This document shows, piece by piece, positions 1 to 64,000 of a stretch of 64,000 bases of DNA; positions within the stretch are counted from its first letter, which is position 1, and each line of letters opens with the position of its first letter. Source of the stretch: Maribacter algarum (ex Lu et al. 2025) (nom. illeg.). GTDB lineage: Bacteria; Bacteroidota; Bacteroidia; Flavobacteriales; Flavobacteriaceae. The notes beneath the pieces are model-generated. The model was not told where the DNA came from and did not search any database. It saw only the letters and a list, made by a program, of their open reading frames with translations. A program made the translations under genes and the position numbers. The DNA lies in assembly GCA_947495915.1 (NCBI GenBank), contig CANMAW010000001.1:992001-1056000 (forward strand), given 5' to 3'.

Positions 1-198
1 ACACAAGTACGTATCAAAAAAAACAATGCTTGAAAAAAGAAATGACCACCCTAAATATTTAATTGCATAATTTTTTTTGGCACGGTGTAAGATAACCAGA
101 CTAATAAAAAAACTTTGAAAAATTCCAAGTAGCATAATGCTTGAAACTAGGTTATGGCGAATCGGCAGCTGATCAATAAGTGATGCAATAGACTCCAC
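1..198 (-). CDS. N-terminal fragment of a multi-pass membrane protein, probably a 7TM-HTH (AraC-type) regulator
   Basis: Sixty-six codons are open from a GTG at 198 to the window edge, so the 3' part is missing. The only codon-sized gap above the GTG is a CAC preceded by the TAG stop of the neighbouring metallophosphoesterase gene, so no earlier start is possible and translation is probably coupled. The visible protein has a short polar start, a hydrophobic helix (LVSSIMLLGIFQSFFISLVI), a basic stretch (HRAKKN), and a second hydrophobic stretch ending in FFDTYLC. This layout is typical of flavobacterial membrane proteins with several N-terminal helices and a C-terminal AraC-type DNA-binding domain. 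The DNA-binding part is outside the window, so the family is an inference. Confidence 0.5.
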   Translation of the reverse strand, partial: MESIASLIDQLPIRHNLVSSIMLLGIFQSFFISLVILHRAKKNYAIKYLGWSFLFSSIVFFDTYLC

Positions 199-201
199 GT
201 G

Positions 202-1104
202 CTAGGTCTTACTTTTTTCGTAATCACTTAAACTTTGAGGCCCTTCTAATACAATGCGTACGATTTGCAGTGTGCCATCATCTTTCGTAGCAATTTGCCA
301 TTTTATGAGCGCAATTGTTCCTTTTACAATTTCAATACCAGTAATACTTCTAGGGTGTACACAACTTCCGTCATTAAATAGCGGTATTTCACCAGGTTCA
401 GGAAATCGGGGTCTATGGGTATGACCGACAATCGTAATTAATCGGTTATTTTCGAGAATCCATTTTTTAATGCGGCGCTCAACTTTTTTCAGTTCAATAT
501 AATTTTTTGCCGGACTCGTGGGGTCTGCAATTCCCCATACTTGAAGAGGTTTCCAGAGTACACGAACCAAAAACCTTCCGAATCGCCAACAGTTGTAATT
601 CCACCAATCGGCTTGATGGCCATGTGTTAAAAAGAGTTCTTGACCAGTTTCTGAATGTTTTAAAACTACGGCCTCATTATATCGAATATTATCTAACAGT
701 TCTTTTTCACATTCATCAACTGGGTCAAAATAAACTGACATGTGCTTTTTTACATACGCTGGGTCTTTATAAACCATATCATGATTTCCCCAAATCATAT
801 GTAATCGACGATCTAAATGATATTCTTTAAGAAGTTTAAAAACATTTTTATGAGCTTGAAATATAGAATCAAAATGTATATTCTCCCAAAGTTCATCACC
901 ATCACCTAACTCGTAATATGAAAACCCCTCTTTAAAATAGAACTTTAAAGCATGAAAATAAATATTACGATTATTGGCGAAATCATCTGCAAAACTATTG
1001 TCTCCACGGTGACAATCACTAAATAATATGAATTTTGAACGATCATCAAACGGTATCACTTTAGCCTCTTTGTAAGCTCTGGTTAACCGAAAGTTAGAAG
1101 ACAT
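202..1104 (-). CDS. Cytoplasmic metallophosphoesterase (calcineurin-like)
   Basis: A 300-residue protein without a signal peptide. All metallophosphoesterase signatures are present: D30-x-H32 in FSDCHRGD, GD near 67-68 followed by E71 in GDGDELW, GNHD at 106-109, HGHQ near 160 and GHTHRPRF near 225. These build a two-metal site that hydrolyses phosphomonoesters or phosphodiesters. The spacing resembles LpxH-like and YfcE-like enzymes, but the substrate cannot be read from the sequence. It is divergent from the GAF-protein gene at 1231 and lies directly upstream of the partial membrane regulator, its stop falling one codon before that gene's GTG. I am confident of the fold and have no firm view of the role. 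Confidence 0.85.
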   Translation of the reverse strand: MSSNFRLTRAYKEAKVIPFDDRSKFILFSDCHRGDNSFADDFANNRNIYFHALKFYFKEGFSYYELGDGDELWENIHFDSIFQAHKNVFKLLKEYHLDRRLHMIWGNHDMVYKDPAYVKKHMSVYFDPVDECEKELLDNIRYNEAVVLKHSETGQELFLTHGHQADWWNYNCWRFGRFLVRVLWKPLQVWGIADPTSPAKNYIELKKVERRIKKWILENNRLITIVGHTHRPRFPEPGEIPLFNDGSCVHPRSITGIEIVKGTIALIKWQIATKDDGTLQIVRIVLEGPQSLSDYEKSKT

Positions 1105-1230
1105 AGACGAATTTTTTATAAATATCGGAAATCGAAATTTATCTTCGAATGATTACCACAGGTTTCCTTTAACAAAATTCTGTGCTCAATTTTGTAATTT
1201 TATAGCCGAAAAGTATACTAATTAGTAACT

Positions 1231-3606
1231 ATGTCATTGAACAACTACGAGAACATGCCGATTCAGCGCGTTATAAGTTTCAATAAATTATTGGAATACT
1301 ATGATAAGCTTGCTAATAGCGACGATGATTTTTTAGCCGCAAAGGCGAAGCGTGTACTTGAAGCTCAAAAGCCATACCCTGAACTTCGTGATGGCTTTAC
1401 CGATGTAAGTTTACTAAAAAAACATAAAGCAGTTATTGATATAATCTTAGAAGATACCTTTTCAGATGTTTTAGGATCAAATGAGATTAAGGTAGCTTCT
1501 TTGCCTTATGACAATACTATTTTCAATGCCTCTAAAAGATTTCAAAAAATCATAAAGGAAGCAGGAGCCGGATTTGAACCAGTAATAAGAAATCAAGAAG
1601 AAGGTGTAAATTATATTATGGCTGCTGTTGTAGTACTGAGTTTTTACTACGGCTTTAAATTAGATTTTTCGCGACCCTATTTTTACGATATACCAGATGC
1701 AAATGGTGTAATGCACCATTATCGTATTTTATATAATGCTGATTTTCTAGAATTGATTCCTACAGATAAAGCCAAAAAGCTTACACAAGCTGATGTAGAT
1801 GAACTTTTAGATAATTACAATAACATTGAACTCTGGAAAGAAAAAATACCACCAGGAAGTTTTATCTCTAAAGGATTTGTTATTTCAAATATGTTTGATG
1901 TTACTGTAGAGCATTCTATATCTGAAATAAAATCATCGTTGATTGCAAATGATAAGAAGTCTAATGGAGAAACCTTTATGGAAAATCTTCAAGAAACCTT
2001 TAGATCGTTTTTTAGATTAAAAGCTATAACTGTTGGTTTTGTGGCTTACAATAATCAGCAAGATCAATTTGAGTCTGTTTATGGTACTGGTATGGAAAGT
2101 GTTATTCTTCGTGATGAAGAAGCAGTGGCTTGTGGTGCGGCGCTTTGCCCAGAATCTTATCAAGCACTGATGAAAGACAATCAGTTTTTTGCCGTTACAG
2201 ATGTCAATAAATACTATGAAAAATCAGGGGGAATGGCGCCCTATAAAAATTTATTAGCTGAAGGGTTTCAAAGTGCCATTTTTGCCCCAATTGCTGATAA
2301 AGGAAATTTACTAGGTGTACTAGAAATCGGATCACCAAATAAGAATGAATTGAATAGTGTAGTGGCAACCAAGCTTGAAGATATCATGCCTTATATTGTT
2401 ACTGCTGTGCAAAGATCAAAAGCAGAAGAAGCTAATTTGATTGACGCAATTATTCAGAATGAATGTACTTCTGTTCATTCTTCGGTGTATTGGAGATTTG
2501 AAGAAGAAGCAAGAAATTTCATCAAAGATGGTTTAAGTGGTGAACAACCTTCGTTTAAAGAAATTGTTTTTAATAATGTAAGTCCGTTATACGGTCAAAT
2601 TGATATAAAAGATTCATCAAAAGCGAGAAACGTTGCTATTCAACGTGATTTAATGATTCAGTTATCAGAAATCAACAAGGTACTATCTAGCTCATATGAA
2701 ATTTCAAAACTTCCTATTTACGAAGAATTGATGTTTCGAGTGAATAATCATCTTGATGAGATTAAAGGAACTTTGCACACCAATAGCGAGCAGGCAATTT
2801 TTAACTTTGTAACTGATGAAATTAATCCGGTTTTTCATCATATTAAGAAAATAGATAAAAACCTTGCGAATCTTGTTTTACAATATGAGTCTTCAATAGA
2901 TGCTGGTACAGAGTCATACTATGACCATCGTAGAAATTATGACGAGAGTGTAATGCTAATCAATAAAAAATTAGCAGCGCATTTAGATAAAAAACAAGAA
3001 AAAGCGCAATTGATGTTTCCGCATTATTTTGAGCGTTACAAAACTGACGGTATTGAGCATAATATGTATATCGGAGGAGAAATTGCAGGGTATCAAGAGT
3101 ATAATCCTATTTACTTAAATAACCTTCGTTTGTGGCAGTTACAGGTGATGTGTGAGATGGAGAATAAGCATTATGCATTAAAGTCTGATCTTTCTGTTCC
3201 CCTTGACGTTGCTTCTTTAATATTGGTATATAATACCTCATTGTCAATTCGTTTTCGAATGGATGAAAAACGTTTTGATGTTGATGGAACCTATAATGCA
3301 CGTTATGAAATTATCAAAAAAAGAATAGATAAGTCATATGTAAAGGGTACGAATGAACGTTTAACCCAAACGGGTAAAATGGTTATCGTTTATTCTCAAA
3401 AAAGCGATGAACTTGAGTATTTGCGCTATGTAAAATTCTTGAAATCAAAAGGCTATTTTACAGGAAAAGTAGAAATAGTAGAATTAGAAGGTTTGCAAGG
3501 TGTGGCCGGTTTAAAAGCCATTCGAGCTGAGATTCTTTACAAAAAAGACAAAGAATCTGAACAGACTTATACCTACGAAGACCTTATGGAAGAGTTAAAA
3601 AATTAA
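1231..3606 (+). CDS. GAF-domain protein of unknown function
   Basis: A 791-residue soluble protein with no signal peptide or membrane segments. Residues about 240-400 fit a GAF sensory domain: a Phe-rich region (FRSFFRLKAITVGFVAY), then SVYGTGMESVILRDEEA, and a final strand pair with AIFAPIADKGNLLGVLEIGS. The flanking regions (1-230 and 400-791) are mostly charged helical sequence with no motif I recognise, and no histidine kinase, GGDEF or HTH domain follows. Large GAF proteins of this kind occur in flavobacteria without known function. The stop overlaps the stop of the convergent HD gene by four bases (TTAA, 3603-3606), leaving no room for a terminator. Confidence 0.8.
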   Translation: MSLNNYENMPIQRVISFNKLLEYYDKLANSDDDFLAAKAKRVLEAQKPYPELRDGFTDVSLLKKHKAVIDIILEDTFSDVLGSNEIKVASLPYDNTIFNASKRFQKIIKEAGAGFEPVIRNQEEGVNYIMAAVVVLSFYYGFKLDFSRPYFYDIPDANGVMHHYRILYNADFLELIPTDKAKKLTQADVDELLDNYNNIELWKEKIPPGSFISKGFVISNMFDVTVEHSISEIKSSLIANDKKSNGETFMENLQETFRSFFRLKAITVGFVAYNNQQDQFESVYGTGMESVILRDEEAVACGAALCPESYQALMKDNQFFAVTDVNKYYEKSGGMAPYKNLLAEGFQSAIFAPIADKGNLLGVLEIGSPNKNELNSVVATKLEDIMPYIVTAVQRSKAEEANLIDAIIQNECTSVHSSVYWRFEEEARNFIKDGLSGEQPSFKEIVFNNVSPLYGQIDIKDSSKARNVAIQRDLMIQLSEINKVLSSSYEISKLPIYEELMFRVNNHLDEIKGTLHTNSEQAIFNFVTDEINPVFHHIKKIDKNLANLVLQYESSIDAGTESYYDHRRNYDESVMLINKKLAAHLDKKQEKAQLMFPHYFERYKTDGIEHNMYIGGEIAGYQEYNPIYLNNLRLWQLQVMCEMENKHYALKSDLSVPLDVASLILVYNTSLSIRFRMDEKRFDVDGTYNARYEIIKKRIDKSYVKGTNERLTQTGKMVIVYSQKSDELEYLRYVKFLKSKGYFTGKVEIVELEGLQGVAGLKAIRAEILYKKDKESEQTYTYEDLMEELKN

Positions 3607-4817
3607 GATGCAATAGGTGGCAAAACTCTGTCAGGCCCATAAAATTTGAGCGCTACAAAAAATGCAATTACTGAAAGAATCATTCCTATCATAAAGATGG
3701 TATATGTCCAACGTAATAAATTATATTTTTTGTTCAATACAACGCCTAAATAATAAAGGTCTTTCGTTAAGCTAGAATATAAATAAGATTGATCTTTTAT
3801 CATTTCTTCAATTGCCCATTCATAATCTGCTAGCTGCATTTTGTGAAAATTTCCAAAGAATAATAAGTTTACTTTTTGGTCTTTAACATCTTCTTTATTG
3901 AATTCACCACTAGTCACATTAGGTCTTGTTGCTAATACTGACATGATCATTGAAGTAATACTGAACAATACAAATATTCCTGTAGGTACTATCAGATAGC
4001 CATTACTAGGGTTGTCTAATTTCGGAATAAGATTGGTTAATAATAGTGAAATTATTATAGCATTTACAGATAATAAAATATTAGCTTTGGTGTCCGCTAT
4101 ATCACTAAGTTTTAAGTGGTTACGCATTGTAACACGATACATGGTCTGTATGCCTCTTTCTGGACTTTTGTTTTTTAACTGAACTTTTAATTGTTCTTTT
4201 TTAAGAGCCTTGTTACCTTTTTTTCGGTTTTTGATTATTTTTTTAAGGTTTTGATCTTTGCCTTCTTGCCATGTGTTTTTCGCGTAATCAGTATAAAAAC
4301 GGTGTTCGGTTTGAAACATTTTAATATTGGCATTTCTCCATTGTTTTCTTGATATGTCAGCAACCCCTAGCAAGGCCAATTCATCACGTAGCATTTCAGA
4401 GGTTTCTAAATAACTTGATTGACCTAAATGTGAAGCATCGGCATCACGAATTATTTCTTCAGACAAATTTTGCGGTTCATGTTGCCGCTTTGTTGCCATA
4501 ATTAGAGAACATATATGTGCCATTCTTGTTTCGTCAATCCCATTTTCTGAAAGAAATGAACGTGCAATTTCACAACTTGAGGCTTCATGTTCTTCTATAC
4601 CCTTAGTGTAGCCTGTGTCATGTAGCCAGGCGGCTAAAAGTATGGCTTCATTTTCTTTCTCATCTAAGCCACAATGATCAACTAATTCTTTCGTATTTTT
4701 AACCACTCTCTGAGTATGTCTTAGATTGTGGTATAAGAAATTTGCGTCTAACTCATTTGTTAGTAATTGAGTGACAAATTCTTCAGTGATCGAAAGTATA
4801 TTAGGCATAATTATCAT
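3603..4817 (-). CDS. HD-domain phosphohydrolase fused to a Pycsar-effector-type transmembrane domain
   Basis: A 404-residue two-part protein. Residues 1-200 form an HD domain with its metal ligands: H34 in NLRHTQR, H66-D67 in AAWLHDTGY, H77 in EEHEAS, and a later Asp in IIRDADASHLG. Residues about 225-404 match the membrane part of Pycsar TM effectors: SDIADTKANILLSVNAIIIS, a second helix (about 274-297), an amphipathic linker, and a final helix before the C terminus. In Pycsar antiphage defence such effectors bind cCMP or cUMP and damage the membrane. Here no uridylate/cytidylate cyclase gene is nearby, and the HD domain replaces the usual sensor. It may act on a nucleotide second messenger, but that is inference. 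An ATG at 4808 is an alternative start. Confidence 0.75.
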   Translation of the reverse strand: MIIMPNILSITEEFVTQLLTNELDANFLYHNLRHTQRVVKNTKELVDHCGLDEKENEAILLAAWLHDTGYTKGIEEHEASSCEIARSFLSENGIDETRMAHICSLIMATKRQHEPQNLSEEIIRDADASHLGQSSYLETSEMLRDELALLGVADISRKQWRNANIKMFQTEHRFYTDYAKNTWQEGKDQNLKKIIKNRKKGNKALKKEQLKVQLKNKSPERGIQTMYRVTMRNHLKLSDIADTKANILLSVNAIIISLLLTNLIPKLDNPSNGYLIVPTGIFVLFSITSMIMSVLATRPNVTSGEFNKEDVKDQKVNLLFFGNFHKMQLADYEWAIEEMIKDQSYLYSSLTKDLYYLGVVLNKKYNLLRWTYTIFMIGMILSVIAFFVALKFYGPDRVLPPIAS

Positions 4818-4847
4818 TTATAAACTCCAAAATACAAAATATAAATA

Positions 4848-7800
4848 ATGAACCGTATTGCTTTCAATAAACATTTTGTTTTACTACTAGCATTCTTATG
4901 GTTAACAGGGTGTGCAACTTATAAATCTAAATATGTAGAAGGTCAGGCCCCAGAAGATGTGATAACTACTAAAGAGGTGTCTCATACTTTTTATTTGATT
5001 GGTGATGCAGGATTGTCACCTATGGGTGGAATAAACCCTGCTTTGAAAATTTTTAAAAATAGACTTGATAATGCCCCTGAAAATAGTACGACCTTATTTT
5101 TGGGTGATAATATATACCCGGCAGGTTTACCTGATGCTAAAGATTCAACCGAGGCTTACATTGTAGCGAAAAATCATTTAGATGCGCAATTAAAAACCTT
5201 AGATAATTATAAAGGTAAACCCATTTTTATTCCTGGTAACCACGATTGGTATACTGAAGGTTTGGTTGGTCTTAAAAGAGAACAAAAATACATTCAGAAA
5301 AAACTAAACAGTAAAAAGGTTTTTTTTCCAGAAGATGGTTGTCCTATTAAAACTATAGAAATTAATGATCAAGTTGTTTTAATAGCAATAGATACAGAAT
5401 GGTACCTCACCAATTGGGACAAACGCCCTGACATTAATGATAAATGTGATATTAAAGATCGAAGTAAATTTTTACAAGAATTAGAGGGTGAAATAAAGAA
5501 AAACCAGACGAAGACCACTGTTATCGCATTGCATCACCCGATGTTTACTTATGGCACACATGGCGGTCAATATAAATTCAAACAACACTTCTATCCAAAA
5601 TCAGGTTTCGGCCCCTTGCCAGTTATTGGCACCTTCGTCAATGTTTTGAGACGTACTACTGGTGCTTCTGTTGAAGATCTTCAAAATAAAAGATATACCG
5701 AGTTAAAGAATAAAATTGTCACCCTTGCTCAATACTCAAACAAAGTAATTTTCACTTCTGGTCATGAGCATACTTTGCAATATATTGTTGAAAACAACAC
5801 GCCTCAAATTGTTAGTGGTTCAGGAGCTAAAAAAGGAGCAACAAGATTACTAAATGGCAGTAAATTTTCTACAGGTCATATGGGGTATGCTACTTTAGAA
5901 GTTTATAAAGATGGTTCTTCACGGGTTCGTTTTTTTGGTGTTGATGAACAAGAAAAAGAAGAGTTCTTATATACTACTGAGGTGCTTCCGGCTGATAGAG
6001 GTTTTAACGAAGATAAATACGAAAATGATTTTCCTGATTTTGAAACTGCCTCAATTTTCACCAAAGAAGAAACAGATAAAAGCGGTTTTTTTAAAACCTT
6101 ATGGGGTGAGCGATATCGTAAGTATTATGCTACTAAAGTTAAAGCACCTACAGTAAATTTAGACACCTTGTTTGGAGGTTTGGTGCCTGTTAGAAAAGGT
6201 GGTGGGCATCAATCAAAATCACTTAGACTTCGACGTAAGGATGGCAGGGAATACGTAATGAGAGCTCTCAGAAAAGTTTCTGAATTATACTTGCAGGCGA
6301 TGGTTTTTCAAGAGCAATACGTTATGGATGATCTTGAAGATAGCTACTTGCAAGAGTTTCTTTTAGATTTTTATACCGGTTCTCATCCTTATGCGCCATT
6401 TGTAGTTGGCGAACTATCAGATGCAGTAGGTATCTATCATACCAACCCGGTTTTATATTATGTTCCTAAACAGTCTTCACTCGAAGACTTTAATTTAGAA
6501 TTTGGCGATGAACTCTATATGATAGAAGAACACACCGGTGACGGACACGGTAATCTAGCAAGTTTCGGCTACAGTAATGAGTTGAAAAGTACTGATTCAA
6601 TGTTAGAAGATTTGCGCGACGACGAACGGTATTCAGTAGCTTCTGATCTGTATTTAAGGGCACGTCTTTTTGATATGGTCTTAGGTGATTGGGACCGTCA
6701 TGTAGATCAATGGCGTTGGGCAGAATTCAAGGTTAATGATGAAAAGATTGTTTATAAGCCGGTGCCACGAGATCGTGATCAGGTATTCTCAAATATGGGT
6801 GATGGCTTGTTTATGAAGGCAGCTACCAGAATTATTCCTGGTTTACGGCTGATGGAAGGGTATCATAAAGAAATAAGAAGTGTTGAAGGATTTAACTCTT
6901 CTCCTAAAACCTATGTTTTAGATATTGCTCTGTTAGATGAATTAGGTTTTGACGAATGGGATAAGCAAGCAAAATTTATTCAAGATAATTTAACAGCGGT
7001 AGTCGTAGATGAAGCTTTTAAAGCTTTTCCTGAAGAAGTACGTGACGAAACAGTAGATGAAATAAAAGCTATTTTATTAGCTAGAGTGGCTAATATTAGA
7101 CAAACAGCTAAAGAGTATTTTGAAATTATTAACGATCAAGTTGTCATTACGGGTACTGATAAAGATGATTTATTCGAAATCAATTATAGGTTAAATGAGG
7201 TTGAAGTAAATGGTTTTCGTATTAAAGATGGCGCCAAAGGAAAACGCTTTTATCAGAATGTTTTTAATGATCAAGTGACCAAAGAAATATGGGTATATGG
7301 TTTAGATGATGATGATGAGTTTGTGGTAACAGGAAAAAACCGGTCAGGTATTAAAGTACGCTTAATTGGCGGCCAAAATAATGATGTTTATGATGTAGCT
7401 GAAGGGGGCAAAACATATGTTTATGACTATAAATCGAAAAAAAACACCTTCAAGAATATAGCTAATGCAAGAGTACGTTTAACAGATAACTACGATGTAA
7501 ATACCTACCGACCATTAAAATTTAAAAATAGTACAAATCAGATAATTCCGACTATAGGTTTTAACCCAGATGATGGACTAAGAGTGGGGCTTGCAAACAC
7601 CTATATTTTTAATGGTTTTAGGCAAAATCCGTTTACGCAAAAGCATTATGTTTCTGCTTTTTATTATTTCGCTACAAGTGGATTTAACTTTGATTATACT
7701 GGCGAATTTGCAAAGGTATTTGGAAATGCTAACTTAGAAATTGATACGCGATTTACCACTCCCAATTTTGCGATTAATTTTTTTGGTTTCGGAAATGAAA

Positions 7801-8570
7801 CCGTAAATCAAGATGATGAACTCGATTTAGATTTTAATCGAGTTCGATATCAAATTTTAGAATTTGCACCTTATTTAGTATGGCGAGGTGATCTGGGTAG
7901 TAAGTTAAGAACCGGAATTACTTATGAATCTATTGAAGTTGAAGAAACTGAAAATAGGTTTATAAATACATTTTACCAGCAGAATGGTAATGAGACACAA
8001 AAAAGTTTTGTTGGTGTAGATGGTGAATATTCTTTTTCTAATTCTGACAATGAGGCATTTCCTACCATGGGAATGGCAACATCAATTAGAATGGGGTATA
8101 AAACCGAAACATCAGAGGGTGATGCAAGGTTCGGTTATATTATACCAATGATTTCTTTCGATTATAAGCTTGTGCCAAGCGGTAAGCTTGTTTTAGCTAC
8201 TAAATGGAAGGCACATTTTAATATAGGTGATGGCTTTGAGTTTTATCAAGGAGCCAGTATTGGAGGTGTAAATGGTTTGCGTGGCTTTAGAAATCAGCGT
8301 TTTACCGGAAAGAATTCATTCTATCAAAACACAGATTTACGATTAAGTCTAGGTAAAGGGGGAAATAGTATATTGCCAACAAAATATGGCCTTTTCGGAG
8401 GTTTTGATTATGGGCGTGTTTGGTTGCCTGCTGAAGATTCAAACCGATGGCATACCTCTTTCGGTGGAGGAATTTTCTTAAATGCTGCCGATATACTTTC
8501 ACTAACTGCTGCTCTACATAATAGTGAAGAGGGGGTACGTTTTGCTTTCGGCTTTGGCTTTGGCTTTTAA
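4848..8570 (+). CDS. Outer-membrane lipoprotein: metallophosphoesterase, kinase-like middle, C-terminal beta-barrel
   Basis: A 1240-residue protein. The N terminus is a lipoprotein signal with Cys22 (LTGC). Residues about 45-360 form a calcineurin-like phosphoesterase: IGDAG at 51-55, FLGDNIYPAG near 84, GNHDW near 129, ALHHPMF near 228 and SGHEHT near 305. Residues about 430-720 are a conserved middle with GDWDRHVDQW near 613 and PRDRDQVF near 640, an arrangement that recalls the catalytic D-x-H and metal-binding D of HipA/Fam20-like kinases. From about 885 to the end the sequence alternates aromatic beta-strands and ends GFGFGF, like BamA/surface-antigen barrels. The three-part layout suggests a surface or periplasmic phosphatase anchored by its own barrel. 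The kinase resemblance rests on motifs only. Confidence 0.8.
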   Translation: MNRIAFNKHFVLLLAFLWLTGCATYKSKYVEGQAPEDVITTKEVSHTFYLIGDAGLSPMGGINPALKIFKNRLDNAPENSTTLFLGDNIYPAGLPDAKDSTEAYIVAKNHLDAQLKTLDNYKGKPIFIPGNHDWYTEGLVGLKREQKYIQKKLNSKKVFFPEDGCPIKTIEINDQVVLIAIDTEWYLTNWDKRPDINDKCDIKDRSKFLQELEGEIKKNQTKTTVIALHHPMFTYGTHGGQYKFKQHFYPKSGFGPLPVIGTFVNVLRRTTGASVEDLQNKRYTELKNKIVTLAQYSNKVIFTSGHEHTLQYIVENNTPQIVSGSGAKKGATRLLNGSKFSTGHMGYATLEVYKDGSSRVRFFGVDEQEKEEFLYTTEVLPADRGFNEDKYENDFPDFETASIFTKEETDKSGFFKTLWGERYRKYYATKVKAPTVNLDTLFGGLVPVRKGGGHQSKSLRLRRKDGREYVMRALRKVSELYLQAMVFQEQYVMDDLEDSYLQEFLLDFYTGSHPYAPFVVGELSDAVGIYHTNPVLYYVPKQSSLEDFNLEFGDELYMIEEHTGDGHGNLASFGYSNELKSTDSMLEDLRDDERYSVASDLYLRARLFDMVLGDWDRHVDQWRWAEFKVNDEKIVYKPVPRDRDQVFSNMGDGLFMKAATRIIPGLRLMEGYHKEIRSVEGFNSSPKTYVLDIALLDELGFDEWDKQAKFIQDNLTAVVVDEAFKAFPEEVRDETVDEIKAILLARVANIRQTAKEYFEIINDQVVITGTDKDDLFEINYRLNEVEVNGFRIKDGAKGKRFYQNVFNDQVTKEIWVYGLDDDDEFVVTGKNRSGIKVRLIGGQNNDVYDVAEGGKTYVYDYKSKKNTFKNIANARVRLTDNYDVNTYRPLKFKNSTNQIIPTIGFNPDDGLRVGLANTYIFNGFRQNPFTQKHYVSAFYYFATSGFNFDYTGEFAKVFGNANLEIDTRFTTPNFAINFFGFGNETVNQDDELDLDFNRVRYQILEFAPYLVWRGDLGSKLRTGITYESIEVEETENRFINTFYQQNGNETQKSFVGVDGEYSFSNSDNEAFPTMGMATSIRMGYKTETSEGDARFGYIIPMISFDYKLVPSGKLVLATKWKAHFNIGDGFEFYQGASIGGVNGLRGFRNQRFTGKNSFYQNTDLRLSLGKGGNSILPTKYGLFGGFDYGRVWLPAEDSNRWHTSFGGGIFLNAADILSLTAALHNSEEGVRFAFGFGFGF

Positions 8571-9418
8571 CGAATTTGATACGAATAGAGATTTCTGCCG
8601 GTATTTTCTCTTTCCTCATCTGAAAGTAAAAGTTGGGTAGCATTTATAAAACAAACAGATTCAAGTTGCGTACGAACACCTAAATCAATTTCTGTTTTGG
8701 TAGCTTGAGTAAGGTTCTCTAAAGTAAAATTGGTAAATGTATAAAGTTTACCATTAGTTAAAAGTACTATGGTTTTTCCATCAGGTGATATATCTGCTGA
8801 GGTAACTTGACCAGTTTTCCAATCGTTATTTATAAAAAGCGTTCCTAAAAGTTCGGCTTCGTAGGTGCCCTTTTGGTCTGGTACGCGATAAATCCATGTT
8901 TCTCCTGTAAAGGGGTGCGCTCTATTTTTAGTAAAAATATAAAGGTAACCTTGTGCGTGAAAAAAGGCCTCAGCATCAAAAACTTGATGTTCCTTTTTTG
9001 GAGGAAAATCCTTTTGCTCAGGATAACTAAATTCAATCTTTTCTACATTAATTTTATCCCCTTTTTCGATTTCTATATTGGGCAATTTATAAATAACAAG
9101 ATTTTTGCGCTTATTATGGTTATTACCAAAATCGCCGATATAAGTATTATTTAAATGATCTTTAGTTAAATCTTCCCAATCATTATTTTTTTCATTTTTA
9201 ATATCGAACTGTTGAATTATGTTGCCTTGAAAATCAGTTTTGTATATGTTGTCACTATTTCCGCTATCTTCTATAAACCAAGCTGTTGAATCGTTGAATG
9301 ATACAATTCCAGAATTCTCAGTAAGTTTTTTTGGCAGTTTGGTAATAAGGGTAAGTTCACCTTCATTGGAGCAGGTGTTGAGTAGAAATATACCTAAGAA
9401 TATAAATAGTATTTTCAT
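8567..9418 (-). CDS. Lipoprotein with predicted beta-propeller (SdiA-regulated/phytase-like)
   Basis: A 283-residue protein with a lipoprotein signal (IFLLNTC, Cys at about 16). The body has repeated beta-strand blades with motifs such as ENSGIVSFNDSTAWFIEDSG, NDWEDLTKD and YIGDFGNN, which fit the SdiA-regulated/esterase-phytase-like beta-propeller group common in Bacteroidota. The acidic DWEDL and DFGNN motifs may bind calcium. No catalytic assignment is possible. Its stop overlaps the stop of the convergent metallophosphoesterase-barrel gene by four bases, and it follows the GyrI-like gene by a single base, so it is probably the last gene of a minus-strand operon. Confidence 0.65.
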   Translation of the reverse strand: MKILFIFLGIFLLNTCSNEGELTLITKLPKKLTENSGIVSFNDSTAWFIEDSGNSDNIYKTDFQGNIIQQFDIKNEKNNDWEDLTKDHLNNTYIGDFGNNHNKRKNLVIYKLPNIEIEKGDKINVEKIEFSYPEQKDFPPKKEHQVFDAEAFFHAQGYLYIFTKNRAHPFTGETWIYRVPDQKGTYEAELLGTLFINNDWKTGQVTSADISPDGKTIVLLTNGKLYTFTNFTLENLTQATKTEIDLGVRTQLESVCFINATQLLLSDEERENTGRNLYSYQIR

Positions 9419-9419
9419 T

Positions 9420-10310
9420 TTAGTTTTTTAAGGGCATGTAAATTTGTGCTTCCCAGTTTAATTCATCTCCGCCCATATTTGGGTTATTTAAAAAGAATTC
9501 ATAAGGTTTATTTTCAAGGGTAATATTATTTTTCTTTGCATATGCTCTCAAAGCATACCAAGCTCTGTCAGAGGTAATGTAGTTTCCGTTGTAAATAGCT
9601 TTTAGGGCCTTCTGTTTCTGAATCTTTTTAAATTGTAAACCTTTAATTTCTGGCAAGCTATCATTATGAATTATAGGATAACAGAAATTAAATGATAGAC
9701 TATCTTTTTGAACATACCATGTATTTACTTCGATAAAAGGTGGGCCGTTCAACTCAATACCTAAATTTTGTATCATATTCATAAAAGGATACCCTTGCAT
9801 CATTTTAAACGCCTTATTCTTTTGAGAACTCTCATAAGTTACATACGCACAATAAGTTTCAGGTATGGTTTCTTCACCAATTACTGATACTCTGAATTGT
9901 TCAGAATGTTCTTTTAGTACATCTCGAAGATTGCGGAGTGTATTTTTTGACCGTTTTTCAAAATCAGTATCAGAGAAGGGAATTGCAATTTTGTTAGCAA
10001 GACTGTTATTGATATCTGTTATTAGAGCCTTTACTTGTGAAGTAGAATCGTCGATTTGGGTTATTTTCCACTCATAAATATAAGTTGAATCGCCAAAGAC
10101 TATTCGATGTTTAAAATTTTGAAGATTTTTCTGATTTTCTAAATTGCTGTTAGATAAACCATCAGCCCACAACTTGATTGATTGATTTGCTACCGGTGGA
10201 ATTAACTTGGTTTTAAAGGTCACCTGATAGTCGTTCGGTTTTAAAAAAAGATACCAACCTATAGCTACAAAGATTAGTATCAGTAACCCGGTAAATAATT
10301 TACGTTTCAT
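9420..10310 (-). CDS. Membrane-anchored SRPBCC-like plus GyrI-like ligand-binding protein
   Basis: A 296-residue protein with one N-terminal hydrophobic helix (LFTGLLILIFVAIGWYLFL) that anchors it outside the cytoplasm. Residues about 30-150 look like a polyketide-cyclase (SRPBCC) domain, for example FGDSTYIYEWKIT. Residues about 155-296 match the GyrI/AraC effector-binding fold, with IGEETIPETYCAYV at the start and a closing half with KALKAIYNGNY, SDRAWYALRAYAKK and PYEFFLNNP. GyrI-like domains usually bind small hydrophobic ligands. There is no DNA-binding part. It starts two bases before the haloperoxidase-like gene ends (1-bp gap between the CDSs), so the two are probably co-transcribed. 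Confidence 0.65.
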   Translation of the reverse strand: MKRKLFTGLLILIFVAIGWYLFLKPNDYQVTFKTKLIPPVANQSIKLWADGLSNSNLENQKNLQNFKHRIVFGDSTYIYEWKITQIDDSTSQVKALITDINNSLANKIAIPFSDTDFEKRSKNTLRNLRDVLKEHSEQFRVSVIGEETIPETYCAYVTYESSQKNKAFKMMQGYPFMNMIQNLGIELNGPPFIEVNTWYVQKDSLSFNFCYPIIHNDSLPEIKGLQFKKIQKQKALKAIYNGNYITSDRAWYALRAYAKKNNITLENKPYEFFLNNPNMGGDELNWEAQIYMPLKN

Positions 10311-10311
10311 T

Positions 10312-11664
10312 TTAGTTTGTAGTCGTCATTTTGTTTTCATTGATCATCTGCAATTGTTTGATAACAAAATGGCCTAAATCTCGACCTTGTTTCACTCCAA
10401 CTTCTACTGCAGCACGATAGTGAATACCGCCATACATTCTACTAATCGCGGCTTCATCTGCGGCTTGTTTGAAAGATGTAAAACTGCGAATAGGAAGCCC
10501 ATAAGGTACTTCAGTATCGTCATCAAAACTAAAATTATCTCCAAAAACATCGGTTAACGCGACAGAAGCTGCACCAGAAACTACACTATGACCGCTTGTG
10601 TATTCTGGAAAAGGGGGAGTCTGCAAAATTGGTTTCCAATTGGGGTCAATATTTTCATTAATTAAAGTTTCAGGTCGAACCAAATTACTTCTATATTTTT
10701 CATCCCAACAGCTTATAAAAGCATCAGCCATAGCAATTGATGCTTTGGTATAGGCATAAAGGGTTTTAGAAAAAGTACTATTAGTTTTTCTACTTGCGAT
10801 TTTCGTTATACCCATCCAATGTGCGCCAGGGGTAATTTTTTTGGTTGCAAACATTAGGTGCCCTCGAGTTACTGAAACATACGGGTTGCAGTCCCAAAAT
10901 TGAGCAATTTGAACTTCCTCAGAGCTATCTCCTTTTGATGTTATTTCATTACTAATGTTGTAGACTTCTTCAAGTTCTTTATAAAAGTCAGAGCCTTTTT
11001 CCATAGAAAATGGGGGAGGGGGCACTGGTTTAAATTGAGCTGCTGAATCTATTACAAAAGGGCGTATTTTATTCCAATGTGGTTCAATGCCCTGCATATA
11101 TGCTGGCGGTGTCGGTTGCCAGCGACTAACGTCTTCAGTATTTACCGAGAATTGTGGCATTGTTCTGGTTTGATTATAATTATCAGTATTCATCCATGCC
11201 GCAACGTGATCAAATACAAGAAGTCCGTAAGATTTAGATTTTTCGAATACTTCCGGATTCTTTTTTCGCCAAACCCCATACAAGCTATCTTGAAGCTTTT
11301 CCATGCGATCTTCTGAGAAAATTAACTTTTTACTTAGTTCCATGTGAGCAACCATCGCGGCCAATTCATAGTTTAAAAATTCAAAATTTGTAGGTTTTGG
11401 AATGGCGGTGAAATCACTTAATTGGCCGGCTAAGGACTCATATTCATTATCTTGAAGGGCAATGATTTCATAGGCCGCAATATTTGGATAAGCAAATATT
11501 CTACTAGCAACAGGTGGAGAAAAAATATCATGAATCATGATTTCAGTAACTTCATCAATTGATGTGTGAAGGTCTTCTGAACTAACTTGAATAGGTTCAT
11601 ATTTGACACATGAAGCCAATATAGACAAGGTAAGTGTAAGTAATAAAATGTTATTATTTTTCAT
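10312..11664 (-). CDS. Vanadium-dependent haloperoxidase / PAP2-family lipoprotein
   Basis: A 450-residue protein with a lipoprotein signal (LTLSILASC). The C-terminal third carries the vanadate/phosphate-binding motifs of the vanadium chloroperoxidase-PAP2 superfamily: a basic residue in FISCWDEKYRSNLVRPET, then FPEYTSGHSVVSGAAS, then SRMYGGIHYRAAVEVG. Members either oxidise halides with hydrogen peroxide or hydrolyse phosphate esters, and the motifs do not decide between these. It is translationally coupled to the upstream FG-GAP lipoprotein by an ATGA overlap (11661-11664). FG-GAP/UnbV proteins next to this family recur in flavobacteria, so the products may act together at the cell surface. 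The partnership is inferred from gene order. Confidence 0.8.
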   Translation of the reverse strand: MKNNNILLLTLTLSILASCVKYEPIQVSSEDLHTSIDEVTEIMIHDIFSPPVASRIFAYPNIAAYEIIALQDNEYESLAGQLSDFTAIPKPTNFEFLNYELAAMVAHMELSKKLIFSEDRMEKLQDSLYGVWRKKNPEVFEKSKSYGLLVFDHVAAWMNTDNYNQTRTMPQFSVNTEDVSRWQPTPPAYMQGIEPHWNKIRPFVIDSAAQFKPVPPPPFSMEKGSDFYKELEEVYNISNEITSKGDSSEEVQIAQFWDCNPYVSVTRGHLMFATKKITPGAHWMGITKIASRKTNSTFSKTLYAYTKASIAMADAFISCWDEKYRSNLVRPETLINENIDPNWKPILQTPPFPEYTSGHSVVSGAASVALTDVFGDNFSFDDDTEVPYGLPIRSFTSFKQAADEAAISRMYGGIHYRAAVEVGVKQGRDLGHFVIKQLQMINENKMTTTN

Positions 11665-14600
11665 GGTGTTAGTTTATAAACCTGTGCTTTATCGTTATTG
11701 ATGGTGACCAATAGATAGGGTTGCTTGTTAAATGAGATTATATTCAAATGCCTGACTGATTTTTGAGTAATGTCTAAACCGATATGATTTCCTGAAAGTA
11801 TATTATGTTCATCTTTTATGAAGGCGCCTGCAAAAGAGTCAAACCTGCCTTGTAGCGGTTTAACACCGAAATAGTTACCTGCTAATAGGGCTTCCATTTT
11901 TCCGTCGTTGTCGTAATCATAAACGAGTGTAGCCATAATTGGAGCCACTTGAAGTTCATTTTTAAACGGAATGAATTCAAAGGTACCGGCATTGTTTTTT
12001 AAATACCCAGAGCGCAATTCAGAAACTTCCAGCGTGATTGCGTTTTTTAGTATATCTTTTCCTAAAATTTCAGAAACTGTTTTTCCTGCAAAATCAGTAT
12101 AATTAGTGAATTTCTTTTTAAGTGAAACCAATTGCCCCGATAATTCATTTAAACTTTCTAATGGGTAATATGCCCCGTTTTTTTCACTTGCAACTATGGT
12201 TTCTGTTTGTCCGTTTGAATCAAAATCGCGATAAAACATTTTTAAAGGGTAATTGGTTGAAGCTGTAAACTTGGTGTTTGTTCCCCAGTTACCTAAAAGA
12301 TAATCTTGATCTCCGTCATGATCAATATCAAATGATGCAATAGTCTGCCATAATCCTGATAATTTGTCTGAAGTTACATTTATCTTTTTGAGTTTGCCTG
12401 CTTCGTTTTTGAAGAATGCAGGAGCCATCCATTCTCCTACAATAATGAGGTCATCAATATTATCATTATCAAAATCTTGCCATATGGCATCGGTAACCAT
12501 ACCTATGGTTTTTAGTGCTTCATTTTCTACAATTGTAAAGTGTCCATTGTCGTTTTGTAATATATACGAATTGGGAATATTACCGAAGTCATTCGTTATA
12601 GCGTGATTACCTACAAATACATCTAAATCTCCATCATTATCATAATCATTAGCTTTTATAACCGAAGCATTTTCATAATAATCAGGTAGTTTAATACAGA
12701 GGTAAGTATCGTTTTTTTGTTGGTAATAGCTATCAAGAAGTGGAGGCATTTTGTTGAAAAAGTCTCCTCCACCTGAACCCAAAATAATATCGTTGATACC
12801 GTCTGAATTGAAATCTTCAATAATAGCACTAACATCTTCTTTAATAGAATCTTTTAGTATGGTATTGATTTTAGTTTCAACAAAAGTCGAATCTGATTGC
12901 AGGTAGATTTTTGCGGGTATGTATTTCGAACCTCCAAAGAAAATATCTGCAGTGCCATCATTATTTAAATCGCCAGTAGCTGTTGCCGGGCCCCGGTCAC
13001 CGATTTGATATGGCATCAATTTTTGACGATTAAAATCAACATAGCCATCTTCTTTATGTGTAAAATTTAAACCTAAGTTGTTGTCAACAGGTTCGAAAAT
13101 TCTTTTATGTTCACTAATTAAAGATTTATAATTAAAAACACTGGTACTTTCTGGGCTGATAGTAATTTGCTGATTAACAGGAATGTTCTTAACGAGTTGA
13201 AAACTACCATCAGGCCATACAATCTTTAAAGAGTCAACTTGCTGACTATCGCCATAACCAAAATGTATAATTGGTTCTGAAGAACTTTGAAACCCTCTTA
13301 CAGTAAAAAGTTCTTTGTACTGCAAATTTTCATTGTGATAAGACCACACTTTGGTGCCTATACCAAAGGGGTTTTTTTGGTTGTATTTGAATTTAATTTT
13401 TAAATAGTTGGCTTGGTCGTTAGTGGTGTTAATATAAATAGTAGCTAAATCATTACTGTTATTAGTAATGAGATCTATATCACCGTCTAAATCAAGATCA
13501 GCTAAAGCTGTAGCCCCTGATTTTAAAGTGTCGTTTTTAATCCATTGTTTAGACATGTCTTCAAACCGAAGATTTTCATTGCCCTTAAAAATGTAATTTT
13601 GAACGGCGCCTGTTGGCATTAATTTTAATGCCTCTTGATCAACCAGCTTTGTGTTGTTAATTTTCTTTTGAATTTGTTCACTAGAGACAAAATTTATAAA
13701 ATCTAAATTATTAGGTCTTTTAGCGATACCATTGCTGATGAATACATCTTGATTTCCATCTTGATTGTAATCGGCAAATAGGGCGCTCCAGCTCCAATCG
13801 GTTGCTGCTACACCACTAAGTAAAGCGGTTTCTGAATAGCTTCCGTTTTGACCGTTTATGAAGAGCATATTTCGGGAGTATTGATAGTGATAACCAAAAC
13901 GTTCTGTTCTTAGGTTTTGCGTTTGAACATCATCAGCTCCTTCAGAAGATTTTAATACTTTTTCATCCTCAGGAAGCATATCTAAAGAAATGATATCAGG
14001 CCATCCATCATGATTAATATCAGCGACATCATTCCCCATTGAAAATCGTGCAGTATGACCAAAGTAGTCTCGTAAACTTTCTTTGAAGGTGCCATCGCCA
14101 TTGTTTAAATAGTAGTAATCATCTTCATGAAAATCATTGCCAACATAAATATCAGGAAATCCATCTTGGTTGAAATCAGAAATTGCGACCCCTAATCCGT
14201 ATCCGTTAACGCCACCGTAAATACCTGCAGCTTCACTTACATCTACAAACCTATCACCATCGTTTCGAAGTAACTTATCACCCGTTTCATAACTTCTTTT
14301 TTTTCTTACTTCCGCTTTACCATAAGATTCTTGCGTGTGAACCGCATGATTCAATAGGTAGAGATCTAAATCACCATCTAAATCATAATCTAAGAAGGCA
14401 GCAGATGAGCTATACGAATCAAAATCTAAACCAAACTTGGCTGCGCTTTCGGTAAAAGTAGCATCGCCGTTGTTAATATAAAGCTCATTGAAGCCGTTAA
14501 AGCCATTGATACCTACAACGGCACAGACGTAAATGTCTAATAAACCGTCTCCGTTGACGTCTCCCATAACAGCACCGGTATTCCAACTGCTGTTTCCTGC

Positions 14601-14909
14601 AATACCAGCATGTTCACTGATGTCTTCAAACTTTAAATTGCCTTTATTCAGATATAGTTTGTTCTTTACTTGATTACCTGAAAAGAAAATATCAGGTAGG
14701 TCATCACCATTAATATCTCCAACAGCTACACCGCCACCATTATAAAAATAGAGGTAATCTAAAATGTTTAGATCTTCTGTTTCTGTAATTGAATTGATGA
14801 AGTCAATACCGGTTTCTTCTGCTGGGGGATTTAGAAAAAGTTCCCCTTCAGATTCATTACAACCTAATAGCAAAAATAACAGACCGAAGTAAAGTATATT
14901 CTTAATCAT
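11661..14909 (-). CDS. FG-GAP/VCBS and ASPIC/UnbV repeat lipoprotein (CRTAC1-like), paralogue 2
   Basis: A 1082-residue lipoprotein (LFLLLGC signal). It contains many FG-GAP units with calcium-binding loops such as DINGDDLPDIFFSG, DVNGDGLLDIYV, DYDLDGDLDLYLLNH and DFNQDGFPDIYVG, in a propeller spread over residues about 40-500 and again 620-1050. An ASPIC/UnbV segment sits between (about 515-585), with GIGTKV, RGFQSSSEPIIHFG and LKIVWPDGS. It is a tandem paralogue of the next upstream gene and overlaps it by eight bases. Its stop overlaps the start of the haloperoxidase-like gene. It is likely surface exposed and involved in ligand or partner binding; no enzymatic motif is visible. Confidence 0.85.
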   Translation of the reverse strand: MIKNILYFGLLFLLLGCNESEGELFLNPPAEETGIDFINSITETEDLNILDYLYFYNGGGVAVGDINGDDLPDIFFSGNQVKNKLYLNKGNLKFEDISEHAGIAGNSSWNTGAVMGDVNGDGLLDIYVCAVVGINGFNGFNELYINNGDATFTESAAKFGLDFDSYSSSAAFLDYDLDGDLDLYLLNHAVHTQESYGKAEVRKKRSYETGDKLLRNDGDRFVDVSEAAGIYGGVNGYGLGVAISDFNQDGFPDIYVGNDFHEDDYYYLNNGDGTFKESLRDYFGHTARFSMGNDVADINHDGWPDIISLDMLPEDEKVLKSSEGADDVQTQNLRTERFGYHYQYSRNMLFINGQNGSYSETALLSGVAATDWSWSALFADYNQDGNQDVFISNGIAKRPNNLDFINFVSSEQIQKKINNTKLVDQEALKLMPTGAVQNYIFKGNENLRFEDMSKQWIKNDTLKSGATALADLDLDGDIDLITNNSNDLATIYINTTNDQANYLKIKFKYNQKNPFGIGTKVWSYHNENLQYKELFTVRGFQSSSEPIIHFGYGDSQQVDSLKIVWPDGSFQLVKNIPVNQQITISPESTSVFNYKSLISEHKRIFEPVDNNLGLNFTHKEDGYVDFNRQKLMPYQIGDRGPATATGDLNNDGTADIFFGGSKYIPAKIYLQSDSTFVETKINTILKDSIKEDVSAIIEDFNSDGINDIILGSGGGDFFNKMPPLLDSYYQQKNDTYLCIKLPDYYENASVIKANDYDNDGDLDVFVGNHAITNDFGNIPNSYILQNDNGHFTIVENEALKTIGMVTDAIWQDFDNDNIDDLIIVGEWMAPAFFKNEAGKLKKINVTSDKLSGLWQTIASFDIDHDGDQDYLLGNWGTNTKFTASTNYPLKMFYRDFDSNGQTETIVASEKNGAYYPLESLNELSGQLVSLKKKFTNYTDFAGKTVSEILGKDILKNAITLEVSELRSGYLKNNAGTFEFIPFKNELQVAPIMATLVYDYDNDGKMEALLAGNYFGVKPLQGRFDSFAGAFIKDEHNILSGNHIGLDITQKSVRHLNIISFNKQPYLLVTINNDKAQVYKLTP

Positions 14910-17900
14910 TCAATGCAAAAATCTTTGGTTTACTATTGTTGATTGCAGTAACAATATAATTCTTGCCAGAAGCATCCTTAAATTTTTCGAGATGCTTTAG
15001 TTCGTTTCGAATGAAAAAACCGCTATCATTATAGTTTTGCCAAGTGAAATTCATTTGTCCATCACCCAGCAGTACATTTCCGTAATTAGCGTCAAGACGC
15101 GAATATTGAGGCTTAAATTCAAAATTATTACCTGCCATTATAAGATCGAGATTTCCGTCATTATTGATGTCGGTACAAGAAATACTGCAAACACACGAGA
15201 GTTGAACACGACTTGGTAGGTTTTTAATAGTAAACTTTCCACCTCCTTCATTTATAGCAATTATAGATGCAGAGGTATTAGCTTCGCGCATGATAGACTT
15301 TTTAAAAATGGCCTCAGAAAATAATTCTTCAATAGACTTGGTGGCATAAACAGAAGCTTTGATGTTTTGTTTTTTCAAAGCCGTAATTTGACCTATCATC
15401 TCCTGCTTTTGATGAATAGGATAGTCCTTGCCGTTTCTACTTTGAGTTACAATTTGCTCAAGTGTGCCATTATCATCATAATCATTAATCCAGATTCTCA
15501 TAGGATTTTCAAGTGAAGTCTTATAATGCAAATTATTTCCTGAGTTACCTATAATAAGATCATTATCTCCATCATTATCTAAATCGGCGGCAGTTACAGT
15601 ATTCCACCAACCAGATAAACTATCTAGAGCAGATGGCATTTTAGACAAACGGCGCCCCGAATTTTTGTAAATAATAGGTGAACCCCAGTCTGATACGGTG
15701 ATCAAGTCTTTTTTCTGATCACCATCAATATCTGCCCAAGTGGCATGTGTAACCATACCAGCATCTTTTAAATCATAGGCATTTCTTTCGGTGGCGTTTT
15801 CAAAAGTGCCATCGCCTCTGTTCACTAATAACATATGATTTGGGTCAACACCATAGGTGCCGACAATACTTCGTGAACCAATAAATAGGTCAATATCGCC
15901 ATCACTGTCAAAATCTTCTGGAGAAATAACAGCAATATTTTTAAAGGTGGAAGGTATTTGAGAAGTTGATTTGCTAAAATTTCCTTTACCGTCATTAAGA
16001 TATAGTCTGCTACGATATGTTTTTTCTTCACCAACTTCATTACCTCCAGAGCCAACAATTAAATCTAGATCATTATCACCATCGGCATCAAAAAAAGCGG
16101 CAGCAGTGTCTTCGTAAGAAGCATCTTCATGAAAAGGGTTTGGAGAGTTAGCTTTCAGTTTGCCATTGCCAAGGTGCTTGTAAATGGTTGCTGATTGTCC
16201 TTTGGCCCCTCCAATAAAAATATCTTCATTGCCATCTGCATTAATATCGCCGACAGCCATTGATGGTCCTTCTTGAGAAAGAGATCTGAAAATTAAGCCT
16301 TCATAATCAAAGTCGTTATAACTGTTCTCTTTATGAGTAATTAAATTTTGATTATCAATTTCAGTAAGTAAGGGTTTTAGATTTTTTGTTTTTGGTATTT
16401 TATAAGTTTTATTAGCGTCTTTATATTTCAACGTAAGCATTTGTTTTGATTGAATATTTTCAAACAATTCTGTTCTATCATCAGGCCAAATAATACGTAA
16501 ACTGTCAAGAGCATTTACTTTTCCTAAACCAATAGTCATGGTATAATCCATTGAGGATTGGAATCCTCTTGAAGGAATTTGTTCTTGAATTATGGTTTGG
16601 TCATCATAGTAAAGCATGACCGTAGCACCTATAGCAAATTTGTTTTTTTTCGTGCCTTCAAACTTAATTTTTAAATAATTATTGGTACTCAATGAATCAG
16701 AATGGTTTTCGTAAATAAAGGTTTGCATATTCACATTATTTACAACCAACTCTAAATCGCCGTCATTGTCTAAATCACCATAAGCCGCCCCGTTAGACAT
16801 ACTAGGCAACTCAAAACCCCAGTCAGAATTGGCATTCGAAAATGTGATATCACCATTATTTCGATACGCATAATTTGGTTGCGGGCGAATTGGCATTTTA
16901 TTTATGATAGAATCAATAGATTCTTTTCTACCGGTTAAAGCCATTTTCTGAATGATTTCATTGGCGAAAAAGTCAACAAAATCTAAATCAGTTAGATCAT
17001 GATTGATACCATTGGTTATAAATATATCACGAAGCCCATCATTATCCATATCTACTAAAAGGCCAGCCCAACTCCAATCAGTTGCGTCGACACCACTGTA
17101 GTAAGCAATTTCAGAAAATGATCCGTTTCCATTATTCAATTGTAAGGTGTTTTGAATGTATTGCTGATAAAAATCTTTACTTCGTTTGAGGTTAAAAACA
17201 TTATATCCTTCAAATTCCATAACCGATTTCACACGTTCATCAGCTTCAGGTAACATATCTGTAATAAATATTTCTGAATGACCGTCGTTGTTGATGTCTG
17301 CAATATCGATACCCATGGCAGATAACGATAGATGTTGTGTCCATTCCTTTATTTCTTCAGAAAAGGTGCCGTCTTGATTGTTAATATAGAGATAATCTCT
17401 TTCGTAAAAGTCGTTAGAAACATATAAGTCAGGATATAAATCTTTGTTTATATCTGTTACCATTACACCCAGGCCAAATCCGATGAGGCTGCCATAAATA
17501 CCCGCTTCTTCGCTTACATCAACAAATTTGCCACCATCATTACGAAGTAACATATCACCAACCCCTTTAAAAATATCTGGTACCCCCTCCCAATCTTGAG
17601 CTCTTACATGGCGTTGCTCTGCATAACCCAAACTACTTACAGGAATATTGCTATTGTTCAATATATAAGCATCTAAATCTCCATCTTTATCATAGTCAAA
17701 GAAAGTGGCATGTGTAGAAAATCCCGTTTTAGCTAAGTTATATTCAGCAGCTTTTTCAGTAAAGGTTAAATCACCGTTATTGATGTATAAGTCATTGTCA
17801 TGATTATTGCCTTTCATGTTTCCGGCATTACTAACATAAATATCAAGTAAGCCATCTTCATTTATATCAACCATGTTTACCCCTGTTGACCAGGGTTTAT

Positions 17901-18273
17901 TTCCTTCAATTCCGGCGGCCTTCGAAATATCTTCAAACTCTAAATTACCCTTATTAAGATAAAGCTTATTCGGAACCATATTTCCAGTAAGATAAATATC
18001 GGCTAATCCGTCATTATTAATATCTCCAATAGCAACACCACCACCGTTGTAGAAGTTCCGATATTTAAAAATATTGAAGTCCTTTTGGTTTTCAACGCTG
18101 TTAATAAAATCAATTCCTGTTTTTTCTTTTGATAAAAGTGAGAATAAAGTTGCTTTTGTTTCAGCAGTATTATTTTTATTTTCAGAATTTTCACTGCAAG
18201 AAATCAAAGCGATGAATACAAGAAAAACACCAATGATTTTTACTTGTTTTGTATTCCATAGAATATTACGCAT
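14902..18273 (-). CDS. FG-GAP/VCBS and ASPIC/UnbV repeat lipoprotein (CRTAC1-like), paralogue 1
   Basis: A 1123-residue lipoprotein with signal IIGVFLVFIALISC. The layout matches the downstream paralogue: FG-GAP calcium loops such as DINNDGLADIYLTG, DINEDGLLDIYVSN and DYDKDGDLDAYILNN, an ASPIC/UnbV segment near 535-605 (FAIGATVMLYY, RGFQSSMDYTMTIG, IIWPDDRTEL), then a second set of FG-GAP units. It is the first gene of an operon (two FG-GAP genes, haloperoxidase-like, GyrI-like, propeller lipoprotein) whose start lies 25 bases from a LacI-type palindrome at 18298-18313, which suggests carbohydrate control. Proteins of this sort often accompany SusCD transporters. The molecular role is unknown. 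Confidence 0.85.
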   Translation of the reverse strand: MRNILWNTKQVKIIGVFLVFIALISCSENSENKNNTAETKATLFSLLSKEKTGIDFINSVENQKDFNIFKYRNFYNGGGVAIGDINNDGLADIYLTGNMVPNKLYLNKGNLEFEDISKAAGIEGNKPWSTGVNMVDINEDGLLDIYVSNAGNMKGNNHDNDLYINNGDLTFTEKAAEYNLAKTGFSTHATFFDYDKDGDLDAYILNNSNIPVSSLGYAEQRHVRAQDWEGVPDIFKGVGDMLLRNDGGKFVDVSEEAGIYGSLIGFGLGVMVTDINKDLYPDLYVSNDFYERDYLYINNQDGTFSEEIKEWTQHLSLSAMGIDIADINNDGHSEIFITDMLPEADERVKSVMEFEGYNVFNLKRSKDFYQQYIQNTLQLNNGNGSFSEIAYYSGVDATDWSWAGLLVDMDNDGLRDIFITNGINHDLTDLDFVDFFANEIIQKMALTGRKESIDSIINKMPIRPQPNYAYRNNGDITFSNANSDWGFELPSMSNGAAYGDLDNDGDLELVVNNVNMQTFIYENHSDSLSTNNYLKIKFEGTKKNKFAIGATVMLYYDDQTIIQEQIPSRGFQSSMDYTMTIGLGKVNALDSLRIIWPDDRTELFENIQSKQMLTLKYKDANKTYKIPKTKNLKPLLTEIDNQNLITHKENSYNDFDYEGLIFRSLSQEGPSMAVGDINADGNEDIFIGGAKGQSATIYKHLGNGKLKANSPNPFHEDASYEDTAAAFFDADGDNDLDLIVGSGGNEVGEEKTYRSRLYLNDGKGNFSKSTSQIPSTFKNIAVISPEDFDSDGDIDLFIGSRSIVGTYGVDPNHMLLVNRGDGTFENATERNAYDLKDAGMVTHATWADIDGDQKKDLITVSDWGSPIIYKNSGRRLSKMPSALDSLSGWWNTVTAADLDNDGDNDLIIGNSGNNLHYKTSLENPMRIWINDYDDNGTLEQIVTQSRNGKDYPIHQKQEMIGQITALKKQNIKASVYATKSIEELFSEAIFKKSIMREANTSASIIAINEGGGKFTIKNLPSRVQLSCVCSISCTDINNDGNLDLIMAGNNFEFKPQYSRLDANYGNVLLGDGQMNFTWQNYNDSGFFIRNELKHLEKFKDASGKNYIVTAINNSKPKIFALND

Positions 18274-18297
18274 ATTTATTTTTTTTCATCAATATCT

Positions 18298-18313
18298 ACG
18301 ATAACGTTTTCGT
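18298..18313. promoter_or_regulatory. LacI-family operator upstream of the FG-GAP operon
   Basis: The 16-mer ACGATAACGTTTTCGT is a near-perfect palindrome around a central CG, the hallmark of LacI-family operators. It lies 25 bases upstream of the start codon of the FG-GAP gene at 18273 and shares its pattern with sites at 23094 and 28069. Confidence 0.7.
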
Positions 18314-18336
18314 AAAAGTCAATTTTAAGTTAAACC

Positions 18337-18356
18337 TTTTTACTACCTAGTAAAAA
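18337..18356. repeat. Perfect inverted repeat, possible operator
   Basis: The arms TTTTTACTA and TAGTAAAAA are exactly complementary around CC. The site sits between two divergent genes and next to the LacI-type operator, so a second DNA-binding regulator is possible. It could also be only an AT-rich hairpin. Confidence 0.4.
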
Positions 18357-18363
18357 AAAGTGT

Positions 18364-18380
18364 CAGTTTTCGTGAAACTG
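18364..18380. repeat. Inverted repeat containing a TTTTCGT half-site
   Basis: CAGTTT and AAACTG flank TCGTG. The repeat includes TTTTCGT, the half-site of the LacI-type operator 60 bases away, so it may be an auxiliary operator. Confidence 0.35.
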
Positions 18381-18602
18381 CCATTTTACAGTGTGTTCGA
18401 AGGTTTTTCGTCAGACTTGCAAGATAGAAAATCTTTAATGAATGTTGAAAAAGATTATTCTTAATATTTATCAATTTTCGACAATTTTATTTAGGGAAAA
18501 TAAATAGACATTTTTACTTAAAATGTTATTATGTGATAATGACGCTCAAGTTGTCTAAAAATCTAATATATTTAGTGATATTAAATCAAACCAACTAAAC
18601 TT

Positions 18603-20192
18603 ATGTTAGGAATTGTTTCTTTTTTAGGCTTTACTGTTTTAGTGGCAGTAATAGCTTATTTGTCTACGCGTAAAACCAATGAAAAATCTTCTGATGGTTA
18701 TTTTCTTGGAGGTAGAAGTTTAACTGCAGGTGTAATTGCAGGATCACTTTTGCTAACCAATCTGTCAACAGAACAAATTGTTGGTTTAAACGGTGACGCC
18801 TATCGAGATGGAATTTTGGTTATGGCGTGGGAAACACTTGCAGCAATTGCAATGGTGATTTGTGCTATTTTTCTTTTGCCAAAATATTTAAAGGGTGGTA
18901 TTAGTACCATTCCAACATTTTTAGAGCGAAGATTTGATAAAACCACTAAAGCATTAACGTCTGGGCTATTTTTAAGTGGATATGCCATAGTGCTATTACC
19001 AATTGTTCTGTATTCAGGTTCTTTGGCTATAAGTGGTATGTTTGATTTACCTGGTAAATTGGGAATTTCTGAATGGGCTTCTATATGGGTTTGTGTATGG
19101 AGTATTGGTATTATAGGAAGTATTTATGCCATTTTTGGGGGATTAAAAGCGGTAGCTGTATCTGATAGTATTAATGCGATAGGCCTTTTAATAGGAGGTT
19201 TACTAATACCTGTTTTTGGTTTGTGGGCGATTAGTGATGACGGAAGTATTTTAGGTGGAATTGCCGTGTTAACAGCTGAGCATCCAGAAAAATTTAATGC
19301 AATAGGCTCTGAATCTTCAAGTATACCTTTTATGACCATTTTTACTGGTATGGTGATCGTTCAACTGTTTTATTGGGGTACGAATCAACAAATTATTCAA
19401 AGAGCCTTAGCGGCTAAAAATTTGGTTGAAGGTCAAAAAGGAGTTATGCTTGCAGCTTTCTTCAAAATTTTAGGACCTATAATTGTAGTGTTACCTGGTA
19501 TAATTGCTTACCATCTTTTTGACGGTCAACTTGAACGTGCAGATCAAGCGTATCCAAAACTTGTTGCTGAGGTATTGCCACCAGCCTTTGTTGGCTTCTT
19601 CGCTGCAGTACTTTTCGGGGCTATTCTAAGTTCTTTTAATAGTGCGTTAAATAGTTGTGTTACACTCTATGGAATTGATATTTATAAAGAATATATCAAT
19701 AAAGAAGCTAAAGAAGAATTGATAGTAAAAAAAGGAAAACAATTCGGAGTAGGTTTAGCAGCTTTTGCAATGATAATAGCACCATTTTTGTATTATGCTT
19801 CGAGTGGATTATTTGGCTATTTGCAACAGGTAAACGGTGCCTACAGTGTTCCTATTCTTTCAGTTGTAATCATTGGATTCTTAACCAAACGTGTGCCGGC
19901 TATTGCGGCCAAAGTAGGAATAATTTTTGCTTTTGTTGTGTATGTTGTGTATATCATTTTATCACGTGGTTTTGAATTAGATTGGTTACCTCACATGCTA
20001 CATGTACAAGCAATTACCTTAGTATTGACCGTTATTCTTATGTTAGTAATTGGAAAAATGAACCCTCGTAAGACTGATTATGTTCAGAAATATACCAATG
20101 AGGTAGACATTACAGCTTGGAAATATGTGAAACCGGTAGGAATAGCAATTTCTTTAATTGTGATTAGTACCTATATTATTTTCAGAGGCTAA
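18603..20192 (+). CDS. Sodium:solute symporter (SSS/SGLT family), probable sugar importer
   Basis: A 529-residue inner-membrane protein with about 13-14 hydrophobic segments. Family hallmarks are the N-terminal SDGYFLGGRSLTAGVIAGSL, the segment TNLSTEQIVGLNGDAYRDG, and the central GAILSSFNSALNSCVTLYGI with its sodium-site Ser/Asn residues. The family couples sodium entry to uptake of sugars and other solutes. The next genes are xylA and xylB, convergent across a shared terminator, so xylose or a xylose-containing sugar is the likely substrate. That is inferred from context. The LacI-type operator lies about 290 bases upstream. Confidence 0.85.
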   Translation: MLGIVSFLGFTVLVAVIAYLSTRKTNEKSSDGYFLGGRSLTAGVIAGSLLLTNLSTEQIVGLNGDAYRDGILVMAWETLAAIAMVICAIFLLPKYLKGGISTIPTFLERRFDKTTKALTSGLFLSGYAIVLLPIVLYSGSLAISGMFDLPGKLGISEWASIWVCVWSIGIIGSIYAIFGGLKAVAVSDSINAIGLLIGGLLIPVFGLWAISDDGSILGGIAVLTAEHPEKFNAIGSESSSIPFMTIFTGMVIVQLFYWGTNQQIIQRALAAKNLVEGQKGVMLAAFFKILGPIIVVLPGIIAYHLFDGQLERADQAYPKLVAEVLPPAFVGFFAAVLFGAILSSFNSALNSCVTLYGIDIYKEYINKEAKEELIVKKGKQFGVGLAAFAMIIAPFLYYASSGLFGYLQQVNGAYSVPILSVVIIGFLTKRVPAIAAKVGIIFAFVVYVVYIILSRGFELDWLPHMLHVQAITLVLTVILMLVIGKMNPRKTDYVQKYTNEVDITAWKYVKPVGIAISLIVISTYIIFRG

Positions 20193-20216
20193 ATAATTAA
20201 TCAAAATATATGTTAC

Positions 20217-20254
20217 AAAAAAATCCGATCTAGAATGCTAGATCGGATTTTTTT
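20217..20254. terminator. Bidirectional intrinsic terminator between the symporter gene and xylA
   Basis: The stem TCCGATCTAG / CTAGATCGGA around AATG is flanked by seven A on one side and seven T on the other. It can end both convergent transcripts. Confidence 0.9.
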
Positions 20255-20270
20255 ATTTCAGATTGATGAA

Positions 20271-21596
20271 TTAAATATACTGGTTAATTATATTTTCAAA
20301 CAACTCTTGTTTTCCACTTTGAAGCTCTAGTTCACCGTTTTCTTGAGCAATTTTATAAAGTGCGCTGAAATCAAGTTTTCCATCTTCAAAGTCTTTACCT
20401 TTTCCAGAATCAAATGAGCTATATCGTTTTTCACGTAAGGCATCATATGGTGAAGAGCTAATAATTTTATCTGCTACAAGAAGAGCACGTGCGAAGATAT
20501 CTGCACCGCCAATATGAGCGTAAAAAACATCATCCATATCTGTTGAATTTCTTCTGATTTTTGCATCAAAATTTATTCCACCACCTTGCAAACCACCAGC
20601 TTTTAAGAATACCAACATAGCTTCAGTTACTTCACCAATGTTATTCGGAAATTGGTCTGTATCCCATCCATTTTGATAATCACCTCTGTTGGCATCAATA
20701 CTACCTAACATACCATGTGCTGCTGCAACTTCCATTTCATGTTGCATCGTATGACTTGCCAAAGTAGCGTGATTTACTTCAATATTTATTTTAAAATCAT
20801 CTTGTAATCCGTATTGATTAAGAAACCCAACTACGGTAGCGCAATCAAAGTCATATTGATGCTTTGTCGGTTCCATAGGTTTGGGTTCAATAAAAAAGTT
20901 GCCCTTAAAACCTTGCCCTCTAGCGTAATCGCGGGCCATAGCTAAGAATTTGCCCAAATGATCAAGTTCACGTTTCATGTCAGTATTGAGCAGTGACATA
21001 TAGCCCTCACGACCACCCCAAAACACATAATTTTCACCATCGAGTGCCATGGTCGCATCCATGGCAAGTTTTATTTGACCACCAGCACGAGCCAAAACAT
21101 CAAAATCAGGATTAGTTGCTGCGCCATTCATGTATCTAGGGTTTGAAAAGCAGTTGGCAGTACCCCATAACAACTTTACTCCCGATGCTGCTTTTTTTCC
21201 TTTTATATAATCAACTATAGTAGCCAATCTATTTTCTGATTCTGCAAAAGATGCACCTTCTTGTATCAAATCAAAGTCATGAAAACAAAAATAATCAAAG
21301 CCCATTTTGGTAATAAATTCAAAGGCGGCATCGGCCTTTTGTTTTGCCGCCTCTAGGGCATCTGAAGGTTGGTCCCATGGAAAATTCTGTGTGCCAGGCC
21401 CGAACGGATCAGCACCCTGCCCACAGAAGGTATGCCAATAAGCGATAGCAAATTTGAAATGTTCTCGCATGGTTTTACCTGCAACTACTTGATCAGGGTT
21501 ATAATATTTAAACGCTAAAGGATTGTCTGATTCTTTTCCTTCAAATTTAATTTCTCCTATTCCTTTGAAATATTCTTTGTCTCCAATGAGTGCCAT
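20271..21596 (-). CDS. xylA: Xylose isomerase
   Basis: A 441-residue protein, the usual length of class II xylose isomerases. It interconverts D-xylose and D-xylulose in the cytoplasm. Visible signatures are [14 protein letters not shown] near residues 53-66, the catalytic FHDFDL with H106 and D109, [16 protein letters not shown] near 195, [16 protein letters not shown] near 240, [13 protein letters not shown] near 275 and GSIDANRGD near 300, which supply the two metal sites. It starts one base after the xylulokinase stop, so xylB-xylA is an operon read towards the terminator at 20217. A LacI-type operator is placed in front of xylB. Confidence 0.97.
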
Positions 21597-21597
21597 A

Positions 21598-23082
21598 TTA
21601 ATTTGTATTTAATAAGTGTGTTAGTTTATTTTTCCATTGTGTATATGCCTTTTCGTAGGCGGTCTTTTCTATCGCAGGTTTGAAACCTGTTACATAGTCA
21701 TTTTCAATAATTTGTTTTCCAAAAGATTCAAAGTCACCCTTGTAAAGTTGGCAAGCACGTGCAGCACCTATGGCTCCTGTGGTGTCATATATTTCAATTT
21801 CATGCCCAATTAAGGTTGCTATAGTATTTGAAAAAATGGAAGACCTGAAAAGATTGTCATTGCCTGCCCGTATTACATTTACCTGTAATTCATCTGATTT
21901 CATAATTTCCATGCCATATACAAATGAAAAGGCAATACCTTCTAAAGCTGCTCTACATAAATGAGCTTTAGTGTGAATGTTTAGGTTTAAGTTTGATATT
22001 TGTGTTCCAATAGTTTTATTGTCGAGCATTCTTTCAGCACCGTTACCAAACGGATGAATCATAACTTCTTCTGAACCAATGGCCACTGAATTTGCCAAAT
22101 CATTCATCTCTTGATATGAGGTAACGTTTAAGTTATTCAATAACCAACGATATTGAATACCCGCCCCATTTATACATAATAATTTGCCAATTCGAGGTTG
22201 CGAATGTTTATAATTGACATGAGCAAAATTGTTTACTCGTGAACTTTCTTTTACTGATAAATTTTCGGTTATGGCATAAACCACACCTGATGTACCACCA
22301 GTTGCGGCTACTTCTCCTGGATTAAAAACATTTAATGATAATGCATTGTTTGGTTGATCACCGGCTCTATACAATATTGGCGTATCTATGTTTAGGCCTG
22401 TGGCTATTGCTCCTTCTTGCGAAATTTTACCTTGAACGGAAAACGTATCAACGATATCTGGGACCATCTTTGGATCGATGCCATAATGATCTAAAAACCA
22501 ATCGGCAATTTGGTTTGTTTTGAAATCCCAAAATATACCTTCTGATAAACCTGAAACTGTTGAGTTAATGGTATTGCTAAGTTTGTAAGCAATATAATCA
22601 CCAGGCAGCATAAATTTATAAATCTGACTATAAATCTGGGGCTCATTATCTTTTACCCATTTCAATTTTGATGCTGTGAAGTTTCCAGGTGCATTGAGTA
22701 AGTGCTCATCACACTTTTCTTTTCCTATATCATTATACGCCTGCTTACCTATTTCAACAGCTCTACTATCACACCAAATTATGGAATCTCTTAGAGGGTT
22801 TCCGTTGGTGTTAACGAGCACAAGTCCGTGCATCTGATAAGATATTCCTATGCCTGAAACCTGGTTTTTAGAGATATTATTAGCTGCTAAAAGTTGTTTG
22901 GTAGCATTACAAATATGCAACCACCAGTCATTTGGATTTTGTTCGGCCCAGCCGTGACGTAGGGCTTTCATGCTCATTTCAGTACTGGGTTCAGTCACTA
23001 CATTAATGCTTTTTCCAGATGAGATTTCTACTAAAGCTGCTTTAATAGATGAACTGCCTATATCATAACCAATTGTGTACAT
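21598..23082 (-). CDS. xylB: Xylulokinase
   Basis: A 494-residue FGGY-family kinase that phosphorylates D-xylulose to xylulose 5-phosphate. The N-terminal ATPase motif is [14 protein letters not shown]. Later come [11 protein letters not shown], the substrate-loop [19 protein letters not shown], the catalytic-Asp region [14 protein letters not shown], and the second ATPase motif [14 protein letters not shown]. It is the first gene of xylB-xylA. The palindrome at 23094-23109 begins twelve bases upstream of its ATG, a position where a bound repressor would block transcription or its early steps. Confidence 0.95.
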
Positions 23083-23093
23083 ATATACGATTT

Positions 23094-23109
23094 ACGAAAA
23101 CGTTTGCGT
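23094..23109. promoter_or_regulatory. LacI-family operator upstream of xylB
   Basis: ACGAAAACGTTTGCGT is a palindromic 16-mer around a central CG and differs from the other two sites at only a few positions. It lies 12 bases before the xylB start codon. Confidence 0.75.
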
Positions 23110-23152
23110 AGATGAAGATATTGATTTTGTTTTGATTCGCAAACTATGGTAT

Positions 23153-23187
23153 AAAAAAAGCCCAAATGAATATTCATTTGAGCTTTT
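23153..23187 (-). terminator. Intrinsic terminator of the susC-susD transcript
   Basis: In the minus-strand RNA the arms AGCUCAAAUGAA and UUCAUUUGGGCU pair completely, with one G-U wobble that would be a C-A mismatch on the plus strand. A run of seven U follows. The asymmetry shows it serves the minus-strand susCD transcript. Confidence 0.85.
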
Positions 23188-23206
23188 ATATTTAAAATTT
23201 CAATTT

Positions 23207-24814
23207 TTAATATCCTGGATTTTGAACTAAAGCTGGATTTGCAAGTAGCTGTGCTGCCGGGATCGGAAATAACTTGTATTTATCATTATTAATTGATGCC
23301 GGTGCTTTAAACTGCCAATCTCTTGTGTATTGACCAAAACGAATTAAATCGTTTCTTCGCCATGCTTCAGCGTATAATTCACGGCCTCTTTCATCTAATA
23401 GATCTTGTTCACTTACAGAACCTAATGGTGAGGCTTGGCGTAAAACTCTTAATTCGTTTACCAAAGCGGTTGGGTCACCACCGCTTCGCATTAAAGCTTC
23501 AGCTTTCATTAAATGTGCATCTGCATATCTAAAGAAAATTTCATGACCTCTAAATTCACCAAAACGAGGTGCATATTTCATAACACGTATGCCCGTAGTT
23601 TCATCGTTGTTAATGATACTAGGAGAACCTGTGCCATCTAAGAAATCTCTTTTGAATGTTAATGGTGCTCCTGCTCTATCTTCAAGTGGAGTACCATCAA
23701 GAGCATATTGCTGACCAATTAAAAATCCGTTTCCTACATTAGAACCAACTTCAAAACCATCTTCATCATTAGTTTGGTCTCTACCAGTAAACGGAATTCC
23801 ACCTGAAGGTACACCGCCACGTCTTTCTTCTTGCATATCAAGAGGAGTCTCATCTAACTCAACACGGTTGCTGTTTGCATCTCCTTCAAAAAGGTCATAG
23901 TATTCGGCAAGAGTACTGAACCCATTCCATCCGCCACCTCCTAAAGAAGTAGAGTTGTAATGTAGCCCATTAAATATTCTATTACCTACACCTGATGCAA
24001 GTGACCATACAGTTTCTGTATCTGCAGAATCACGGAAAAGATCAAAATATCCTTCTTGTAATGCATATCCTTCAGCTGCGATTTCGTCAACCAATGATAT
24101 TACTGCTGCCATATCACTGCTATCGGCACTTCCACCTAAGTAAATATGTTTGTTCAATAATACTTTAGCTTTCAAATACCTTGCTGCTGCTTTGCTCGCT
24201 CTTCCATTCGCTTCGCCGCTACCAGCAGTTACGCTTGGCAAGTTTGAAATTGCTGTGTCTATATCAGCAATGATAAAGTCAACAGCTGCTTGACCGGTTA
24301 ATACCTCTGGTAAGGCAGAAGAAGGTAAAGTAACATCTCTAAACGGAACCTGACCGTAAAAGTCTAAAATTGTCCACATACTCAAAGCTCTAATAAAACT
24401 AGCTTCACCGATATTTTCAGTTGAAGGGCTGCTACGAGAGTCTAAAATTTGAGAACAAAGTAATTGATTTCCATTCCACTGGTCCCATACAGCAATAACA
24501 AATACGTGTTCAGGTGACCATAAATGTTGGTGTAAACTAGACCATTGTCCATTATCACCCCAGTCAGTACCACGTGTTGGTACGATTGCTGCATCAGCAG
24601 TAACTTCCATTAATGCAAAACGGTTTCCTTGATCTCCATATTGACCGTTAAGCCTATTGTACAATTCATCTACGGTAGATGACGGGTCGGCTAAACCTTG
24701 AAATCCTGCACTAATTATCGAATCGGTTTCTTCAATCTCCAAATCGGTACAGGAGGTAAGTCCAACAACCAAAAGGAGGCTTGATAAATAAATTTTAAAA
24801 TGACTTCTTTTCAT
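23207..24814 (-). CDS. SusD/RagB family glycan-binding outer-membrane lipoprotein
   Basis: A 535-residue surface lipoprotein with signal LLLVVGLTSC. I chose the ATG at 24814 because the upstream in-frame codon at 24823 is TTG and would only lengthen the signal peptide. SusD features include an SQILDSR-type helix pair near residue 115, ASFIRALSMWTILDFYGQVP near 130 (the helical TPR-like core), GRASKAAARYLKAKVLLN near 195 and a C-terminal FRYADAHLMKAEALMR then DERGRELYAEAWRRNDLIRFG. SusD proteins bind oligosaccharides and lid the SusC channel. No SusE/F-like gene follows; a terminator comes next. Confidence 0.95.
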   Translation of the reverse strand: MKRSHFKIYLSSLLLVVGLTSCTDLEIEETDSIISAGFQGLADPSSTVDELYNRLNGQYGDQGNRFALMEVTADAAIVPTRGTDWGDNGQWSSLHQHLWSPEHVFVIAVWDQWNGNQLLCSQILDSRSSPSTENIGEASFIRALSMWTILDFYGQVPFRDVTLPSSALPEVLTGQAAVDFIIADIDTAISNLPSVTAGSGEANGRASKAAARYLKAKVLLNKHIYLGGSADSSDMAAVISLVDEIAAEGYALQEGYFDLFRDSADTETVWSLASGVGNRIFNGLHYNSTSLGGGGWNGFSTLAEYYDLFEGDANSNRVELDETPLDMQEERRGGVPSGGIPFTGRDQTNDEDGFEVGSNVGNGFLIGQQYALDGTPLEDRAGAPLTFKRDFLDGTGSPSIINNDETTGIRVMKYAPRFGEFRGHEIFFRYADAHLMKAEALMRSGGDPTALVNELRVLRQASPLGSVSEQDLLDERGRELYAEAWRRNDLIRFGQYTRDWQFKAPASINNDKYKLFPIPAAQLLANPALVQNPGY

Positions 24815-24833
24815 GATATTCAATTTTTTTTAA

Positions 24834-27800
24834 TTAGAATGATGCGTTTATACCAAAAGTTATCGTTCTAGGGTTAGGGAAACCTGCCCAGTCGATACCT
24901 CTTGTTGGTACGCCAGAACCTAAATCACCTGTTGCTACGGTGATCTCAGGATCAAGTCCAGAATAATCTGTAATCAAAAACAAGTTTTGACCAGTTACTG
25001 ACAATCTAAGCGTTTTAAATGCACCTTCACCAGTAAGTGGTACATTATAACCTAGTGATGCATTTTGAAAACGTACAAAATCTCCTTTTTCAAGATATCT
25101 TGTAGAAACATCAGCAGATGTGCCTGGTGCTTCACCACTAGCAACTAAATCTTGTGTTACGTTTCTTGCATTGGTGATAGAACCAGAGGTAAAGAAACCG
25201 TTTGCGGTATTGTTGTAAACTGAAAATCCGAATTGACCTGTGAAATAAGCAGAGAAATCAAAGTTCTTCACATTCAAATTTAAAGATAAGCCAGTTGTAA
25301 TATCTGGTAAAGCATCTTCACCTACAAAAACTTTGTCTTGGAATACATCACCAACACCATCTCCATTTTGATCTACATAAGTTGGCTGACCGGAAGCATC
25401 AAGTCCGGCAAATTCGGCCATATAGTACGAGAATAAAGACTGACCTGCTGCAAATCGTTGAGCGAATGCACCCGATAAACCTTGACCGTTAATTGCACCA
25501 GTATCAATTATACCTCCAAAATCTTGAACTTCATTTTGGTTATAGGCAATATTGAATGACGTTGAAAAACTAACATCTTCTTGTTGAATCCAATCATAGG
25601 CTAAGGCTAATTCAATACCCTGGTTAATAATTGAGGCATCAACATTACCAAATTGGAATGGATCTACAGCTGGCGCTGCTGGTGGAGTTTGAAGTAAAAC
25701 ATCTGTGGTGTTGTCGCGGTATACATCAATACTACCTGTAAAACGATCATTGTTAAATCCAAAATCAAGACCAACATTTAAACTTAAAGTTGGTTCCCAT
25801 TTCAAATCAGGAACATCAGTTGCAACAATTGCTAAACCATTTTGATTAATAACACCATCATTTTGAATACTATTAATGTTAAATTGACCAAAACGTTGTC
25901 TTGCAACGAAGTTACCATAGCCTAGTCCATCTTGATTACCAACAACACCACCACTTAAACGAAGTTTTAAGGTGGATACATTGTCGCCTACGAAATCTTC
26001 CTCAACCAATTGCCATGCGAAAGCTCCTGAAGGGAAAATACCATATTGATTTTCAGGTCCGAATCGTGAAGATCCATCAGCTCTAACCGTGGCAGTAAAT
26101 AAATACTTGCTATTAATTGAATAATTCAGTCTTCCGAAGAAAGATTGTAATTCATCTGTATTATCAAATGCATCTGCAACTAAAGAGCGAACACCTTTGT
26201 TAAAAGTAAATGGTGAAGTATCACCAGCAACTACTGTTGGTAATAATCTGTTTACAATAAGTGACGTTGAATTGATGTCATAATAGAATTGTTGGTAGTC
26301 TCCACTAATAGATGCTGCTGCTCCGTTTACCGTACTACTTAATTCTTCACCCATTCTATTTAAATCACTTGTACCAAAACCTCTAGCAGCAGAGTTTCTT
26401 CCGGTAGTTTTAAAATCTTGGTATGAAAAACCAACTAGAAAATCTAAGTTTGAATTTTCAAATTCTTTAGAATAGTTTAGGGTCGCTTCTAATAATCTAT
26501 TTTCTCTGTCTAAAGTATTGTAAACCCCAGACCCTATTCCTTCAGAACCTTGAATGTTTTGAACTTTAGAAGAAATCACTGAGATGTTTTCTGCTTCAGA
26601 TTTATCGTAACCAACATTTACTTTGGCTGTAATTTCAGGGGTTACCTTGTACTCCGCTGAGCCATTTACTAAAATTCTATCGGTTTGCGTTTGATTTTGC
26701 GTGTAGCTTAATAAGTTAGCAGGCAAAATTGATGCACCTCCGTCAGTAAAATTAGGACTAGTTGACCATGTTGGGTTTGCTGCATAAGAGGCTCCTAAAA
26801 TATCACCTCTAAATCCTGCTCCTCCTGTTAAAGGTGCAGTTTCGTCATTTACACGCGAAATTGTTGCAGAAACACCTAAAATAAGTTTGTCATCTAAGAA
26901 ACGATGTCTGGCGTTAATTCTCCCAGATACACGCTCCATATCTGTTTTTTCAACAACACCAAATTGCTTGCTGTAACCAAAAGTTGCACGAACATTTCCT
27001 TTTCCATAATTGTTAGAATAGGAAATATTGTTGTTGGTCGATGCTGTGGTTCGTGTGATATAATCTTGCCAATCTGTATTATTGCCAAAATCCACGGAAT
27101 TGGCATCACCACCAAATTGTGTAACTGCTGAAAGAAATTGATTGCGATTTAAAAGATCGTAACTGTTAGCTGGTTTTGCAACACTTAAATTGGTTGAGAA
27201 TTCAATCACACCGCCTTGGCTGCCTTTACCACTCTTCGTGGTAATAATTACAACACCATTCGCACCTCTAGAGCCGTATATGGCAGTGGCTGATGCATCT
27301 TTCAAAATACTGATACTTTCAATATCAGACGGATTTAAAAAGTTCAACGGGTTTCTTACTGCGCTAGCACCTAGTCCTGTGTCACCAGAAGGGGCAGTAC
27401 TTTCTCCAGATAATGGAACACCATCAATAACAAATAAAGGATTGTTGTTAGCACGTACTGACTTAGAACCTCTAATATTAACTGAAATACCGGCACCTGG
27501 CTCACCACTCGACTGAGAAATGTTAACACCAGCGGTTTTACCTTGTATTAATTGTTCTGGTGAGGCGATAACACCACCATTAAAATCTTTTGCAGTTACC
27601 GAGGCAACTGAACCAGTTGCATCTTTTACTGTAGTAGTACCATAACCGATAACTACAACCTCTTCTAATGCTTCAGCATCTTCTTGCAGGGTAACATTAA
27701 TTGTAGACTGTGAGTTAACAGCTATTTCTTGGGTTTTAAAGCCCACATAACTAAACACCAAAGTGGCATCGCTTCCAGCTTCGATTGTAAAATTACCATC

Positions 27801-27965
27801 GAAATCGGTTTGTGTACCCGTAGTAGTTCCTTTCACCACAACACTTGCTCCTGGTAAGGGGCCTTGTGCATCAGAAACGGTTCCGGTTACTTCCTGTGCT
27901 TGGGTGAAACTGAAACAGAAAAGTGCTCCAATTACCAACAAGCTTTTAAGCAGCGTAATCTTCAT
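24834..27965 (-). CDS. SusC/RagA family TonB-linked outer-membrane transporter
   Basis: A 1043-residue TonB-dependent transporter. After a signal peptide ending SFTQAQ comes a carboxypeptidase-regulatory-like domain (EVTGTVSDAQGPLPGASVVV, then GNFTIEAGSD), a TonB-box-like segment (EEVVVIGYGTTTVKDATGSV), the plug with INIRG-type motif SVNIRGSKSVRANNNPLFVI and SISILKDASATAIYGSRGAN, and a beta-barrel ending with an aromatic strand (TITFGINASF). It imports oligosaccharides with SusD, whose gene lies 19 bases downstream. A promoter-like TATTTTTG at 28026 and a LacI-type operator at 28069 lie upstream. The sugar specificity is not readable; nearby genes point to alpha-glucans or xylose-containing glycans. 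Confidence 0.96.
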   Translation of the reverse strand: MKITLLKSLLVIGALFCFSFTQAQEVTGTVSDAQGPLPGASVVVKGTTTGTQTDFDGNFTIEAGSDATLVFSYVGFKTQEIAVNSQSTINVTLQEDAEALEEVVVIGYGTTTVKDATGSVASVTAKDFNGGVIASPEQLIQGKTAGVNISQSSGEPGAGISVNIRGSKSVRANNNPLFVIDGVPLSGESTAPSGDTGLGASAVRNPLNFLNPSDIESISILKDASATAIYGSRGANGVVIITTKSGKGSQGGVIEFSTNLSVAKPANSYDLLNRNQFLSAVTQFGGDANSVDFGNNTDWQDYITRTTASTNNNISYSNNYGKGNVRATFGYSKQFGVVEKTDMERVSGRINARHRFLDDKLILGVSATISRVNDETAPLTGGAGFRGDILGASYAANPTWSTSPNFTDGGASILPANLLSYTQNQTQTDRILVNGSAEYKVTPEITAKVNVGYDKSEAENISVISSKVQNIQGSEGIGSGVYNTLDRENRLLEATLNYSKEFENSNLDFLVGFSYQDFKTTGRNSAARGFGTSDLNRMGEELSSTVNGAAASISGDYQQFYYDINSTSLIVNRLLPTVVAGDTSPFTFNKGVRSLVADAFDNTDELQSFFGRLNYSINSKYLFTATVRADGSSRFGPENQYGIFPSGAFAWQLVEEDFVGDNVSTLKLRLSGGVVGNQDGLGYGNFVARQRFGQFNINSIQNDGVINQNGLAIVATDVPDLKWEPTLSLNVGLDFGFNNDRFTGSIDVYRDNTTDVLLQTPPAAPAVDPFQFGNVDASIINQGIELALAYDWIQQEDVSFSTSFNIAYNQNEVQDFGGIIDTGAINGQGLSGAFAQRFAAGQSLFSYYMAEFAGLDASGQPTYVDQNGDGVGDVFQDKVFVGEDALPDITTGLSLNLNVKNFDFSAYFTGQFGFSVYNNTANGFFTSGSITNARNVTQDLVASGEAPGTSADVSTRYLEKGDFVRFQNASLGYNVPLTGEGAFKTLRLSVTGQNLFLITDYSGLDPEITVATGDLGSGVPTRGIDWAGFPNPRTITFGINASF

Positions 27966-28025
27966 AAATAATTAATTTTAAGTTGAGTTAATTTAATAAG
28001 AGAAAAATAAAAGTGTTAAAATATG

Positions 28026-28033
28026 CAAAAATA
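28026..28033 (-). promoter_or_regulatory. Predicted Bacteroidota -7 element of susC
   Basis: On the minus strand the octamer reads TATTTTTG, fitting TAnnTTTG. A TTG at 28056-28058 lies 22 bases upstream as a possible -33 element. The start site would leave a leader of roughly 55 bases. Confidence 0.45.
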
Positions 28034-28068
28034 TCATAGTGTAAAAAGCTGAATTCAAATCAAAAATT

Positions 28069-28084
28069 ACGAAAACGGTTTCGT
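28069..28084. promoter_or_regulatory. LacI-family operator upstream of susC
   Basis: ACGAAAACGGTTTCGT is a palindromic 16-mer with the same arms as the sites at 18298 and 23094. It sits just upstream of the predicted susC -33 element. Confidence 0.75.
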
Positions 28085-28125
28085 GTTAATAACTTTCTAA
28101 CAATGAGGTTTTTTTATTTTCATAC

Positions 28126-28149
28126 ATTGCGAATTGTGTAATTCGCAAT
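28126..28149. repeat. Perfect inverted repeat with ten-base arms
   Basis: ATTGCGAATT and AATTCGCAAT flank GTGT. The core TTGCGAAT also occurs upstream of xylB (minus strand, near 23136-23143). It may be an operator for a second regulator, or an RNA hairpin if transcribed. Confidence 0.5.
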
Positions 28150-28236
28150 TTTGTAGTTTAAAAATGAGTGAATTAGCATTTTTATCAAAGATAGGGCTTT
28201 TTAAAATCTTCTATTATTTCATATAAATTGATTGGT

Positions 28237-28258
28237 TTTTTTAACAATTGTTAAAAAA
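28237..28258. repeat. Perfect 22-base palindrome upstream of the LacI-family gene
   Basis: The two eleven-base arms (TTTTTTAACAA and TTGTTAAAAAA) meet without a spacer. ATTGATT and AATCAAT flank it as an outer repeat. It lies about 75 bases before the GTG start and could be an operator for autoregulation or for another protein. Confidence 0.45.
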
Positions 28259-28332
28259 TCAATTTTATTGATTGATACCAAATGAAAAGTACTATTTTGC
28301 TATAAATGGAAACCTAATAGTATTCTTAATAA

Positions 28333-29361
28333 GTGAGGAGAAAAATAACACTTAAAGATATTGCACGCGAGCTCGAAGTATCGATTTCTACTGTTTCAAA
28401 AGCATTGAAAAATAGTGAAGAGATTGGTAGAGATACAAAAGAAAAAGTTCAGGCTTTTGCAAAATTGTATAACTACAAGCCAAACAACATTGCAATAAGT
28501 CTAAAAAATAAACATACACGTAATATTGGTGTTGTAATTCCTGATATCGTACATCATTTTTTTACCACAGTATTTAGAGGAATTGAAAAATATGCAAACA
28601 GTAGAGGCTATAATGTTATTGTTTGTGTTTCTGATGATTCCTTTAATAAAGAAGTGATAAATATGGAAATGCTTGCTAATGGAAGTATCGATGGATTTAT
28701 CTTGTCTTTAGCTGCAGAAACTTTAGATAAGGGTGATTTTAATCATTTGAAACAAATTCGAGAGCAAGGTATTCCGTTGGTGTGTTTTGATCGAACAACA
28801 ACTGAGGTAGATTGTGATAGGGTTATAATTAATGATACTGATATTTCATTTGAAGTAGTAAAAAAACTGATAGGTGATAATCGCCGTAAGATTGGTTTGG
28901 TAACCAACGTTGGTTTTGGCGATGTTAGTGATAAAAGAGAACGGGGCTATAAGAATGCACTTGAAGAAAATGGATTGCCTTTTGATGAGAATTTAGTGCT
29001 ACGATTAGCATATCATGATGTAGAAGAAGAAGTAATTGCCGAGTTTTTTAAAAGTCGAGAGGTTGATGCAGTGCTGTGTGTCAATGAAATTTTTGCTATT
29101 CATTGTTTAGGTATTGTTCAAAATCTTGGTTATTCGGTTCCTGATGATATCGCATTTGTAGGCTTTTCAGACGGAATTTTGTCTAAATTTTCACGACCTA
29201 CGCTAACTTCAGTTGCTCAACATGGTGATCAAATGGGGCAAATTGCCGCCGAAATTCTTATTGAAAAAATAGAGGCTGAATTAGAAGAAAATGAAATAGA
29301 GACCTATCGTACGGAAATTATTCAGGCTACGTTAATAGAAAGAGGGTCTACCAGAAATTAA
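28333..29361 (+). CDS. LacI-family transcriptional regulator
   Basis: A 342-residue repressor. Residues 1-50 are the helix-turn-helix (ITLKDIARELEVSISTVSKA, then the hinge helix with NNIAISLKNKHTR). The rest is a periplasmic-binding-like sugar sensor (NIGVVIPDIVHHFFTTVFRG, GFILSLAAETLD, AFVGFSDGILSKFSRP). The start is GTG at 28333; an in-frame TAA directly precedes it, so no longer form exists. It is divergent from susC and heads the plus-strand genes for beta-phosphoglucomutase, GH65 and GH13 enzymes. Three palindromes in the neighbourhood are its probable targets. The effector is unknown, with a malto- or xylo-sugar being most likely. Confidence 0.93.
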   Translation: MRRKITLKDIARELEVSISTVSKALKNSEEIGRDTKEKVQAFAKLYNYKPNNIAISLKNKHTRNIGVVIPDIVHHFFTTVFRGIEKYANSRGYNVIVCVSDDSFNKEVINMEMLANGSIDGFILSLAAETLDKGDFNHLKQIREQGIPLVCFDRTTTEVDCDRVIINDTDISFEVVKKLIGDNRRKIGLVTNVGFGDVSDKRERGYKNALEENGLPFDENLVLRLAYHDVEEEVIAEFFKSREVDAVLCVNEIFAIHCLGIVQNLGYSVPDDIAFVGFSDGILSKFSRPTLTSVAQHGDQMGQIAAEILIEKIEAELEENEIETYRTEIIQATLIERGSTRN

Positions 29362-29378
29362 TCAAAAGAACTTATTAA

Positions 29379-30035
29379 ATGAGTAAAACCGGATTTATAT
29401 TCGATTTAGATGGTGTTATTGTTGACACTGCAAAATATCATTATTTAGCATGGAAAAACCTTGCAGAAGAATTGGGTTTTGAATTTACTAATGAACAAAA
29501 CGAACTGTTTAAAGGTGTTAGTCGAAAGAGGTGTCTTGAAATTTTACTAGATATTGGTAATGTAAAGGCTACCAAAGAACAGTTCGATCGTTGGATGGTT
29601 GAGAAAAATGAGGATTATCTAACCTACATTGAACAAATGGACGAAAGTGAAATATTACCCGATGTGGTACGAGTTTTAACCTTTTTAAAAGAGAGAAACA
29701 TACCCATCGCCTTAGGCTCGGCAAGTAAGAATGCCAGACCAATACTCGAAAAGGTGAAACTGTTATCATATTTTGATGTGATAGTTGATGGTAATAACGT
29801 TACAAAGGCTAAACCAGATCCTGAAGTTTTTTTAATTGCGGCCGAAAGTTTAGGGGTGCCACCAGAAAATTGTGTCGTTTTTGAAGATGCTGTTGCTGGT
29901 ATTGAAGCGGCCAATAATGCAGAAATGTTGAGCATAGGTATAGGTTCGGCAAAAATATTGTCTAAAGCAAATTTCAATTTTGACAATTTTACAGCAATTG
30001 ATTCTGATTTTTTACAGCAACTTGTAAATAATTGA
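29379..30035 (+). CDS. pgmB: Beta-phosphoglucomutase
   Basis: A 218-residue HAD-superfamily enzyme that converts beta-glucose 1-phosphate into glucose 6-phosphate. Motif I is FDLDGVIVDTAKYHYLAWK with the nucleophile Asp and acid/base Asp two residues later; the cap follows (LFKGVSRKRCLEIL), then the Ser/Thr motif ALGSASKNA, the Lys in TKAKPDPEVFL, and VFEDAVAGIEAANNA with the acidic metal pair. It lies 17 bases after the regulator gene and 44 before the GH65 phosphorylase, whose product it would use. The pairing supports the beta-specific assignment. Confidence 0.92.
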   Translation: MSKTGFIFDLDGVIVDTAKYHYLAWKNLAEELGFEFTNEQNELFKGVSRKRCLEILLDIGNVKATKEQFDRWMVEKNEDYLTYIEQMDESEILPDVVRVLTFLKERNIPIALGSASKNARPILEKVKLLSYFDVIVDGNNVTKAKPDPEVFLIAAESLGVPPENCVVFEDAVAGIEAANNAEMLSIGIGSAKILSKANFNFDNFTAIDSDFLQQLVNN

Positions 30036-30079
30036 AATCTTAAGTAATAGCAAAACACTATAAATAACGAAACAGCTAC

Positions 30080-32389
30080 ATGAATCAAGATTATATACAG
30101 CCAAATGGTTGGTCTATTATTGAAGAAGGTTTTGATAAAGAACGAGTAAAGTCTTCAGAAAGTTTATTTAGTATCGGTAATGGTGCCATGGGCCAACGGG
30201 CTAATTTTGAAGAAGAATATACAGGAGAAACATTTCAAGGAAGCTATATTGCCGGTGTTTACTACCCCGATAAAACCAGAGTAGGTTGGTGGAAAAATGG
30301 ATACCCAGAATATTTTGCTAAAGTTCTAAATGCTCCTAACTGGATTGGTATTAAAGTATGTGTTGACGGAGAGTCTTTAGATTTAAACACCTGTAAATCT
30401 GTAAGTAATTTTCGTCGTGAACTGAATATGAAAGAAGGTTGGTATCAACGTTCATTTACAGCAGTCTTAGAAAATGATGTAAAAGTTGAGGTAAAAACTA
30501 TTCGATTTTTAAGTTTAACCTTTGATGAGATTGGCGCCATTAAATATCAACTTACACCAATTAACAAAGACGTAGAGGTTACTTTTGAGCCCTATCTTGA
30601 TAGCGGTATTACCAATGAAGATAGTAATTGGGATGATAAATTTTGGAATACTACCAATGTTGATCTGCAAGAGCATCAAGGTTTCATTGAAGCTTCGACT
30701 ATGAAAACCAATTTTGCTACATGTACTTTTATGCAGTCACAATTGATTTTAAATGGTGAAAAATTAAATAAGGCACCATCTAAAATTGAAAATGATTTAT
30801 ATATTTCACATAAATACGCCCAAAAGGTAAAACAAAAGCAATGTATTGAATTACAAAAATTTGGGGGTTATACGGTTGATAGAAACCACCATAAATCTGA
30901 TTTAATTAAAGCAGCGAAGAAGGTACTAGATCAAGTCATTGAACTAGATTTTGACAACCTTTTAGTAAAACAAAAAGAAGATTGGGCTTCTATTTGGGAA
31001 ATGAGTGATATCACCATAGAAGGTGATGTTAAAGCGCAACAGGGTATTCGCTTTAATATTTTTCAATTAAACCAAACGTACTTAGGTAAAGATTCTCGAT
31101 TGAATATTGGACCAAAAGGCTTCACCGGTGAAAAATACGGAGGCAGTACTTATTGGGATACTGAGGCCTATTGTATTCCTTTTTACATGGCCACAAAAGA
31201 TCAAAAGGTGGCTCGAAATTTATTAGAATATCGGTATAATCATCTGGAAAAAGCAATAGAAAATGCAGAAAAGCTTGGTTTTTCAAACGGAGCTGCTTTG
31301 TACCCAATGGTAACCATGAATGGCGAAGAATGCCATAATGAATGGGAGATTACCTTTGAAGAGATTCATAGAAATGGCGCAATCGCTTTTGCCATTTACA
31401 ATTATTTTCGCTACACTGGTGACTACTCGTATATTCCTGAAATGGGTCTTGAAGTTTTAATAGGAATAGCGCGGTTTTGGCATCAAAGGGCAACATTTTC
31501 AGAAAATAAGAAAAAATATGTCATTTTAGGAGTTACCGGTCCGAATGAATATGAAAATAACGTAAATAATAATTGGTACACAAACTACTTGGCCAAATGG
31601 TGTATAAATTATACCCTTGAACAATTACAAAAGGTCGCTGATGGTTATCCTGATGATTATGACCGTATTATTGGTGTAACTCATTTAAATGACAGAGAAA
31701 CAGAAAGTTGGGAGGAAGTTTCCAAACAGATGTATTTTCCATTTTCAAAAGAACATGATGTTTTTCTTCAACAAGACGGATTCTTAGACAAAGAATTAAT
31801 AACGGTTGCAGATTTACCAAAGGCGCAACGACCAATTAATCAAAAATGGAGTTGGGATCGTATTTTACGTTCTCCATATATTAAACAAGCTGATATTTTA
31901 CAAGGGTTTTATCTTTTTGAAGACCAGTTTACAACAGAAGAATTAGAGAAGCATTTTGATTTTTATGAACCTTTTACCGTTCATGAATCTTCTTTGTCTC
32001 CCTGTGTACATAGTATTCAAGCAGCCAAATTAAACAGAATGAAGCAGGCTTATACCTTCTATTTGCGAACATCAAGATTAGATTTAGATGATTACAATAA
32101 AGAAGTTGAAGAAGGCTTACATATCACCTCTATGGCTGGTACCTGGATGAGTATTGTAGAAGGTTTTGGCGGTATGCGGGTTATTGAAGATAAACTCTCT
32201 TTTGCGCCTCGTATTCCGAAAGAATGGGATTCGTATTCTTTTAAAATTAATTTTAGAAAACGTATTTTGAAAGTAACCGTTACTAATTCTAATACCTTAT
32301 TTGAATTACAAGGTGGGCAACAAGATATGTCTATTCGTGTTAACGAGCAACGTGTGGTGTTAACTCCTAATAAAGAATTAGCAGTTTAG
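30080..32389 (+). CDS. Glycoside hydrolase family 65 phosphorylase, probably maltose phosphorylase
   Basis: A 769-residue enzyme that would split an alpha-linked glucose disaccharide with phosphate into beta-glucose 1-phosphate and glucose. The N-terminal domain has ESLFSIGNGAMGQRANFEE. The (alpha/alpha)6 barrel carries YGGSTYWDTEAYCIPFY, GEECHNEWEITFEEIHRNGA, and GVTGPNEYENN with the general acid Glu at about 490. A phosphate-site motif HESSLSPCVHS follows near 635. There is no signal peptide, so the reaction is cytoplasmic. Maltose is the likeliest substrate given pgmB and an alpha-amylase beside it, but trehalose, kojibiose or nigerose cannot be excluded. Confidence 0.9.
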   Translation: MNQDYIQPNGWSIIEEGFDKERVKSSESLFSIGNGAMGQRANFEEEYTGETFQGSYIAGVYYPDKTRVGWWKNGYPEYFAKVLNAPNWIGIKVCVDGESLDLNTCKSVSNFRRELNMKEGWYQRSFTAVLENDVKVEVKTIRFLSLTFDEIGAIKYQLTPINKDVEVTFEPYLDSGITNEDSNWDDKFWNTTNVDLQEHQGFIEASTMKTNFATCTFMQSQLILNGEKLNKAPSKIENDLYISHKYAQKVKQKQCIELQKFGGYTVDRNHHKSDLIKAAKKVLDQVIELDFDNLLVKQKEDWASIWEMSDITIEGDVKAQQGIRFNIFQLNQTYLGKDSRLNIGPKGFTGEKYGGSTYWDTEAYCIPFYMATKDQKVARNLLEYRYNHLEKAIENAEKLGFSNGAALYPMVTMNGEECHNEWEITFEEIHRNGAIAFAIYNYFRYTGDYSYIPEMGLEVLIGIARFWHQRATFSENKKKYVILGVTGPNEYENNVNNNWYTNYLAKWCINYTLEQLQKVADGYPDDYDRIIGVTHLNDRETESWEEVSKQMYFPFSKEHDVFLQQDGFLDKELITVADLPKAQRPINQKWSWDRILRSPYIKQADILQGFYLFEDQFTTEELEKHFDFYEPFTVHESSLSPCVHSIQAAKLNRMKQAYTFYLRTSRLDLDDYNKEVEEGLHITSMAGTWMSIVEGFGGMRVIEDKLSFAPRIPKEWDSYSFKINFRKRILKVTVTNSNTLFELQGGQQDMSIRVNEQRVVLTPNKELAV

Positions 32390-32401
32390 TAAGGTTCATA
32401 A

Positions 32402-34273
32402 ATGAAAAGTTCTAAACTACTATTTTTTTTAATTGTAACACTTTTGAGTTGCAAGCCAGATAAAGAAGCTAAAGAAGTTATGACTAGGGAGTTGAAAACA
32501 TATAAAAAAGCAGTAATTTATCAAGTGTTTCCGAGACTTTTTGGAAATACCAACACCACCAATAAACCTTGGGGTACTATTGAAGAAAATGGTGTTGGTA
32601 AATTTTCTGATTTTTCAATAAAGGCACTTGAAGAAATTAAAAACTTAGGTGTCACGCATATTTGGTATACCGGTGTTCCGCATCATGGTGTCATAACAGA
32701 TTATTCTAAATACGGAATATCAAATGATGATCCTGATATTTTTAAAGGTAGGGCTGGTTCACCTTATGCGGTAAAAGATTATTATAATGTAAATCCTGAT
32801 TTAGCTGATGACCCTGCAAAGCGATTAGAAGAATTCAAAGCGTTAATCGATCGTACACATAAAGTTGGAATGAAATTGTTGATTGATATTGTTCCTAATC
32901 ATGTGGCACGAAATTATGAGGGAAAGTCAACTCCATCGGGTTATGAGCCTTTTGGAGCATCTGACGATACTTCTGTTGAATACGCGAAACATAACAACTT
33001 TTATTACGTAGTTGGTGAAGCATTTCAAATTCCTAATTGGGAAAATGGATATAGACCTTTAGGTGGCGAAGATCATGAAATGGCTGATGGAAAATTCACC
33101 GAAATTCCAGCAAAATGGACAGGTAATGGCTCTCGTTCACCACAGCCTAATATGAATGATTGGTATGAAACTGTAAAAATTAATTATGGTGTTCGGCCAG
33201 ACGGTTCTTATGATTTTGATAGGCTGCCAAACGACTATGACTCGAAATCTTTTAAAGAACATTTTGAATTTTGGTCAGATAAAGAAGTGCCAAATTCTTG
33301 GGTAAAATTCAAAGATGTGGCACTGTATTGGCTTGCTTTAGGAGTAGACGGGTTTCGATTTGATATGGCTGAAATGGTTCCTGTAGAATTTTGGAGTTAT
33401 ATGAATTCGAGCATTAAAATGAAGAATCAAGAAGCCATGATAGTTGCAGAGGTATATCAACCACAACTATATCGAGATTATATTCAGAAGGGTAAAATGG
33501 ATTACTTATATGATAAAGTTGAGCTTTATGATAGTCTAAAACATATTATGCAAGGTCACGGGTGGACCGACCATATACCAAAGGTTCAAGAGGGTTTAGC
33601 AGATATTGAACACCACATGTTACATTTTTTAGAAAATCATGATGAACAACGAATTGCAAGTCCAGATTTTGCAGGAGATGCTTTAAAAGGAAAACCTGCA
33701 ATGGTTGTGTCGGCGACTTTAAGCACTTCTCCTACTATGATTTACTTTGGGCAGGAGTTTGGTGAACCTGCCACAGAAAATGCAGGGTTTGGTTCTCCCA
33801 CCCGCACCTCCATATTTGATTATATTGGGGTACCCAGTCATCAACGATGGGTTAATGATAAAAAATATGATGGTGGTCAACTGCGTGATGATGAACGTGA
33901 ATTGAGAGATTTTTATCAACGACTTTTAAATTTTACAATTAATAGTGAAGGTTTAATGGGCAACTATCAAGACATTCATTATTATAATAAAGACCATACT
34001 GAAGGCTATGATCATAGGGTTTTGTCTTTCGTTCGTTGGAGTGAAAATCAAAAACTAATTATCGTGTCAAACTTTCAAGCCGATGATAGTCGGGTTTTCG
34101 AATTGAAGGTTCCAGCTGAGATTATTTCTAAATGGAAAATGACGAATGCAGCATATAAGGTAACCGATGCTTTATACCAAAATGTAAGTCAATTACACAT
34201 CGAAGACGGAATTGGTAAAATACAAGTAACCTTAAATCCGCTAGAATCTTTTATTTTTGAAGTAGAAGAATAA
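32402..34273 (+). CDS. GH13 alpha-amylase-family lipoprotein
   Basis: A 623-residue lipoprotein with signal FLIVTLLSC. The barrel shows GH13 conserved regions: I, LLIDIVPNHVARNY; II, GVDGFRFDMAEM with the nucleophile Asp; III, MIVAEVYQPQ with the acid Glu; and IV, FLENHDEQRIAS with the transition-state Asp. Export and lipidation point to periplasmic or surface cleavage of alpha-glucans, feeding maltose to the GH65 enzyme encoded 12 bases upstream. The exact cleavage mode (endo, or maltogenic) is not determined by the motifs. Confidence 0.92.
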   Translation: MKSSKLLFFLIVTLLSCKPDKEAKEVMTRELKTYKKAVIYQVFPRLFGNTNTTNKPWGTIEENGVGKFSDFSIKALEEIKNLGVTHIWYTGVPHHGVITDYSKYGISNDDPDIFKGRAGSPYAVKDYYNVNPDLADDPAKRLEEFKALIDRTHKVGMKLLIDIVPNHVARNYEGKSTPSGYEPFGASDDTSVEYAKHNNFYYVVGEAFQIPNWENGYRPLGGEDHEMADGKFTEIPAKWTGNGSRSPQPNMNDWYETVKINYGVRPDGSYDFDRLPNDYDSKSFKEHFEFWSDKEVPNSWVKFKDVALYWLALGVDGFRFDMAEMVPVEFWSYMNSSIKMKNQEAMIVAEVYQPQLYRDYIQKGKMDYLYDKVELYDSLKHIMQGHGWTDHIPKVQEGLADIEHHMLHFLENHDEQRIASPDFAGDALKGKPAMVVSATLSTSPTMIYFGQEFGEPATENAGFGSPTRTSIFDYIGVPSHQRWVNDKKYDGGQLRDDERELRDFYQRLLNFTINSEGLMGNYQDIHYYNKDHTEGYDHRVLSFVRWSENQKLIIVSNFQADDSRVFELKVPAEIISKWKMTNAAYKVTDALYQNVSQLHIEDGIGKIQVTLNPLESFIFEVEE

Positions 34274-34279
34274 AAAATT

Positions 34280-35035
34280 ATGAAACGTTTTGCTAAAGTT
34301 CTATCTATACTAATAATTTTAGGCGTATCAAGTTGTATGGAGTATGAGAAACCATTAGTTATTGGTCATAGAGGTGCTATGGGGCACGAGACAGAAAATA
34401 CCCTTGCTTCAATTCAAAAAGCAATTGATTTAGGTGTTGATATGATTGAAATTGATGTTTTTAATGTGAAAACAGGCGAAACTGTTGTATTTCATGATGA
34501 AACATTAGACCGACTGAGTAATGCCGGTGGAGCCATAGAAGATTGGAGTTATTTTGAATTGAGAAAAGTAATTCTAGAGGGAGGTCATAGAATTCCTAAG
34601 CTGCAAGATGTTCTCAAACTTATAGATCATAAAGTCAAATTAAATATAGAACTAAAAGGAAAAAATACGTCTGATAGGGTCAACTTTATTACGAATTACT
34701 ACATTGAAAATCACGGTTGGAAGCTTGATGATTTTTTGATTTCAAGTTTTAATTGGGATGAGCTTCGTGCTATGAGAAAGATCAATAGTAACATTCCCAT
34801 AGCAATTTTAACCGAGGCTGATCCTCTAGAAGCCATACCAATCGGTAAAGAATTAAATGCGGTTGCCATAAACCCAAATTTCAAGCTTTTAAATGCAGAG
34901 AATAATTTGAAACTAAAAGAAGCGGGTTTTAAAATTTATCCGTGGACGGTCAATGAGCCCAATGATATTTTACAAATGAAACGTTTTGGAGTTAATGGCA
35001 TTATAACCAACTATCCTGAACGTGTACGTAAATGA
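34280..35035 (+). CDS. Glycerophosphodiester phosphodiesterase lipoprotein
   Basis: A 251-residue lipoprotein with signal ILGVSSC. GDPD motifs are complete: IGHRGAMGHETENTLAS, MIEIDVFNVKTGETVVFHD with two metal-binding acids and the catalytic His, and LNIELKGKN; the end has IYPWTVNEPNDILQM and GVNGIITNYPE. It hydrolyses glycerophosphodiesters to glycerol 3-phosphate and an alcohol, probably in the periplasm. It is six bases after the amylase gene, and its stop overlaps the start of the next gene by an ATGA. Confidence 0.92.
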   Translation: MKRFAKVLSILIILGVSSCMEYEKPLVIGHRGAMGHETENTLASIQKAIDLGVDMIEIDVFNVKTGETVVFHDETLDRLSNAGGAIEDWSYFELRKVILEGGHRIPKLQDVLKLIDHKVKLNIELKGKNTSDRVNFITNYYIENHGWKLDDFLISSFNWDELRAMRKINSNIPIAILTEADPLEAIPIGKELNAVAINPNFKLLNAENNLKLKEAGFKIYPWTVNEPNDILQMKRFGVNGIITNYPERVRK

Positions 35036-36318
35036 TTGATTATGATGTTTTAATTGTTGGCGGTGGCGCCTCTGGCTTTTACGCTGCAATTCACATCGCT
35101 GAGGCGAATCCAACCTATAAAATTGCTATTCTTGAGCGCGGTAAAGAGGTGCTTTCAAAAGTTAAAGTTTCAGGTGGAGGTCGATGTAATGTCACTCATG
35201 CAGAATTTGATCCAAGTGAGTTGGTTAAGAACTACCCAAGGGGAGAAAAAGAACTTTTAGGCCCTTTTCATACCTATTGCTCAGGTGATACGGTAGCTTT
35301 TTTCGAAGAGCGAGGTATTCCCTTAAAAATAGAAGAAGATGGAAGAATGTTTCCTTTTTCAAATTCTTCACAAACGATAATCGACCTGTTTGTTAGAGAA
35401 GTAGAACGTTTAAATATTCAAGTACTAAAACATAGTACTGTTGTTGAAATTAATGAAATAGCAAACGATTCAAATAAATTCTGGGAGGTTGTCTCTATAA
35501 AAAAGTCTTATCGCTGTAAAAAGCTATTAATTGCTAGTGGTAGTAGTCCTAAAATTTGGAGAATGGTCAGTAAATTGGGCCATACTATAGAACCTCCGGT
35601 TCCTTCTTTGTTCACCTTTAATATTAAAGACCAACGCATTAGTGGTATACCAGGTTTAAGTACAGATGCGACGGTTGAAGTTTTACCACAAAGAACATTT
35701 CAACCTAAAATAACAATTAAATTAACCAGTAAAGTTTCTGAAAAAGTTCTTTTAACATCAGAAGGGCCGATATTAATCACCCATTGGGGCATGAGCGGAC
35801 CAGCTATTTTAAAACTATCAGCTTGGGGTGCAAAATTACTGAATGAATGTGATTATAATTTTAGAATACGTGTCAATTGGCTGCCAGACTATCATATGGA
35901 AGCTGTGATAAATCTACTTTTTGAAATTAAAGATGTTGAGGCAAAACGAACAATTCTACGAACCAAAGCTGTAGATATTCCACGCCGTTTATGGACTAAT
36001 TTGGTAAGGGCTTCTGGCATATCGGAAGATTTGAAATGGGCAGACGCTACTAAAATTCAATTGGAAAATTTAGCAAATCAGCTTACCAGATGTGAATTTA
36101 ATGTAACCGGTAAGAGTACTTTTAAAGAAGAATTTGTAACTGCAGGCGGTGTTGCATTGAATGAAATAAACTTTAAAACTTTTGAAAGTAAAATTCACCA
36201 AAATCTGTTTTTTGCTGGTGAAGTAATCAATGTTGATGCAATAACAGGAGGCTTTAACTTTCAAAATGCTTGGACGAGCGGGTATATAGCCGCTCAAGGA
36301 ATTGCCAAAATAAAGTAA
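35032..36318 (+). CDS. BaiN/HI0933-family FAD-dependent oxidoreductase
   Basis: A 428-residue flavoprotein. The FAD-binding motif is VLIVGGGASGFYAAIHIAE at the N terminus, followed by VSGGGRCNVTHAEFDP. The C terminus carries FVTAGGVALNEINFKTFES and FFAGEVINVDAITGGFNFQN, both diagnostic of the BaiN/HI0933 (YhiN) family. The physiological substrate of this family is not established apart from bile-acid chemistry in gut clostridia. It overlaps the GDPD gene by four bases, so it is translated with it, although no functional link is apparent. Confidence 0.88.
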   Translation: MIDYDVLIVGGGASGFYAAIHIAEANPTYKIAILERGKEVLSKVKVSGGGRCNVTHAEFDPSELVKNYPRGEKELLGPFHTYCSGDTVAFFEERGIPLKIEEDGRMFPFSNSSQTIIDLFVREVERLNIQVLKHSTVVEINEIANDSNKFWEVVSIKKSYRCKKLLIASGSSPKIWRMVSKLGHTIEPPVPSLFTFNIKDQRISGIPGLSTDATVEVLPQRTFQPKITIKLTSKVSEKVLLTSEGPILITHWGMSGPAILKLSAWGAKLLNECDYNFRIRVNWLPDYHMEAVINLLFEIKDVEAKRTILRTKAVDIPRRLWTNLVRASGISEDLKWADATKIQLENLANQLTRCEFNVTGKSTFKEEFVTAGGVALNEINFKTFESKIHQNLFFAGEVINVDAITGGFNFQNAWTSGYIAAQGIAKIK

Positions 36319-36319
36319 C

Positions 36320-36859
36320 ATGAATACATATATTGCATTACTAAGAGGTATCAATGTAGGCGGGCATAAGAAAATAAAGATGGCCGAACTTCGAGAAATG
36401 TTACAACAAATTGGTCTTAATGATGTCGCGACCTATATTCAAAGCGGAAATATAGTTTTTAAATCAGAAGAAGTTTCCGTTGAAAAGTTAGAAGCTCAAA
36501 TCAAAAAAGGCATATTAGATAGGTTCAATTTTGAGGTTCCTGTGTTGTTATTTACAAATCCTGATTTTGTAAGATTATTAGAAACGAGTCCTTTTAAAGA
36601 TCAAGAAGCTTTAGAAGCTAATCGCATTTACTATACTTTGTTCAAAGGTGCTGTAATTGATGATTACATAGCTGCGATTAAACCAGAAGACTATCCAAAC
36701 GAAAGTTTTAAGATTGAAAAAAATTGTGTTTATCTAAACTGTAAATTGGGTGCAGGCAAAGCAAAGTTGAACAACAGTATTCTTGAGAAAAAATTGAGGA
36801 TTATCGCAACAACAAGAAACCATAGAACCATGTGTACATTATTGGAGCTTTCTTGTTGA
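36320..36859 (+). CDS. DUF1697 family protein
   Basis: A 179-residue cytoplasmic protein. It opens with NTYIALLRGINVGGHKKIKM and continues with MLQQIGLNDVATYIQSGNIV, both diagnostic of DUF1697; it ends TTRNHRTMCTLLEL, which fits the family's conserved R-N-x-x-T motif. Length is normal for the family. Function is unknown. It follows the flavoprotein gene by one base and is probably the last gene of the operon that begins with the LacI-family regulator, since a fresh promoter follows. Confidence 0.85.
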   Translation: MNTYIALLRGINVGGHKKIKMAELREMLQQIGLNDVATYIQSGNIVFKSEEVSVEKLEAQIKKGILDRFNFEVPVLLFTNPDFVRLLETSPFKDQEALEANRIYYTLFKGAVIDDYIAAIKPEDYPNESFKIEKNCVYLNCKLGAGKAKLNNSILEKKLRIIATTRNHRTMCTLLELSC

Positions 36860-36904
36860 TTAACTTTGGTTTTATGTTGCATGATTTTCTAACCCCTTAA
36901 AACA

Positions 36905-36912
36905 TATCTTTG
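36905..36912 (+). promoter_or_regulatory. Predicted promoter (-7 element) of mvaD
   Basis: TATCTTTG matches the Bacteroidota TAnnTTTG consensus exactly and lies 17 bases before the mvaD start codon. The nearest upstream TTG is 25 bases away, longer than usual. Confidence 0.5.
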
Positions 36913-36929
36913 CAGAAATTCAGAATGCT

Positions 36930-38018
36930 ATGACTGAAAACGAATTTATTCCTACCAGATATACAGCTAAAATAGAATCAGGAACGGTTACCTATCGATC
37001 TCCAAGTAACATTGCATTAGTTAAATATTGGGGCAAACGTGAGATTCAGATTCCAGAAAACCCATCAATTAGTTTTACATTAAATGCTTGTGCAACAACG
37101 ACTACCGTTACTTTTCGAGCAAAGAAAAATACAAGTGACTCATTCTCATTCGATTTTTTGTTTGAAGGCCAACCCAAGAATTCATTTAAACCTAAGATTT
37201 TGGTTTTTATGCAACGCATTGAAAAATACCTGCCATTTTTAAAGGAATATCATTTTACAATAGCTAGTAATAATTCGTTTCCTCATAGCAGTGGTATTGC
37301 TTCTTCAGCAAGCGGTATGTCGGCTTTAGCTCTCTGTTTTATGGATATCGAGAAACGACTTAATCCTAATATGACGGAAAGCTATTTTACAATGAAGGCC
37401 TCGTTTTTAGCGCGATTGGGCTCAGGTAGCGCTTGTAGAAGTATTGAAGGAGATCTTGTTCAATGGGGAGAACATCAAGGTACCACAGGTAGTTCAGATT
37501 TATACGGAATTAAATATCCATATAAAGTGCATGAAGTTTTCCGTAATTATCACGATACCATTTTGTTGATCGACAAAGGAGAGAAACAAGTGAGTAGTAC
37601 GCTCGGTCATGATTTAATGCATAGTAATGTATACGCCGAAACCCGATTTAATCAAGCTCATGAAAATTTAAGTAAACTCAAAACTGTTTTTGCTATAGGA
37701 GATTTAAAATCATTTATTACCATTGTAGAAAGCGAAGCTTTAACGCTGCACGCCATGATGATGACTAGCATTCCGTATTTTGTTCTAATGAAGCCTAAAA
37801 CATTAGAGGTAATTAATGAAATATGGGCTTTTAGAGAAAGTTCAAAATCGAATATATGTTTTACATTAGATGCAGGTGCGAATGTACATGTGCTATATCC
37901 TGAAAAAGAAAAAGATATCATTTATCCTTTCATTAAAGAGAAGTTAGTGCCTTATTGTCAGAATGGAGCACATATTACCGACCGAATAGGGTTTGGAGCA
38001 AAAAAAGGTGTGCTTTAA
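36930..38018 (+). CDS. mvaD: Diphosphomevalonate decarboxylase
   Basis: A 362-residue GHMP-superfamily enzyme that makes isopentenyl diphosphate from diphosphomevalonate with ATP. Signatures are SNIALVKYWGKREIQIPENP near the N terminus, SISFTLNACATTTTV, the nucleotide loop FPHSSGIASSASGMSALALC, GSGSACRSIEGDLVQWGEH and CFTLDAGANVHVLYP. It is followed by mevalonate kinase and a UbiA prenyltransferase gene, so it belongs to an isoprenoid locus. The length is slightly above the bacterial norm because of an N-terminal extension of about ten residues. Confidence 0.94.
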   Translation: MTENEFIPTRYTAKIESGTVTYRSPSNIALVKYWGKREIQIPENPSISFTLNACATTTTVTFRAKKNTSDSFSFDFLFEGQPKNSFKPKILVFMQRIEKYLPFLKEYHFTIASNNSFPHSSGIASSASGMSALALCFMDIEKRLNPNMTESYFTMKASFLARLGSGSACRSIEGDLVQWGEHQGTTGSSDLYGIKYPYKVHEVFRNYHDTILLIDKGEKQVSSTLGHDLMHSNVYAETRFNQAHENLSKLKTVFAIGDLKSFITIVESEALTLHAMMMTSIPYFVLMKPKTLEVINEIWAFRESSKSNICFTLDAGANVHVLYPEKEKDIIYPFIKEKLVPYCQNGAHITDRIGFGAKKGVL

Positions 38019-38105
38019 ATACCTAAAGTACTATGAATACGTTAGTTATTTGTCAATTTTGGTTTGATTTGAGCTAAAAATCATTTCAAAAAACTATGGT
38101 TTGCT

Positions 38106-38113
38106 TATCTTTG
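38106..38113 (+). promoter_or_regulatory. Predicted promoter (-7 element) of the mevalonate kinase gene
   Basis: TATCTTTG fits TAnnTTTG exactly. Transcription would begin near 38120, at the left arm of the hairpin described at 38119-38154, giving a leader of about 60 bases. No clear -33 TTG is seen at the normal distance. Confidence 0.4.
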
Positions 38114-38118
38114 GAGCC

Positions 38119-38154
38119 AAATGTTTAATTTAATTATTAAAGCGTTAAACATTT
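38119..38154 (+). repeat. Inverted repeat at the expected 5' end of the mevalonate kinase mRNA
   Basis: AAATGTTTAA (38119-38128) and TTAAACATTT (38145-38154) are exact complements with a 16-base loop. It could be a 5' stabilising hairpin or a protein-binding site. Being AT-rich, its stability is modest. Confidence 0.35.
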
Positions 38155-38180
38155 TAAATAATTAGTGTTATTTTAGAAAT

Positions 38181-39119
38181 ATGAAAGGTCCTTTATTTTA
38201 TTCAAAAATCTTGCTTTTCGGAGAGTATGGTATTATTAAAGATTCAAAGGGTTTATCCATTCCTTATAATTTTTTTAAAGGAGCTTTGAAAACTGATAAA
38301 AGTAACTCCAAAGAAGCCGAAGAATCGAACGGACATTTAAAAAATTTCGTTATTCATTTGAAAGAGGTTGTAGCTAAAAACCCAAGCTTAGTTTCTTTTA
38401 ATTTTGATGTTCTACAAAAAGATGTCGATAACGGAATGTACTTTGATAGCTCTATTCCCCAAGGATATGGGGTTGGTAGTAGTGGCGCTTTGGTGGCAGC
38501 TATTTATGATCAGTATGCGAATGATAAGATTACTGTTCTCGAAAATTTGACTCGCGATAAATTATTAACTCTGAAGAAGATTTTTGGAGAAATGGAGTCT
38601 TTTTTTCATGGCAAATCTTCAGGTTTAGATCCTTTGAATAGTTATTTAAGCCTTCCAATTTTAATAAATTCACAAGACAATATAGAATCAACGAGTATAC
38701 CAAGTCAAAATATTGCTGGTAAAGGAGCTGTTTTTTTATTAGACAGTGGTTCAACAGGTGAAACCGCACCAATGGTTCAAATATTCATGGAGAAAATGAA
38801 AAATGAAGGTTTTCGCTCTATGTTAAAAGATCAGTTTATCAAGCACACTGATGCATGTGTTGAAGATTTTGTAAATGGAAATGTAAAATCACTTTTTGGT
38901 AATCTAAAACAACTGTCTCATGTTGTTCTTGATAATTTTAAGCCAATGATTCCTGCAAAATTTCATGCACTTTGGAAACAAGGTATTGAAACTAATGATT
39001 ACTATCTGAAACTCTGTGGTTCTGGTGGTGGTGGTTATATTTTAGGTTTTACTCAAGACTTTGACAAAGCTAAAACTGCATTAAAAGATTATCAATTAGA
39101 GGTAGTCTACAACTTCTAG
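38181..39119 (+). CDS. Mevalonate kinase-type GHMP kinase
   Basis: A 312-residue GHMP kinase. It starts with SKILLFGEYGIIKDSKGLSI, the family's substrate-binding start, and has the phosphate loop IPQGYGVGSSGALVAAIYD, MESFFHGKSSGLDPLNSYL, and the C-terminal Gly-rich KLCGSGGGGYILGFT. It sits between mvaD and a prenyltransferase gene, so mevalonate is the natural substrate. Phosphomevalonate kinase activity is not excluded, because flavobacterial GHMP kinases are hard to tell apart from motifs alone. Confidence 0.85.
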   Translation: MKGPLFYSKILLFGEYGIIKDSKGLSIPYNFFKGALKTDKSNSKEAEESNGHLKNFVIHLKEVVAKNPSLVSFNFDVLQKDVDNGMYFDSSIPQGYGVGSSGALVAAIYDQYANDKITVLENLTRDKLLTLKKIFGEMESFFHGKSSGLDPLNSYLSLPILINSQDNIESTSIPSQNIAGKGAVFLLDSGSTGETAPMVQIFMEKMKNEGFRSMLKDQFIKHTDACVEDFVNGNVKSLFGNLKQLSHVVLDNFKPMIPAKFHALWKQGIETNDYYLKLCGSGGGGYILGFTQDFDKAKTALKDYQLEVVYNF

Positions 39120-39135
39120 CATAATATTTTACATA

Positions 39136-40041
39136 ATGCTAAGTAGAAAACACAAACTCTTACTTTTAAAGTTATTGAGTCTGTTTTCAGTAGTACGGGG
39201 TTATAACATTCTTATGATTGTTTTAGCTCAATATTTGGCCTCCATATATATTTTAGCACCCAATTTACCACTGCGAAAAGTCATATTTGACCTAAATCTT
39301 TTTTTTATTGTTCTTGCATCAGCTCTCGTAATTGCAAGCGGTTACATTATTAATAATTTTTACGATGCAGAAAAAGACTTAATCAATAAGCCTAAAAAAA
39401 GTATGTTAGATCGGTTGGTGAATCAACGTTTCAAATTAACAACTTATTTCATTTTAAATTTTTTAGCGGTAATTGCTGCGAGTTATGTGTCATTCAGAGC
39501 GGTTTTCTTTTTTTCAGCTTACATCTTTGGCATTTGGTTCTATTCGCATAAATTAAAAAGAGTACCCTTTTTAGGTAATTTTGTTTCAGCGACCTTAGCT
39601 ATAGCCCCATTCTTTGCTGTATTCGTATATTATAAGAATTTTGAAGCTGTCATTTTTGTTCATGCAATGTTCTTATTTGTTTTGATTTTGGCTCGTGAAA
39701 TGATTAAAGATTTGGAAAATATAAAAGGTGATATTGCTCAAAATTATAAAACAATTCCTATTATTTACGGACCTCATATCTCTAAAATTTGTATTGCTCT
39801 ACTAATTTTCATTTCTTTAATTCCATCGTTGTTATTAATACTAAAATTTGATGTGGGCTTAATGAACTATTACTTTGCAGCTTGCATGGTACTTTTGATT
39901 TCCTTTCTTTATTTACTCTATAGATCTTATAAAAAAAAGCATTATGTTTGGTTACATAATATTCTAAAATTTATAATTGTTAGTGGAGTTCTCAGCATAT
40001 TATTCATAGATATTGATTTGGTGTTGAATAGAATTTTGTAA
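39136..40041 (+). CDS. UbiA-family prenyltransferase, geranylgeranylglycerol-phosphate geranylgeranyltransferase-like
   Basis: A 301-residue membrane protein with eight or nine hydrophobic segments. The first Asp-rich motif is INNFYDAEKDLINKP and the second is AREMIKDLENIKGDIAQNYK, the magnesium-diphosphate sites of UbiA enzymes. Next to mevalonate genes, members in Bacteroidota are usually annotated as archaeal-type digeranylgeranylglyceryl phosphate synthases. A role in an ether-linked lipid, or in a prenylated quinone, is therefore possible, and the substrate is not proven. It follows the mevalonate kinase gene by 16 bases. Confidence 0.82.
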   Translation: MLSRKHKLLLLKLLSLFSVVRGYNILMIVLAQYLASIYILAPNLPLRKVIFDLNLFFIVLASALVIASGYIINNFYDAEKDLINKPKKSMLDRLVNQRFKLTTYFILNFLAVIAASYVSFRAVFFFSAYIFGIWFYSHKLKRVPFLGNFVSATLAIAPFFAVFVYYKNFEAVIFVHAMFLFVLILAREMIKDLENIKGDIAQNYKTIPIIYGPHISKICIALLIFISLIPSLLLILKFDVGLMNYYFAACMVLLISFLYLLYRSYKKKHYVWLHNILKFIIVSGVLSILFIDIDLVLNRIL

Positions 40042-40083
40042 GTGTAATTCTTGCCCACGACTTATTAAAAAATAGACCAAATC

Positions 40084-41031
40084 ATGAAAAATTTACTACA
40101 AGTGGCGCTGGCGCAAATAGCACCAGTTTGGCTAAATAAAACAGCAACAATTGAAAAAATCGAAACCACTATTGAGTTAGCTGGTAAAGAAGGTGCTGAA
40201 CTTGTTGTTTTTGGTGAAGCATTATTGCCTGGGTACCCATTTTGGTTAGCTTTAACCGATGGTGCCGCTTGGGACAAAAAAGTAAATAAAGAGCTTCATG
40301 CGCATTATGTTAGAAATTCTATTCAAATTGAAGCAGGCGAATTAGATACCATTTGCAAAATGGCAAGAAAAAATAGAATTGCTGTTTATTTGGGTATTAT
40401 GGAGCGTGCAAAAAACAGGGGAGGTCATAGTATCTACGCTTCTTTAGTATATATTAACCAAGAAGGAGAAATTAAATCAGTTCATCGAAAATTACAACCT
40501 ACCTATGATGAAAGACTCACATGGGCGCCCGGAGATGGTAATGGTTTACAAGTGCATTCTTTAAAACAATTTACAGTTGGTGGATTGAATTGTTGGGAAA
40601 ACTGGATGCCGTTACCTCGTACAGCATTATATGGTCAGGGTGAAAATTTACATATTGCAGTGTGGCCTGGTAGTGATTTCAATACCAAAGATATTACCCG
40701 CTTTATTGCTCGTGAATCAAGAAGTTATGTGATTTCAGTTTCATCGTTAATGAGTAAAACCGATTTTCCGAAAGAAACCCCACATTTAGATGCCATTCTT
40801 TCTAAAGCACCAGATGTTTTAGCAAATGGAGGATCTTGTATTGCAGGGCCTGATGGAGAATGGATAGTTGAACCTGTAATAAATGAAGAAGGGTTAATAT
40901 ATCAAGAACTTGATTTTAATAGGGTTTATGAAGAACGGCAGAATTTTGATCCAGTTGGGCATTATTCGAGGCCTGATGTAACTAGACTTATAGTAAACCG
41001 TGATAGGCAATCTACCGTTGAATTTGAGTAA
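40084..41031 (+). CDS. Carbon-nitrogen hydrolase, nitrilase subgroup
   Basis: A 315-residue cytoplasmic enzyme with the Glu-Lys-Cys triad of the superfamily: E in VVFGEALLPGYPFWLAL, K in HRKLQPTYDERLTWAPGDG, and C in GGLNCWENWMPLPR. The CWEN tetrapeptide and the RLTWAPGDG context favour true nitrilases (nitrile to acid and ammonia) over amidases. The natural substrate is unknown. It stands about 40 bases after the prenyltransferase gene, perhaps co-transcribed by read-through, with no pathway link that I can see. Confidence 0.85.
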   Translation: MKNLLQVALAQIAPVWLNKTATIEKIETTIELAGKEGAELVVFGEALLPGYPFWLALTDGAAWDKKVNKELHAHYVRNSIQIEAGELDTICKMARKNRIAVYLGIMERAKNRGGHSIYASLVYINQEGEIKSVHRKLQPTYDERLTWAPGDGNGLQVHSLKQFTVGGLNCWENWMPLPRTALYGQGENLHIAVWPGSDFNTKDITRFIARESRSYVISVSSLMSKTDFPKETPHLDAILSKAPDVLANGGSCIAGPDGEWIVEPVINEEGLIYQELDFNRVYEERQNFDPVGHYSRPDVTRLIVNRDRQSTVEFE

Positions 41032-41203
41032 GTTTCTTTTTGTTAGCCATTAACTAATAACGAGGTAACCTTTTATTTAAAACTTAATCATTGGGTTCTA
41101 AATGTAGCCGTATTGCTCAATTATCTTTTGGGGTAAATTGGTTTTAGCCTATTGATTGTATTTTATTAAATTGAAACTGAGGTTTTGGGTAAAATAATTG
41201 ATA

Positions 41204-41211
41204 TACCTTTG
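41204..41211 (+). promoter_or_regulatory. Predicted promoter (-7 element) of the pseudouridine synthase gene
   Basis: TACCTTTG matches TAnnTTTG exactly, with TTG at 41185-41187 (16-base spacer). The start codon follows 16 bases later, so the leader would be very short. Confidence 0.5.
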
Positions 41212-41227
41212 CATTTAAATTAGAAGG

Positions 41228-42070
41228 ATGAGCAGGTCAGATTCAAATAACGGCAATAAAAAGTCAGGAAGACAGGGAGGTACTTTTCGCAAGAAAAGTT
41301 ATGCAAGAGGTAATTCGCCTATAAAGAAAAAAAATGAACCCAAGAAAGTCTCAAATCCGAATGAAATGCGACTGAACCGTTATGTTGCTAATTCTGGTGT
41401 TTGTTCACGACGTGAAGCTGATATTTATATTGCAGCAGGTAATGTGACTGTTAACGGAAAGCCTATTTCTGAAATGGGTTATAAGGTGAAGTTAACAGAC
41501 GACGTTCGGTTTGATGGTCGTCGGTTAAACCCTATAAAAAGAGAATACGTACTTTTAAATAAGCCCAAAGATTTTGTGACTTCTGGTAGAGATGAACGGG
41601 GTAGAAGAACAGCGACTAGTCTGGTAGCTGGCGCTTCAAAATCTGAATTAATAGCTGTAGACAAATTAGATAAAAGTACGACGGGTCTCATGATATTCAC
41701 CAATGATGGAGAATTAGCGAAAAGACTAGCAAGACCTAAAAATGGTCTGCGAAAAATATTTCATGTGACCTTAACGAAAGAATTACGAAGTGCTGATTTA
41801 AAACGGATTAAAGAAGGAATAACCGTTGACGATCATGTGGTGCGCATTCAAGATATTAGCTTTGTAGAAAAGGCACCAAAAAATGAAGTAGGTATTGAAA
41901 TATATAGTTCAAGAAATAATATTATTAAACGCTTATTTGAAGAGCTCGATTATGAGGTAACCAAACTTGATAGGGTAGTGTACGCTTCGCTTACAAAGAA
42001 AGACCTTCCGAGGGGGCATTGGCGTTATCTCACTGAACAAGAAGTAATTAATCTAGGAATGATTAAATAA
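41228..42070 (+). CDS. RsuA/RluB-family pseudouridine synthase
   Basis: A 280-residue rRNA-modifying enzyme. Residues 1-45 are basic and disordered-looking. An S4 RNA-binding domain follows (RLNRYVANSGVCSRREADIY), then the catalytic domain with AVDKLDKSTTGLMIFTNDGE, in which the Asp of LDKSTTGL takes the catalytic-Asp position (R-L-D in most members, here K-L-D), and a C-terminal SSRNNIIKRLFEELDYEV. It would isomerise a uridine in ribosomal RNA, probably 23S (RluB-type), although RsuA-type is not excluded. A bidirectional terminator follows directly. Confidence 0.9.
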   Translation: MSRSDSNNGNKKSGRQGGTFRKKSYARGNSPIKKKNEPKKVSNPNEMRLNRYVANSGVCSRREADIYIAAGNVTVNGKPISEMGYKVKLTDDVRFDGRRLNPIKREYVLLNKPKDFVTSGRDERGRRTATSLVAGASKSELIAVDKLDKSTTGLMIFTNDGELAKRLARPKNGLRKIFHVTLTKELRSADLKRIKEGITVDDHVVRIQDISFVEKAPKNEVGIEIYSSRNNIIKRLFEELDYEVTKLDRVVYASLTKKDLPRGHWRYLTEQEVINLGMIK

Positions 42071-42098
42071 AAAAACCGGCAAAAAGCCGGTTTTTTTT
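42069..42098. terminator. Bidirectional intrinsic terminator
   Basis: CCGGC and GCCGG flank AAAAA, with seven A before and eight T after. It separates the convergent pseudouridine-synthase and membrane-protein genes and works in either direction. It begins within the stop codon of the synthase gene. Confidence 0.92.
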
Positions 42099-42147
42099 GG
42101 TTTATATTCGGCAGTAATAATACATATTAGAAAGTTATGCTATAAGG

Positions 42148-42831
42148 CTAAACCTTACCCGTAATCGCAGCTATAAAACCAATGATAAATAATAGCATAC
42201 ATAGGCCGATAGCTATAACATAAATCGGTATTAATTGTGATTTTTTTTGGGTTGCATCATTGAAATATTGATGTAAAAAAGGTATGGCCAATACGGTGCC
42301 AAAAACCAAGATTAATGTATACGGAATAGCCTTTATAAAGGTGGCAGGCTTGCCATTACGAGTAGCAAATGTAGCGCGTGCAGCATAATGACAAATAATA
42401 GGATAAGCGATTAAAATTCCGATGGAGTTTACAAACTCTCTTGGGGCGTTAAACAAATAATCGTACGAATCAGATAATTTCAAATTAGCAGTTAAGGATT
42501 CAACAATGGCTTCAAACACATTGAACAATATAAAGAAGATAAAAATGGCAAAAGCAATTTGAAACCATTTTAATTTCAGGCCTAACTGAGATTCACTGGT
42601 TTGAAGAACTACACTGCGTAACCAGAATATCCAAAGAAAAACAATTAAAAGAATGGCTGCTAAATATAGTGCGCCACTTACGCTTGAAAATAAGGTGGAT
42701 TTTTCGAAATAGGATTTGAAACCTATACTTACAATGATTTGAACAATAAATAATAGTACGGGTACTATTAGCAAATAAATTGCCAACTTTTTTGGAGAAA
42801 GATTGATAATAAAATTTGCATTTCTATACAT
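42148..42831 (-). CDS. Six-helix membrane protein of unknown family (YIP1-like topology)
   Basis: A 227-residue protein with about six hydrophobic helices, starting with LAIYLLIVPVLLFIVQIIVS and ending with a helix at the C terminus. A hydrophilic loop with SDSYDYLFNAPREF sits mid-protein, and CHYAARATFATRNGKPATF follows. I see no catalytic motif. Similar size and topology occur in DUF/YIP1-type proteins, but I do not recognise it with confidence. It lies downstream of the PorP/SprF gene in the same direction with a 46-base gap. Confidence 0.6.
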   Translation of the reverse strand: MYRNANFIINLSPKKLAIYLLIVPVLLFIVQIIVSIGFKSYFEKSTLFSSVSGALYLAAILLIVFLWIFWLRSVVLQTSESQLGLKLKWFQIAFAIFIFFILFNVFEAIVESLTANLKLSDSYDYLFNAPREFVNSIGILIAYPIICHYAARATFATRNGKPATFIKAIPYTLILVFGTVLAIPFLHQYFNDATQKKSQLIPIYVIAIGLCMLLFIIGFIAAITGKV

Positions 42832-42877
42832 TAGATATTGCTTCTTATATATTTACATTATAAACGGTTATTCTTAC

Positions 42878-43807
42878 CTAATCTTTGGCATAACCTTTTC
42901 CAAAACGACAACTAAGCATAATACCATGTGTATTTCCTAAAGGAGAATCTTTTAGCGCCATATTGTAGTGATATATTAAACGAAGGTTTTTAATTAGGTA
43001 AATTCCTGCTAATAGGTTTACAGATGAACTAGTGCGGTAACCGGCACCTAATTCAAATCGGTTTCTATAGCTAATGGCAATATTCGTATCGATCTGTAAC
43101 GGCGCCCCTTTTTCGCTTTTTATTAAAACACTCGGTTTTAACATGAAATCTTCAAAGCGGTTATTGTAAAAACGATATCCGAAATAACCATAAACGGGAC
43201 TGTTAAGTTCTAAATTTTCATCATTTGCCAATCGGTCTCCTAAGATATTTGGAGATGAAATTCCCGCATAGAATCGGGCGTGATTAAAAAGAAAGCCGAC
43301 TCCCACCGTTGGTATTGTTGCATTGATATTTTGACTAAAGTTAGGGTCATCCATAATGCCAAGTTCTAATAAGTTATCTTGATATTGCTGAATACCTGCT
43401 GTGATTCCAAACGAAAGGGTACCTGGTTGATATATTTGCCAATATGGTCGATTGTCTTTAAAATCAAAGAAAATTTTATAAGAATAAGCAGCAAAAGCAC
43501 TGGTTGAAGTAGTTACACCAATTTCATCTCTAATTACTCCTGCTCCTAAACCTACCTTACCATCATTCAACGGGGTATGAAAACTAAGACTGAAGTTTTT
43601 AGGACTTCCTTCAAAGGAACTAAATCCCGTATTCGTAGCTGTAGCTTCTGTTGTGGGAAGTAGTCCTGCGTAGGCCGAATTTATTATAAACGGATTGTAA
43701 TTGTATTCAGGAAATGCAGCTGTTTGCTGTGCAAAAGCCGTATTGTAAGACAAGAAAGACAGCAAAACACCTAGTGCTAGCGTGCCAAATTTTTGGTTTA
43801 ATTTCAT
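42878..43807 (-). CDS. PorP/SprF-family type IX secretion membrane protein
   Basis: A 309-residue outer-membrane protein with a signal peptide ending NTAFAQ. It has the family's FPEYNYNPFIINSAYAG opening, FSLSFHTPLNDGKVGLGAGV, and repeated amphipathic beta-strands with MLSCRFG at the end. PorP/SprF proteins help secrete partners with type-B (CHU_C) C-terminal domains and are often encoded beside them. Here the partner gene ends four bases upstream, and this pairing supports the assignment. Confidence 0.92.
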   Translation of the reverse strand: MKLNQKFGTLALGVLLSFLSYNTAFAQQTAAFPEYNYNPFIINSAYAGLLPTTEATATNTGFSSFEGSPKNFSLSFHTPLNDGKVGLGAGVIRDEIGVTTSTSAFAAYSYKIFFDFKDNRPYWQIYQPGTLSFGITAGIQQYQDNLLELGIMDDPNFSQNINATIPTVGVGFLFNHARFYAGISSPNILGDRLANDENLELNSPVYGYFGYRFYNNRFEDFMLKPSVLIKSEKGAPLQIDTNIAISYRNRFELGAGYRTSSSVNLLAGIYLIKNLRLIYHYNMALKDSPLGNTHGIMLSCRFGKGYAKD

Positions 43808-43811
43808 TGGA

Positions 43812-46800
43812 TTAACGCTTTATTACTAAGAATCCTTTGGTTTTTCTAAGAATGGTTTCTCCTTCAATTTGAATATCAAAGAAGTAGGTTCCGGCAGGTA
43901 ATATACCGGCACCCATTTTGGTTTTTAAATTGGCTTCACCACGGAATACCGATGAGCTATTATCATAATTTTCGGTGGTGAAAACAGCGTCACCCCATCG
44001 GTTGTAAATGGTTACTATATTTTCTGGATAGTAGTGAATGTTTTCGATATGCCAATATTCGTTTATACCGTCTCCGTCAGGTGAGAACCCATATTCCGTT
44101 TCATCTTCAGGAATAAGTGTGGTAAATACCTGTGCTTCACAAGAGGTTGCATCTCCTTTAATATTATATGGAATGATCGTAACATAAATTTCTGTACCAA
44201 ATGGATATTCTTGACTTGGGGTATAACTCGTACTTGTACCCATGTCTTGATTATTCAAAAGTTCAGTTCCACCTGGGGTTGTTCCTATAGATAGCCTATA
44301 ACCATCTGTTTTTTCTACTTCTTCCCATGAAATACTACTTTCTAAGGGAATATCTTCCTCACCATTATACGGACTAGCCAGTTGCGAACAGGTAGGTATA
44401 ATTACTTCTGTTTCAAAACTTTCAGAAGTACAACCAACGGCATCACCAGAAGTATTATATGGCGTAATAGTTATATAAATTAGAGTTTCAGAAGGCAAAT
44501 CTTCTGCAAATGTATAACTGGTTAACGAAGCTACATCTTCGTTATTGACAATGTCATTTCCGCCCACTGAGGTACCAACGGATATACGATATCCATCAGC
44601 ATCTAAACTCGCGTTCCAAGAAATATCAGTCATCACAGAAACATCAATAGCATTGTTCAATGGTGCTGCTAAAGTAGTGCACGGTGGAATTGGTCTGATT
44701 GTAAAACTTTCCGAAGTACAACCAATAGCGTCTCCTACTTCATTGTATGGTGTAATGGTTACGGTGACAACTTCTCCTTGATCAAAATCATTTGGAAAGG
44801 TGTATGAAGTTCCACTTACATCAAAATCAGTAACATCATTAGTAGTGGTATTGCTTCCTGATATGGTCAATTTATAACCATCTGCATCAGCGATGGCTGC
44901 CCAGGTTAACTCGCTCACTTCGGCAACAACAGCATCATTTAATGGAGCTGTTAAATTGGTGCAAAGCGGTACAGACTTAATGGTAAAACTTTCAGATGTA
45001 CAACCAACGGCGGCACCAACTTCATTATAAGGTGTTACTGTTACCGTTACAACTTCGCTTTCTTGAAAATCATTTGGAAAATCATAAGATGTGGCAGCGT
45101 TTACATCTAAATCTGTTACGTTGTTTAATGTACTGTTACTTGCTGTTACTGTAATTCTATAACCATTTGCGTCGTCGATTGGTGTCCATGAAATATCGGT
45201 ATCAATCGCAACATCTATCTCACCGTCAGTAGGTTGGGTTAAATTGGTACATAATGGTATTGATTTGATTGTAAAACTCTCAGAAGAACAGCCAATTGCG
45301 TCTCCAACTTCATTGTAAGGAACCAACGTAATAGTTACCGTTTCACCTTGTTCAAAATCATTCGCAAAGTTGTAATTCGTTCCGGTAGAAAGTACTAAAT
45401 CAGTCACGTTGTTTGCTGTACTACTACTGGCGGAAACAGTCAGTTTATACCCGTTTGCTTCAGCTACTGCAGCCCATTCTATACTAGTGTCAACAGGAAC
45501 ATCAATAGCGCCATCGGCAGGTAAAATTAAATTAGTACAAGAGGGTACTGGTTTTATGGTAAAACTTTCAGAAGTACAAGCGATAGCATCGCCAATTTCA
45601 TTATAAGGGGTTATGGTTACCGTTACCGTTTCACCTTGTTCAAAATCATTTGTAAAGTTGTACGACGTTGCGGTTGTATCAAAGTCCGTTAAGTTGTTAA
45701 TATTACTGCTGCTTCCCGTAACAGTAACTTTGTAACCTGTTGCTTCAGCAATCGCATTCCAACTGACATTTGTGTTGACAGGAACATCAACTGCACCATT
45801 TGTTGGGCTGCTTAACGTGGTACACGTTGGTACTGGTTTAATCGTAAAACTTTCAGAAGTACAACTTATCGCATCACCCTGATCATTGTAAGGCGTGATA
45901 GTAACCGTTACTGTCTCCCCCTGTTCAAAGTTGTTGGTGAAATTATAAGTCGTAGCGGTAGTATCATAATCAGTTATGTTGTTAGCTGTACTACTGCTCG
46001 CTAAAACAGTTATTTTGTAGCCATCTGCACCCGCACTTGCATTCCATGCTATACTGGTGTCTACTGCAACATCAATGGCTCCGTTTGCAGGAGTTGCCAA
46101 AGTGGTACATGCTGGTACCGGTGGTGGAATAATTGTAAAACTTTCTGAAGTACACCCAATGGCATCTCCTGTGGCGTTGTAAGGAATAATCGTTACAGTT
46201 ACCGTTTCTCCTCTTTCAAAGTCATTTGCAAAGGCGTATGTTGTTCCTGCAGTAACATCAAAATCGGTGATATTATTTGCAGTACTACTACTTGCGGTAA
46301 CGGTTAATTTGTATCCATCGGTATTACTACTTGCATTCCATTCAATATAGGTGTCTACTGCAATATTTGTAGCACCGTTTGCAGGAGTAAGTAATGTTGT
46401 GCAAATAGGTACCCCGTCAGTAGTAAAGCTTTCTTCATTACAGCTAATAGCATCACCATTGTCATTATAAGGTGTGACAGTTACATAAATTACGGTGCTT
46501 TCTGGTAAATCAGCTGCGAGATCGTGAATTAGAATATCGCCAACATCGCCAGAATAAATATCAGAACTGCCTGAAGAAGTTCCTACTGATAACTTGTACC
46601 CCGTAGCTGAAGATATTTCAGACCATGTTAAATTGGTATTCGGGGCAACCGCAGTTGCTCCATCTAATGGTGCTGATAAACTGGTGCATGACGGCGGACT
46701 CGTAGAATCACCTGTTGTAAAGGTTTCTTCTATACAGCCTGTTGCATCACCCTCTGCATTATATGGAATAATAGTTACAAAATGTAATCTACCTTCTTGT

Positions 46801-49800
46801 AAATCTCCAGGAATATTGTAGGTGGTAAAATTACCGACATCAATATTGTTTACTACTTCAATACCACCAGAAGTGGTTCCGACAACTACTAAATAACCAG
46901 TAGCGTTAGATACTGCTGTCCAACTTAATTGCGTATCAATAGGTACGTCAGTTGCACCATTCAATGGAGTTGTTAAATTGGTACATGTTGGTGGTACAGG
47001 AATTATTTCTGTATGGAAGCTTTCTTCGGTACAACTTGTGGCATCACCCTCATCGTTGTAAGGAATAATAGTCACGAAAATATCACTGTCTTCAGGTAGG
47101 TCAGCCGTAAAATCATAGGTGTTTACATTTCCAACATCTTCTGCATTTAAGATGTCATTGGCACCGGTAGATGTTCCTACAGTCAAACGATAGCCGTCAG
47201 CATTAGAAATTGCATTCCAACTCAAATCAGTACTTACTACCACATCAGTTGCACCGTTTAACGGCTCAATTAAGGTGGTACAATCTGGAATTGTTGCAGG
47301 AGTGTTTGAAATGGTAAAACTTTCTTCTGTGCATGGCCCAACAGCATCACCTTCATCGTTGAAAGGAACTATGGTTACATATACAATATCTCCCGTATTA
47401 AAATCTGCTGCAAACTCATAGGAAGTTTCATTGGTAATTGTTAGGTTGTTTACAACATCATTGCCTCCAGCAGTTGTACCAACGGTTAAACGATATCCTT
47501 GTGCGAACAGAGCAGCATCCCAAGTAATATTTGTATTTACAGGAACATCAGTATCTCCGTTTAAAGGAGAGGCTAATTGTGTACATTCAGGTATAGGACA
47601 ATCTCGCACATCTAGACTAAAGGTCCATCCAAAATTGTCTATCATTGATTGTCTTTCTTCTTGGGCATCACAATAAGGCAATCCTTCGGCACCTAGTGTT
47701 ATTCCACTAGTTATTGTCTGTTCAGACCAAGCAATTAGGGTATTGTCATAGTTTTCTCGAATCAGGGCAGTATTGTCTAACATGTCACGCATATCATTAA
47801 CTCCACTAATATCCCAATCTCCTAAATATTGGTCTAAGGCTGTTGCATTATAAAAAGTAGAACGCATACTTACATTGCCTAAAATCCACTGATCCATAGG
47901 TTGATTATATGCCGTAGCTTCATTAAACATGTAGCCCATATCACCTACGTTACTTACTCGCCAACTGTTGATACTTTGGTTAAAATCGGTGGCCCCACTA
48001 AACATTTGATACATTGTGGTGACTCCTCTCACATTCCAATTGTCTATATTTTCATTAAAAGATGTTGCATTTTTGAACATTTCTGACATGGTTTGAACCG
48101 ATGCAACATTCCAAGAATTCATGGTTTGATTGTATGCCGTAGCATCTTCAAACATTGATTTCATGGTAGTGACAAAAGAAACATTCCAAGGGTCAATATT
48201 TTGATTGAAAACCGTAGCACCGTTAAACATTTCTTCCATAGTTAGTGCTTCTCCAGTATTCCAATTTGATAATGGTTCATTGAACGCAGATGCATTTTTA
48301 AACATTGCTTCAAAATTGGTAACAACAGAAGTGTTCCAATTATTCAAAGGTTGATTGAAAACGATAGCGTCTTCAAACATTGATTCCATTTGGGTAACTG
48401 AACTTACGTTCCATGTATTGATGGGTTGGTTAAAAACTTCGGCATCTTCAAACATGTTATTCATGGTGGCTACGGCACTGACATTCCAACTATCTAATGG
48501 TTGGTTAAATGCAGAAGCACTTCGAAATGTACTTGACATATTTACCACTGAGTTAACATCCCAACTATTAAGTGGCTGATTAAAACTTGAAGCATTACTG
48601 AACATATAGCTCATATTGGTAACGTTGGTAACATTCCAGCTATTTATGTTTTGATTAAAACTATTAGCATTAGAGAACATAGATCTCATATCAGTCACTG
48701 CTGTCACATTCCAATTATCTATTGGTTGATTAAAAGCATCAGCACTACTGAACATACCCGCTGTTGTGGTAACCGATGAGAGGTTCCAAGTATTTAGAGG
48801 TTGATTAAATGCTGCGGCCTTAGCAAACATGGTTGACATGTCTGTTACGTTACTAACATTCCATACATCAATATTTTGGTCAAAAACAATGGCGTCTTCA
48901 AACATTTCAGACATATCTTCAACTTGACCAACATCCCAATTGTCAAGTGGTTGGTTAAAAGTATCTGTATTGGCAAACATTTGATTCATATCGGTTACCT
49001 GATCTACATCCCAATTATTTAATGGTTGATTAAATACTTCTGCGCCATTAAACATTCGCGAAGTATTGGTAACACTAGTTGTAGTCCAATTTCCAATGGG
49101 TTGATTGAATACATCACAGCTAAAAAACATTCCTGACATATATGTAACGTTGCTGACATTCCATAGGTCTAATGGTTGATTGAAACTATTTGCGCCGATA
49201 AACATATAGCCCATGTTGGTGACATTACTTACATCCCAGTCATTAATATTTCCATTAAATAAATTACAACCAGCGAACATGTTACTCATGTCTGTAACAT
49301 TTGATAAATTTGGAATATCAGTAGCGTTATACTCCATATTTTCGCAATAGTAAAAGCCAAGGTTCATAGATCTCCATTCTTGTGTTCCCCATTGATCAAT
49401 AGAAAGTAGTTTAATGGCGTCTGTATTGGAGTAGTAATGTTGTGGCGCAGGAAAGTCACCAATAATAGAAACGGTATAAATACCTGGATTTAAATAAGTG
49501 TGCGTTATGTCATTCGTAACATGATTGTCATATTGACCATCTCCCCAATCAATAGAATAATCATAAGAAAGGTAATCAGGATAACCAGTGTTCGCTTCTA
49601 TTTTTAATTGATTTGCAGCAGTGGTACCAGTTTCTAAAATACGAGTATCATAGGTAAGTTTAAATGCATCAGGGCTATTTACCCAACTTTCTACTACCGT
49701 AAAGTTGATTTCTTGACAACCGGTGGCAGGTCCTTCGGCATTATAAGGAACAACAGTTACGTAAACGATATCTCCTGGATCAAATTCGTTGGTGAAGCTA

Positions 49801-51758
49801 ATTCCGACGGTATTACCAACGTCAAGATTGTTTGCCGGTGAACCATTGATATTAACAAAACTTCTTACACCACTTCTTTCTAATTCTAAAAATATACGGT
49901 ATCCTGTCGCATTTGGAGCTGGATTCCATCTGATATCACTATTGGCAGGAGTTTCTGTATCACTGGCATGCGGCATGGTAATTTCTGTACACAATACATA
50001 AGAACAGTTAACAGCGTCTCCGGTGATCGTCCAGCCATTATTGTCTATTAAGTTTTGTCGTTGATTTAAAGCATCACAATATTGTAAGTTTGCTGCCCCC
50101 AAGTTAACACTAGAGTTAACTGTTTGACCAGACCAACCGATTAAAATAGCATCATAATTGTCTTGTGATATACCGCTATTAGATAGCATGTTGGTCATAT
50201 TTGTTACATTAGTAATATCCCAACTTTCTAAATTTTGATTAAAAGATGTGGCTGCACTAAACATACCAGACATACTAGTAGCAGCAGAAGTATTCCAACC
50301 CGTTATATCTTGATTAAAAGAACTTGCACGGCTAAACATGTTTTGAAAATTCGTCACGTTGGTGAGGGTCCATAAATTTAAGGGTTGGTTAAAGTTTGAG
50401 GCCCGATCAAACATTGAATTGATATTTTCAACATTAGTGACATTCCAACTATTTAGTGGTTGATTAAAAACTAGTGCCTGTTGAAACATTGTTGACATAT
50501 TGGTAACGTTACTCACATTCCACCCACTTATGTCTTGATTGAAAACATCTGTTTGGGAGAACATACCTTGCATATTGGTAACATTACTTACATTCCACCC
50601 ACTTATATCTTGATTAAAACCAGAGTTGTCTCTAAACATATAACTCATGTTTGTTACGTTACTAACATTCCAGCTATCTAGAGGATGATTATAAACCTGA
50701 TCCCAGTAAAACCCATCAAACATGCTTGACATATTTGTAGCATTACTAACATTCCAAGTATTTAAAGGATGGTTAAATGTTCTATTTCTTTGAAACATTC
50801 CAGAAAAATCTTCAACAGAAGAAACATCCCAACTTGCCAAAGGGTGGTTATAATGGGCATGTCTAAACATATAACTCATATTTGTTACTTTGCTAACGTT
50901 CCAATTGTCAATTGGATGATTAAAATCAGAACCATCAAACATAGAGCTCATATCAGTAACATTACTTACATTCCAATTATTCAATGGGGTGTTAAAATCA
51001 CCGGTAGATTCAAATGTTTGCGACATATCAGTTACGAGGCTAACATTCCAGTTATTTATATTTTGATTAAAGCGTCCGGCACCGTGAAACATTCCTTTCA
51101 TGGTGGTTACGGCGCCAGTGTTCCAATTGTCTAAGGGTTCATTAAATTGATGTGCTCCATAAAAAGTTTCAGACATATCAGTAATTGAACTCGTAATCCA
51201 TAAATCGAGTGGGCGATTAAAAATATCAGCATTGTAGAACATGCCAGAAATATCAGTAATTGTAGAAACATCCCAATCATTTACAATTCCATTAAATGAT
51301 GTTCCTCCACGAAACATGTTTTTTAAAGTGGTTACCTGACTTAAATCGGGAGCCGCAATGGCATCGAAATTTAAGTTCGAACACCCGAAAAAAGCATTTT
51401 CCATAGTTTGCCATTGAAGGTTACCCCACGAAAGTATTTCAATGATTTTTAGTTTATCATTAGCCCTGTCGTCATTAAAGTACATTGACGGAAAAGAACC
51501 GCTTATACTAATGGTATATGTACCTGGGGTTGCATATGTATGTGTAATATTACCTGTTACACCGGTGTCTGTAGAACCGTCGCCCCAATCAACATCATAA
51601 TTGTAGGTGGTGAAGGCGGGATTTGTTGGAATGGTAATTTCATTATTTGCAGAAGAACCTGTTTCTATGTTATTAGTATTCCAACTGGCAATAAATGGTT
51701 GTGAAAATAAGTGGAGACTAAAGGTTAAAAATATTGGGAGCAGGAAGTTTTTTAACAT
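43812..51758 (-). CDS. Giant surface protein: PKD-like, BspA/DUF285 and Fn3-like repeats with type IX (type B) sorting domain
   Basis: A 2648-residue secreted protein. I chose the ATG at 51758 over 51794 because it gives a clean signal peptide (MLKNFLLPIFLTFSLHLFSQ). Order by residue, approximate: PKD-like (25-110, DWGDGST then THTYATPGTYTISI), 16 DUF285 units (145-535), one Fn3-like domain (590-690), a second PKD-like domain (700-780), 21 DUF285 units (820-1345), twelve Fn3-like repeats (1390-2550), then a type-B sorting domain (YGFSPDGDGINEYW, IYNRWGDAVF, LPAGTYFFDI, GFLVIKR). DUF285/BspA repeats are a leucine-rich-repeat relative known from adhesins. Its role is probably adhesion or surface binding. 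Confidence 0.93.
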   Translation of the reverse strand: MLKNFLLPIFLTFSLHLFSQPFIASWNTNNIETGSSANNEITIPTNPAFTTYNYDVDWGDGSTDTGVTGNITHTYATPGTYTISISGSFPSMYFNDDRANDKLKIIEILSWGNLQWQTMENAFFGCSNLNFDAIAAPDLSQVTTLKNMFRGGTSFNGIVNDWDVSTITDISGMFYNADIFNRPLDLWITSSITDMSETFYGAHQFNEPLDNWNTGAVTTMKGMFHGAGRFNQNINNWNVSLVTDMSQTFESTGDFNTPLNNWNVSNVTDMSSMFDGSDFNHPIDNWNVSKVTNMSYMFRHAHYNHPLASWDVSSVEDFSGMFQRNRTFNHPLNTWNVSNATNMSSMFDGFYWDQVYNHPLDSWNVSNVTNMSYMFRDNSGFNQDISGWNVSNVTNMQGMFSQTDVFNQDISGWNVSNVTNMSTMFQQALVFNQPLNSWNVTNVENINSMFDRASNFNQPLNLWTLTNVTNFQNMFSRASSFNQDITGWNTSAATSMSGMFSAATSFNQNLESWDITNVTNMTNMLSNSGISQDNYDAILIGWSGQTVNSSVNLGAANLQYCDALNQRQNLIDNNGWTITGDAVNCSYVLCTEITMPHASDTETPANSDIRWNPAPNATGYRIFLELERSGVRSFVNINGSPANNLDVGNTVGISFTNEFDPGDIVYVTVVPYNAEGPATGCQEINFTVVESWVNSPDAFKLTYDTRILETGTTAANQLKIEANTGYPDYLSYDYSIDWGDGQYDNHVTNDITHTYLNPGIYTVSIIGDFPAPQHYYSNTDAIKLLSIDQWGTQEWRSMNLGFYYCENMEYNATDIPNLSNVTDMSNMFAGCNLFNGNINDWDVSNVTNMGYMFIGANSFNQPLDLWNVSNVTYMSGMFFSCDVFNQPIGNWTTTSVTNTSRMFNGAEVFNQPLNNWDVDQVTDMNQMFANTDTFNQPLDNWDVGQVEDMSEMFEDAIVFDQNIDVWNVSNVTDMSTMFAKAAAFNQPLNTWNLSSVTTTAGMFSSADAFNQPIDNWNVTAVTDMRSMFSNANSFNQNINSWNVTNVTNMSYMFSNASSFNQPLNSWDVNSVVNMSSTFRSASAFNQPLDSWNVSAVATMNNMFEDAEVFNQPINTWNVSSVTQMESMFEDAIVFNQPLNNWNTSVVTNFEAMFKNASAFNEPLSNWNTGEALTMEEMFNGATVFNQNIDPWNVSFVTTMKSMFEDATAYNQTMNSWNVASVQTMSEMFKNATSFNENIDNWNVRGVTTMYQMFSGATDFNQSINSWRVSNVGDMGYMFNEATAYNQPMDQWILGNVSMRSTFYNATALDQYLGDWDISGVNDMRDMLDNTALIRENYDNTLIAWSEQTITSGITLGAEGLPYCDAQEERQSMIDNFGWTFSLDVRDCPIPECTQLASPLNGDTDVPVNTNITWDAALFAQGYRLTVGTTAGGNDVVNNLTITNETSYEFAADFNTGDIVYVTIVPFNDEGDAVGPCTEESFTISNTPATIPDCTTLIEPLNGATDVVVSTDLSWNAISNADGYRLTVGTSTGANDILNAEDVGNVNTYDFTADLPEDSDIFVTIIPYNDEGDATSCTEESFHTEIIPVPPTCTNLTTPLNGATDVPIDTQLSWTAVSNATGYLVVVGTTSGGIEVVNNIDVGNFTTYNIPGDLQEGRLHFVTIIPYNAEGDATGCIEETFTTGDSTSPPSCTSLSAPLDGATAVAPNTNLTWSEISSATGYKLSVGTSSGSSDIYSGDVGDILIHDLAADLPESTVIYVTVTPYNDNGDAISCNEESFTTDGVPICTTLLTPANGATNIAVDTYIEWNASSNTDGYKLTVTASSSTANNITDFDVTAGTTYAFANDFERGETVTVTIIPYNATGDAIGCTSESFTIIPPPVPACTTLATPANGAIDVAVDTSIAWNASAGADGYKITVLASSSTANNITDYDTTATTYNFTNNFEQGETVTVTITPYNDQGDAISCTSESFTIKPVPTCTTLSSPTNGAVDVPVNTNVSWNAIAEATGYKVTVTGSSSNINNLTDFDTTATSYNFTNDFEQGETVTVTITPYNEIGDAIACTSESFTIKPVPSCTNLILPADGAIDVPVDTSIEWAAVAEANGYKLTVSASSSTANNVTDLVLSTGTNYNFANDFEQGETVTITLVPYNEVGDAIGCSSESFTIKSIPLCTNLTQPTDGEIDVAIDTDISWTPIDDANGYRITVTASNSTLNNVTDLDVNAATSYDFPNDFQESEVVTVTVTPYNEVGAAVGCTSESFTIKSVPLCTNLTAPLNDAVVAEVSELTWAAIADADGYKLTISGSNTTTNDVTDFDVSGTSYTFPNDFDQGEVVTVTITPYNEVGDAIGCTSESFTIRPIPPCTTLAAPLNNAIDVSVMTDISWNASLDADGYRISVGTSVGGNDIVNNEDVASLTSYTFAEDLPSETLIYITITPYNTSGDAVGCTSESFETEVIIPTCSQLASPYNGEEDIPLESSISWEEVEKTDGYRLSIGTTPGGTELLNNQDMGTSTSYTPSQEYPFGTEIYVTIIPYNIKGDATSCEAQVFTTLIPEDETEYGFSPDGDGINEYWHIENIHYYPENIVTIYNRWGDAVFTTENYDNSSSVFRGEANLKTKMGAGILPAGTYFFDIQIEGETILRKTKGFLVIKR
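44110..47600 (-). repeat. Twelve tandem Fn3-like repeats in the giant surface protein
   Basis: Each unit is about 95-100 residues and follows CTxLxxPxNGAxDVxVxTxIxW, then GYKLTV, and ends YNExGDAxxCTSESFTI. Units 5-10 are the most alike, suggesting recent duplications. The conserved Cys pair at the start and in the last third could form a disulfide in each unit. Confidence 0.9.
47730..49310 (-). repeat. DUF285/BspA repeat block 2 (21 units)
   Basis: Units of about 25 residues, W-x-V-S-x-V-T-x-M-x-x-M-F-x-x-A-x-x-F-N-Q-x-L-x-x. I counted 21, of which the last few diverge (YNATALDQYLGDWD, then DMRDMLDNT). Confidence 0.9.
50160..51330 (-). repeat. DUF285/BspA repeat block 1 (16 units)
   Basis: Same 25-residue unit as block 2, with 16 copies. 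The recurring core is NVTNMSxMF followed by FNxxLxxW. The block ends with a DNYDAILIGWSGQ cap that recurs after block 2 as ENYDNTLIAWSEQ. Confidence 0.9.
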
Positions 51759-51856
51759 ACGGACTAATTGGTTTAGTACTGTGAAATACAGCATTAGTCC
51801 TTAACGAGAAGTGCATTAGTATATTTTAATAGTTGATTTATTTGTTGTGAAACCTA

Positions 51857-51864
51857 CAAAACTA
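51857..51864 (-). promoter_or_regulatory. Predicted promoter (-7 element) of the giant surface protein gene
   Basis: On the minus strand the octamer is TAGTTTTG, a match to TAnnTTTG. It is located between the arginine-operon terminator and the gene, with a leader of about 90 bases to the chosen start. Confidence 0.5.
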
Positions 51865-51903
51865 GAAGAAAACATAGGGTTTTGCAGTATTATCATAATT
51901 AAT

Positions 51904-51925
51904 ACACCGTCTTTATAGACGGTGT
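51904..51925 (-). terminator. Terminator after the arginine/proline operon
   Basis: ACACCGTC and GACGGTGT pair around a six-base loop, 50 bases after the argH stop. The following tail is AT-rich rather than a strict U-run, so termination strength is uncertain. Confidence 0.7.
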
Positions 51926-51975
51926 TTATTACTATTTATATTTTATGAAGATAGCTCAATTTTGACCTTAAATGG

Positions 51976-53256
51976 TTAATCAATTCTTCTCATTTTTTCT
52001 CTAATTTCATTCAGACATAAATTTCCTAAACTACCCTCATGTGTGTGTTTTATATTTCTTTTTGGAGTAAAAGTACCTGCTTGAATATCTTGCCCCATTT
52101 GTTTATAGGCATCTCTAAAAGGCATTCCGTTTTGAACTAATTCATTTAAGGTATCTACACTAAACAAATAATCATATTTAGGGTCTGATACAATATCTTC
52201 ATTAATGCGAATTTCACGTAGACTAAACGTAAGAATCTCAAGACAGGCTTTCATGTCTTGAATTGCAGGTACAATAATTTCTTTTACCAATTGTAAATCA
52301 CGATGGTAGCCACTGGGTAAATTGTTGATGACCATAGTTAATTGGTTAGGAATAGCCTGAAGCTTGTTACATTTGCCCCTTATGAGTTCGAAAACATCAG
52401 GGTTTTTTTTGTGCGGCATAATGCTTGACCCTGTAGTTAACTCGTCAGGAAACGAAATAAAGTCAAAATTTTGGCTCATATAAAGACAAATATCCATAGC
52501 TAGCTTTGAAAGTGTTGCGGCTATATTGGCCATGCCAAAGGCTGCTGCTTTTTCAACTTTTCCACGTCCCATTTGTGCAGCTACTACGTTGTATTTCATA
52601 GTTTCAAAGCCCATTTCACCAGTGGTAAAACTTCGGTCAATGTTGAACGAACTTCCGTAACCAGCAGCGCTACCTAACGGATTTTGGTCAGCTACTTTGT
52701 AGGCTGCTTCAACAAAATATAAATCGTCAATTAAACTTTCTGCATATGCTGAAAACCAAAGGCCGAATGATGATGGCATTGCAATTTGTAAATGCGTATA
52801 CCCTGGTAATAACACCCGTTTATATTTGTCTGCAAGATTCAAAAGCAAATCAAACAATGTTTTCGTTTGCGTTTTAATTTCAGTTAGTTCATCTTTCAAA
52901 TACAAATGCATTGCGACTAAAACTTGATCGTTTCTTGATCGGGCGGTATGAATTTTTTTACCAGTATCACCTAAAGCTAAGGTTAGCTGAAATTCAATTT
53001 TAGAATGCATATCTTCAAAATTGTCTTCAATGGTAAACGAACCTTCTTCAATTTTTTTAGAGATTTTATCTAGCTCATTCTCAAGAGCATTGGTTTCTTC
53101 CGTCGTAAGCAAACCGATTTTGCCCAACATTTTGGCATGTGCTTTTGAAGCGACAACATCGTATTTTGCCAAATGTAAATCAAGCTCACGATCATTACCC
53201 ACAGTAAAATGATCAATTTTTTTATCGGTACTAAAGCCTTTATCCCAAAGTTTCAT
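51976..53256 (-). CDS. argH: Argininosuccinate lyase
   Basis: A 426-residue enzyme that releases fumarate and arginine in the last step of the pathway. The fumarase/aspartase signature is clear: TGSSIMPHKKNPDVFELI near residue 280, with the catalytic-loop Ser. HTARSRNDQVLVAMHLY near 103 and LLPGYTHLQIAMPSSFGLW near 150 are also diagnostic. Slightly shorter than E. coli ArgH (457). It is the last gene of the operon, separated from argE by 106 bases that contain a small inverted repeat, and followed by a terminator. Confidence 0.96.
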   Translation of the reverse strand: MKLWDKGFSTDKKIDHFTVGNDRELDLHLAKYDVVASKAHAKMLGKIGLLTTEETNALENELDKISKKIEEGSFTIEDNFEDMHSKIEFQLTLALGDTGKKIHTARSRNDQVLVAMHLYLKDELTEIKTQTKTLFDLLLNLADKYKRVLLPGYTHLQIAMPSSFGLWFSAYAESLIDDLYFVEAAYKVADQNPLGSAAGYGSSFNIDRSFTTGEMGFETMKYNVVAAQMGRGKVEKAAAFGMANIAATLSKLAMDICLYMSQNFDFISFPDELTTGSSIMPHKKNPDVFELIRGKCNKLQAIPNQLTMVINNLPSGYHRDLQLVKEIIVPAIQDMKACLEILTFSLREIRINEDIVSDPKYDYLFSVDTLNELVQNGMPFRDAYKQMGQDIQAGTFTPKRNIKHTHEGSLGNLCLNEIREKMRRID

Positions 53257-53276
53257 AATTCTTAATATTTAAGTGT

Positions 53277-53342
53277 CAAGTTCAAATTTTAAGTTCAAGA
53301 ATTAATCTCATATTTATGAACTTGATGTTTGCCCTTGAACTT
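53277..53342. repeat. AAGTTCAAG repeats in the argE-argH gap
   Basis: AAGTTCAAG (53291-53299) is complementary to CTTGAACTT (53334-53342), and related copies occur at 53278-53285 and 53317-53323. The gap may fold into a hairpin, or may be a degenerate repeat left between two genes otherwise closely packed. Confidence 0.4.
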
Positions 53343-53362
53343 TTTAGTAATTAGCCGCACGG

Positions 53363-54427
53363 TTAGTGCATGAATCCGTTTAATATTTTAATATATAAGT
53401 CGATGCCTTCTTCAATTTCATGTACGTAAATATACTCATCTGCCGAATGTGATCGTGTACTATCTCCGGGGCCTAATTTTAAAGATTGGCATGTCAATGC
53501 CGCTTGATCTGATAGGGTAGGAGAGCCGTATGTTTTTCTTCCTAAGGCAATACCCGATTGAACCAAAGCGTGGTTTTTGTCAATTTTTGATGAATTTAGT
53601 TTGAGTCCGCGTTCTTGAATTTCACAAGGGGCTTCTGCTTTTAATAAGTCTGCAATTTCTTTATTAGAGTAGGCATCATTGACCCGAACATCGATTACCA
53701 GTTCAACCTGAGATGGTACTACGTTGTGTTGCGTGCCCGCATTTATTTGGGTTACTGTCATTTTTACATCACCTAAAGCCTCTGAGGTCTTTTCGAATTT
53801 GTAGTCTTTGAACCATTCTAAAACTTCAATAGTATTGTAAATGGAATTGTTATCGTTAGGGTGAGCCGCATGAGAAGGGGTTCCTTTTACTACGGCATCA
53901 AATACAACTAAACCCTTTTCAGCAATGGCTAAATCCATCAGGGTAGGTTCACCAACTATAGCCACATCTATATTTGGAAGTTGAGGTAAAAGACCTCTCA
54001 GACTGTTTTCGCCAGCGTTCTCTTCCTCCATAGAAGCGACCATTAAAATATTATGATTAAGATTTTCGGCATTATAAAAATGAGTAAATGTAGCAATTAA
54101 CGAAACCAAACAGCCGCCCGCATCGTTGCTTCCTAATCCATATAACTTTCCATCTTCAATATGTGGGTAAAATGGGTCTCTGGTGTAAGCCTTATTCGGT
54201 TTTACTGTATCATGATGCGAATTTAGAAGCAGAACAGGTTTACTATCATCCCAAAACTTGTTCTTTGCAAAAACGTTGTTGTGAATACGTTCAAATGGAA
54301 TGTCGAATGTTTTAAACCAACCTTCTATGGCATCTGCGGTTTTATCTTCTTCAGATGAAAATGATTGTATTGAAATTAGTTGTTGCAATAAATTTAATGC
54401 CTTATCAGTAAGCTCTTGCTGTGTCAT
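53363..54427 (-). CDS. argE: M20-family N-acyl-ornithine/N-acyl-citrulline deacylase
   Basis: A 354-residue M20 metallopeptidase-like enzyme. I start it at the ATG at 54427, one base after the argB stop; the upstream in-frame codon is a TTG that would overlap argB by 35 bases. Metal-site motifs are LLNSHHDTVKPNKAYTRDPF, GLGSNDAGGCLVSL and MVASMEEENAGENSLRG. In organisms with ArgF', the acyl group is removed after carbamoylation, so the substrate is likely N-acetyl- or N-succinyl-citrulline. Which acyl group it uses cannot be read from the sequence. Confidence 0.88.
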   Translation of the reverse strand: MTQQELTDKALNLLQQLISIQSFSSEEDKTADAIEGWFKTFDIPFERIHNNVFAKNKFWDDSKPVLLLNSHHDTVKPNKAYTRDPFYPHIEDGKLYGLGSNDAGGCLVSLIATFTHFYNAENLNHNILMVASMEEENAGENSLRGLLPQLPNIDVAIVGEPTLMDLAIAEKGLVVFDAVVKGTPSHAAHPNDNNSIYNTIEVLEWFKDYKFEKTSEALGDVKMTVTQINAGTQHNVVPSQVELVIDVRVNDAYSNKEIADLLKAEAPCEIQERGLKLNSSKIDKNHALVQSGIALGRKTYGSPTLSDQAALTCQSLKLGPGDSTRSHSADEYIYVHEIEEGIDLYIKILNGFMH

Positions 54428-54428
54428 T

Positions 54429-55208
54429 TTATAGCGTAATTGTGGTAAATAGTGTTTGATCAAGACTTAACATTGACAAATCTCCGATACATACTTTTGA
54501 AACATTTTTGTGTAAGGCATGAAAGCAATTCTCCATTTTAGGTAACATGCCATCAGCTATAATTCCTTTCTTTAACAGCTCCTGATATTTCTTAGAATCT
54601 ATGTCAGTTACTACTGAATTTTCATTATTGACATCTGTTAATACTCCTTTCTTTTCAAAGCAATAGTATAAGTTAGTTTGATAAATTTGACTCATACCAA
54701 TGGCGATTTCAGATGCAATGGTGTCGGCATTGGTATTTAATAATTGCCCCTTACCATCATGTGTCATAGCACAGAAAACAGGTGTTAAATTTGCCTTTAT
54801 TAAGGCTGCAATCATGTTGCTGTTGACTCGTTCTACATCCCCTGCAAAACCATAGTCGATCTCTTTTACGATGCGTTTATGCGCTTGTATAGCATTACCA
54901 TCAGCACCGCTTAAACCAATGGCATTGCAATTATTTGCCTGTAATTCAGCAACAATGTTCTTATTGGTTAGTCCAGCGTAAACCATGGTAATTACTTCCA
55001 ATGTTTGGGCTTCGGTGATTCGTCTACCACCAATATATTTAGAAGTGATACCCAGCTTTTTTCCTAATTCTGTAGCCAACTTTCCGCCACCATGAACTAA
55101 AATTTTAGGATTGTCAATAGTTGAAAATAGCTGAAGAAATTTCGATAAATCCTCTTTATTTTCAATAACGTTTCCTCCAATTTTTACAACCGATAGTTTT
55201 TGCTTCAT
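54429..55208 (-). CDS. argB: N-acylglutamate kinase
   Basis: A 259-residue amino-acid-kinase-fold enzyme phosphorylating N-acetyl- (or N-succinyl-) glutamate. It opens with VVKIGGNVIENKEDLSKFL, then LVHGGGKLATELGKKLGI, GLSGADGNAI, NTNADTIASEIA and the closing ADGMLPKMENCFHAL, all typical of ArgB. Its start codon overlaps the argF' stop by one base (TAATG), so the two are coupled. No C-terminal regulatory extension is visible. As usual for the family, arginine feedback cannot be judged from sequence alone. Confidence 0.93.
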   Translation of the reverse strand: MKQKLSVVKIGGNVIENKEDLSKFLQLFSTIDNPKILVHGGGKLATELGKKLGITSKYIGGRRITEAQTLEVITMVYAGLTNKNIVAELQANNCNAIGLSGADGNAIQAHKRIVKEIDYGFAGDVERVNSNMIAALIKANLTPVFCAMTHDGKGQLLNTNADTIASEIAIGMSQIYQTNLYYCFEKKGVLTDVNNENSVVTDIDSKKYQELLKKGIIADGMLPKMENCFHALHKNVSKVCIGDLSMLSLDQTLFTTITL

Positions 55209-56146
55209 TATAAATTTTCAAGAATTTTTTTAAGTACGATTTGAGCGGCAAATGTTCTATTATTAGCTTGTTCAATGACTAAAGATTGCTCACTATCTAA
55301 AACAGCATCTTCTACAACTACATTTCTACGCACTGGTAAACAATGCATAAATTTCGCATTTCCGAGCTTTTTCTTGGTCATCATCCAATCGGGATTCTGA
55401 TTTAAAACTTTGCCATAATCAGAATAGCTGCTCCAGTTTTTAACGTAAATAAAATCAGCATTTAAGCAAGCTTTTTCCTGATCGTATTCTATGGTTACGT
55501 CTTTCGTAATTTCCGATTTTAATTCATACCCTTCAGGATGGGTAATAACAAAGTCAGCGTCTTGACGTTGCATCATTTCAACAAAGGAATTGGCTACAGC
55601 GTGGGGTAAGGCTTTAGGGTGTGGGGCCCAAGAAAGAACGACTTTTGGCCTTTTAGCAACATTTTGTTCATTAATAGTAATAGCATCTGCCAGGGCTTGT
55701 AACGGATGCCCAACAGAACTTTCCATATTTACCACGGGAATTGAGGTATGTTTTTTAAAGCCATTTAGTACGATCTCTGCCTCATCTTTTTCTTTGTCTG
55801 TTAAAGATGCAAATGCTCGAATTGCTACAATGTCACAAAATTGAGATACCACTTGTGCTGCTTCTTTAATGTGTTCCGATTTGCCTTGGTTCATTACCAC
55901 TCCCTCTTCAAATTCAAGTTGCCAACCTTCACTGCCAAAATTCATGACCATTACTTCCATACCTAAATTCATGGCAGCTTTTTGGGTACTTAATCGCGTT
56001 CTTAGGCTATTATTAAAAAATAAAAGGCATATGGTTTTACCTTCACCCATAAAATTAAGACTTCTCTGGTTGGCCTTTAGTTTTCGGGCATCTGAAACCC
56101 ATTCTGGTAAATCATCAATAGCTGCTATTGAATCGTAATGCTTCAT
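55208..56146 (-). CDS. argF': ArgF'-type N-acyl-ornithine carbamoyltransferase
   Basis: A 312-residue transcarbamylase. The ATG at 56146 overlaps the proB stop (ATGA), making it a better start than the longer frame. Phosphate-binding FFNNSLRTRLST replaces the STRTR of ordinary ornithine carbamoyltransferase; HPLQALADAITI and FMHCLPVRRNVVV are also present. The overall pattern matches the Bacteroidota N-succinylornithine/N-acetylornithine branch, not anabolic OTC. The residue before the conserved E-H in GKSEHIKEAAQV, which I recall as Pro in the succinyl and Glu in the acetyl enzymes, is Ser here, so specificity is open. Confidence 0.88.
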   Translation of the reverse strand: MKHYDSIAAIDDLPEWVSDARKLKANQRSLNFMGEGKTICLLFFNNSLRTRLSTQKAAMNLGMEVMVMNFGSEGWQLEFEEGVVMNQGKSEHIKEAAQVVSQFCDIVAIRAFASLTDKEKDEAEIVLNGFKKHTSIPVVNMESSVGHPLQALADAITINEQNVAKRPKVVLSWAPHPKALPHAVANSFVEMMQRQDADFVITHPEGYELKSEITKDVTIEYDQEKACLNADFIYVKNWSSYSDYGKVLNQNPDWMMTKKKLGNAKFMHCLPVRRNVVVEDAVLDSEQSLVIEQANNRTFAAQIVLKKILENL

Positions 56147-56910
56147 TGTACTGTTATTTTCGTATGATTGGAAGTCCCATCTAGGGCTTCTGATATAAAA
56201 TTGTCGATTAGTCCGTTTACTATCCAAGTTTCAATTTCTGCCTCTTGTGCTATGGTAGCAGCTTGAATTTTAGAACGCATGCCTCCAGTGCCATGTGATG
56301 ATTTTTTTAAACTGATTTCTTTTTCAAGTGCACTTAGGTTTGAAACGGTATGTATTGTTTCCGGTTTTCCAGCTTCGATAGATGCTTTGGTGCATATTCC
56401 ATTTGTATTCGTTGCGATAATCAGCAAATCCACTTGTAACAATGCTGCTGTTAATGCAGCAAGTTTATCATTGTCTCCAAATTGTATTTCATCCGTGGAA
56501 ACCGTATCATTTTCATTAATTATCGGAATAACATTATTCGCCACCAGAACATTAATCGCACTTTTTATATTTTCTTGAGTGTTTGGTTTTTCGAAATCAG
56601 AATAAGAAAGCAAACATTGGGCAGTAAACAAACCAAGTTCCCTAAAATTTTCTTGAAATATGCGCATTAAATGAGGTTGACCAATAGCTGCAAGTGCTTG
56701 TTTGACATTAATCTCCTCACCATTATGCTCTAATTTTACAAATTGTTTTGCTGCTGCAATGGCGCCAGAACTTACAATTATAAATTCATAATCGTTTTTT
56801 AGTTTTGCTATTTGCCTACCAATATCTTCAATTTTTCCTCTGGAAATTTGATCGGTCTCTTTGGTCAGTGTATTTGAACCAATTTTAAGTAAAATTCTTT
56901 TTTTACTCAT
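56143..56910 (-). CDS. proB: Glutamate 5-kinase, PUA-less short form
   Basis: A 255-residue amino-acid kinase that phosphorylates glutamate for proline synthesis. Start is the ATG at 56910, two bases after the proA stop. Motifs: ILLKIGSNTLTKETDQ, IIVSSGAIAAAKQ, NENDTVSTDEIQFGDNDKLAA, and GTGGMRSKIQAATIAQEA. It lacks the C-terminal PUA domain found in E. coli ProB (367 residues), being a kinase domain only. It is inside the arginine operon and would be controlled with it. Confidence 0.93.
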   Translation of the reverse strand: MSKKRILLKIGSNTLTKETDQISRGKIEDIGRQIAKLKNDYEFIIVSSGAIAAAKQFVKLEHNGEEINVKQALAAIGQPHLMRIFQENFRELGLFTAQCLLSYSDFEKPNTQENIKSAINVLVANNVIPIINENDTVSTDEIQFGDNDKLAALTAALLQVDLLIIATNTNGICTKASIEAGKPETIHTVSNLSALEKEISLKKSSHGTGGMRSKIQAATIAQEAEIETWIVNGLIDNFISEALDGTSNHTKITVQ

Positions 56911-56912
56911 AT

Positions 56913-58109
56913 TTATCTTGTTTGACCGTTGCCCGTTATATACCATTTATTAGTCACCAAATGTGCTAAGCCAATAGGCCCTCTTTGATGTAATTTGTCG
57001 GTGCTAATAGCTAACTCTCCACCCAATCCGAATTGCCCTCCATCAGTAAAACGAGTGGATGCATTGTGGTAGACTGCAGCAGAATCAACGGAGTTCATAA
57101 AAATTTCTGCTTTCTCGGCATTTGCAGTAATAATAGACGCGGAATGACCGCCCCCGAAGGTATTAATTTTTGAAATCGCATCGTCAATACCTTCAGATTG
57201 ACCAATAGCGATTTTGTAATCTAAAAATTCATGGTACCATATATTCTCATCGGTGATTGCTGTGGTTCCCTCTAAACTAGATAAAGCCTGATCGGTGTAG
57301 ATTTCTACATTGCTCTTTTGTAGTTCAAGAATGAGGTGCTGTAAAAATTGATGTTTTCGAACCAAGTCAGAAGCTACCAACACCTTATCTAAGGCATTGC
57401 ACGCCGATATTTTGGTGGTTTTAGCATTAATGATAATGTCTAACGCCATTTGAAGATCAGCTTCGGCGTCAACATACACAAAATTATTACCACGACCACT
57501 AACAATAACCGGACATGTAGCATGTTGTTTCACAAATGCGATTAGTCGTTCACCGCCTCTTGGTACAATAAGATCTAATTTTTGGGTTGGTTTTTCAAGA
57601 AAGGATTGCGTTTCAGATCTATTAAACTGTAAATAGGAAATCCAGTTGGTGTCGCAGTCGTTTTCTTCTAACGATTTACGCCATAAATCGACTAAGAGTA
57701 AATTACTATGCAATGATTCTTTGCCTCCTTTTAACAGGATGTTATTTCCTGATTTGAAAGCAATACCAGCAGCTTCAACGGTTACATCTGGTCGTGATTC
57801 ATAAATGATGAGTATGGTACCAAATGGTGCTGTTTTATTGCTAATATTCATACCATTTTCATGGGTAGTCTGAAAACGTTCAATGCCCAACGGATCTGGT
57901 TCAGCAGCCAATTGCTCTAACGATAAGATCATTCCGTCAATTTTACTTTGATCAACTTTAAGTCGGTCTTGCATTGAAATGTCATCGCCAGAATAATTCT
58001 CTAAATCGATTTTATTCGCTGCTAAAATAGCATCTTGGCTTTTAGAAATATGAATTGCCATTGTTTTTAAAACAGCGTTTCGAACAGTTATGTCTAGTTG
58101 TTTTTTCAA
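56913..58109 (-). CDS. proA: Gamma-glutamyl phosphate reductase
   Basis: A 398-residue aldehyde-dehydrogenase-fold enzyme reducing gamma-glutamyl phosphate to the semialdehyde. Signatures include TAPFGTILIIYESRPDVTVE, GNNILLKGGKESLHSN, the catalytic-Cys region KISACNALDKVLVAS, and FTDGGQFGLGGELAIST near the C terminus. The start codon is TTG at 58109, overlapping the argD stop (TTGA), which indicates translational coupling; the next ATG would cut the N-terminal helix. It precedes proB by two bases. Confidence 0.94.
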   Translation of the reverse strand: MKKQLDITVRNAVLKTMAIHISKSQDAILAANKIDLENYSGDDISMQDRLKVDQSKIDGMILSLEQLAAEPDPLGIERFQTTHENGMNISNKTAPFGTILIIYESRPDVTVEAAGIAFKSGNNILLKGGKESLHSNLLLVDLWRKSLEENDCDTNWISYLQFNRSETQSFLEKPTQKLDLIVPRGGERLIAFVKQHATCPVIVSGRGNNFVYVDAEADLQMALDIIINAKTTKISACNALDKVLVASDLVRKHQFLQHLILELQKSNVEIYTDQALSSLEGTTAITDENIWYHEFLDYKIAIGQSEGIDDAISKINTFGGGHSASIITANAEKAEIFMNSVDSAAVYHNASTRFTDGGQFGLGGELAISTDKLHQRGPIGLAHLVTNKWYITGNGQTR

Positions 58110-59233
58110 TTTAATTCTGCTTTTAAGGCGTTGAAAAATGTATCAATATGCGCTTTGGTAATATTTAGTGCGGGCAATATTCGAAGTACCTTTTTATCTT
58201 TTGCGCCACCGGTAAAAAGATGCTGGTTGAAGATTAATTTTTTTCGAAGTTCAGCGACTTCAAAATCAAACTCTAACCCGAGCATTAGTCCTCGTCCTTT
58301 GGTTCGTTTTACTTGCGGAATCTCAGCTGTTTTTTCATTAAAATACACTCCCAATTGGGCAGCGTTCTCAATTAAATTATCCTGTTCTAATACTTCTAAA
58401 ACCGCAAGTGTTGCTGCGCATGCCAAGTGATTTCCTCCAAAAGTAGTTCCTAAAAGTCCGTAAGAGGCTTTGATTTTCTCATGAATCAGAATTCCTCCCA
58501 CAGGAAAACCATTGCCCATTCCTTTCGCAATACTTATAATATCAGGTCGAATGTTATGATGTTGAAATCCGAAAAATTTACCACTTCTTCCGAATCCGGA
58601 CTGTACTTCATCTGCAATGAGAAGTACATCATTTTCAGCAGCTAATGCAGCAATCTCTTGAAAAAATGCTGAGGTGGGTTCATCTAAACCGCCAACACCT
58701 TGAATCGGTTCTAAAATAACAGCGCAAATATCACCTTTAGTAATTTCCTGTTTAAAGGCATCGATATCATTTAAGGGTAAGATCGATACCTTTTGCTGCT
58801 TATTTAATGGGGCATTAATTTTTTCGTTATCTGTAGCTGCAACTGCCGCAGAAGTTCTTCCGTGAAAACCATTTTTAAAGGCAATCACTCTAGTTTTTGA
58901 AGTATGAAAAGATGCTAATTTAAGTGCATTTTCGTTGGCTTCGGCACCAGAATTACATAAAAACAGATTGTAATCTTCACAACCAGAAAGTTGCCCTAGT
59001 TTAGTAGCAAGTTCCACCTGTAGTGGATTTTGAACGGCATTACTATAAAAACCTATTTTATCTAATTGTTCTTTTAAGCGCTTCACATAGTGCGGGTGCG
59101 AATGACCAATCGAAATCACTGCGTGACCTCCATAGTAATCTAAATATTCTTGTCCTTTATCATCAGTAACGACAATGCCTTTGGCTTGTACTGGTGTTAC
59201 ATTGTAAAGTGGATAAACGTCAAATAAATTCAT
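58106..59233 (-). CDS. argD: N-acylornithine aminotransferase
   Basis: A 375-residue class III PLP-dependent aminotransferase. Motifs: GHAVISIGHSHPHYVKRL, LFLCNSGAEANENALKLA, LLIADEVQSGFGRSGK with the Asp that contacts the PLP nitrogen, and the Schiff-base Lys in ISIAKGMGNGFPVG. It converts N-acyl-glutamate semialdehyde to N-acyl-ornithine. It sits between proC and proA in the operon. As with related enzymes, activity on ornithine itself is possible. Confidence 0.93.
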   Translation of the reverse strand: MNLFDVYPLYNVTPVQAKGIVVTDDKGQEYLDYYGGHAVISIGHSHPHYVKRLKEQLDKIGFYSNAVQNPLQVELATKLGQLSGCEDYNLFLCNSGAEANENALKLASFHTSKTRVIAFKNGFHGRTSAAVAATDNEKINAPLNKQQKVSILPLNDIDAFKQEITKGDICAVILEPIQGVGGLDEPTSAFFQEIAALAAENDVLLIADEVQSGFGRSGKFFGFQHHNIRPDIISIAKGMGNGFPVGGILIHEKIKASYGLLGTTFGGNHLACAATLAVLEVLEQDNLIENAAQLGVYFNEKTAEIPQVKRTKGRGLMLGLEFDFEVAELRKKLIFNQHLFTGGAKDKKVLRILPALNITKAHIDTFFNALKAELN

Positions 59234-59267
59234 GTTCTAATTTTTTAAGTGAAGCATAAATAGCCCA

Positions 59268-60068
59268 CTATAACTGTCTTTCTTTTATGCTACTAATCTT
59301 TTCAAAGGAGGCAACAATACCTTGAATTAATGAGGAACTCAAGCCTTGATGCTCCATTTCATTTAAACCTTGAATGGTACAGCCTTGAGGCGTAGTCACT
59401 TTATCAATTTCTTCTTCTGGGTGACTGCTTGATTCTATCAATAATGCAGCTGCGCCGTCGCAGGTGTGCATTGCTAATTCTTGTGCTTCTTTGGCATCAA
59501 ACCCTAGTTGTATAGCACCTTGAGTAGTAGCACGTATTAAACGCATCCAAAAGGCTATACCGCTAGCACAAATTACTGTAGCAGCTTGCATTTGTTCTTC
59601 CGGAATTTCTAAGGAATGCCCCATACGATTGAATATGGCTTTTGCTAAATCAATACGGCTTTTTCCTTTTTCATTGGCACAAATACAGGTCATTGATTTT
59701 CCAACTGAAATAGCCGTATTTGGCATGCTTCTAATGATGTCATGTTTGGAACCTATAATAGCCTCGATTTTAGAAATGCTAAATCCGGTTATGGTCGAAA
59801 TGATCACATGTTTTTTAGTTAAAATATCTTTGATGTCTTCTAAAATGGCTTCAAACTGACTTGGCTGTACTGCAAAAATTAAAATATTTGATTTTTTAAC
59901 CGCCTCTCTATTATCAGAAGTGATGATAACATTGCCATACTTTTCAAAATTGTAAATCTGAGTCGGATTTCTTTTTGTCAGATAAAGATGGTTTGATCCT
60001 TTGGAGTTTAAAATTCCTTTAGCGATAGATAATCCTAAATTTCCAGCTCCTATAATGGCTATTTTCAT
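59268..60068 (-). CDS. proC: Pyrroline-5-carboxylate reductase
   Basis: A 266-residue NAD(P)H enzyme that makes proline in the last step. The Rossmann start is IAIIGAGNLGLSIAKGIL; later motifs are ILIFAVQPSQFEAILEDI, IRSMPNTAISVGKSMT, ASGIAFWMRLIRATTQGAI and TPQGCTIQGLNEMEHQGLSS (the conserved C-terminal signature). Together with proA and proB in the same operon it completes the glutamate-to-proline route. Confidence 0.93.
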   Translation of the reverse strand: MKIAIIGAGNLGLSIAKGILNSKGSNHLYLTKRNPTQIYNFEKYGNVIITSDNREAVKKSNILIFAVQPSQFEAILEDIKDILTKKHVIISTITGFSISKIEAIIGSKHDIIRSMPNTAISVGKSMTCICANEKGKSRIDLAKAIFNRMGHSLEIPEEQMQAATVICASGIAFWMRLIRATTQGAIQLGFDAKEAQELAMHTCDGAAALLIESSSHPEEEIDKVTTPQGCTIQGLNEMEHQGLSSSLIQGIVASFEKISSIKERQL

Positions 60069-60138
60069 GATTACTTTGTTTTAGTATTCCTTTTCGATAA
60101 TCGGAATATTTTTGATTTATAATTGATTGATGTTTATT

Positions 60139-61113
60139 CTAAAAAACTCCTGCTTTAAGATTTAGTCCAGTTTTTTCATCGAAACCGAACATGAGATTCA
60201 TATTCTGAACTGCTTGTCCTGATGCACCTTTTAACAAATTGTCAATAGCCGATGTAATCAGCAAGGTATTATTGTGTTTATGCAAATGAATATGGCATTG
60301 ATTCGTATTAACCACTTGTTTTAAATGAATTGGCTCATTAGAAATTTGTGTGAAAGCTGCATCTTTATAAAACGTCTTAAACATTGCAAAAGCCTCATCA
60401 ACCGAACCATCGAACGGTGTATAGGCTGTGGCGAAGATGCCACGTGTAAAATTTCCTCTATTCGGTAGAAAGAACAATTCACCCGTATCACCTTGTAAAG
60501 ACTGCAGGCTCTCTTTGATTTCTCCTAAATGTTGATGCGTGAACGGTTTATACCAGCTCACATTATTATTTCGCCAACTGAAATGAGTAGTTGCCGACGG
60601 ACTAACCCCAGCACCAGTGCTTCCTGTAACGGCATTGATATGTATCTGAGCGTGTAACAAATTATGCTTTGCCAATGGTAGCAGCGCTAATTGAATAGCA
60701 GTGGCAAAACAACCGGGGTTTGCGATATATTTCGCTTGCTGAATTTCTTCTTTTTTAAGTTCAGGTAATCCGTAGATAAATTGTCTTCCATCCAACTCCG
60801 CATCAGCTTCTAATCTGAAGTCGTTACTCAAGTCAATAATTTTGGTGTTTTCAGAAAATTGATATTCGTTAAGAAATTTGGTTGAATTACCATGACCCAA
60901 ACATAAAAAAACAACTTCAACATTCTGATTTACCACGCCCGTGAATTGTAAATCGGTGGAGCCAATTAGATCAGGATGTGCTGTGGTTACTTTTTTTCCT
61001 GCTCGCGTTGTACTAAATACAAAATCAATTTCTACTTTTTCGTGATTCAACAAAATTCGAATCAGTTCGCCACCAGTATACCCAGAGCCTCCAATAATAC
61101 CTGCTTTAATCAT
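60139..61113 (-). CDS. argC: N-acyl-gamma-glutamyl-phosphate reductase
   Basis: A 324-residue semialdehyde-dehydrogenase-family enzyme. It starts with KAGIIGGSGYTGGELIRILL. The catalytic Cys is in IANPGCFATAIQLALLP, and the general-acid region is NRGNFTRGIFATAYTP. It reduces N-acylglutamyl phosphate using NADPH. Its start overlaps the argG stop by eight bases; a gap of 70 bases separates it from proC. Confidence 0.94.
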   Translation of the reverse strand: MIKAGIIGGSGYTGGELIRILLNHEKVEIDFVFSTTRAGKKVTTAHPDLIGSTDLQFTGVVNQNVEVVFLCLGHGNSTKFLNEYQFSENTKIIDLSNDFRLEADAELDGRQFIYGLPELKKEEIQQAKYIANPGCFATAIQLALLPLAKHNLLHAQIHINAVTGSTGAGVSPSATTHFSWRNNNVSWYKPFTHQHLGEIKESLQSLQGDTGELFFLPNRGNFTRGIFATAYTPFDGSVDEAFAMFKTFYKDAAFTQISNEPIHLKQVVNTNQCHIHLHKHNNTLLITSAIDNLLKGASGQAVQNMNLMFGFDEKTGLNLKAGVF

Positions 61114-62290
61114 GATTGACGTGATTATAAATTTTACCAGAATTTGAAAGTATTTTTATAAAACCTTTCGCGTCATCGGCGGTCCAGCCCTTGTTTACTT
61201 CGCCATAACTACCGAAAGCATCAGTCATTAAATCGTGTTCAGATGTTATACCGTTTAATCGAAATTGGAATGGATAAAGGCTTATAAATACATCGCCAGA
61301 AACTTTCTTTTGTGTATCAGTAAGAAAGGTTTCAATGTTGCGCATAACAGGGTCTAAATAATTGCCTTCATGCAATAACATACCGTAAAAATTACCCTGT
61401 TGTTCTTTTTGAAACTGTTGCCATTTCGACAAGGTGTGTTTTTCTAATAAATGATGTGCTTTGATAATAATTAAAGCAGCAGCGGCTTCAAAACCTACTC
61501 TACCTTTGGTGCCTATAATGGTGTCACCAACATGAATATCTCTACCGATGGCATATTTAGAAGCTAAGTTCTCTAACTTTTCAATATTTGCTACGGGATT
61601 ATTCTTTTCTCCATTTATGGCGACTAACTCTCCTTTTTCAAAAGTAAGCTTAACATCGGAAGGCTCTTTTTCTTGTAACTGACTTGGGTAGGCGCTGTCT
61701 GGTAAGGGTTTTTCAGAGGTTAAGGTTTCTTCACCACCAACAGAAGTTCCCCAAAGGCCTCTATTGATCGAGTATTTTGCCTTTTCCCAAGGGTAATCCA
61801 CCCCATTTTCTTTTAAATACTCAATCTCTGCCTCTCGAGCCAATTTATTGTCTCTGATCGGAGTAATAATTTCAATTTCTGGCGCAATGATTTGAAAGAT
61901 CATATCAAATCGTACTTGATCATTTCCGGCACCAGTACTACCGTGAGCAATATATTTTGCGCCCACCTTTTTAGCATAATTTACGATTTCAATAGCCTGA
62001 ACGATACGCTCAGCACTCACAGAAAGCGGGTAGGTGTTGTTTTTCAGAACATTGCCGAAAATTAAGTACTTCACCACTTTATCATAGAAGGTTTGTACGG
62101 CGTCAATGGAAGTATATGATGTAGCACCAAGGCTTATCGATTTCTCTTCAATCGTTTTGATTTCTTCTTTTGTAAAGCCACCAGTATTTACACTTACTGC
62201 GTGAACTTCGAATCCTTTTTCTTTTGATAAATACTTTGCGCAGTAACTGGTATCTAGTCCTCCACTATATGCTAAAACTAATTTGCTCAT
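61106..62290 (-). CDS. argG: Argininosuccinate synthase
   Basis: A 394-residue ATP-dependent synthase joining citrulline and aspartate. Signatures: KLVLAYSGGLDTSYCAKYL at the N terminus (PP-loop), AHGSTGAGNDQVRFD near 120, and SINRGLWGTSVGGEE near 180. It overlaps the upstream GNAT stop by an ATGA, and its stop overlaps the argC start by eight bases, so the first genes are tightly coupled. Citrulline comes from the argE product. Confidence 0.96.
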   Translation of the reverse strand: MSKLVLAYSGGLDTSYCAKYLSKEKGFEVHAVSVNTGGFTKEEIKTIEEKSISLGATSYTSIDAVQTFYDKVVKYLIFGNVLKNNTYPLSVSAERIVQAIEIVNYAKKVGAKYIAHGSTGAGNDQVRFDMIFQIIAPEIEIITPIRDNKLAREAEIEYLKENGVDYPWEKAKYSINRGLWGTSVGGEETLTSEKPLPDSAYPSQLQEKEPSDVKLTFEKGELVAINGEKNNPVANIEKLENLASKYAIGRDIHVGDTIIGTKGRVGFEAAAALIIIKAHHLLEKHTLSKWQQFQKEQQGNFYGMLLHEGNYLDPVMRNIETFLTDTQKKVSGDVFISLYPFQFRLNGITSEHDLMTDAFGSYGEVNKGWTADDAKGFIKILSNSGKIYNHVNHD

Positions 62291-62901
62291 TTCTTATTTT
62301 TTTTGAGAAATAATTGTTCTTTAATACTTTTTAATCTTTTAAAAGCTTTGCCATTTAATTTCTTATCCTTAGTGGTTTGGGTGGCAGGGTCATACAGCAT
62401 TCCGGTACATAAACACATCTTTTGATCGGTACGAGTAAGTACATCAAAATTTTTGCAGGTTTGGCAGCCTTTCCAGAATTCAGGATCATCGGTTAGCTCA
62501 GAAAAAGTAACCGGTTTATAACCTAATTCATAATTTATCTTCATGACAGGAAGACCCGTGGTTATTCCGAAAATTTTAGCACCAGGAAATTTTTCTTGAG
62601 ATAATTCAAAAACCTTTTGCTTAATACTCTTTGCCAACCCTTTACCCCTGTAATTAGGGTGTACTATTAAACCAGAATTAGCGACATATTTTTCATGCCC
62701 CCAAATTTCGATATAACAGAAGCCGGCAAAAGTTTCACCATCTAATGCGATTACGGCGTTTCCGTTTTCAAGTTTTTTCTGAATGTATTCTGGAGTTCGC
62801 TTGGCGATACCAGTTCCTCTAACCGTTGCAGAATCTGCAATGGTGTCGCAAATAACTTGAGCGTACTTAAAATGAGAGGTGTTAGCAACAATGATTTTCA
62901 T
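62287..62901 (-). CDS. GNAT acyltransferase with C-terminal Cys cluster, candidate N-acylglutamate synthase
   Basis: A 204-residue protein. Residues 1-150 form a GNAT domain with the acetyl-CoA loop LIVHPNYRGKGLAKSIKQ. The tail has four Cys as C-x2-C-x13-C-x-C (GCQTCKN then KMCLCTGM), then a basic Lys-rich C terminus. No argA or argJ is otherwise in this operon, and a first-step acyltransferase is expected. Being the first gene of the arginine operon and coupled to argG by an ATGA, it is the best candidate to make N-acetyl- or N-succinylglutamate. The Cys cluster may bind a metal. Catalytic activity is inferred from context only. Confidence 0.7.
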   Translation of the reverse strand: MKIIVANTSHFKYAQVICDTIADSATVRGTGIAKRTPEYIQKKLENGNAVIALDGETFAGFCYIEIWGHEKYVANSGLIVHPNYRGKGLAKSIKQKVFELSQEKFPGAKIFGITTGLPVMKINYELGYKPVTFSELTDDPEFWKGCQTCKNFDVLTRTDQKMCLCTGMLYDPATQTTKDKKLNGKAFKRLKSIKEQLFLKKNKK

Positions 62902-62947
62902 TGCTATTGTCGTTTAATGGATTAAATAAAATGTGAATTGCTTGTGC

Positions 62948-62969
62948 GGAACTGGACTCACCTAGTTCC
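62948..62969 (-). promoter_or_regulatory. Hairpin between the arginine leader ORF and the first operon gene
   Basis: On the minus strand GGAACT-A-GG pairs with CCAGTTCC around a five-base loop, giving eight base pairs with one bulged A. It starts 19 bases after the leader stop. No U-run follows immediately, so if it terminates transcription it is not a canonical terminator; T-rich sequence begins about 18 bases later. Confidence 0.5.
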
Positions 62970-62987
62970 ATAGAATGTGTAGTACCC

Positions 62988-63071
62988 TTACGGGCGACGG
63001 CGGCGGGGAGCGAACGTACGTACATCAGCTGTGATGCTAGTAGTAAATAAAATGTTGTTCTGTGCCTTCAT
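62988..63071 (-). CDS. Arginine-rich leader peptide, putative attenuator of the arginine operon
   Basis: A 27-residue ORF on the minus strand, start ATG at 63071 and TAA at 62988-62990, 86 bases before the first operon gene (GNAT). It begins MKAQNNILFTTS and ends DVRTFAPRRRRP, so five of its last ten residues are Arg, four in a row. The four are CGC CGC CGT CGC, a C-rich block that stands out in this AT-rich DNA. The layout (short leader, run of the regulated amino acid near its end, just before the matching biosynthetic operon) is that of attenuation leader peptides known for his, thr and trp operons. A hairpin CATCA-CAGC-TGATG lies within the ORF upstream of the Arg codons. Confidence 0.75.
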   Translation of the reverse strand: MKAQNNILFTTSITADVRTFAPRRRRP

Positions 63072-63086
63072 TACGGTGTAAATGTA

Positions 63087-63114
63087 CAAATTATCTTTAG
63101 TCCACCTAATTCAA
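63087..63114 (-). promoter_or_regulatory. Predicted promoter of the arginine operon
   Basis: On the minus strand TTG (63112-63114), an 18-base spacer and TAATTTG (63087-63093) resemble the Bacteroidota TTG...TAnnTTTG promoter, one base short in the -7 box. Transcription would begin only about 10 bases before the leader ATG, which fits a leader-peptide attenuator. Confidence 0.5.
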
Positions 63115-63135
63115 AAGATATTTTTTACAAAAACT

Positions 63136-64000
63136 TCATGTTTTGTTACGATATGCAATTAATTCATAAACTAAGAATGAAATAACGGCCAGGTATTCTA
63201 AAGTAAGAAGCCATAAATTTTCTTTAAAATCAGCTTGAGCATAGGCGTAATAACTTAAAACAATAGCCGAAGACCAAATGAATGCGTAGCGATATTTTGT
63301 AAATGCGGTAAGTACTACTAGAAAAATAATATACCATGGGTGTACGGTGGCAGATATTAAGTAGTACAGGGTGAGCACCCATAGCATAGATGTTATTAAA
63401 ACGGATAGCTTTTCATTTTTTCTTAGAAATGTGAATAGTAGTACCGCTATAATTGTAATGATTGGGGTGATTTTACCGTAGAATTTTATTAATTCCCAGG
63501 GTTTTGCATCAAACTGAATGGCTGTATGTTTTACAGCATTGTATAAGCCAGCATTGAATTCAAAATTCGAAAACCAGAGTCCGATGGTTTGAGAGTAATT
63601 ATTTATGAAATCAGCGGAATAAAAAGGAGCAAAAAGTAATAGTGATGTGCCAGCGATTATAAGGTAAAAAAACACAGTTTTCTTAAACTTAAAATGTTTT
63701 AAGAAAAGCGGTAGAAATAAAAGTGGTACCAATTTAACTGAAATAGAACAGGCATATACCACTGCAGCCCATTGCCATTTGTTCACAGAAAGAAGGTATA
63801 GGGCCCATACGAAAAAGAGAAGCATGACTCCTTCAAAATGAAGGTTTCCGGTTAATTCTATGATAACTAACGGATTTAGAAAATACCAAAAAATAAGGTG
63901 CGGTGATTGGTTGATGTTTTTTAGCAGCTTTCTTCCAAAGAATAAAATACCAATGTCTGCAAAAACGATTATTGTTCGCATTACGACGACTGATCCTAAA
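63136..64000 (-). CDS. Integral-membrane glycosyltransferase (GT87/DUF2029-like), 5' truncated at the window edge
   Basis: At least 288 residues with eight or more hydrophobic helices; the frame continues upstream through LGSVVV to the edge, so the start lies outside. Motifs include FADIGILFFG, FWYFLNPLVIIELTGNLHFEG, and KLVPLLFLPLFLK, followed by LFAPFYSADF and ATVHPWYIIFLVVL. This matches polyprenol-phosphate-mannose-dependent alpha-mannosyltransferase-like membrane proteins (GT-C fold). The donor and acceptor are unknown. It is transcribed towards the arginine operon, from which it is separated by 234 bases. Confidence 0.7.
   Translation of the reverse strand, partial: LGSVVVMRTIIVFADIGILFFGRKLLKNINQSPHLIFWYFLNPLVIIELTGNLHFEGVMLLFFVWALYLLSVNKWQWAAVVYACSISVKLVPLLFLPLFLKHFKFKKTVFFYLIIAGTSLLLFAPFYSADFINNYSQTIGLWFSNFEFNAGLYNAVKHTAIQFDAKPWELIKFYGKITPIITIIAVLLFTFLRKNEKLSVLITSMLWVLTLYYLISATVHPWYIIFLVVLTAFTKYRYAFIWSSAIVLSYYAYAQADFKENLWLLTLEYLAVISFLVYELIAYRNKT

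Follow-up and report, generated by a model that had tools for sequence, protein, structure and literature searches.

The locus described here raises the question of how arginine synthesis is controlled in bacteria in which the usual regulator is not found. In other bacteria, arg operons are normally under the control of ArgR/AhrC, whereas a search for ArgR (PF02863) was negative in all 39 genomes examined here, including the genome under study (31 of the 39 are at least 90% complete); the same search was positive in 8 of 14 named controls. The open-access papers searched offered no answer to this question. The window, the whole stretch of 64,000 nucleotides of Maribacter algarum DNA that was analyzed, carries an arginine/proline operon preceded by a short, Arg-rich open reading frame (ORF). 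Because ArgR was found in none of the 39 genomes, this leader may be the arginine control of these bacteria in place of ArgR.

The leader and its promoter element are as follows:

63071 to 62988, minus strand: Arg leader ORF, 27 codons plus TAA, encoding MKAQNNILFTTSITADVRTFAPRRRRP and ending in RRRRP and the stop codon (sequence, relatives)
62991 to 63005, minus strand: Arg run and final Pro codon, CGC CGC CGT CGC CCG (sequence)
63079 to 63086, minus strand: -7 box TACATTTA of a Bacteroidota-type promoter (sequence)

The sequence agrees with the first-pass annotation, which had described a 27-codon ORF with four tandem Arg codons followed by Pro and a stop codon; the ORF lies on the minus strand, and another Arg codon is located five residues ahead of the Arg run. 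The promoter-like sequence reported about 15 bases before the ORF corresponds to the -7 box, which starts 15 nt and ends 7 nt ahead of the leader ATG and was named against TAnnTTTG, which we take to be the Bacteroidota -7 consensus. A promoter type with -7 and -33 elements is described for Bacteroides (PMC7366714). In a deduplicated set of 90 distinct leaders with an ATG 20–32 codons before the stop codon, 67 have a -7-type box that ends 7 or 8 nt ahead of the ATG, and 10 have no such box. Given this spacing, the leader is expected to begin almost at the 5' end of the RNA; in the window, transcription is expected to start near 63075, only a few nucleotides ahead of the ORF. Since Arg accounts for 3.04% of codons, four Arg codons in a row within 24 places would arise by chance with a p of about 2e-5; as we read the sequences, the comparative evidence presented below is much stronger against a chance origin than this value.

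The gap between the leader ORF and the first operon gene is 86 nt (62902–62987), exactly the distance given in the first-pass annotation. However, the gene behind this gap, which had been taken as the first arg gene, encodes a GNAT acetyltransferase, and argG is second. All eleven genes that had been placed behind the leader were called by profile matches or domains, in the order GNAT, argG, argC, proC, argD, proA, proB, argF-type, argB, argE-type, and argH:

62287 to 62901, minus strand: first gene, GNAT acetyltransferase (PF00583)
61106 to 62290, minus strand: argG (TIGR00032, above cut-off)
60139 to 61113, minus strand: argC (TIGR01850, above cut-off)
59268 to 60068, minus strand: proC (TIGR00112, above cut-off)
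58106 to 59233, minus strand: argD-type transaminase (best match TIGR00707, under its cut-off)
56913 to 58109, minus strand: proA (TIGR00407, above cut-off)
56143 to 56946, minus strand: proB (TIGR01027, above cut-off)
55208 to 56227, minus strand: acetylornithine-type carbamoyltransferase, argF' (PF02729/PF00185; NF003384 slightly under cut-off)
54429 to 55208, minus strand: argB (TIGR00761, above cut-off)
53363 to 54463, minus strand: argE/dapE-type deacylase (PF01546, Pfam domain only)
51976 to 53256, minus strand: argH (lyase domain PF00206 and place in the operon; Pfam domain only)

The GNAT acetyltransferase is possibly an N-acetylglutamate synthase. Directly after argH, a gene for a 2660-residue repeat protein follows on the same strand (43812–51794).

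Between the Arg run and the first gene lies an RNA part that was absent from the first-pass annotation, consisting of one hairpin spanning the stop codon (h1) and a second (h2) located 18 nt after that codon:

62984 to 62995, minus strand: h1, stop-codon hairpin GCCC-GUAA-GGGU (alignment, fold)
62948 to 62969, minus strand: h2, hairpin GGAACU-A-GG-UGAGU-CC-AGUUCC (covariation, fold)
62902 to 62947, minus strand: G-poor linker from h2 to the first gene, a candidate Rho loading stretch (base composition)

To compare this arrangement across relatives, 98 genomes were searched for the GNAT gene; 58 had a match, and the stretch upstream of the gene was read in 50 of them, 39 of which belong to the family of the window (f1). 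Hairpin h2 with the loop GGUGNGUCC lies upstream of GNAT in 38 of the 39 f1 loci and in none of the 11 loci from other families. At least three Arg codons within 45 nt, in the best frame before h2, are present in 35 of these 38 loci, and the other 3 have two; h1 over the stop codon is readable in the alignment of the same loci. The remaining f1 locus, L050 (genome G046), retains an Arg-rich frame and a hairpin resembling h1, while its second hairpin has a different loop (by eye).

A DNA pattern for h1 and h2 that makes no reference to genes, although it fixes Arg at codon -2, Pro, and the stop codon, was also scanned over the named genomes and yielded at least 117 loci. Among the 117 matches listed, the first gene match downstream is GNAT in 114, always on the same strand and no more than 200 nt away, and ArgG in 1; the other two end 118 and 151 nt past the motif, before any downstream gene match. 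The pattern loci and the GNAT loci share at least 6 genomes, and the two sets are not independent. The pattern matches listed include Maribacter, Zobellia, Arenibacter, Muricauda/Allomuricauda, Winogradskyella, Tenacibaculum, and Cellulophaga, and the leader of the window looks closest to the Maribacter-type leaders among them. With a covariance model of h1 and h2, 261 of 397 genomes of the family match at E up to 1 and 241 at E up to 0.001. In a phylum sample, 20 of 395 genomes match, 16 of them from the family of the window; the four others (E 0.002–0.007) were rejected as being at chance level for 395 genomes, their alignments being partial or weak. Within the family, the model has no match in the 19 listed genomes of genus g151 in the phylum sample, and no leader was seen at three g151 loci (L229, L230, and L236), though GNAT and argG are present there. 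The first-pass annotation had suggested comparing 5' regions across Flavobacteriaceae; the short ORF, the Arg run, and the reading frame are conserved in most of those examined. Loss of the Arg codons in close relatives would have spoken against the idea; the loci examined in the genus of the window show no such loss.

Pairing within the two hairpins was analyzed in an alignment of 89 matches fitted to the covariance model (A3) and in a MAFFT alignment of 22 sequences (A2). In A3, all six outer pairs of h2 are changed on both sides in some sequences, the most affected pair in 39 of the 89. One inner pair is invariant, and the other changes from G-C to A-U in two sequences (L264 and L286). The loop reads UGNGU in 86 of 89 sequences, with C or G as the last base in the other 3. 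Of the 89 sequences, 80 have G-U and 9 have G-C as the outer pair of h1, and 2 have A-U in place of one of its C-G pairs. Overall, 98.7% of the cells are paired across h1 and h2, and the covariation score is 0.332 versus 0.152 for shuffled alignments (reached in 0 of 500 shuffles) and at most 0.087 for slid controls. A2 gives the same picture for h2, while h1 never varies in it. The spacer from GGGT to TAGGTG measures 17–21 nt in the 117 listed loci, where the pattern allowed 10–28. The single-sequence fold of h1 and h2 in the window is unremarkable (z -1.33). Collectively, across the sequences compared, the ORF, its frame, the Arg codons, h1, h2, their spacing, and the genomic context are conserved.

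The covariance models of Rfam 15, including T-box, riboswitches, and Flavo-1, assigned h1 and h2 to no known family: the 261-nt stretch of the window gave two matches at E up to 10, and 12 related loci gave two matches at E up to 1, both in L233, all of them far below the cut-off. We also considered h2 as an element common to other amino-acid leaders and rejected this, as it is absent by eye from 11 his leaders. A scan of the genome of the window with the h2 pattern gave one site with one mismatch and eight sites with three mismatches, versus six for the reversed pattern; two of the eight were inspected and do not look leader-like. Similarly, an antiterminator formed by pairing of the Arg codons (CGCC) with the h2 loop (GGUG) appeared in 3 of 10 single-sequence folds (L105, L109, and L117) and was not relied on, since the G-U pair changes to G-C in none of the 89 loops.

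The Arg codons themselves are held in a single frame. Among the 117 pattern loci listed, Arg occurs at codon -3 in 109 and at codon -4 in 79, while in the other two frames, Arg occurs at codons -2 to -6 in only 0–4 of 80 loci. In the 90 distinct leaders, codon -4 is CGT in 41, CGC in 39, and another codon in 10; in the 80 with Arg, the third base varies while the first two are fixed. Counted from codon -3 toward the start, the 117 loci listed have 351 Arg codons, of which 328 are CGY (CGT or CGC), 8 CGA, and 7 AGA. The long ORFs of the window have CGT or CGC at 181 of 520 Arg codons, and AGA is their commonest Arg codon. Among 35 tRNA matches in the genome of the window, tRNA-Arg occurs with the anticodons ACG, TCG, and TCT, one each. 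CGT and CGC are both decoded by the tRNA-Arg with anticodon ACG, and the leader would therefore poll one isoacceptor. Dinucleotide shuffles of the same CG-rich stretches have 3.17 Arg codons in the best frame versus 4.18 observed, and the largest of 200 shuffled means is 3.58; because the shuffled stretches are Arg-rich as well, a high number of Arg codons is by itself only moderate evidence. Constraint on the N-terminal part of the leader is weak, with 118, 97, and 152 differences at codon positions 1, 2, and 3 in 31 pairs, and the leader peptides resemble each other only over about their last 10 residues.

Leaders without an ATG adjacent to the promoter appear to have a conserved, often non-ATG start. 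Among 50 listed loci of this kind, ATG, GTG, or TTG is present at codon -30 or -31 in 34, and at 12 other positions between -24 and -37, a start codon is present in just 0–4. ATG is absent within 45 codons of the stop codon in 19 of the 117 listed loci, 11 of which have GTG or TTG at -30/-31; the other 8 lack a start codon there as well. Furthermore, another Arg-rich ORF (such as MKNLKNKIRCSVPGLPARNRRRRF) lies upstream of the leader in 31 of the 50 listed loci without a promoter-adjacent ATG and in 1 of the 67 listed loci with one. In these tandem leaders, exemplified by L106, L108, L122, L183, and L214, the stop codon of the upstream ORF lies 132–212 nt before that of the downstream leader, which often has ATG, GTG, or TTG as its start, 30–31 codons ahead of its own stop codon. 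Folds of 18 tandem stretches, inspected by eye, showed no stable hairpin immediately ahead of a run of T.

Arg-rich ORFs also precede this operon outside the family of the window. In a phylum-wide argG search, 25 of the 30 loci fetched were examined. All five loci of family f38 (L234, L235, L237, L238, and L239) have Arg-rich short ORFs about 85–105 nt before GNAT-argG; these leaders, such as MQKSLAHRIERPTTRRIPRRR, use CGG codons and are unrelated in sequence to h1/h2. A hairpin lies shortly past the leader stop codon in L235, L237, and L239 (by eye). Looser Arg-rich short ORFs precede the operon in L233, L240, and L242, whereas in L232, no Arg-rich leader was seen, though GNAT and argG are present. 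Two loci of family f2 (L053 and L054) were also read by eye as Arg-rich leaders. The ORFs in f38 and the other loci indicate that Arg leaders of this operon are more widespread than h1/h2.

Based on these comparisons, the Arg leader together with h1 and h2 probably forms a ribosome-mediated arginine sensor that acts in cis. We infer from the sequences translation of the leader, stalling on it, the direction of the response, and the output step as follows. Transcription would start a few nucleotides before the ATG, and the first ribosome would translate the 27-codon leader to its RRRRP end and the stop codon. When tRNA-Arg(ACG) is charged, the ribosome would reach the stop codon and leave, h1 would fold over the stop codon, and h2 would be free; with ample arginine, transcription of the operon would thus be cut short in the G-poor linker or early in the first gene. 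When charged tRNA-Arg is short, the ribosome would stall on the CGY run and cover h1, and the operon would be transcribed. The first-pass annotation had proposed Arg-tRNA-dependent attenuation of the operon. The conservation of the Arg leader in position and frame, with silent changes in its Arg codons, and the negative ArgR search favor this proposal, but its classical form is not supported, as no terminator was found and the hairpin pair is of a different kind. In its full extent, the reading that we put forward tentatively is that an ORF with almost no 5' leader monitors the charging state of tRNA-Arg(ACG) and that a ribosome-gated hairpin pair with a recognized UGNGU loop leads to early termination without an intrinsic terminator. 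Such leaders would take the place of ArgR across much of the Flavobacteriaceae, in many cases with two in series, and analogous leaders would exist elsewhere in Bacteroidota.

Several other explanations share part of this evidence. SpeFL and the fungal arginine attenuator peptide are arrest peptides of the arginine/ornithine type, and the leader could likewise encode an arginine-sensing arrest peptide, whose nascent chain VRPFAPRRRRP would bind arginine or ornithine in the tunnel or stall at the Pro-stop, so that the codons would matter little. Many leaders do have in common a loose C-terminal pattern, VR-x-F...RRP (by eye), and Pro followed by the stop codon is frequent, although in the 117 listed loci it is imposed by the search pattern. 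For a peptide sensor, however, the bias toward CGY would be superfluous; moreover, the N-termini differ freely, and in two loci (L259 and L021), h1 persists with a different sequence while the frame continues past the usual Pro-stop (by eye). We therefore regard an arrest peptide as rather unlikely. Alternatively, h1 and h2 might act at the RNA level only, riboswitch-like or bound by a protein, with the ORF being incidental. While h2 is indeed better conserved than the peptide, and its loop and inner pairs are nearly invariant, an incidental ORF is difficult to reconcile with Arg codons that stay in one frame and change mostly silently, with start codons at conserved places, and with the Arg-rich ORFs of other sequence before GNAT-argG in all five f38 loci; this possibility appears very remote.

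The logic of the proposed leader is the same as that of the his leader in the same genus, and a classical attenuator of the trp/his type with a weak, unusual, or hidden intrinsic terminator would account for it as well. In the genome of the window, the his operon leader (L067, 1213–1308) encodes MRNTNTHHHLLTGYQAR and combines a His run with a strong terminator hairpin before hisG. Leader and terminator are visible in all 11 loci of the genus that are in a readable position (14 fetched), which makes the his leader a classical-looking attenuator in Bacteroidota. For the arg leader, at least five consecutive T residues follow h2 within 14 nt in 8 of the 89 members of A3, a point in favor of this explanation, but in none of the loci of the genus of the window, and h2 was rejected as a terminator on these counts. 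The terminator scan of 62880–63140 likewise found no intrinsic terminator, whereas the same scan recovered the his terminator of the same genome. We consider a classical attenuator unlikely. Finally, control could be exerted on translation, if the start codon of the first gene lay in a hairpin (GCAAUG...CAUUGUUGC) that an upstream event opens, with polar effects on the operon. The GNAT start codon does lie in a small hairpin in the window (62883–62906) and in many single-leader loci, with kinship ignored, and native start regions fold at -5.84 versus -5.14 for recombinants (sd 0.13, best mean -5.50; 136 distinct regions, kinship ignored). In contrast, the hairpin is absent in the Algibacter-type loci L108, L145, and L158, and the leader stop codon is 86 nt from the start of the first gene. 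Thus, the start-codon hairpin is suggestive only, and translational control through it seems quite improbable.

The reading of the leader as an arginine sensor does not depend on how termination is brought about. Our first choice for the output, made with reserve, is that Rho terminates transcription in the G-poor linker, with the ribosome on the Arg run acting as the gate. The genome of the window has a Rho gene (PF07497 match), and the linkers, about 48 nt long, contain 6% G and 18% C (n = 108), a composition that would suit Rho. C outnumbers G in 102 of the 108 linkers; among 218 control spacers taken from these loci it does so in 108, and among 14 spacers of the window in 10. As the 108 linkers are homologous, this bias counts as one feature. 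The main alternative to Rho, which we find more doubtful, is that the h2 loop is read by a factor or by the ribosome.

Among known systems, the his leader of the same genus is the nearest at hand: in both leaders, a short ORF in which codons for the regulated residue form a run precedes the cognate operon. However, the his leader has a clear intrinsic terminator, whereas the arg leader has h1 and h2, and no terminator was found for it. For Flavobacterium psychrophilum, a member of the same family, one sentence describes leader peptides before amino-acid operons, the same general idea, without naming arginine there; the single mention of arginine in the main text available concerns cyanophycin (PMC9723704). 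Judging from titles and the beginnings of abstracts, no Arg leader of an arginine biosynthetic operon was recognizable in the open-access papers searched.

In Salmonella, the speF leader orf34/speFL senses arginine through consecutive Arg codons, and Rho acts on the leader (PMC6386406). It resembles the arg leader in having consecutive Arg codons in a leader ORF; in contrast, its target is ornithine decarboxylase, it has two consecutive Arg codons, its RNA structure is different, and it is proteobacterial (PMC6386406). In Staphylococcus aureus, rbfL senses arginine through leader-ORF Arg codons tied to one tRNA-Arg (PMC13009471), a feature that the arg leader appears to share. Unlike the arg leader, rbfL uses AGA/AGG codons and overlaps the signal of the next gene, and stalling on it blocks the ribosome-binding site of a regulator gene (PMC13009471). 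As far as the available parts of these two reports extend, neither orf34 nor rbfL governs arginine synthesis, and neither is described with hairpins like h1 and h2. The ArgR/AhrC systems of other bacteria have the same target genes as the leader described here, but ArgR is found in 0 of the 39 relatives. If our reading is correct, the ribosome itself would measure the arginine supply in place of ArgR in much of the Flavobacteriaceae.
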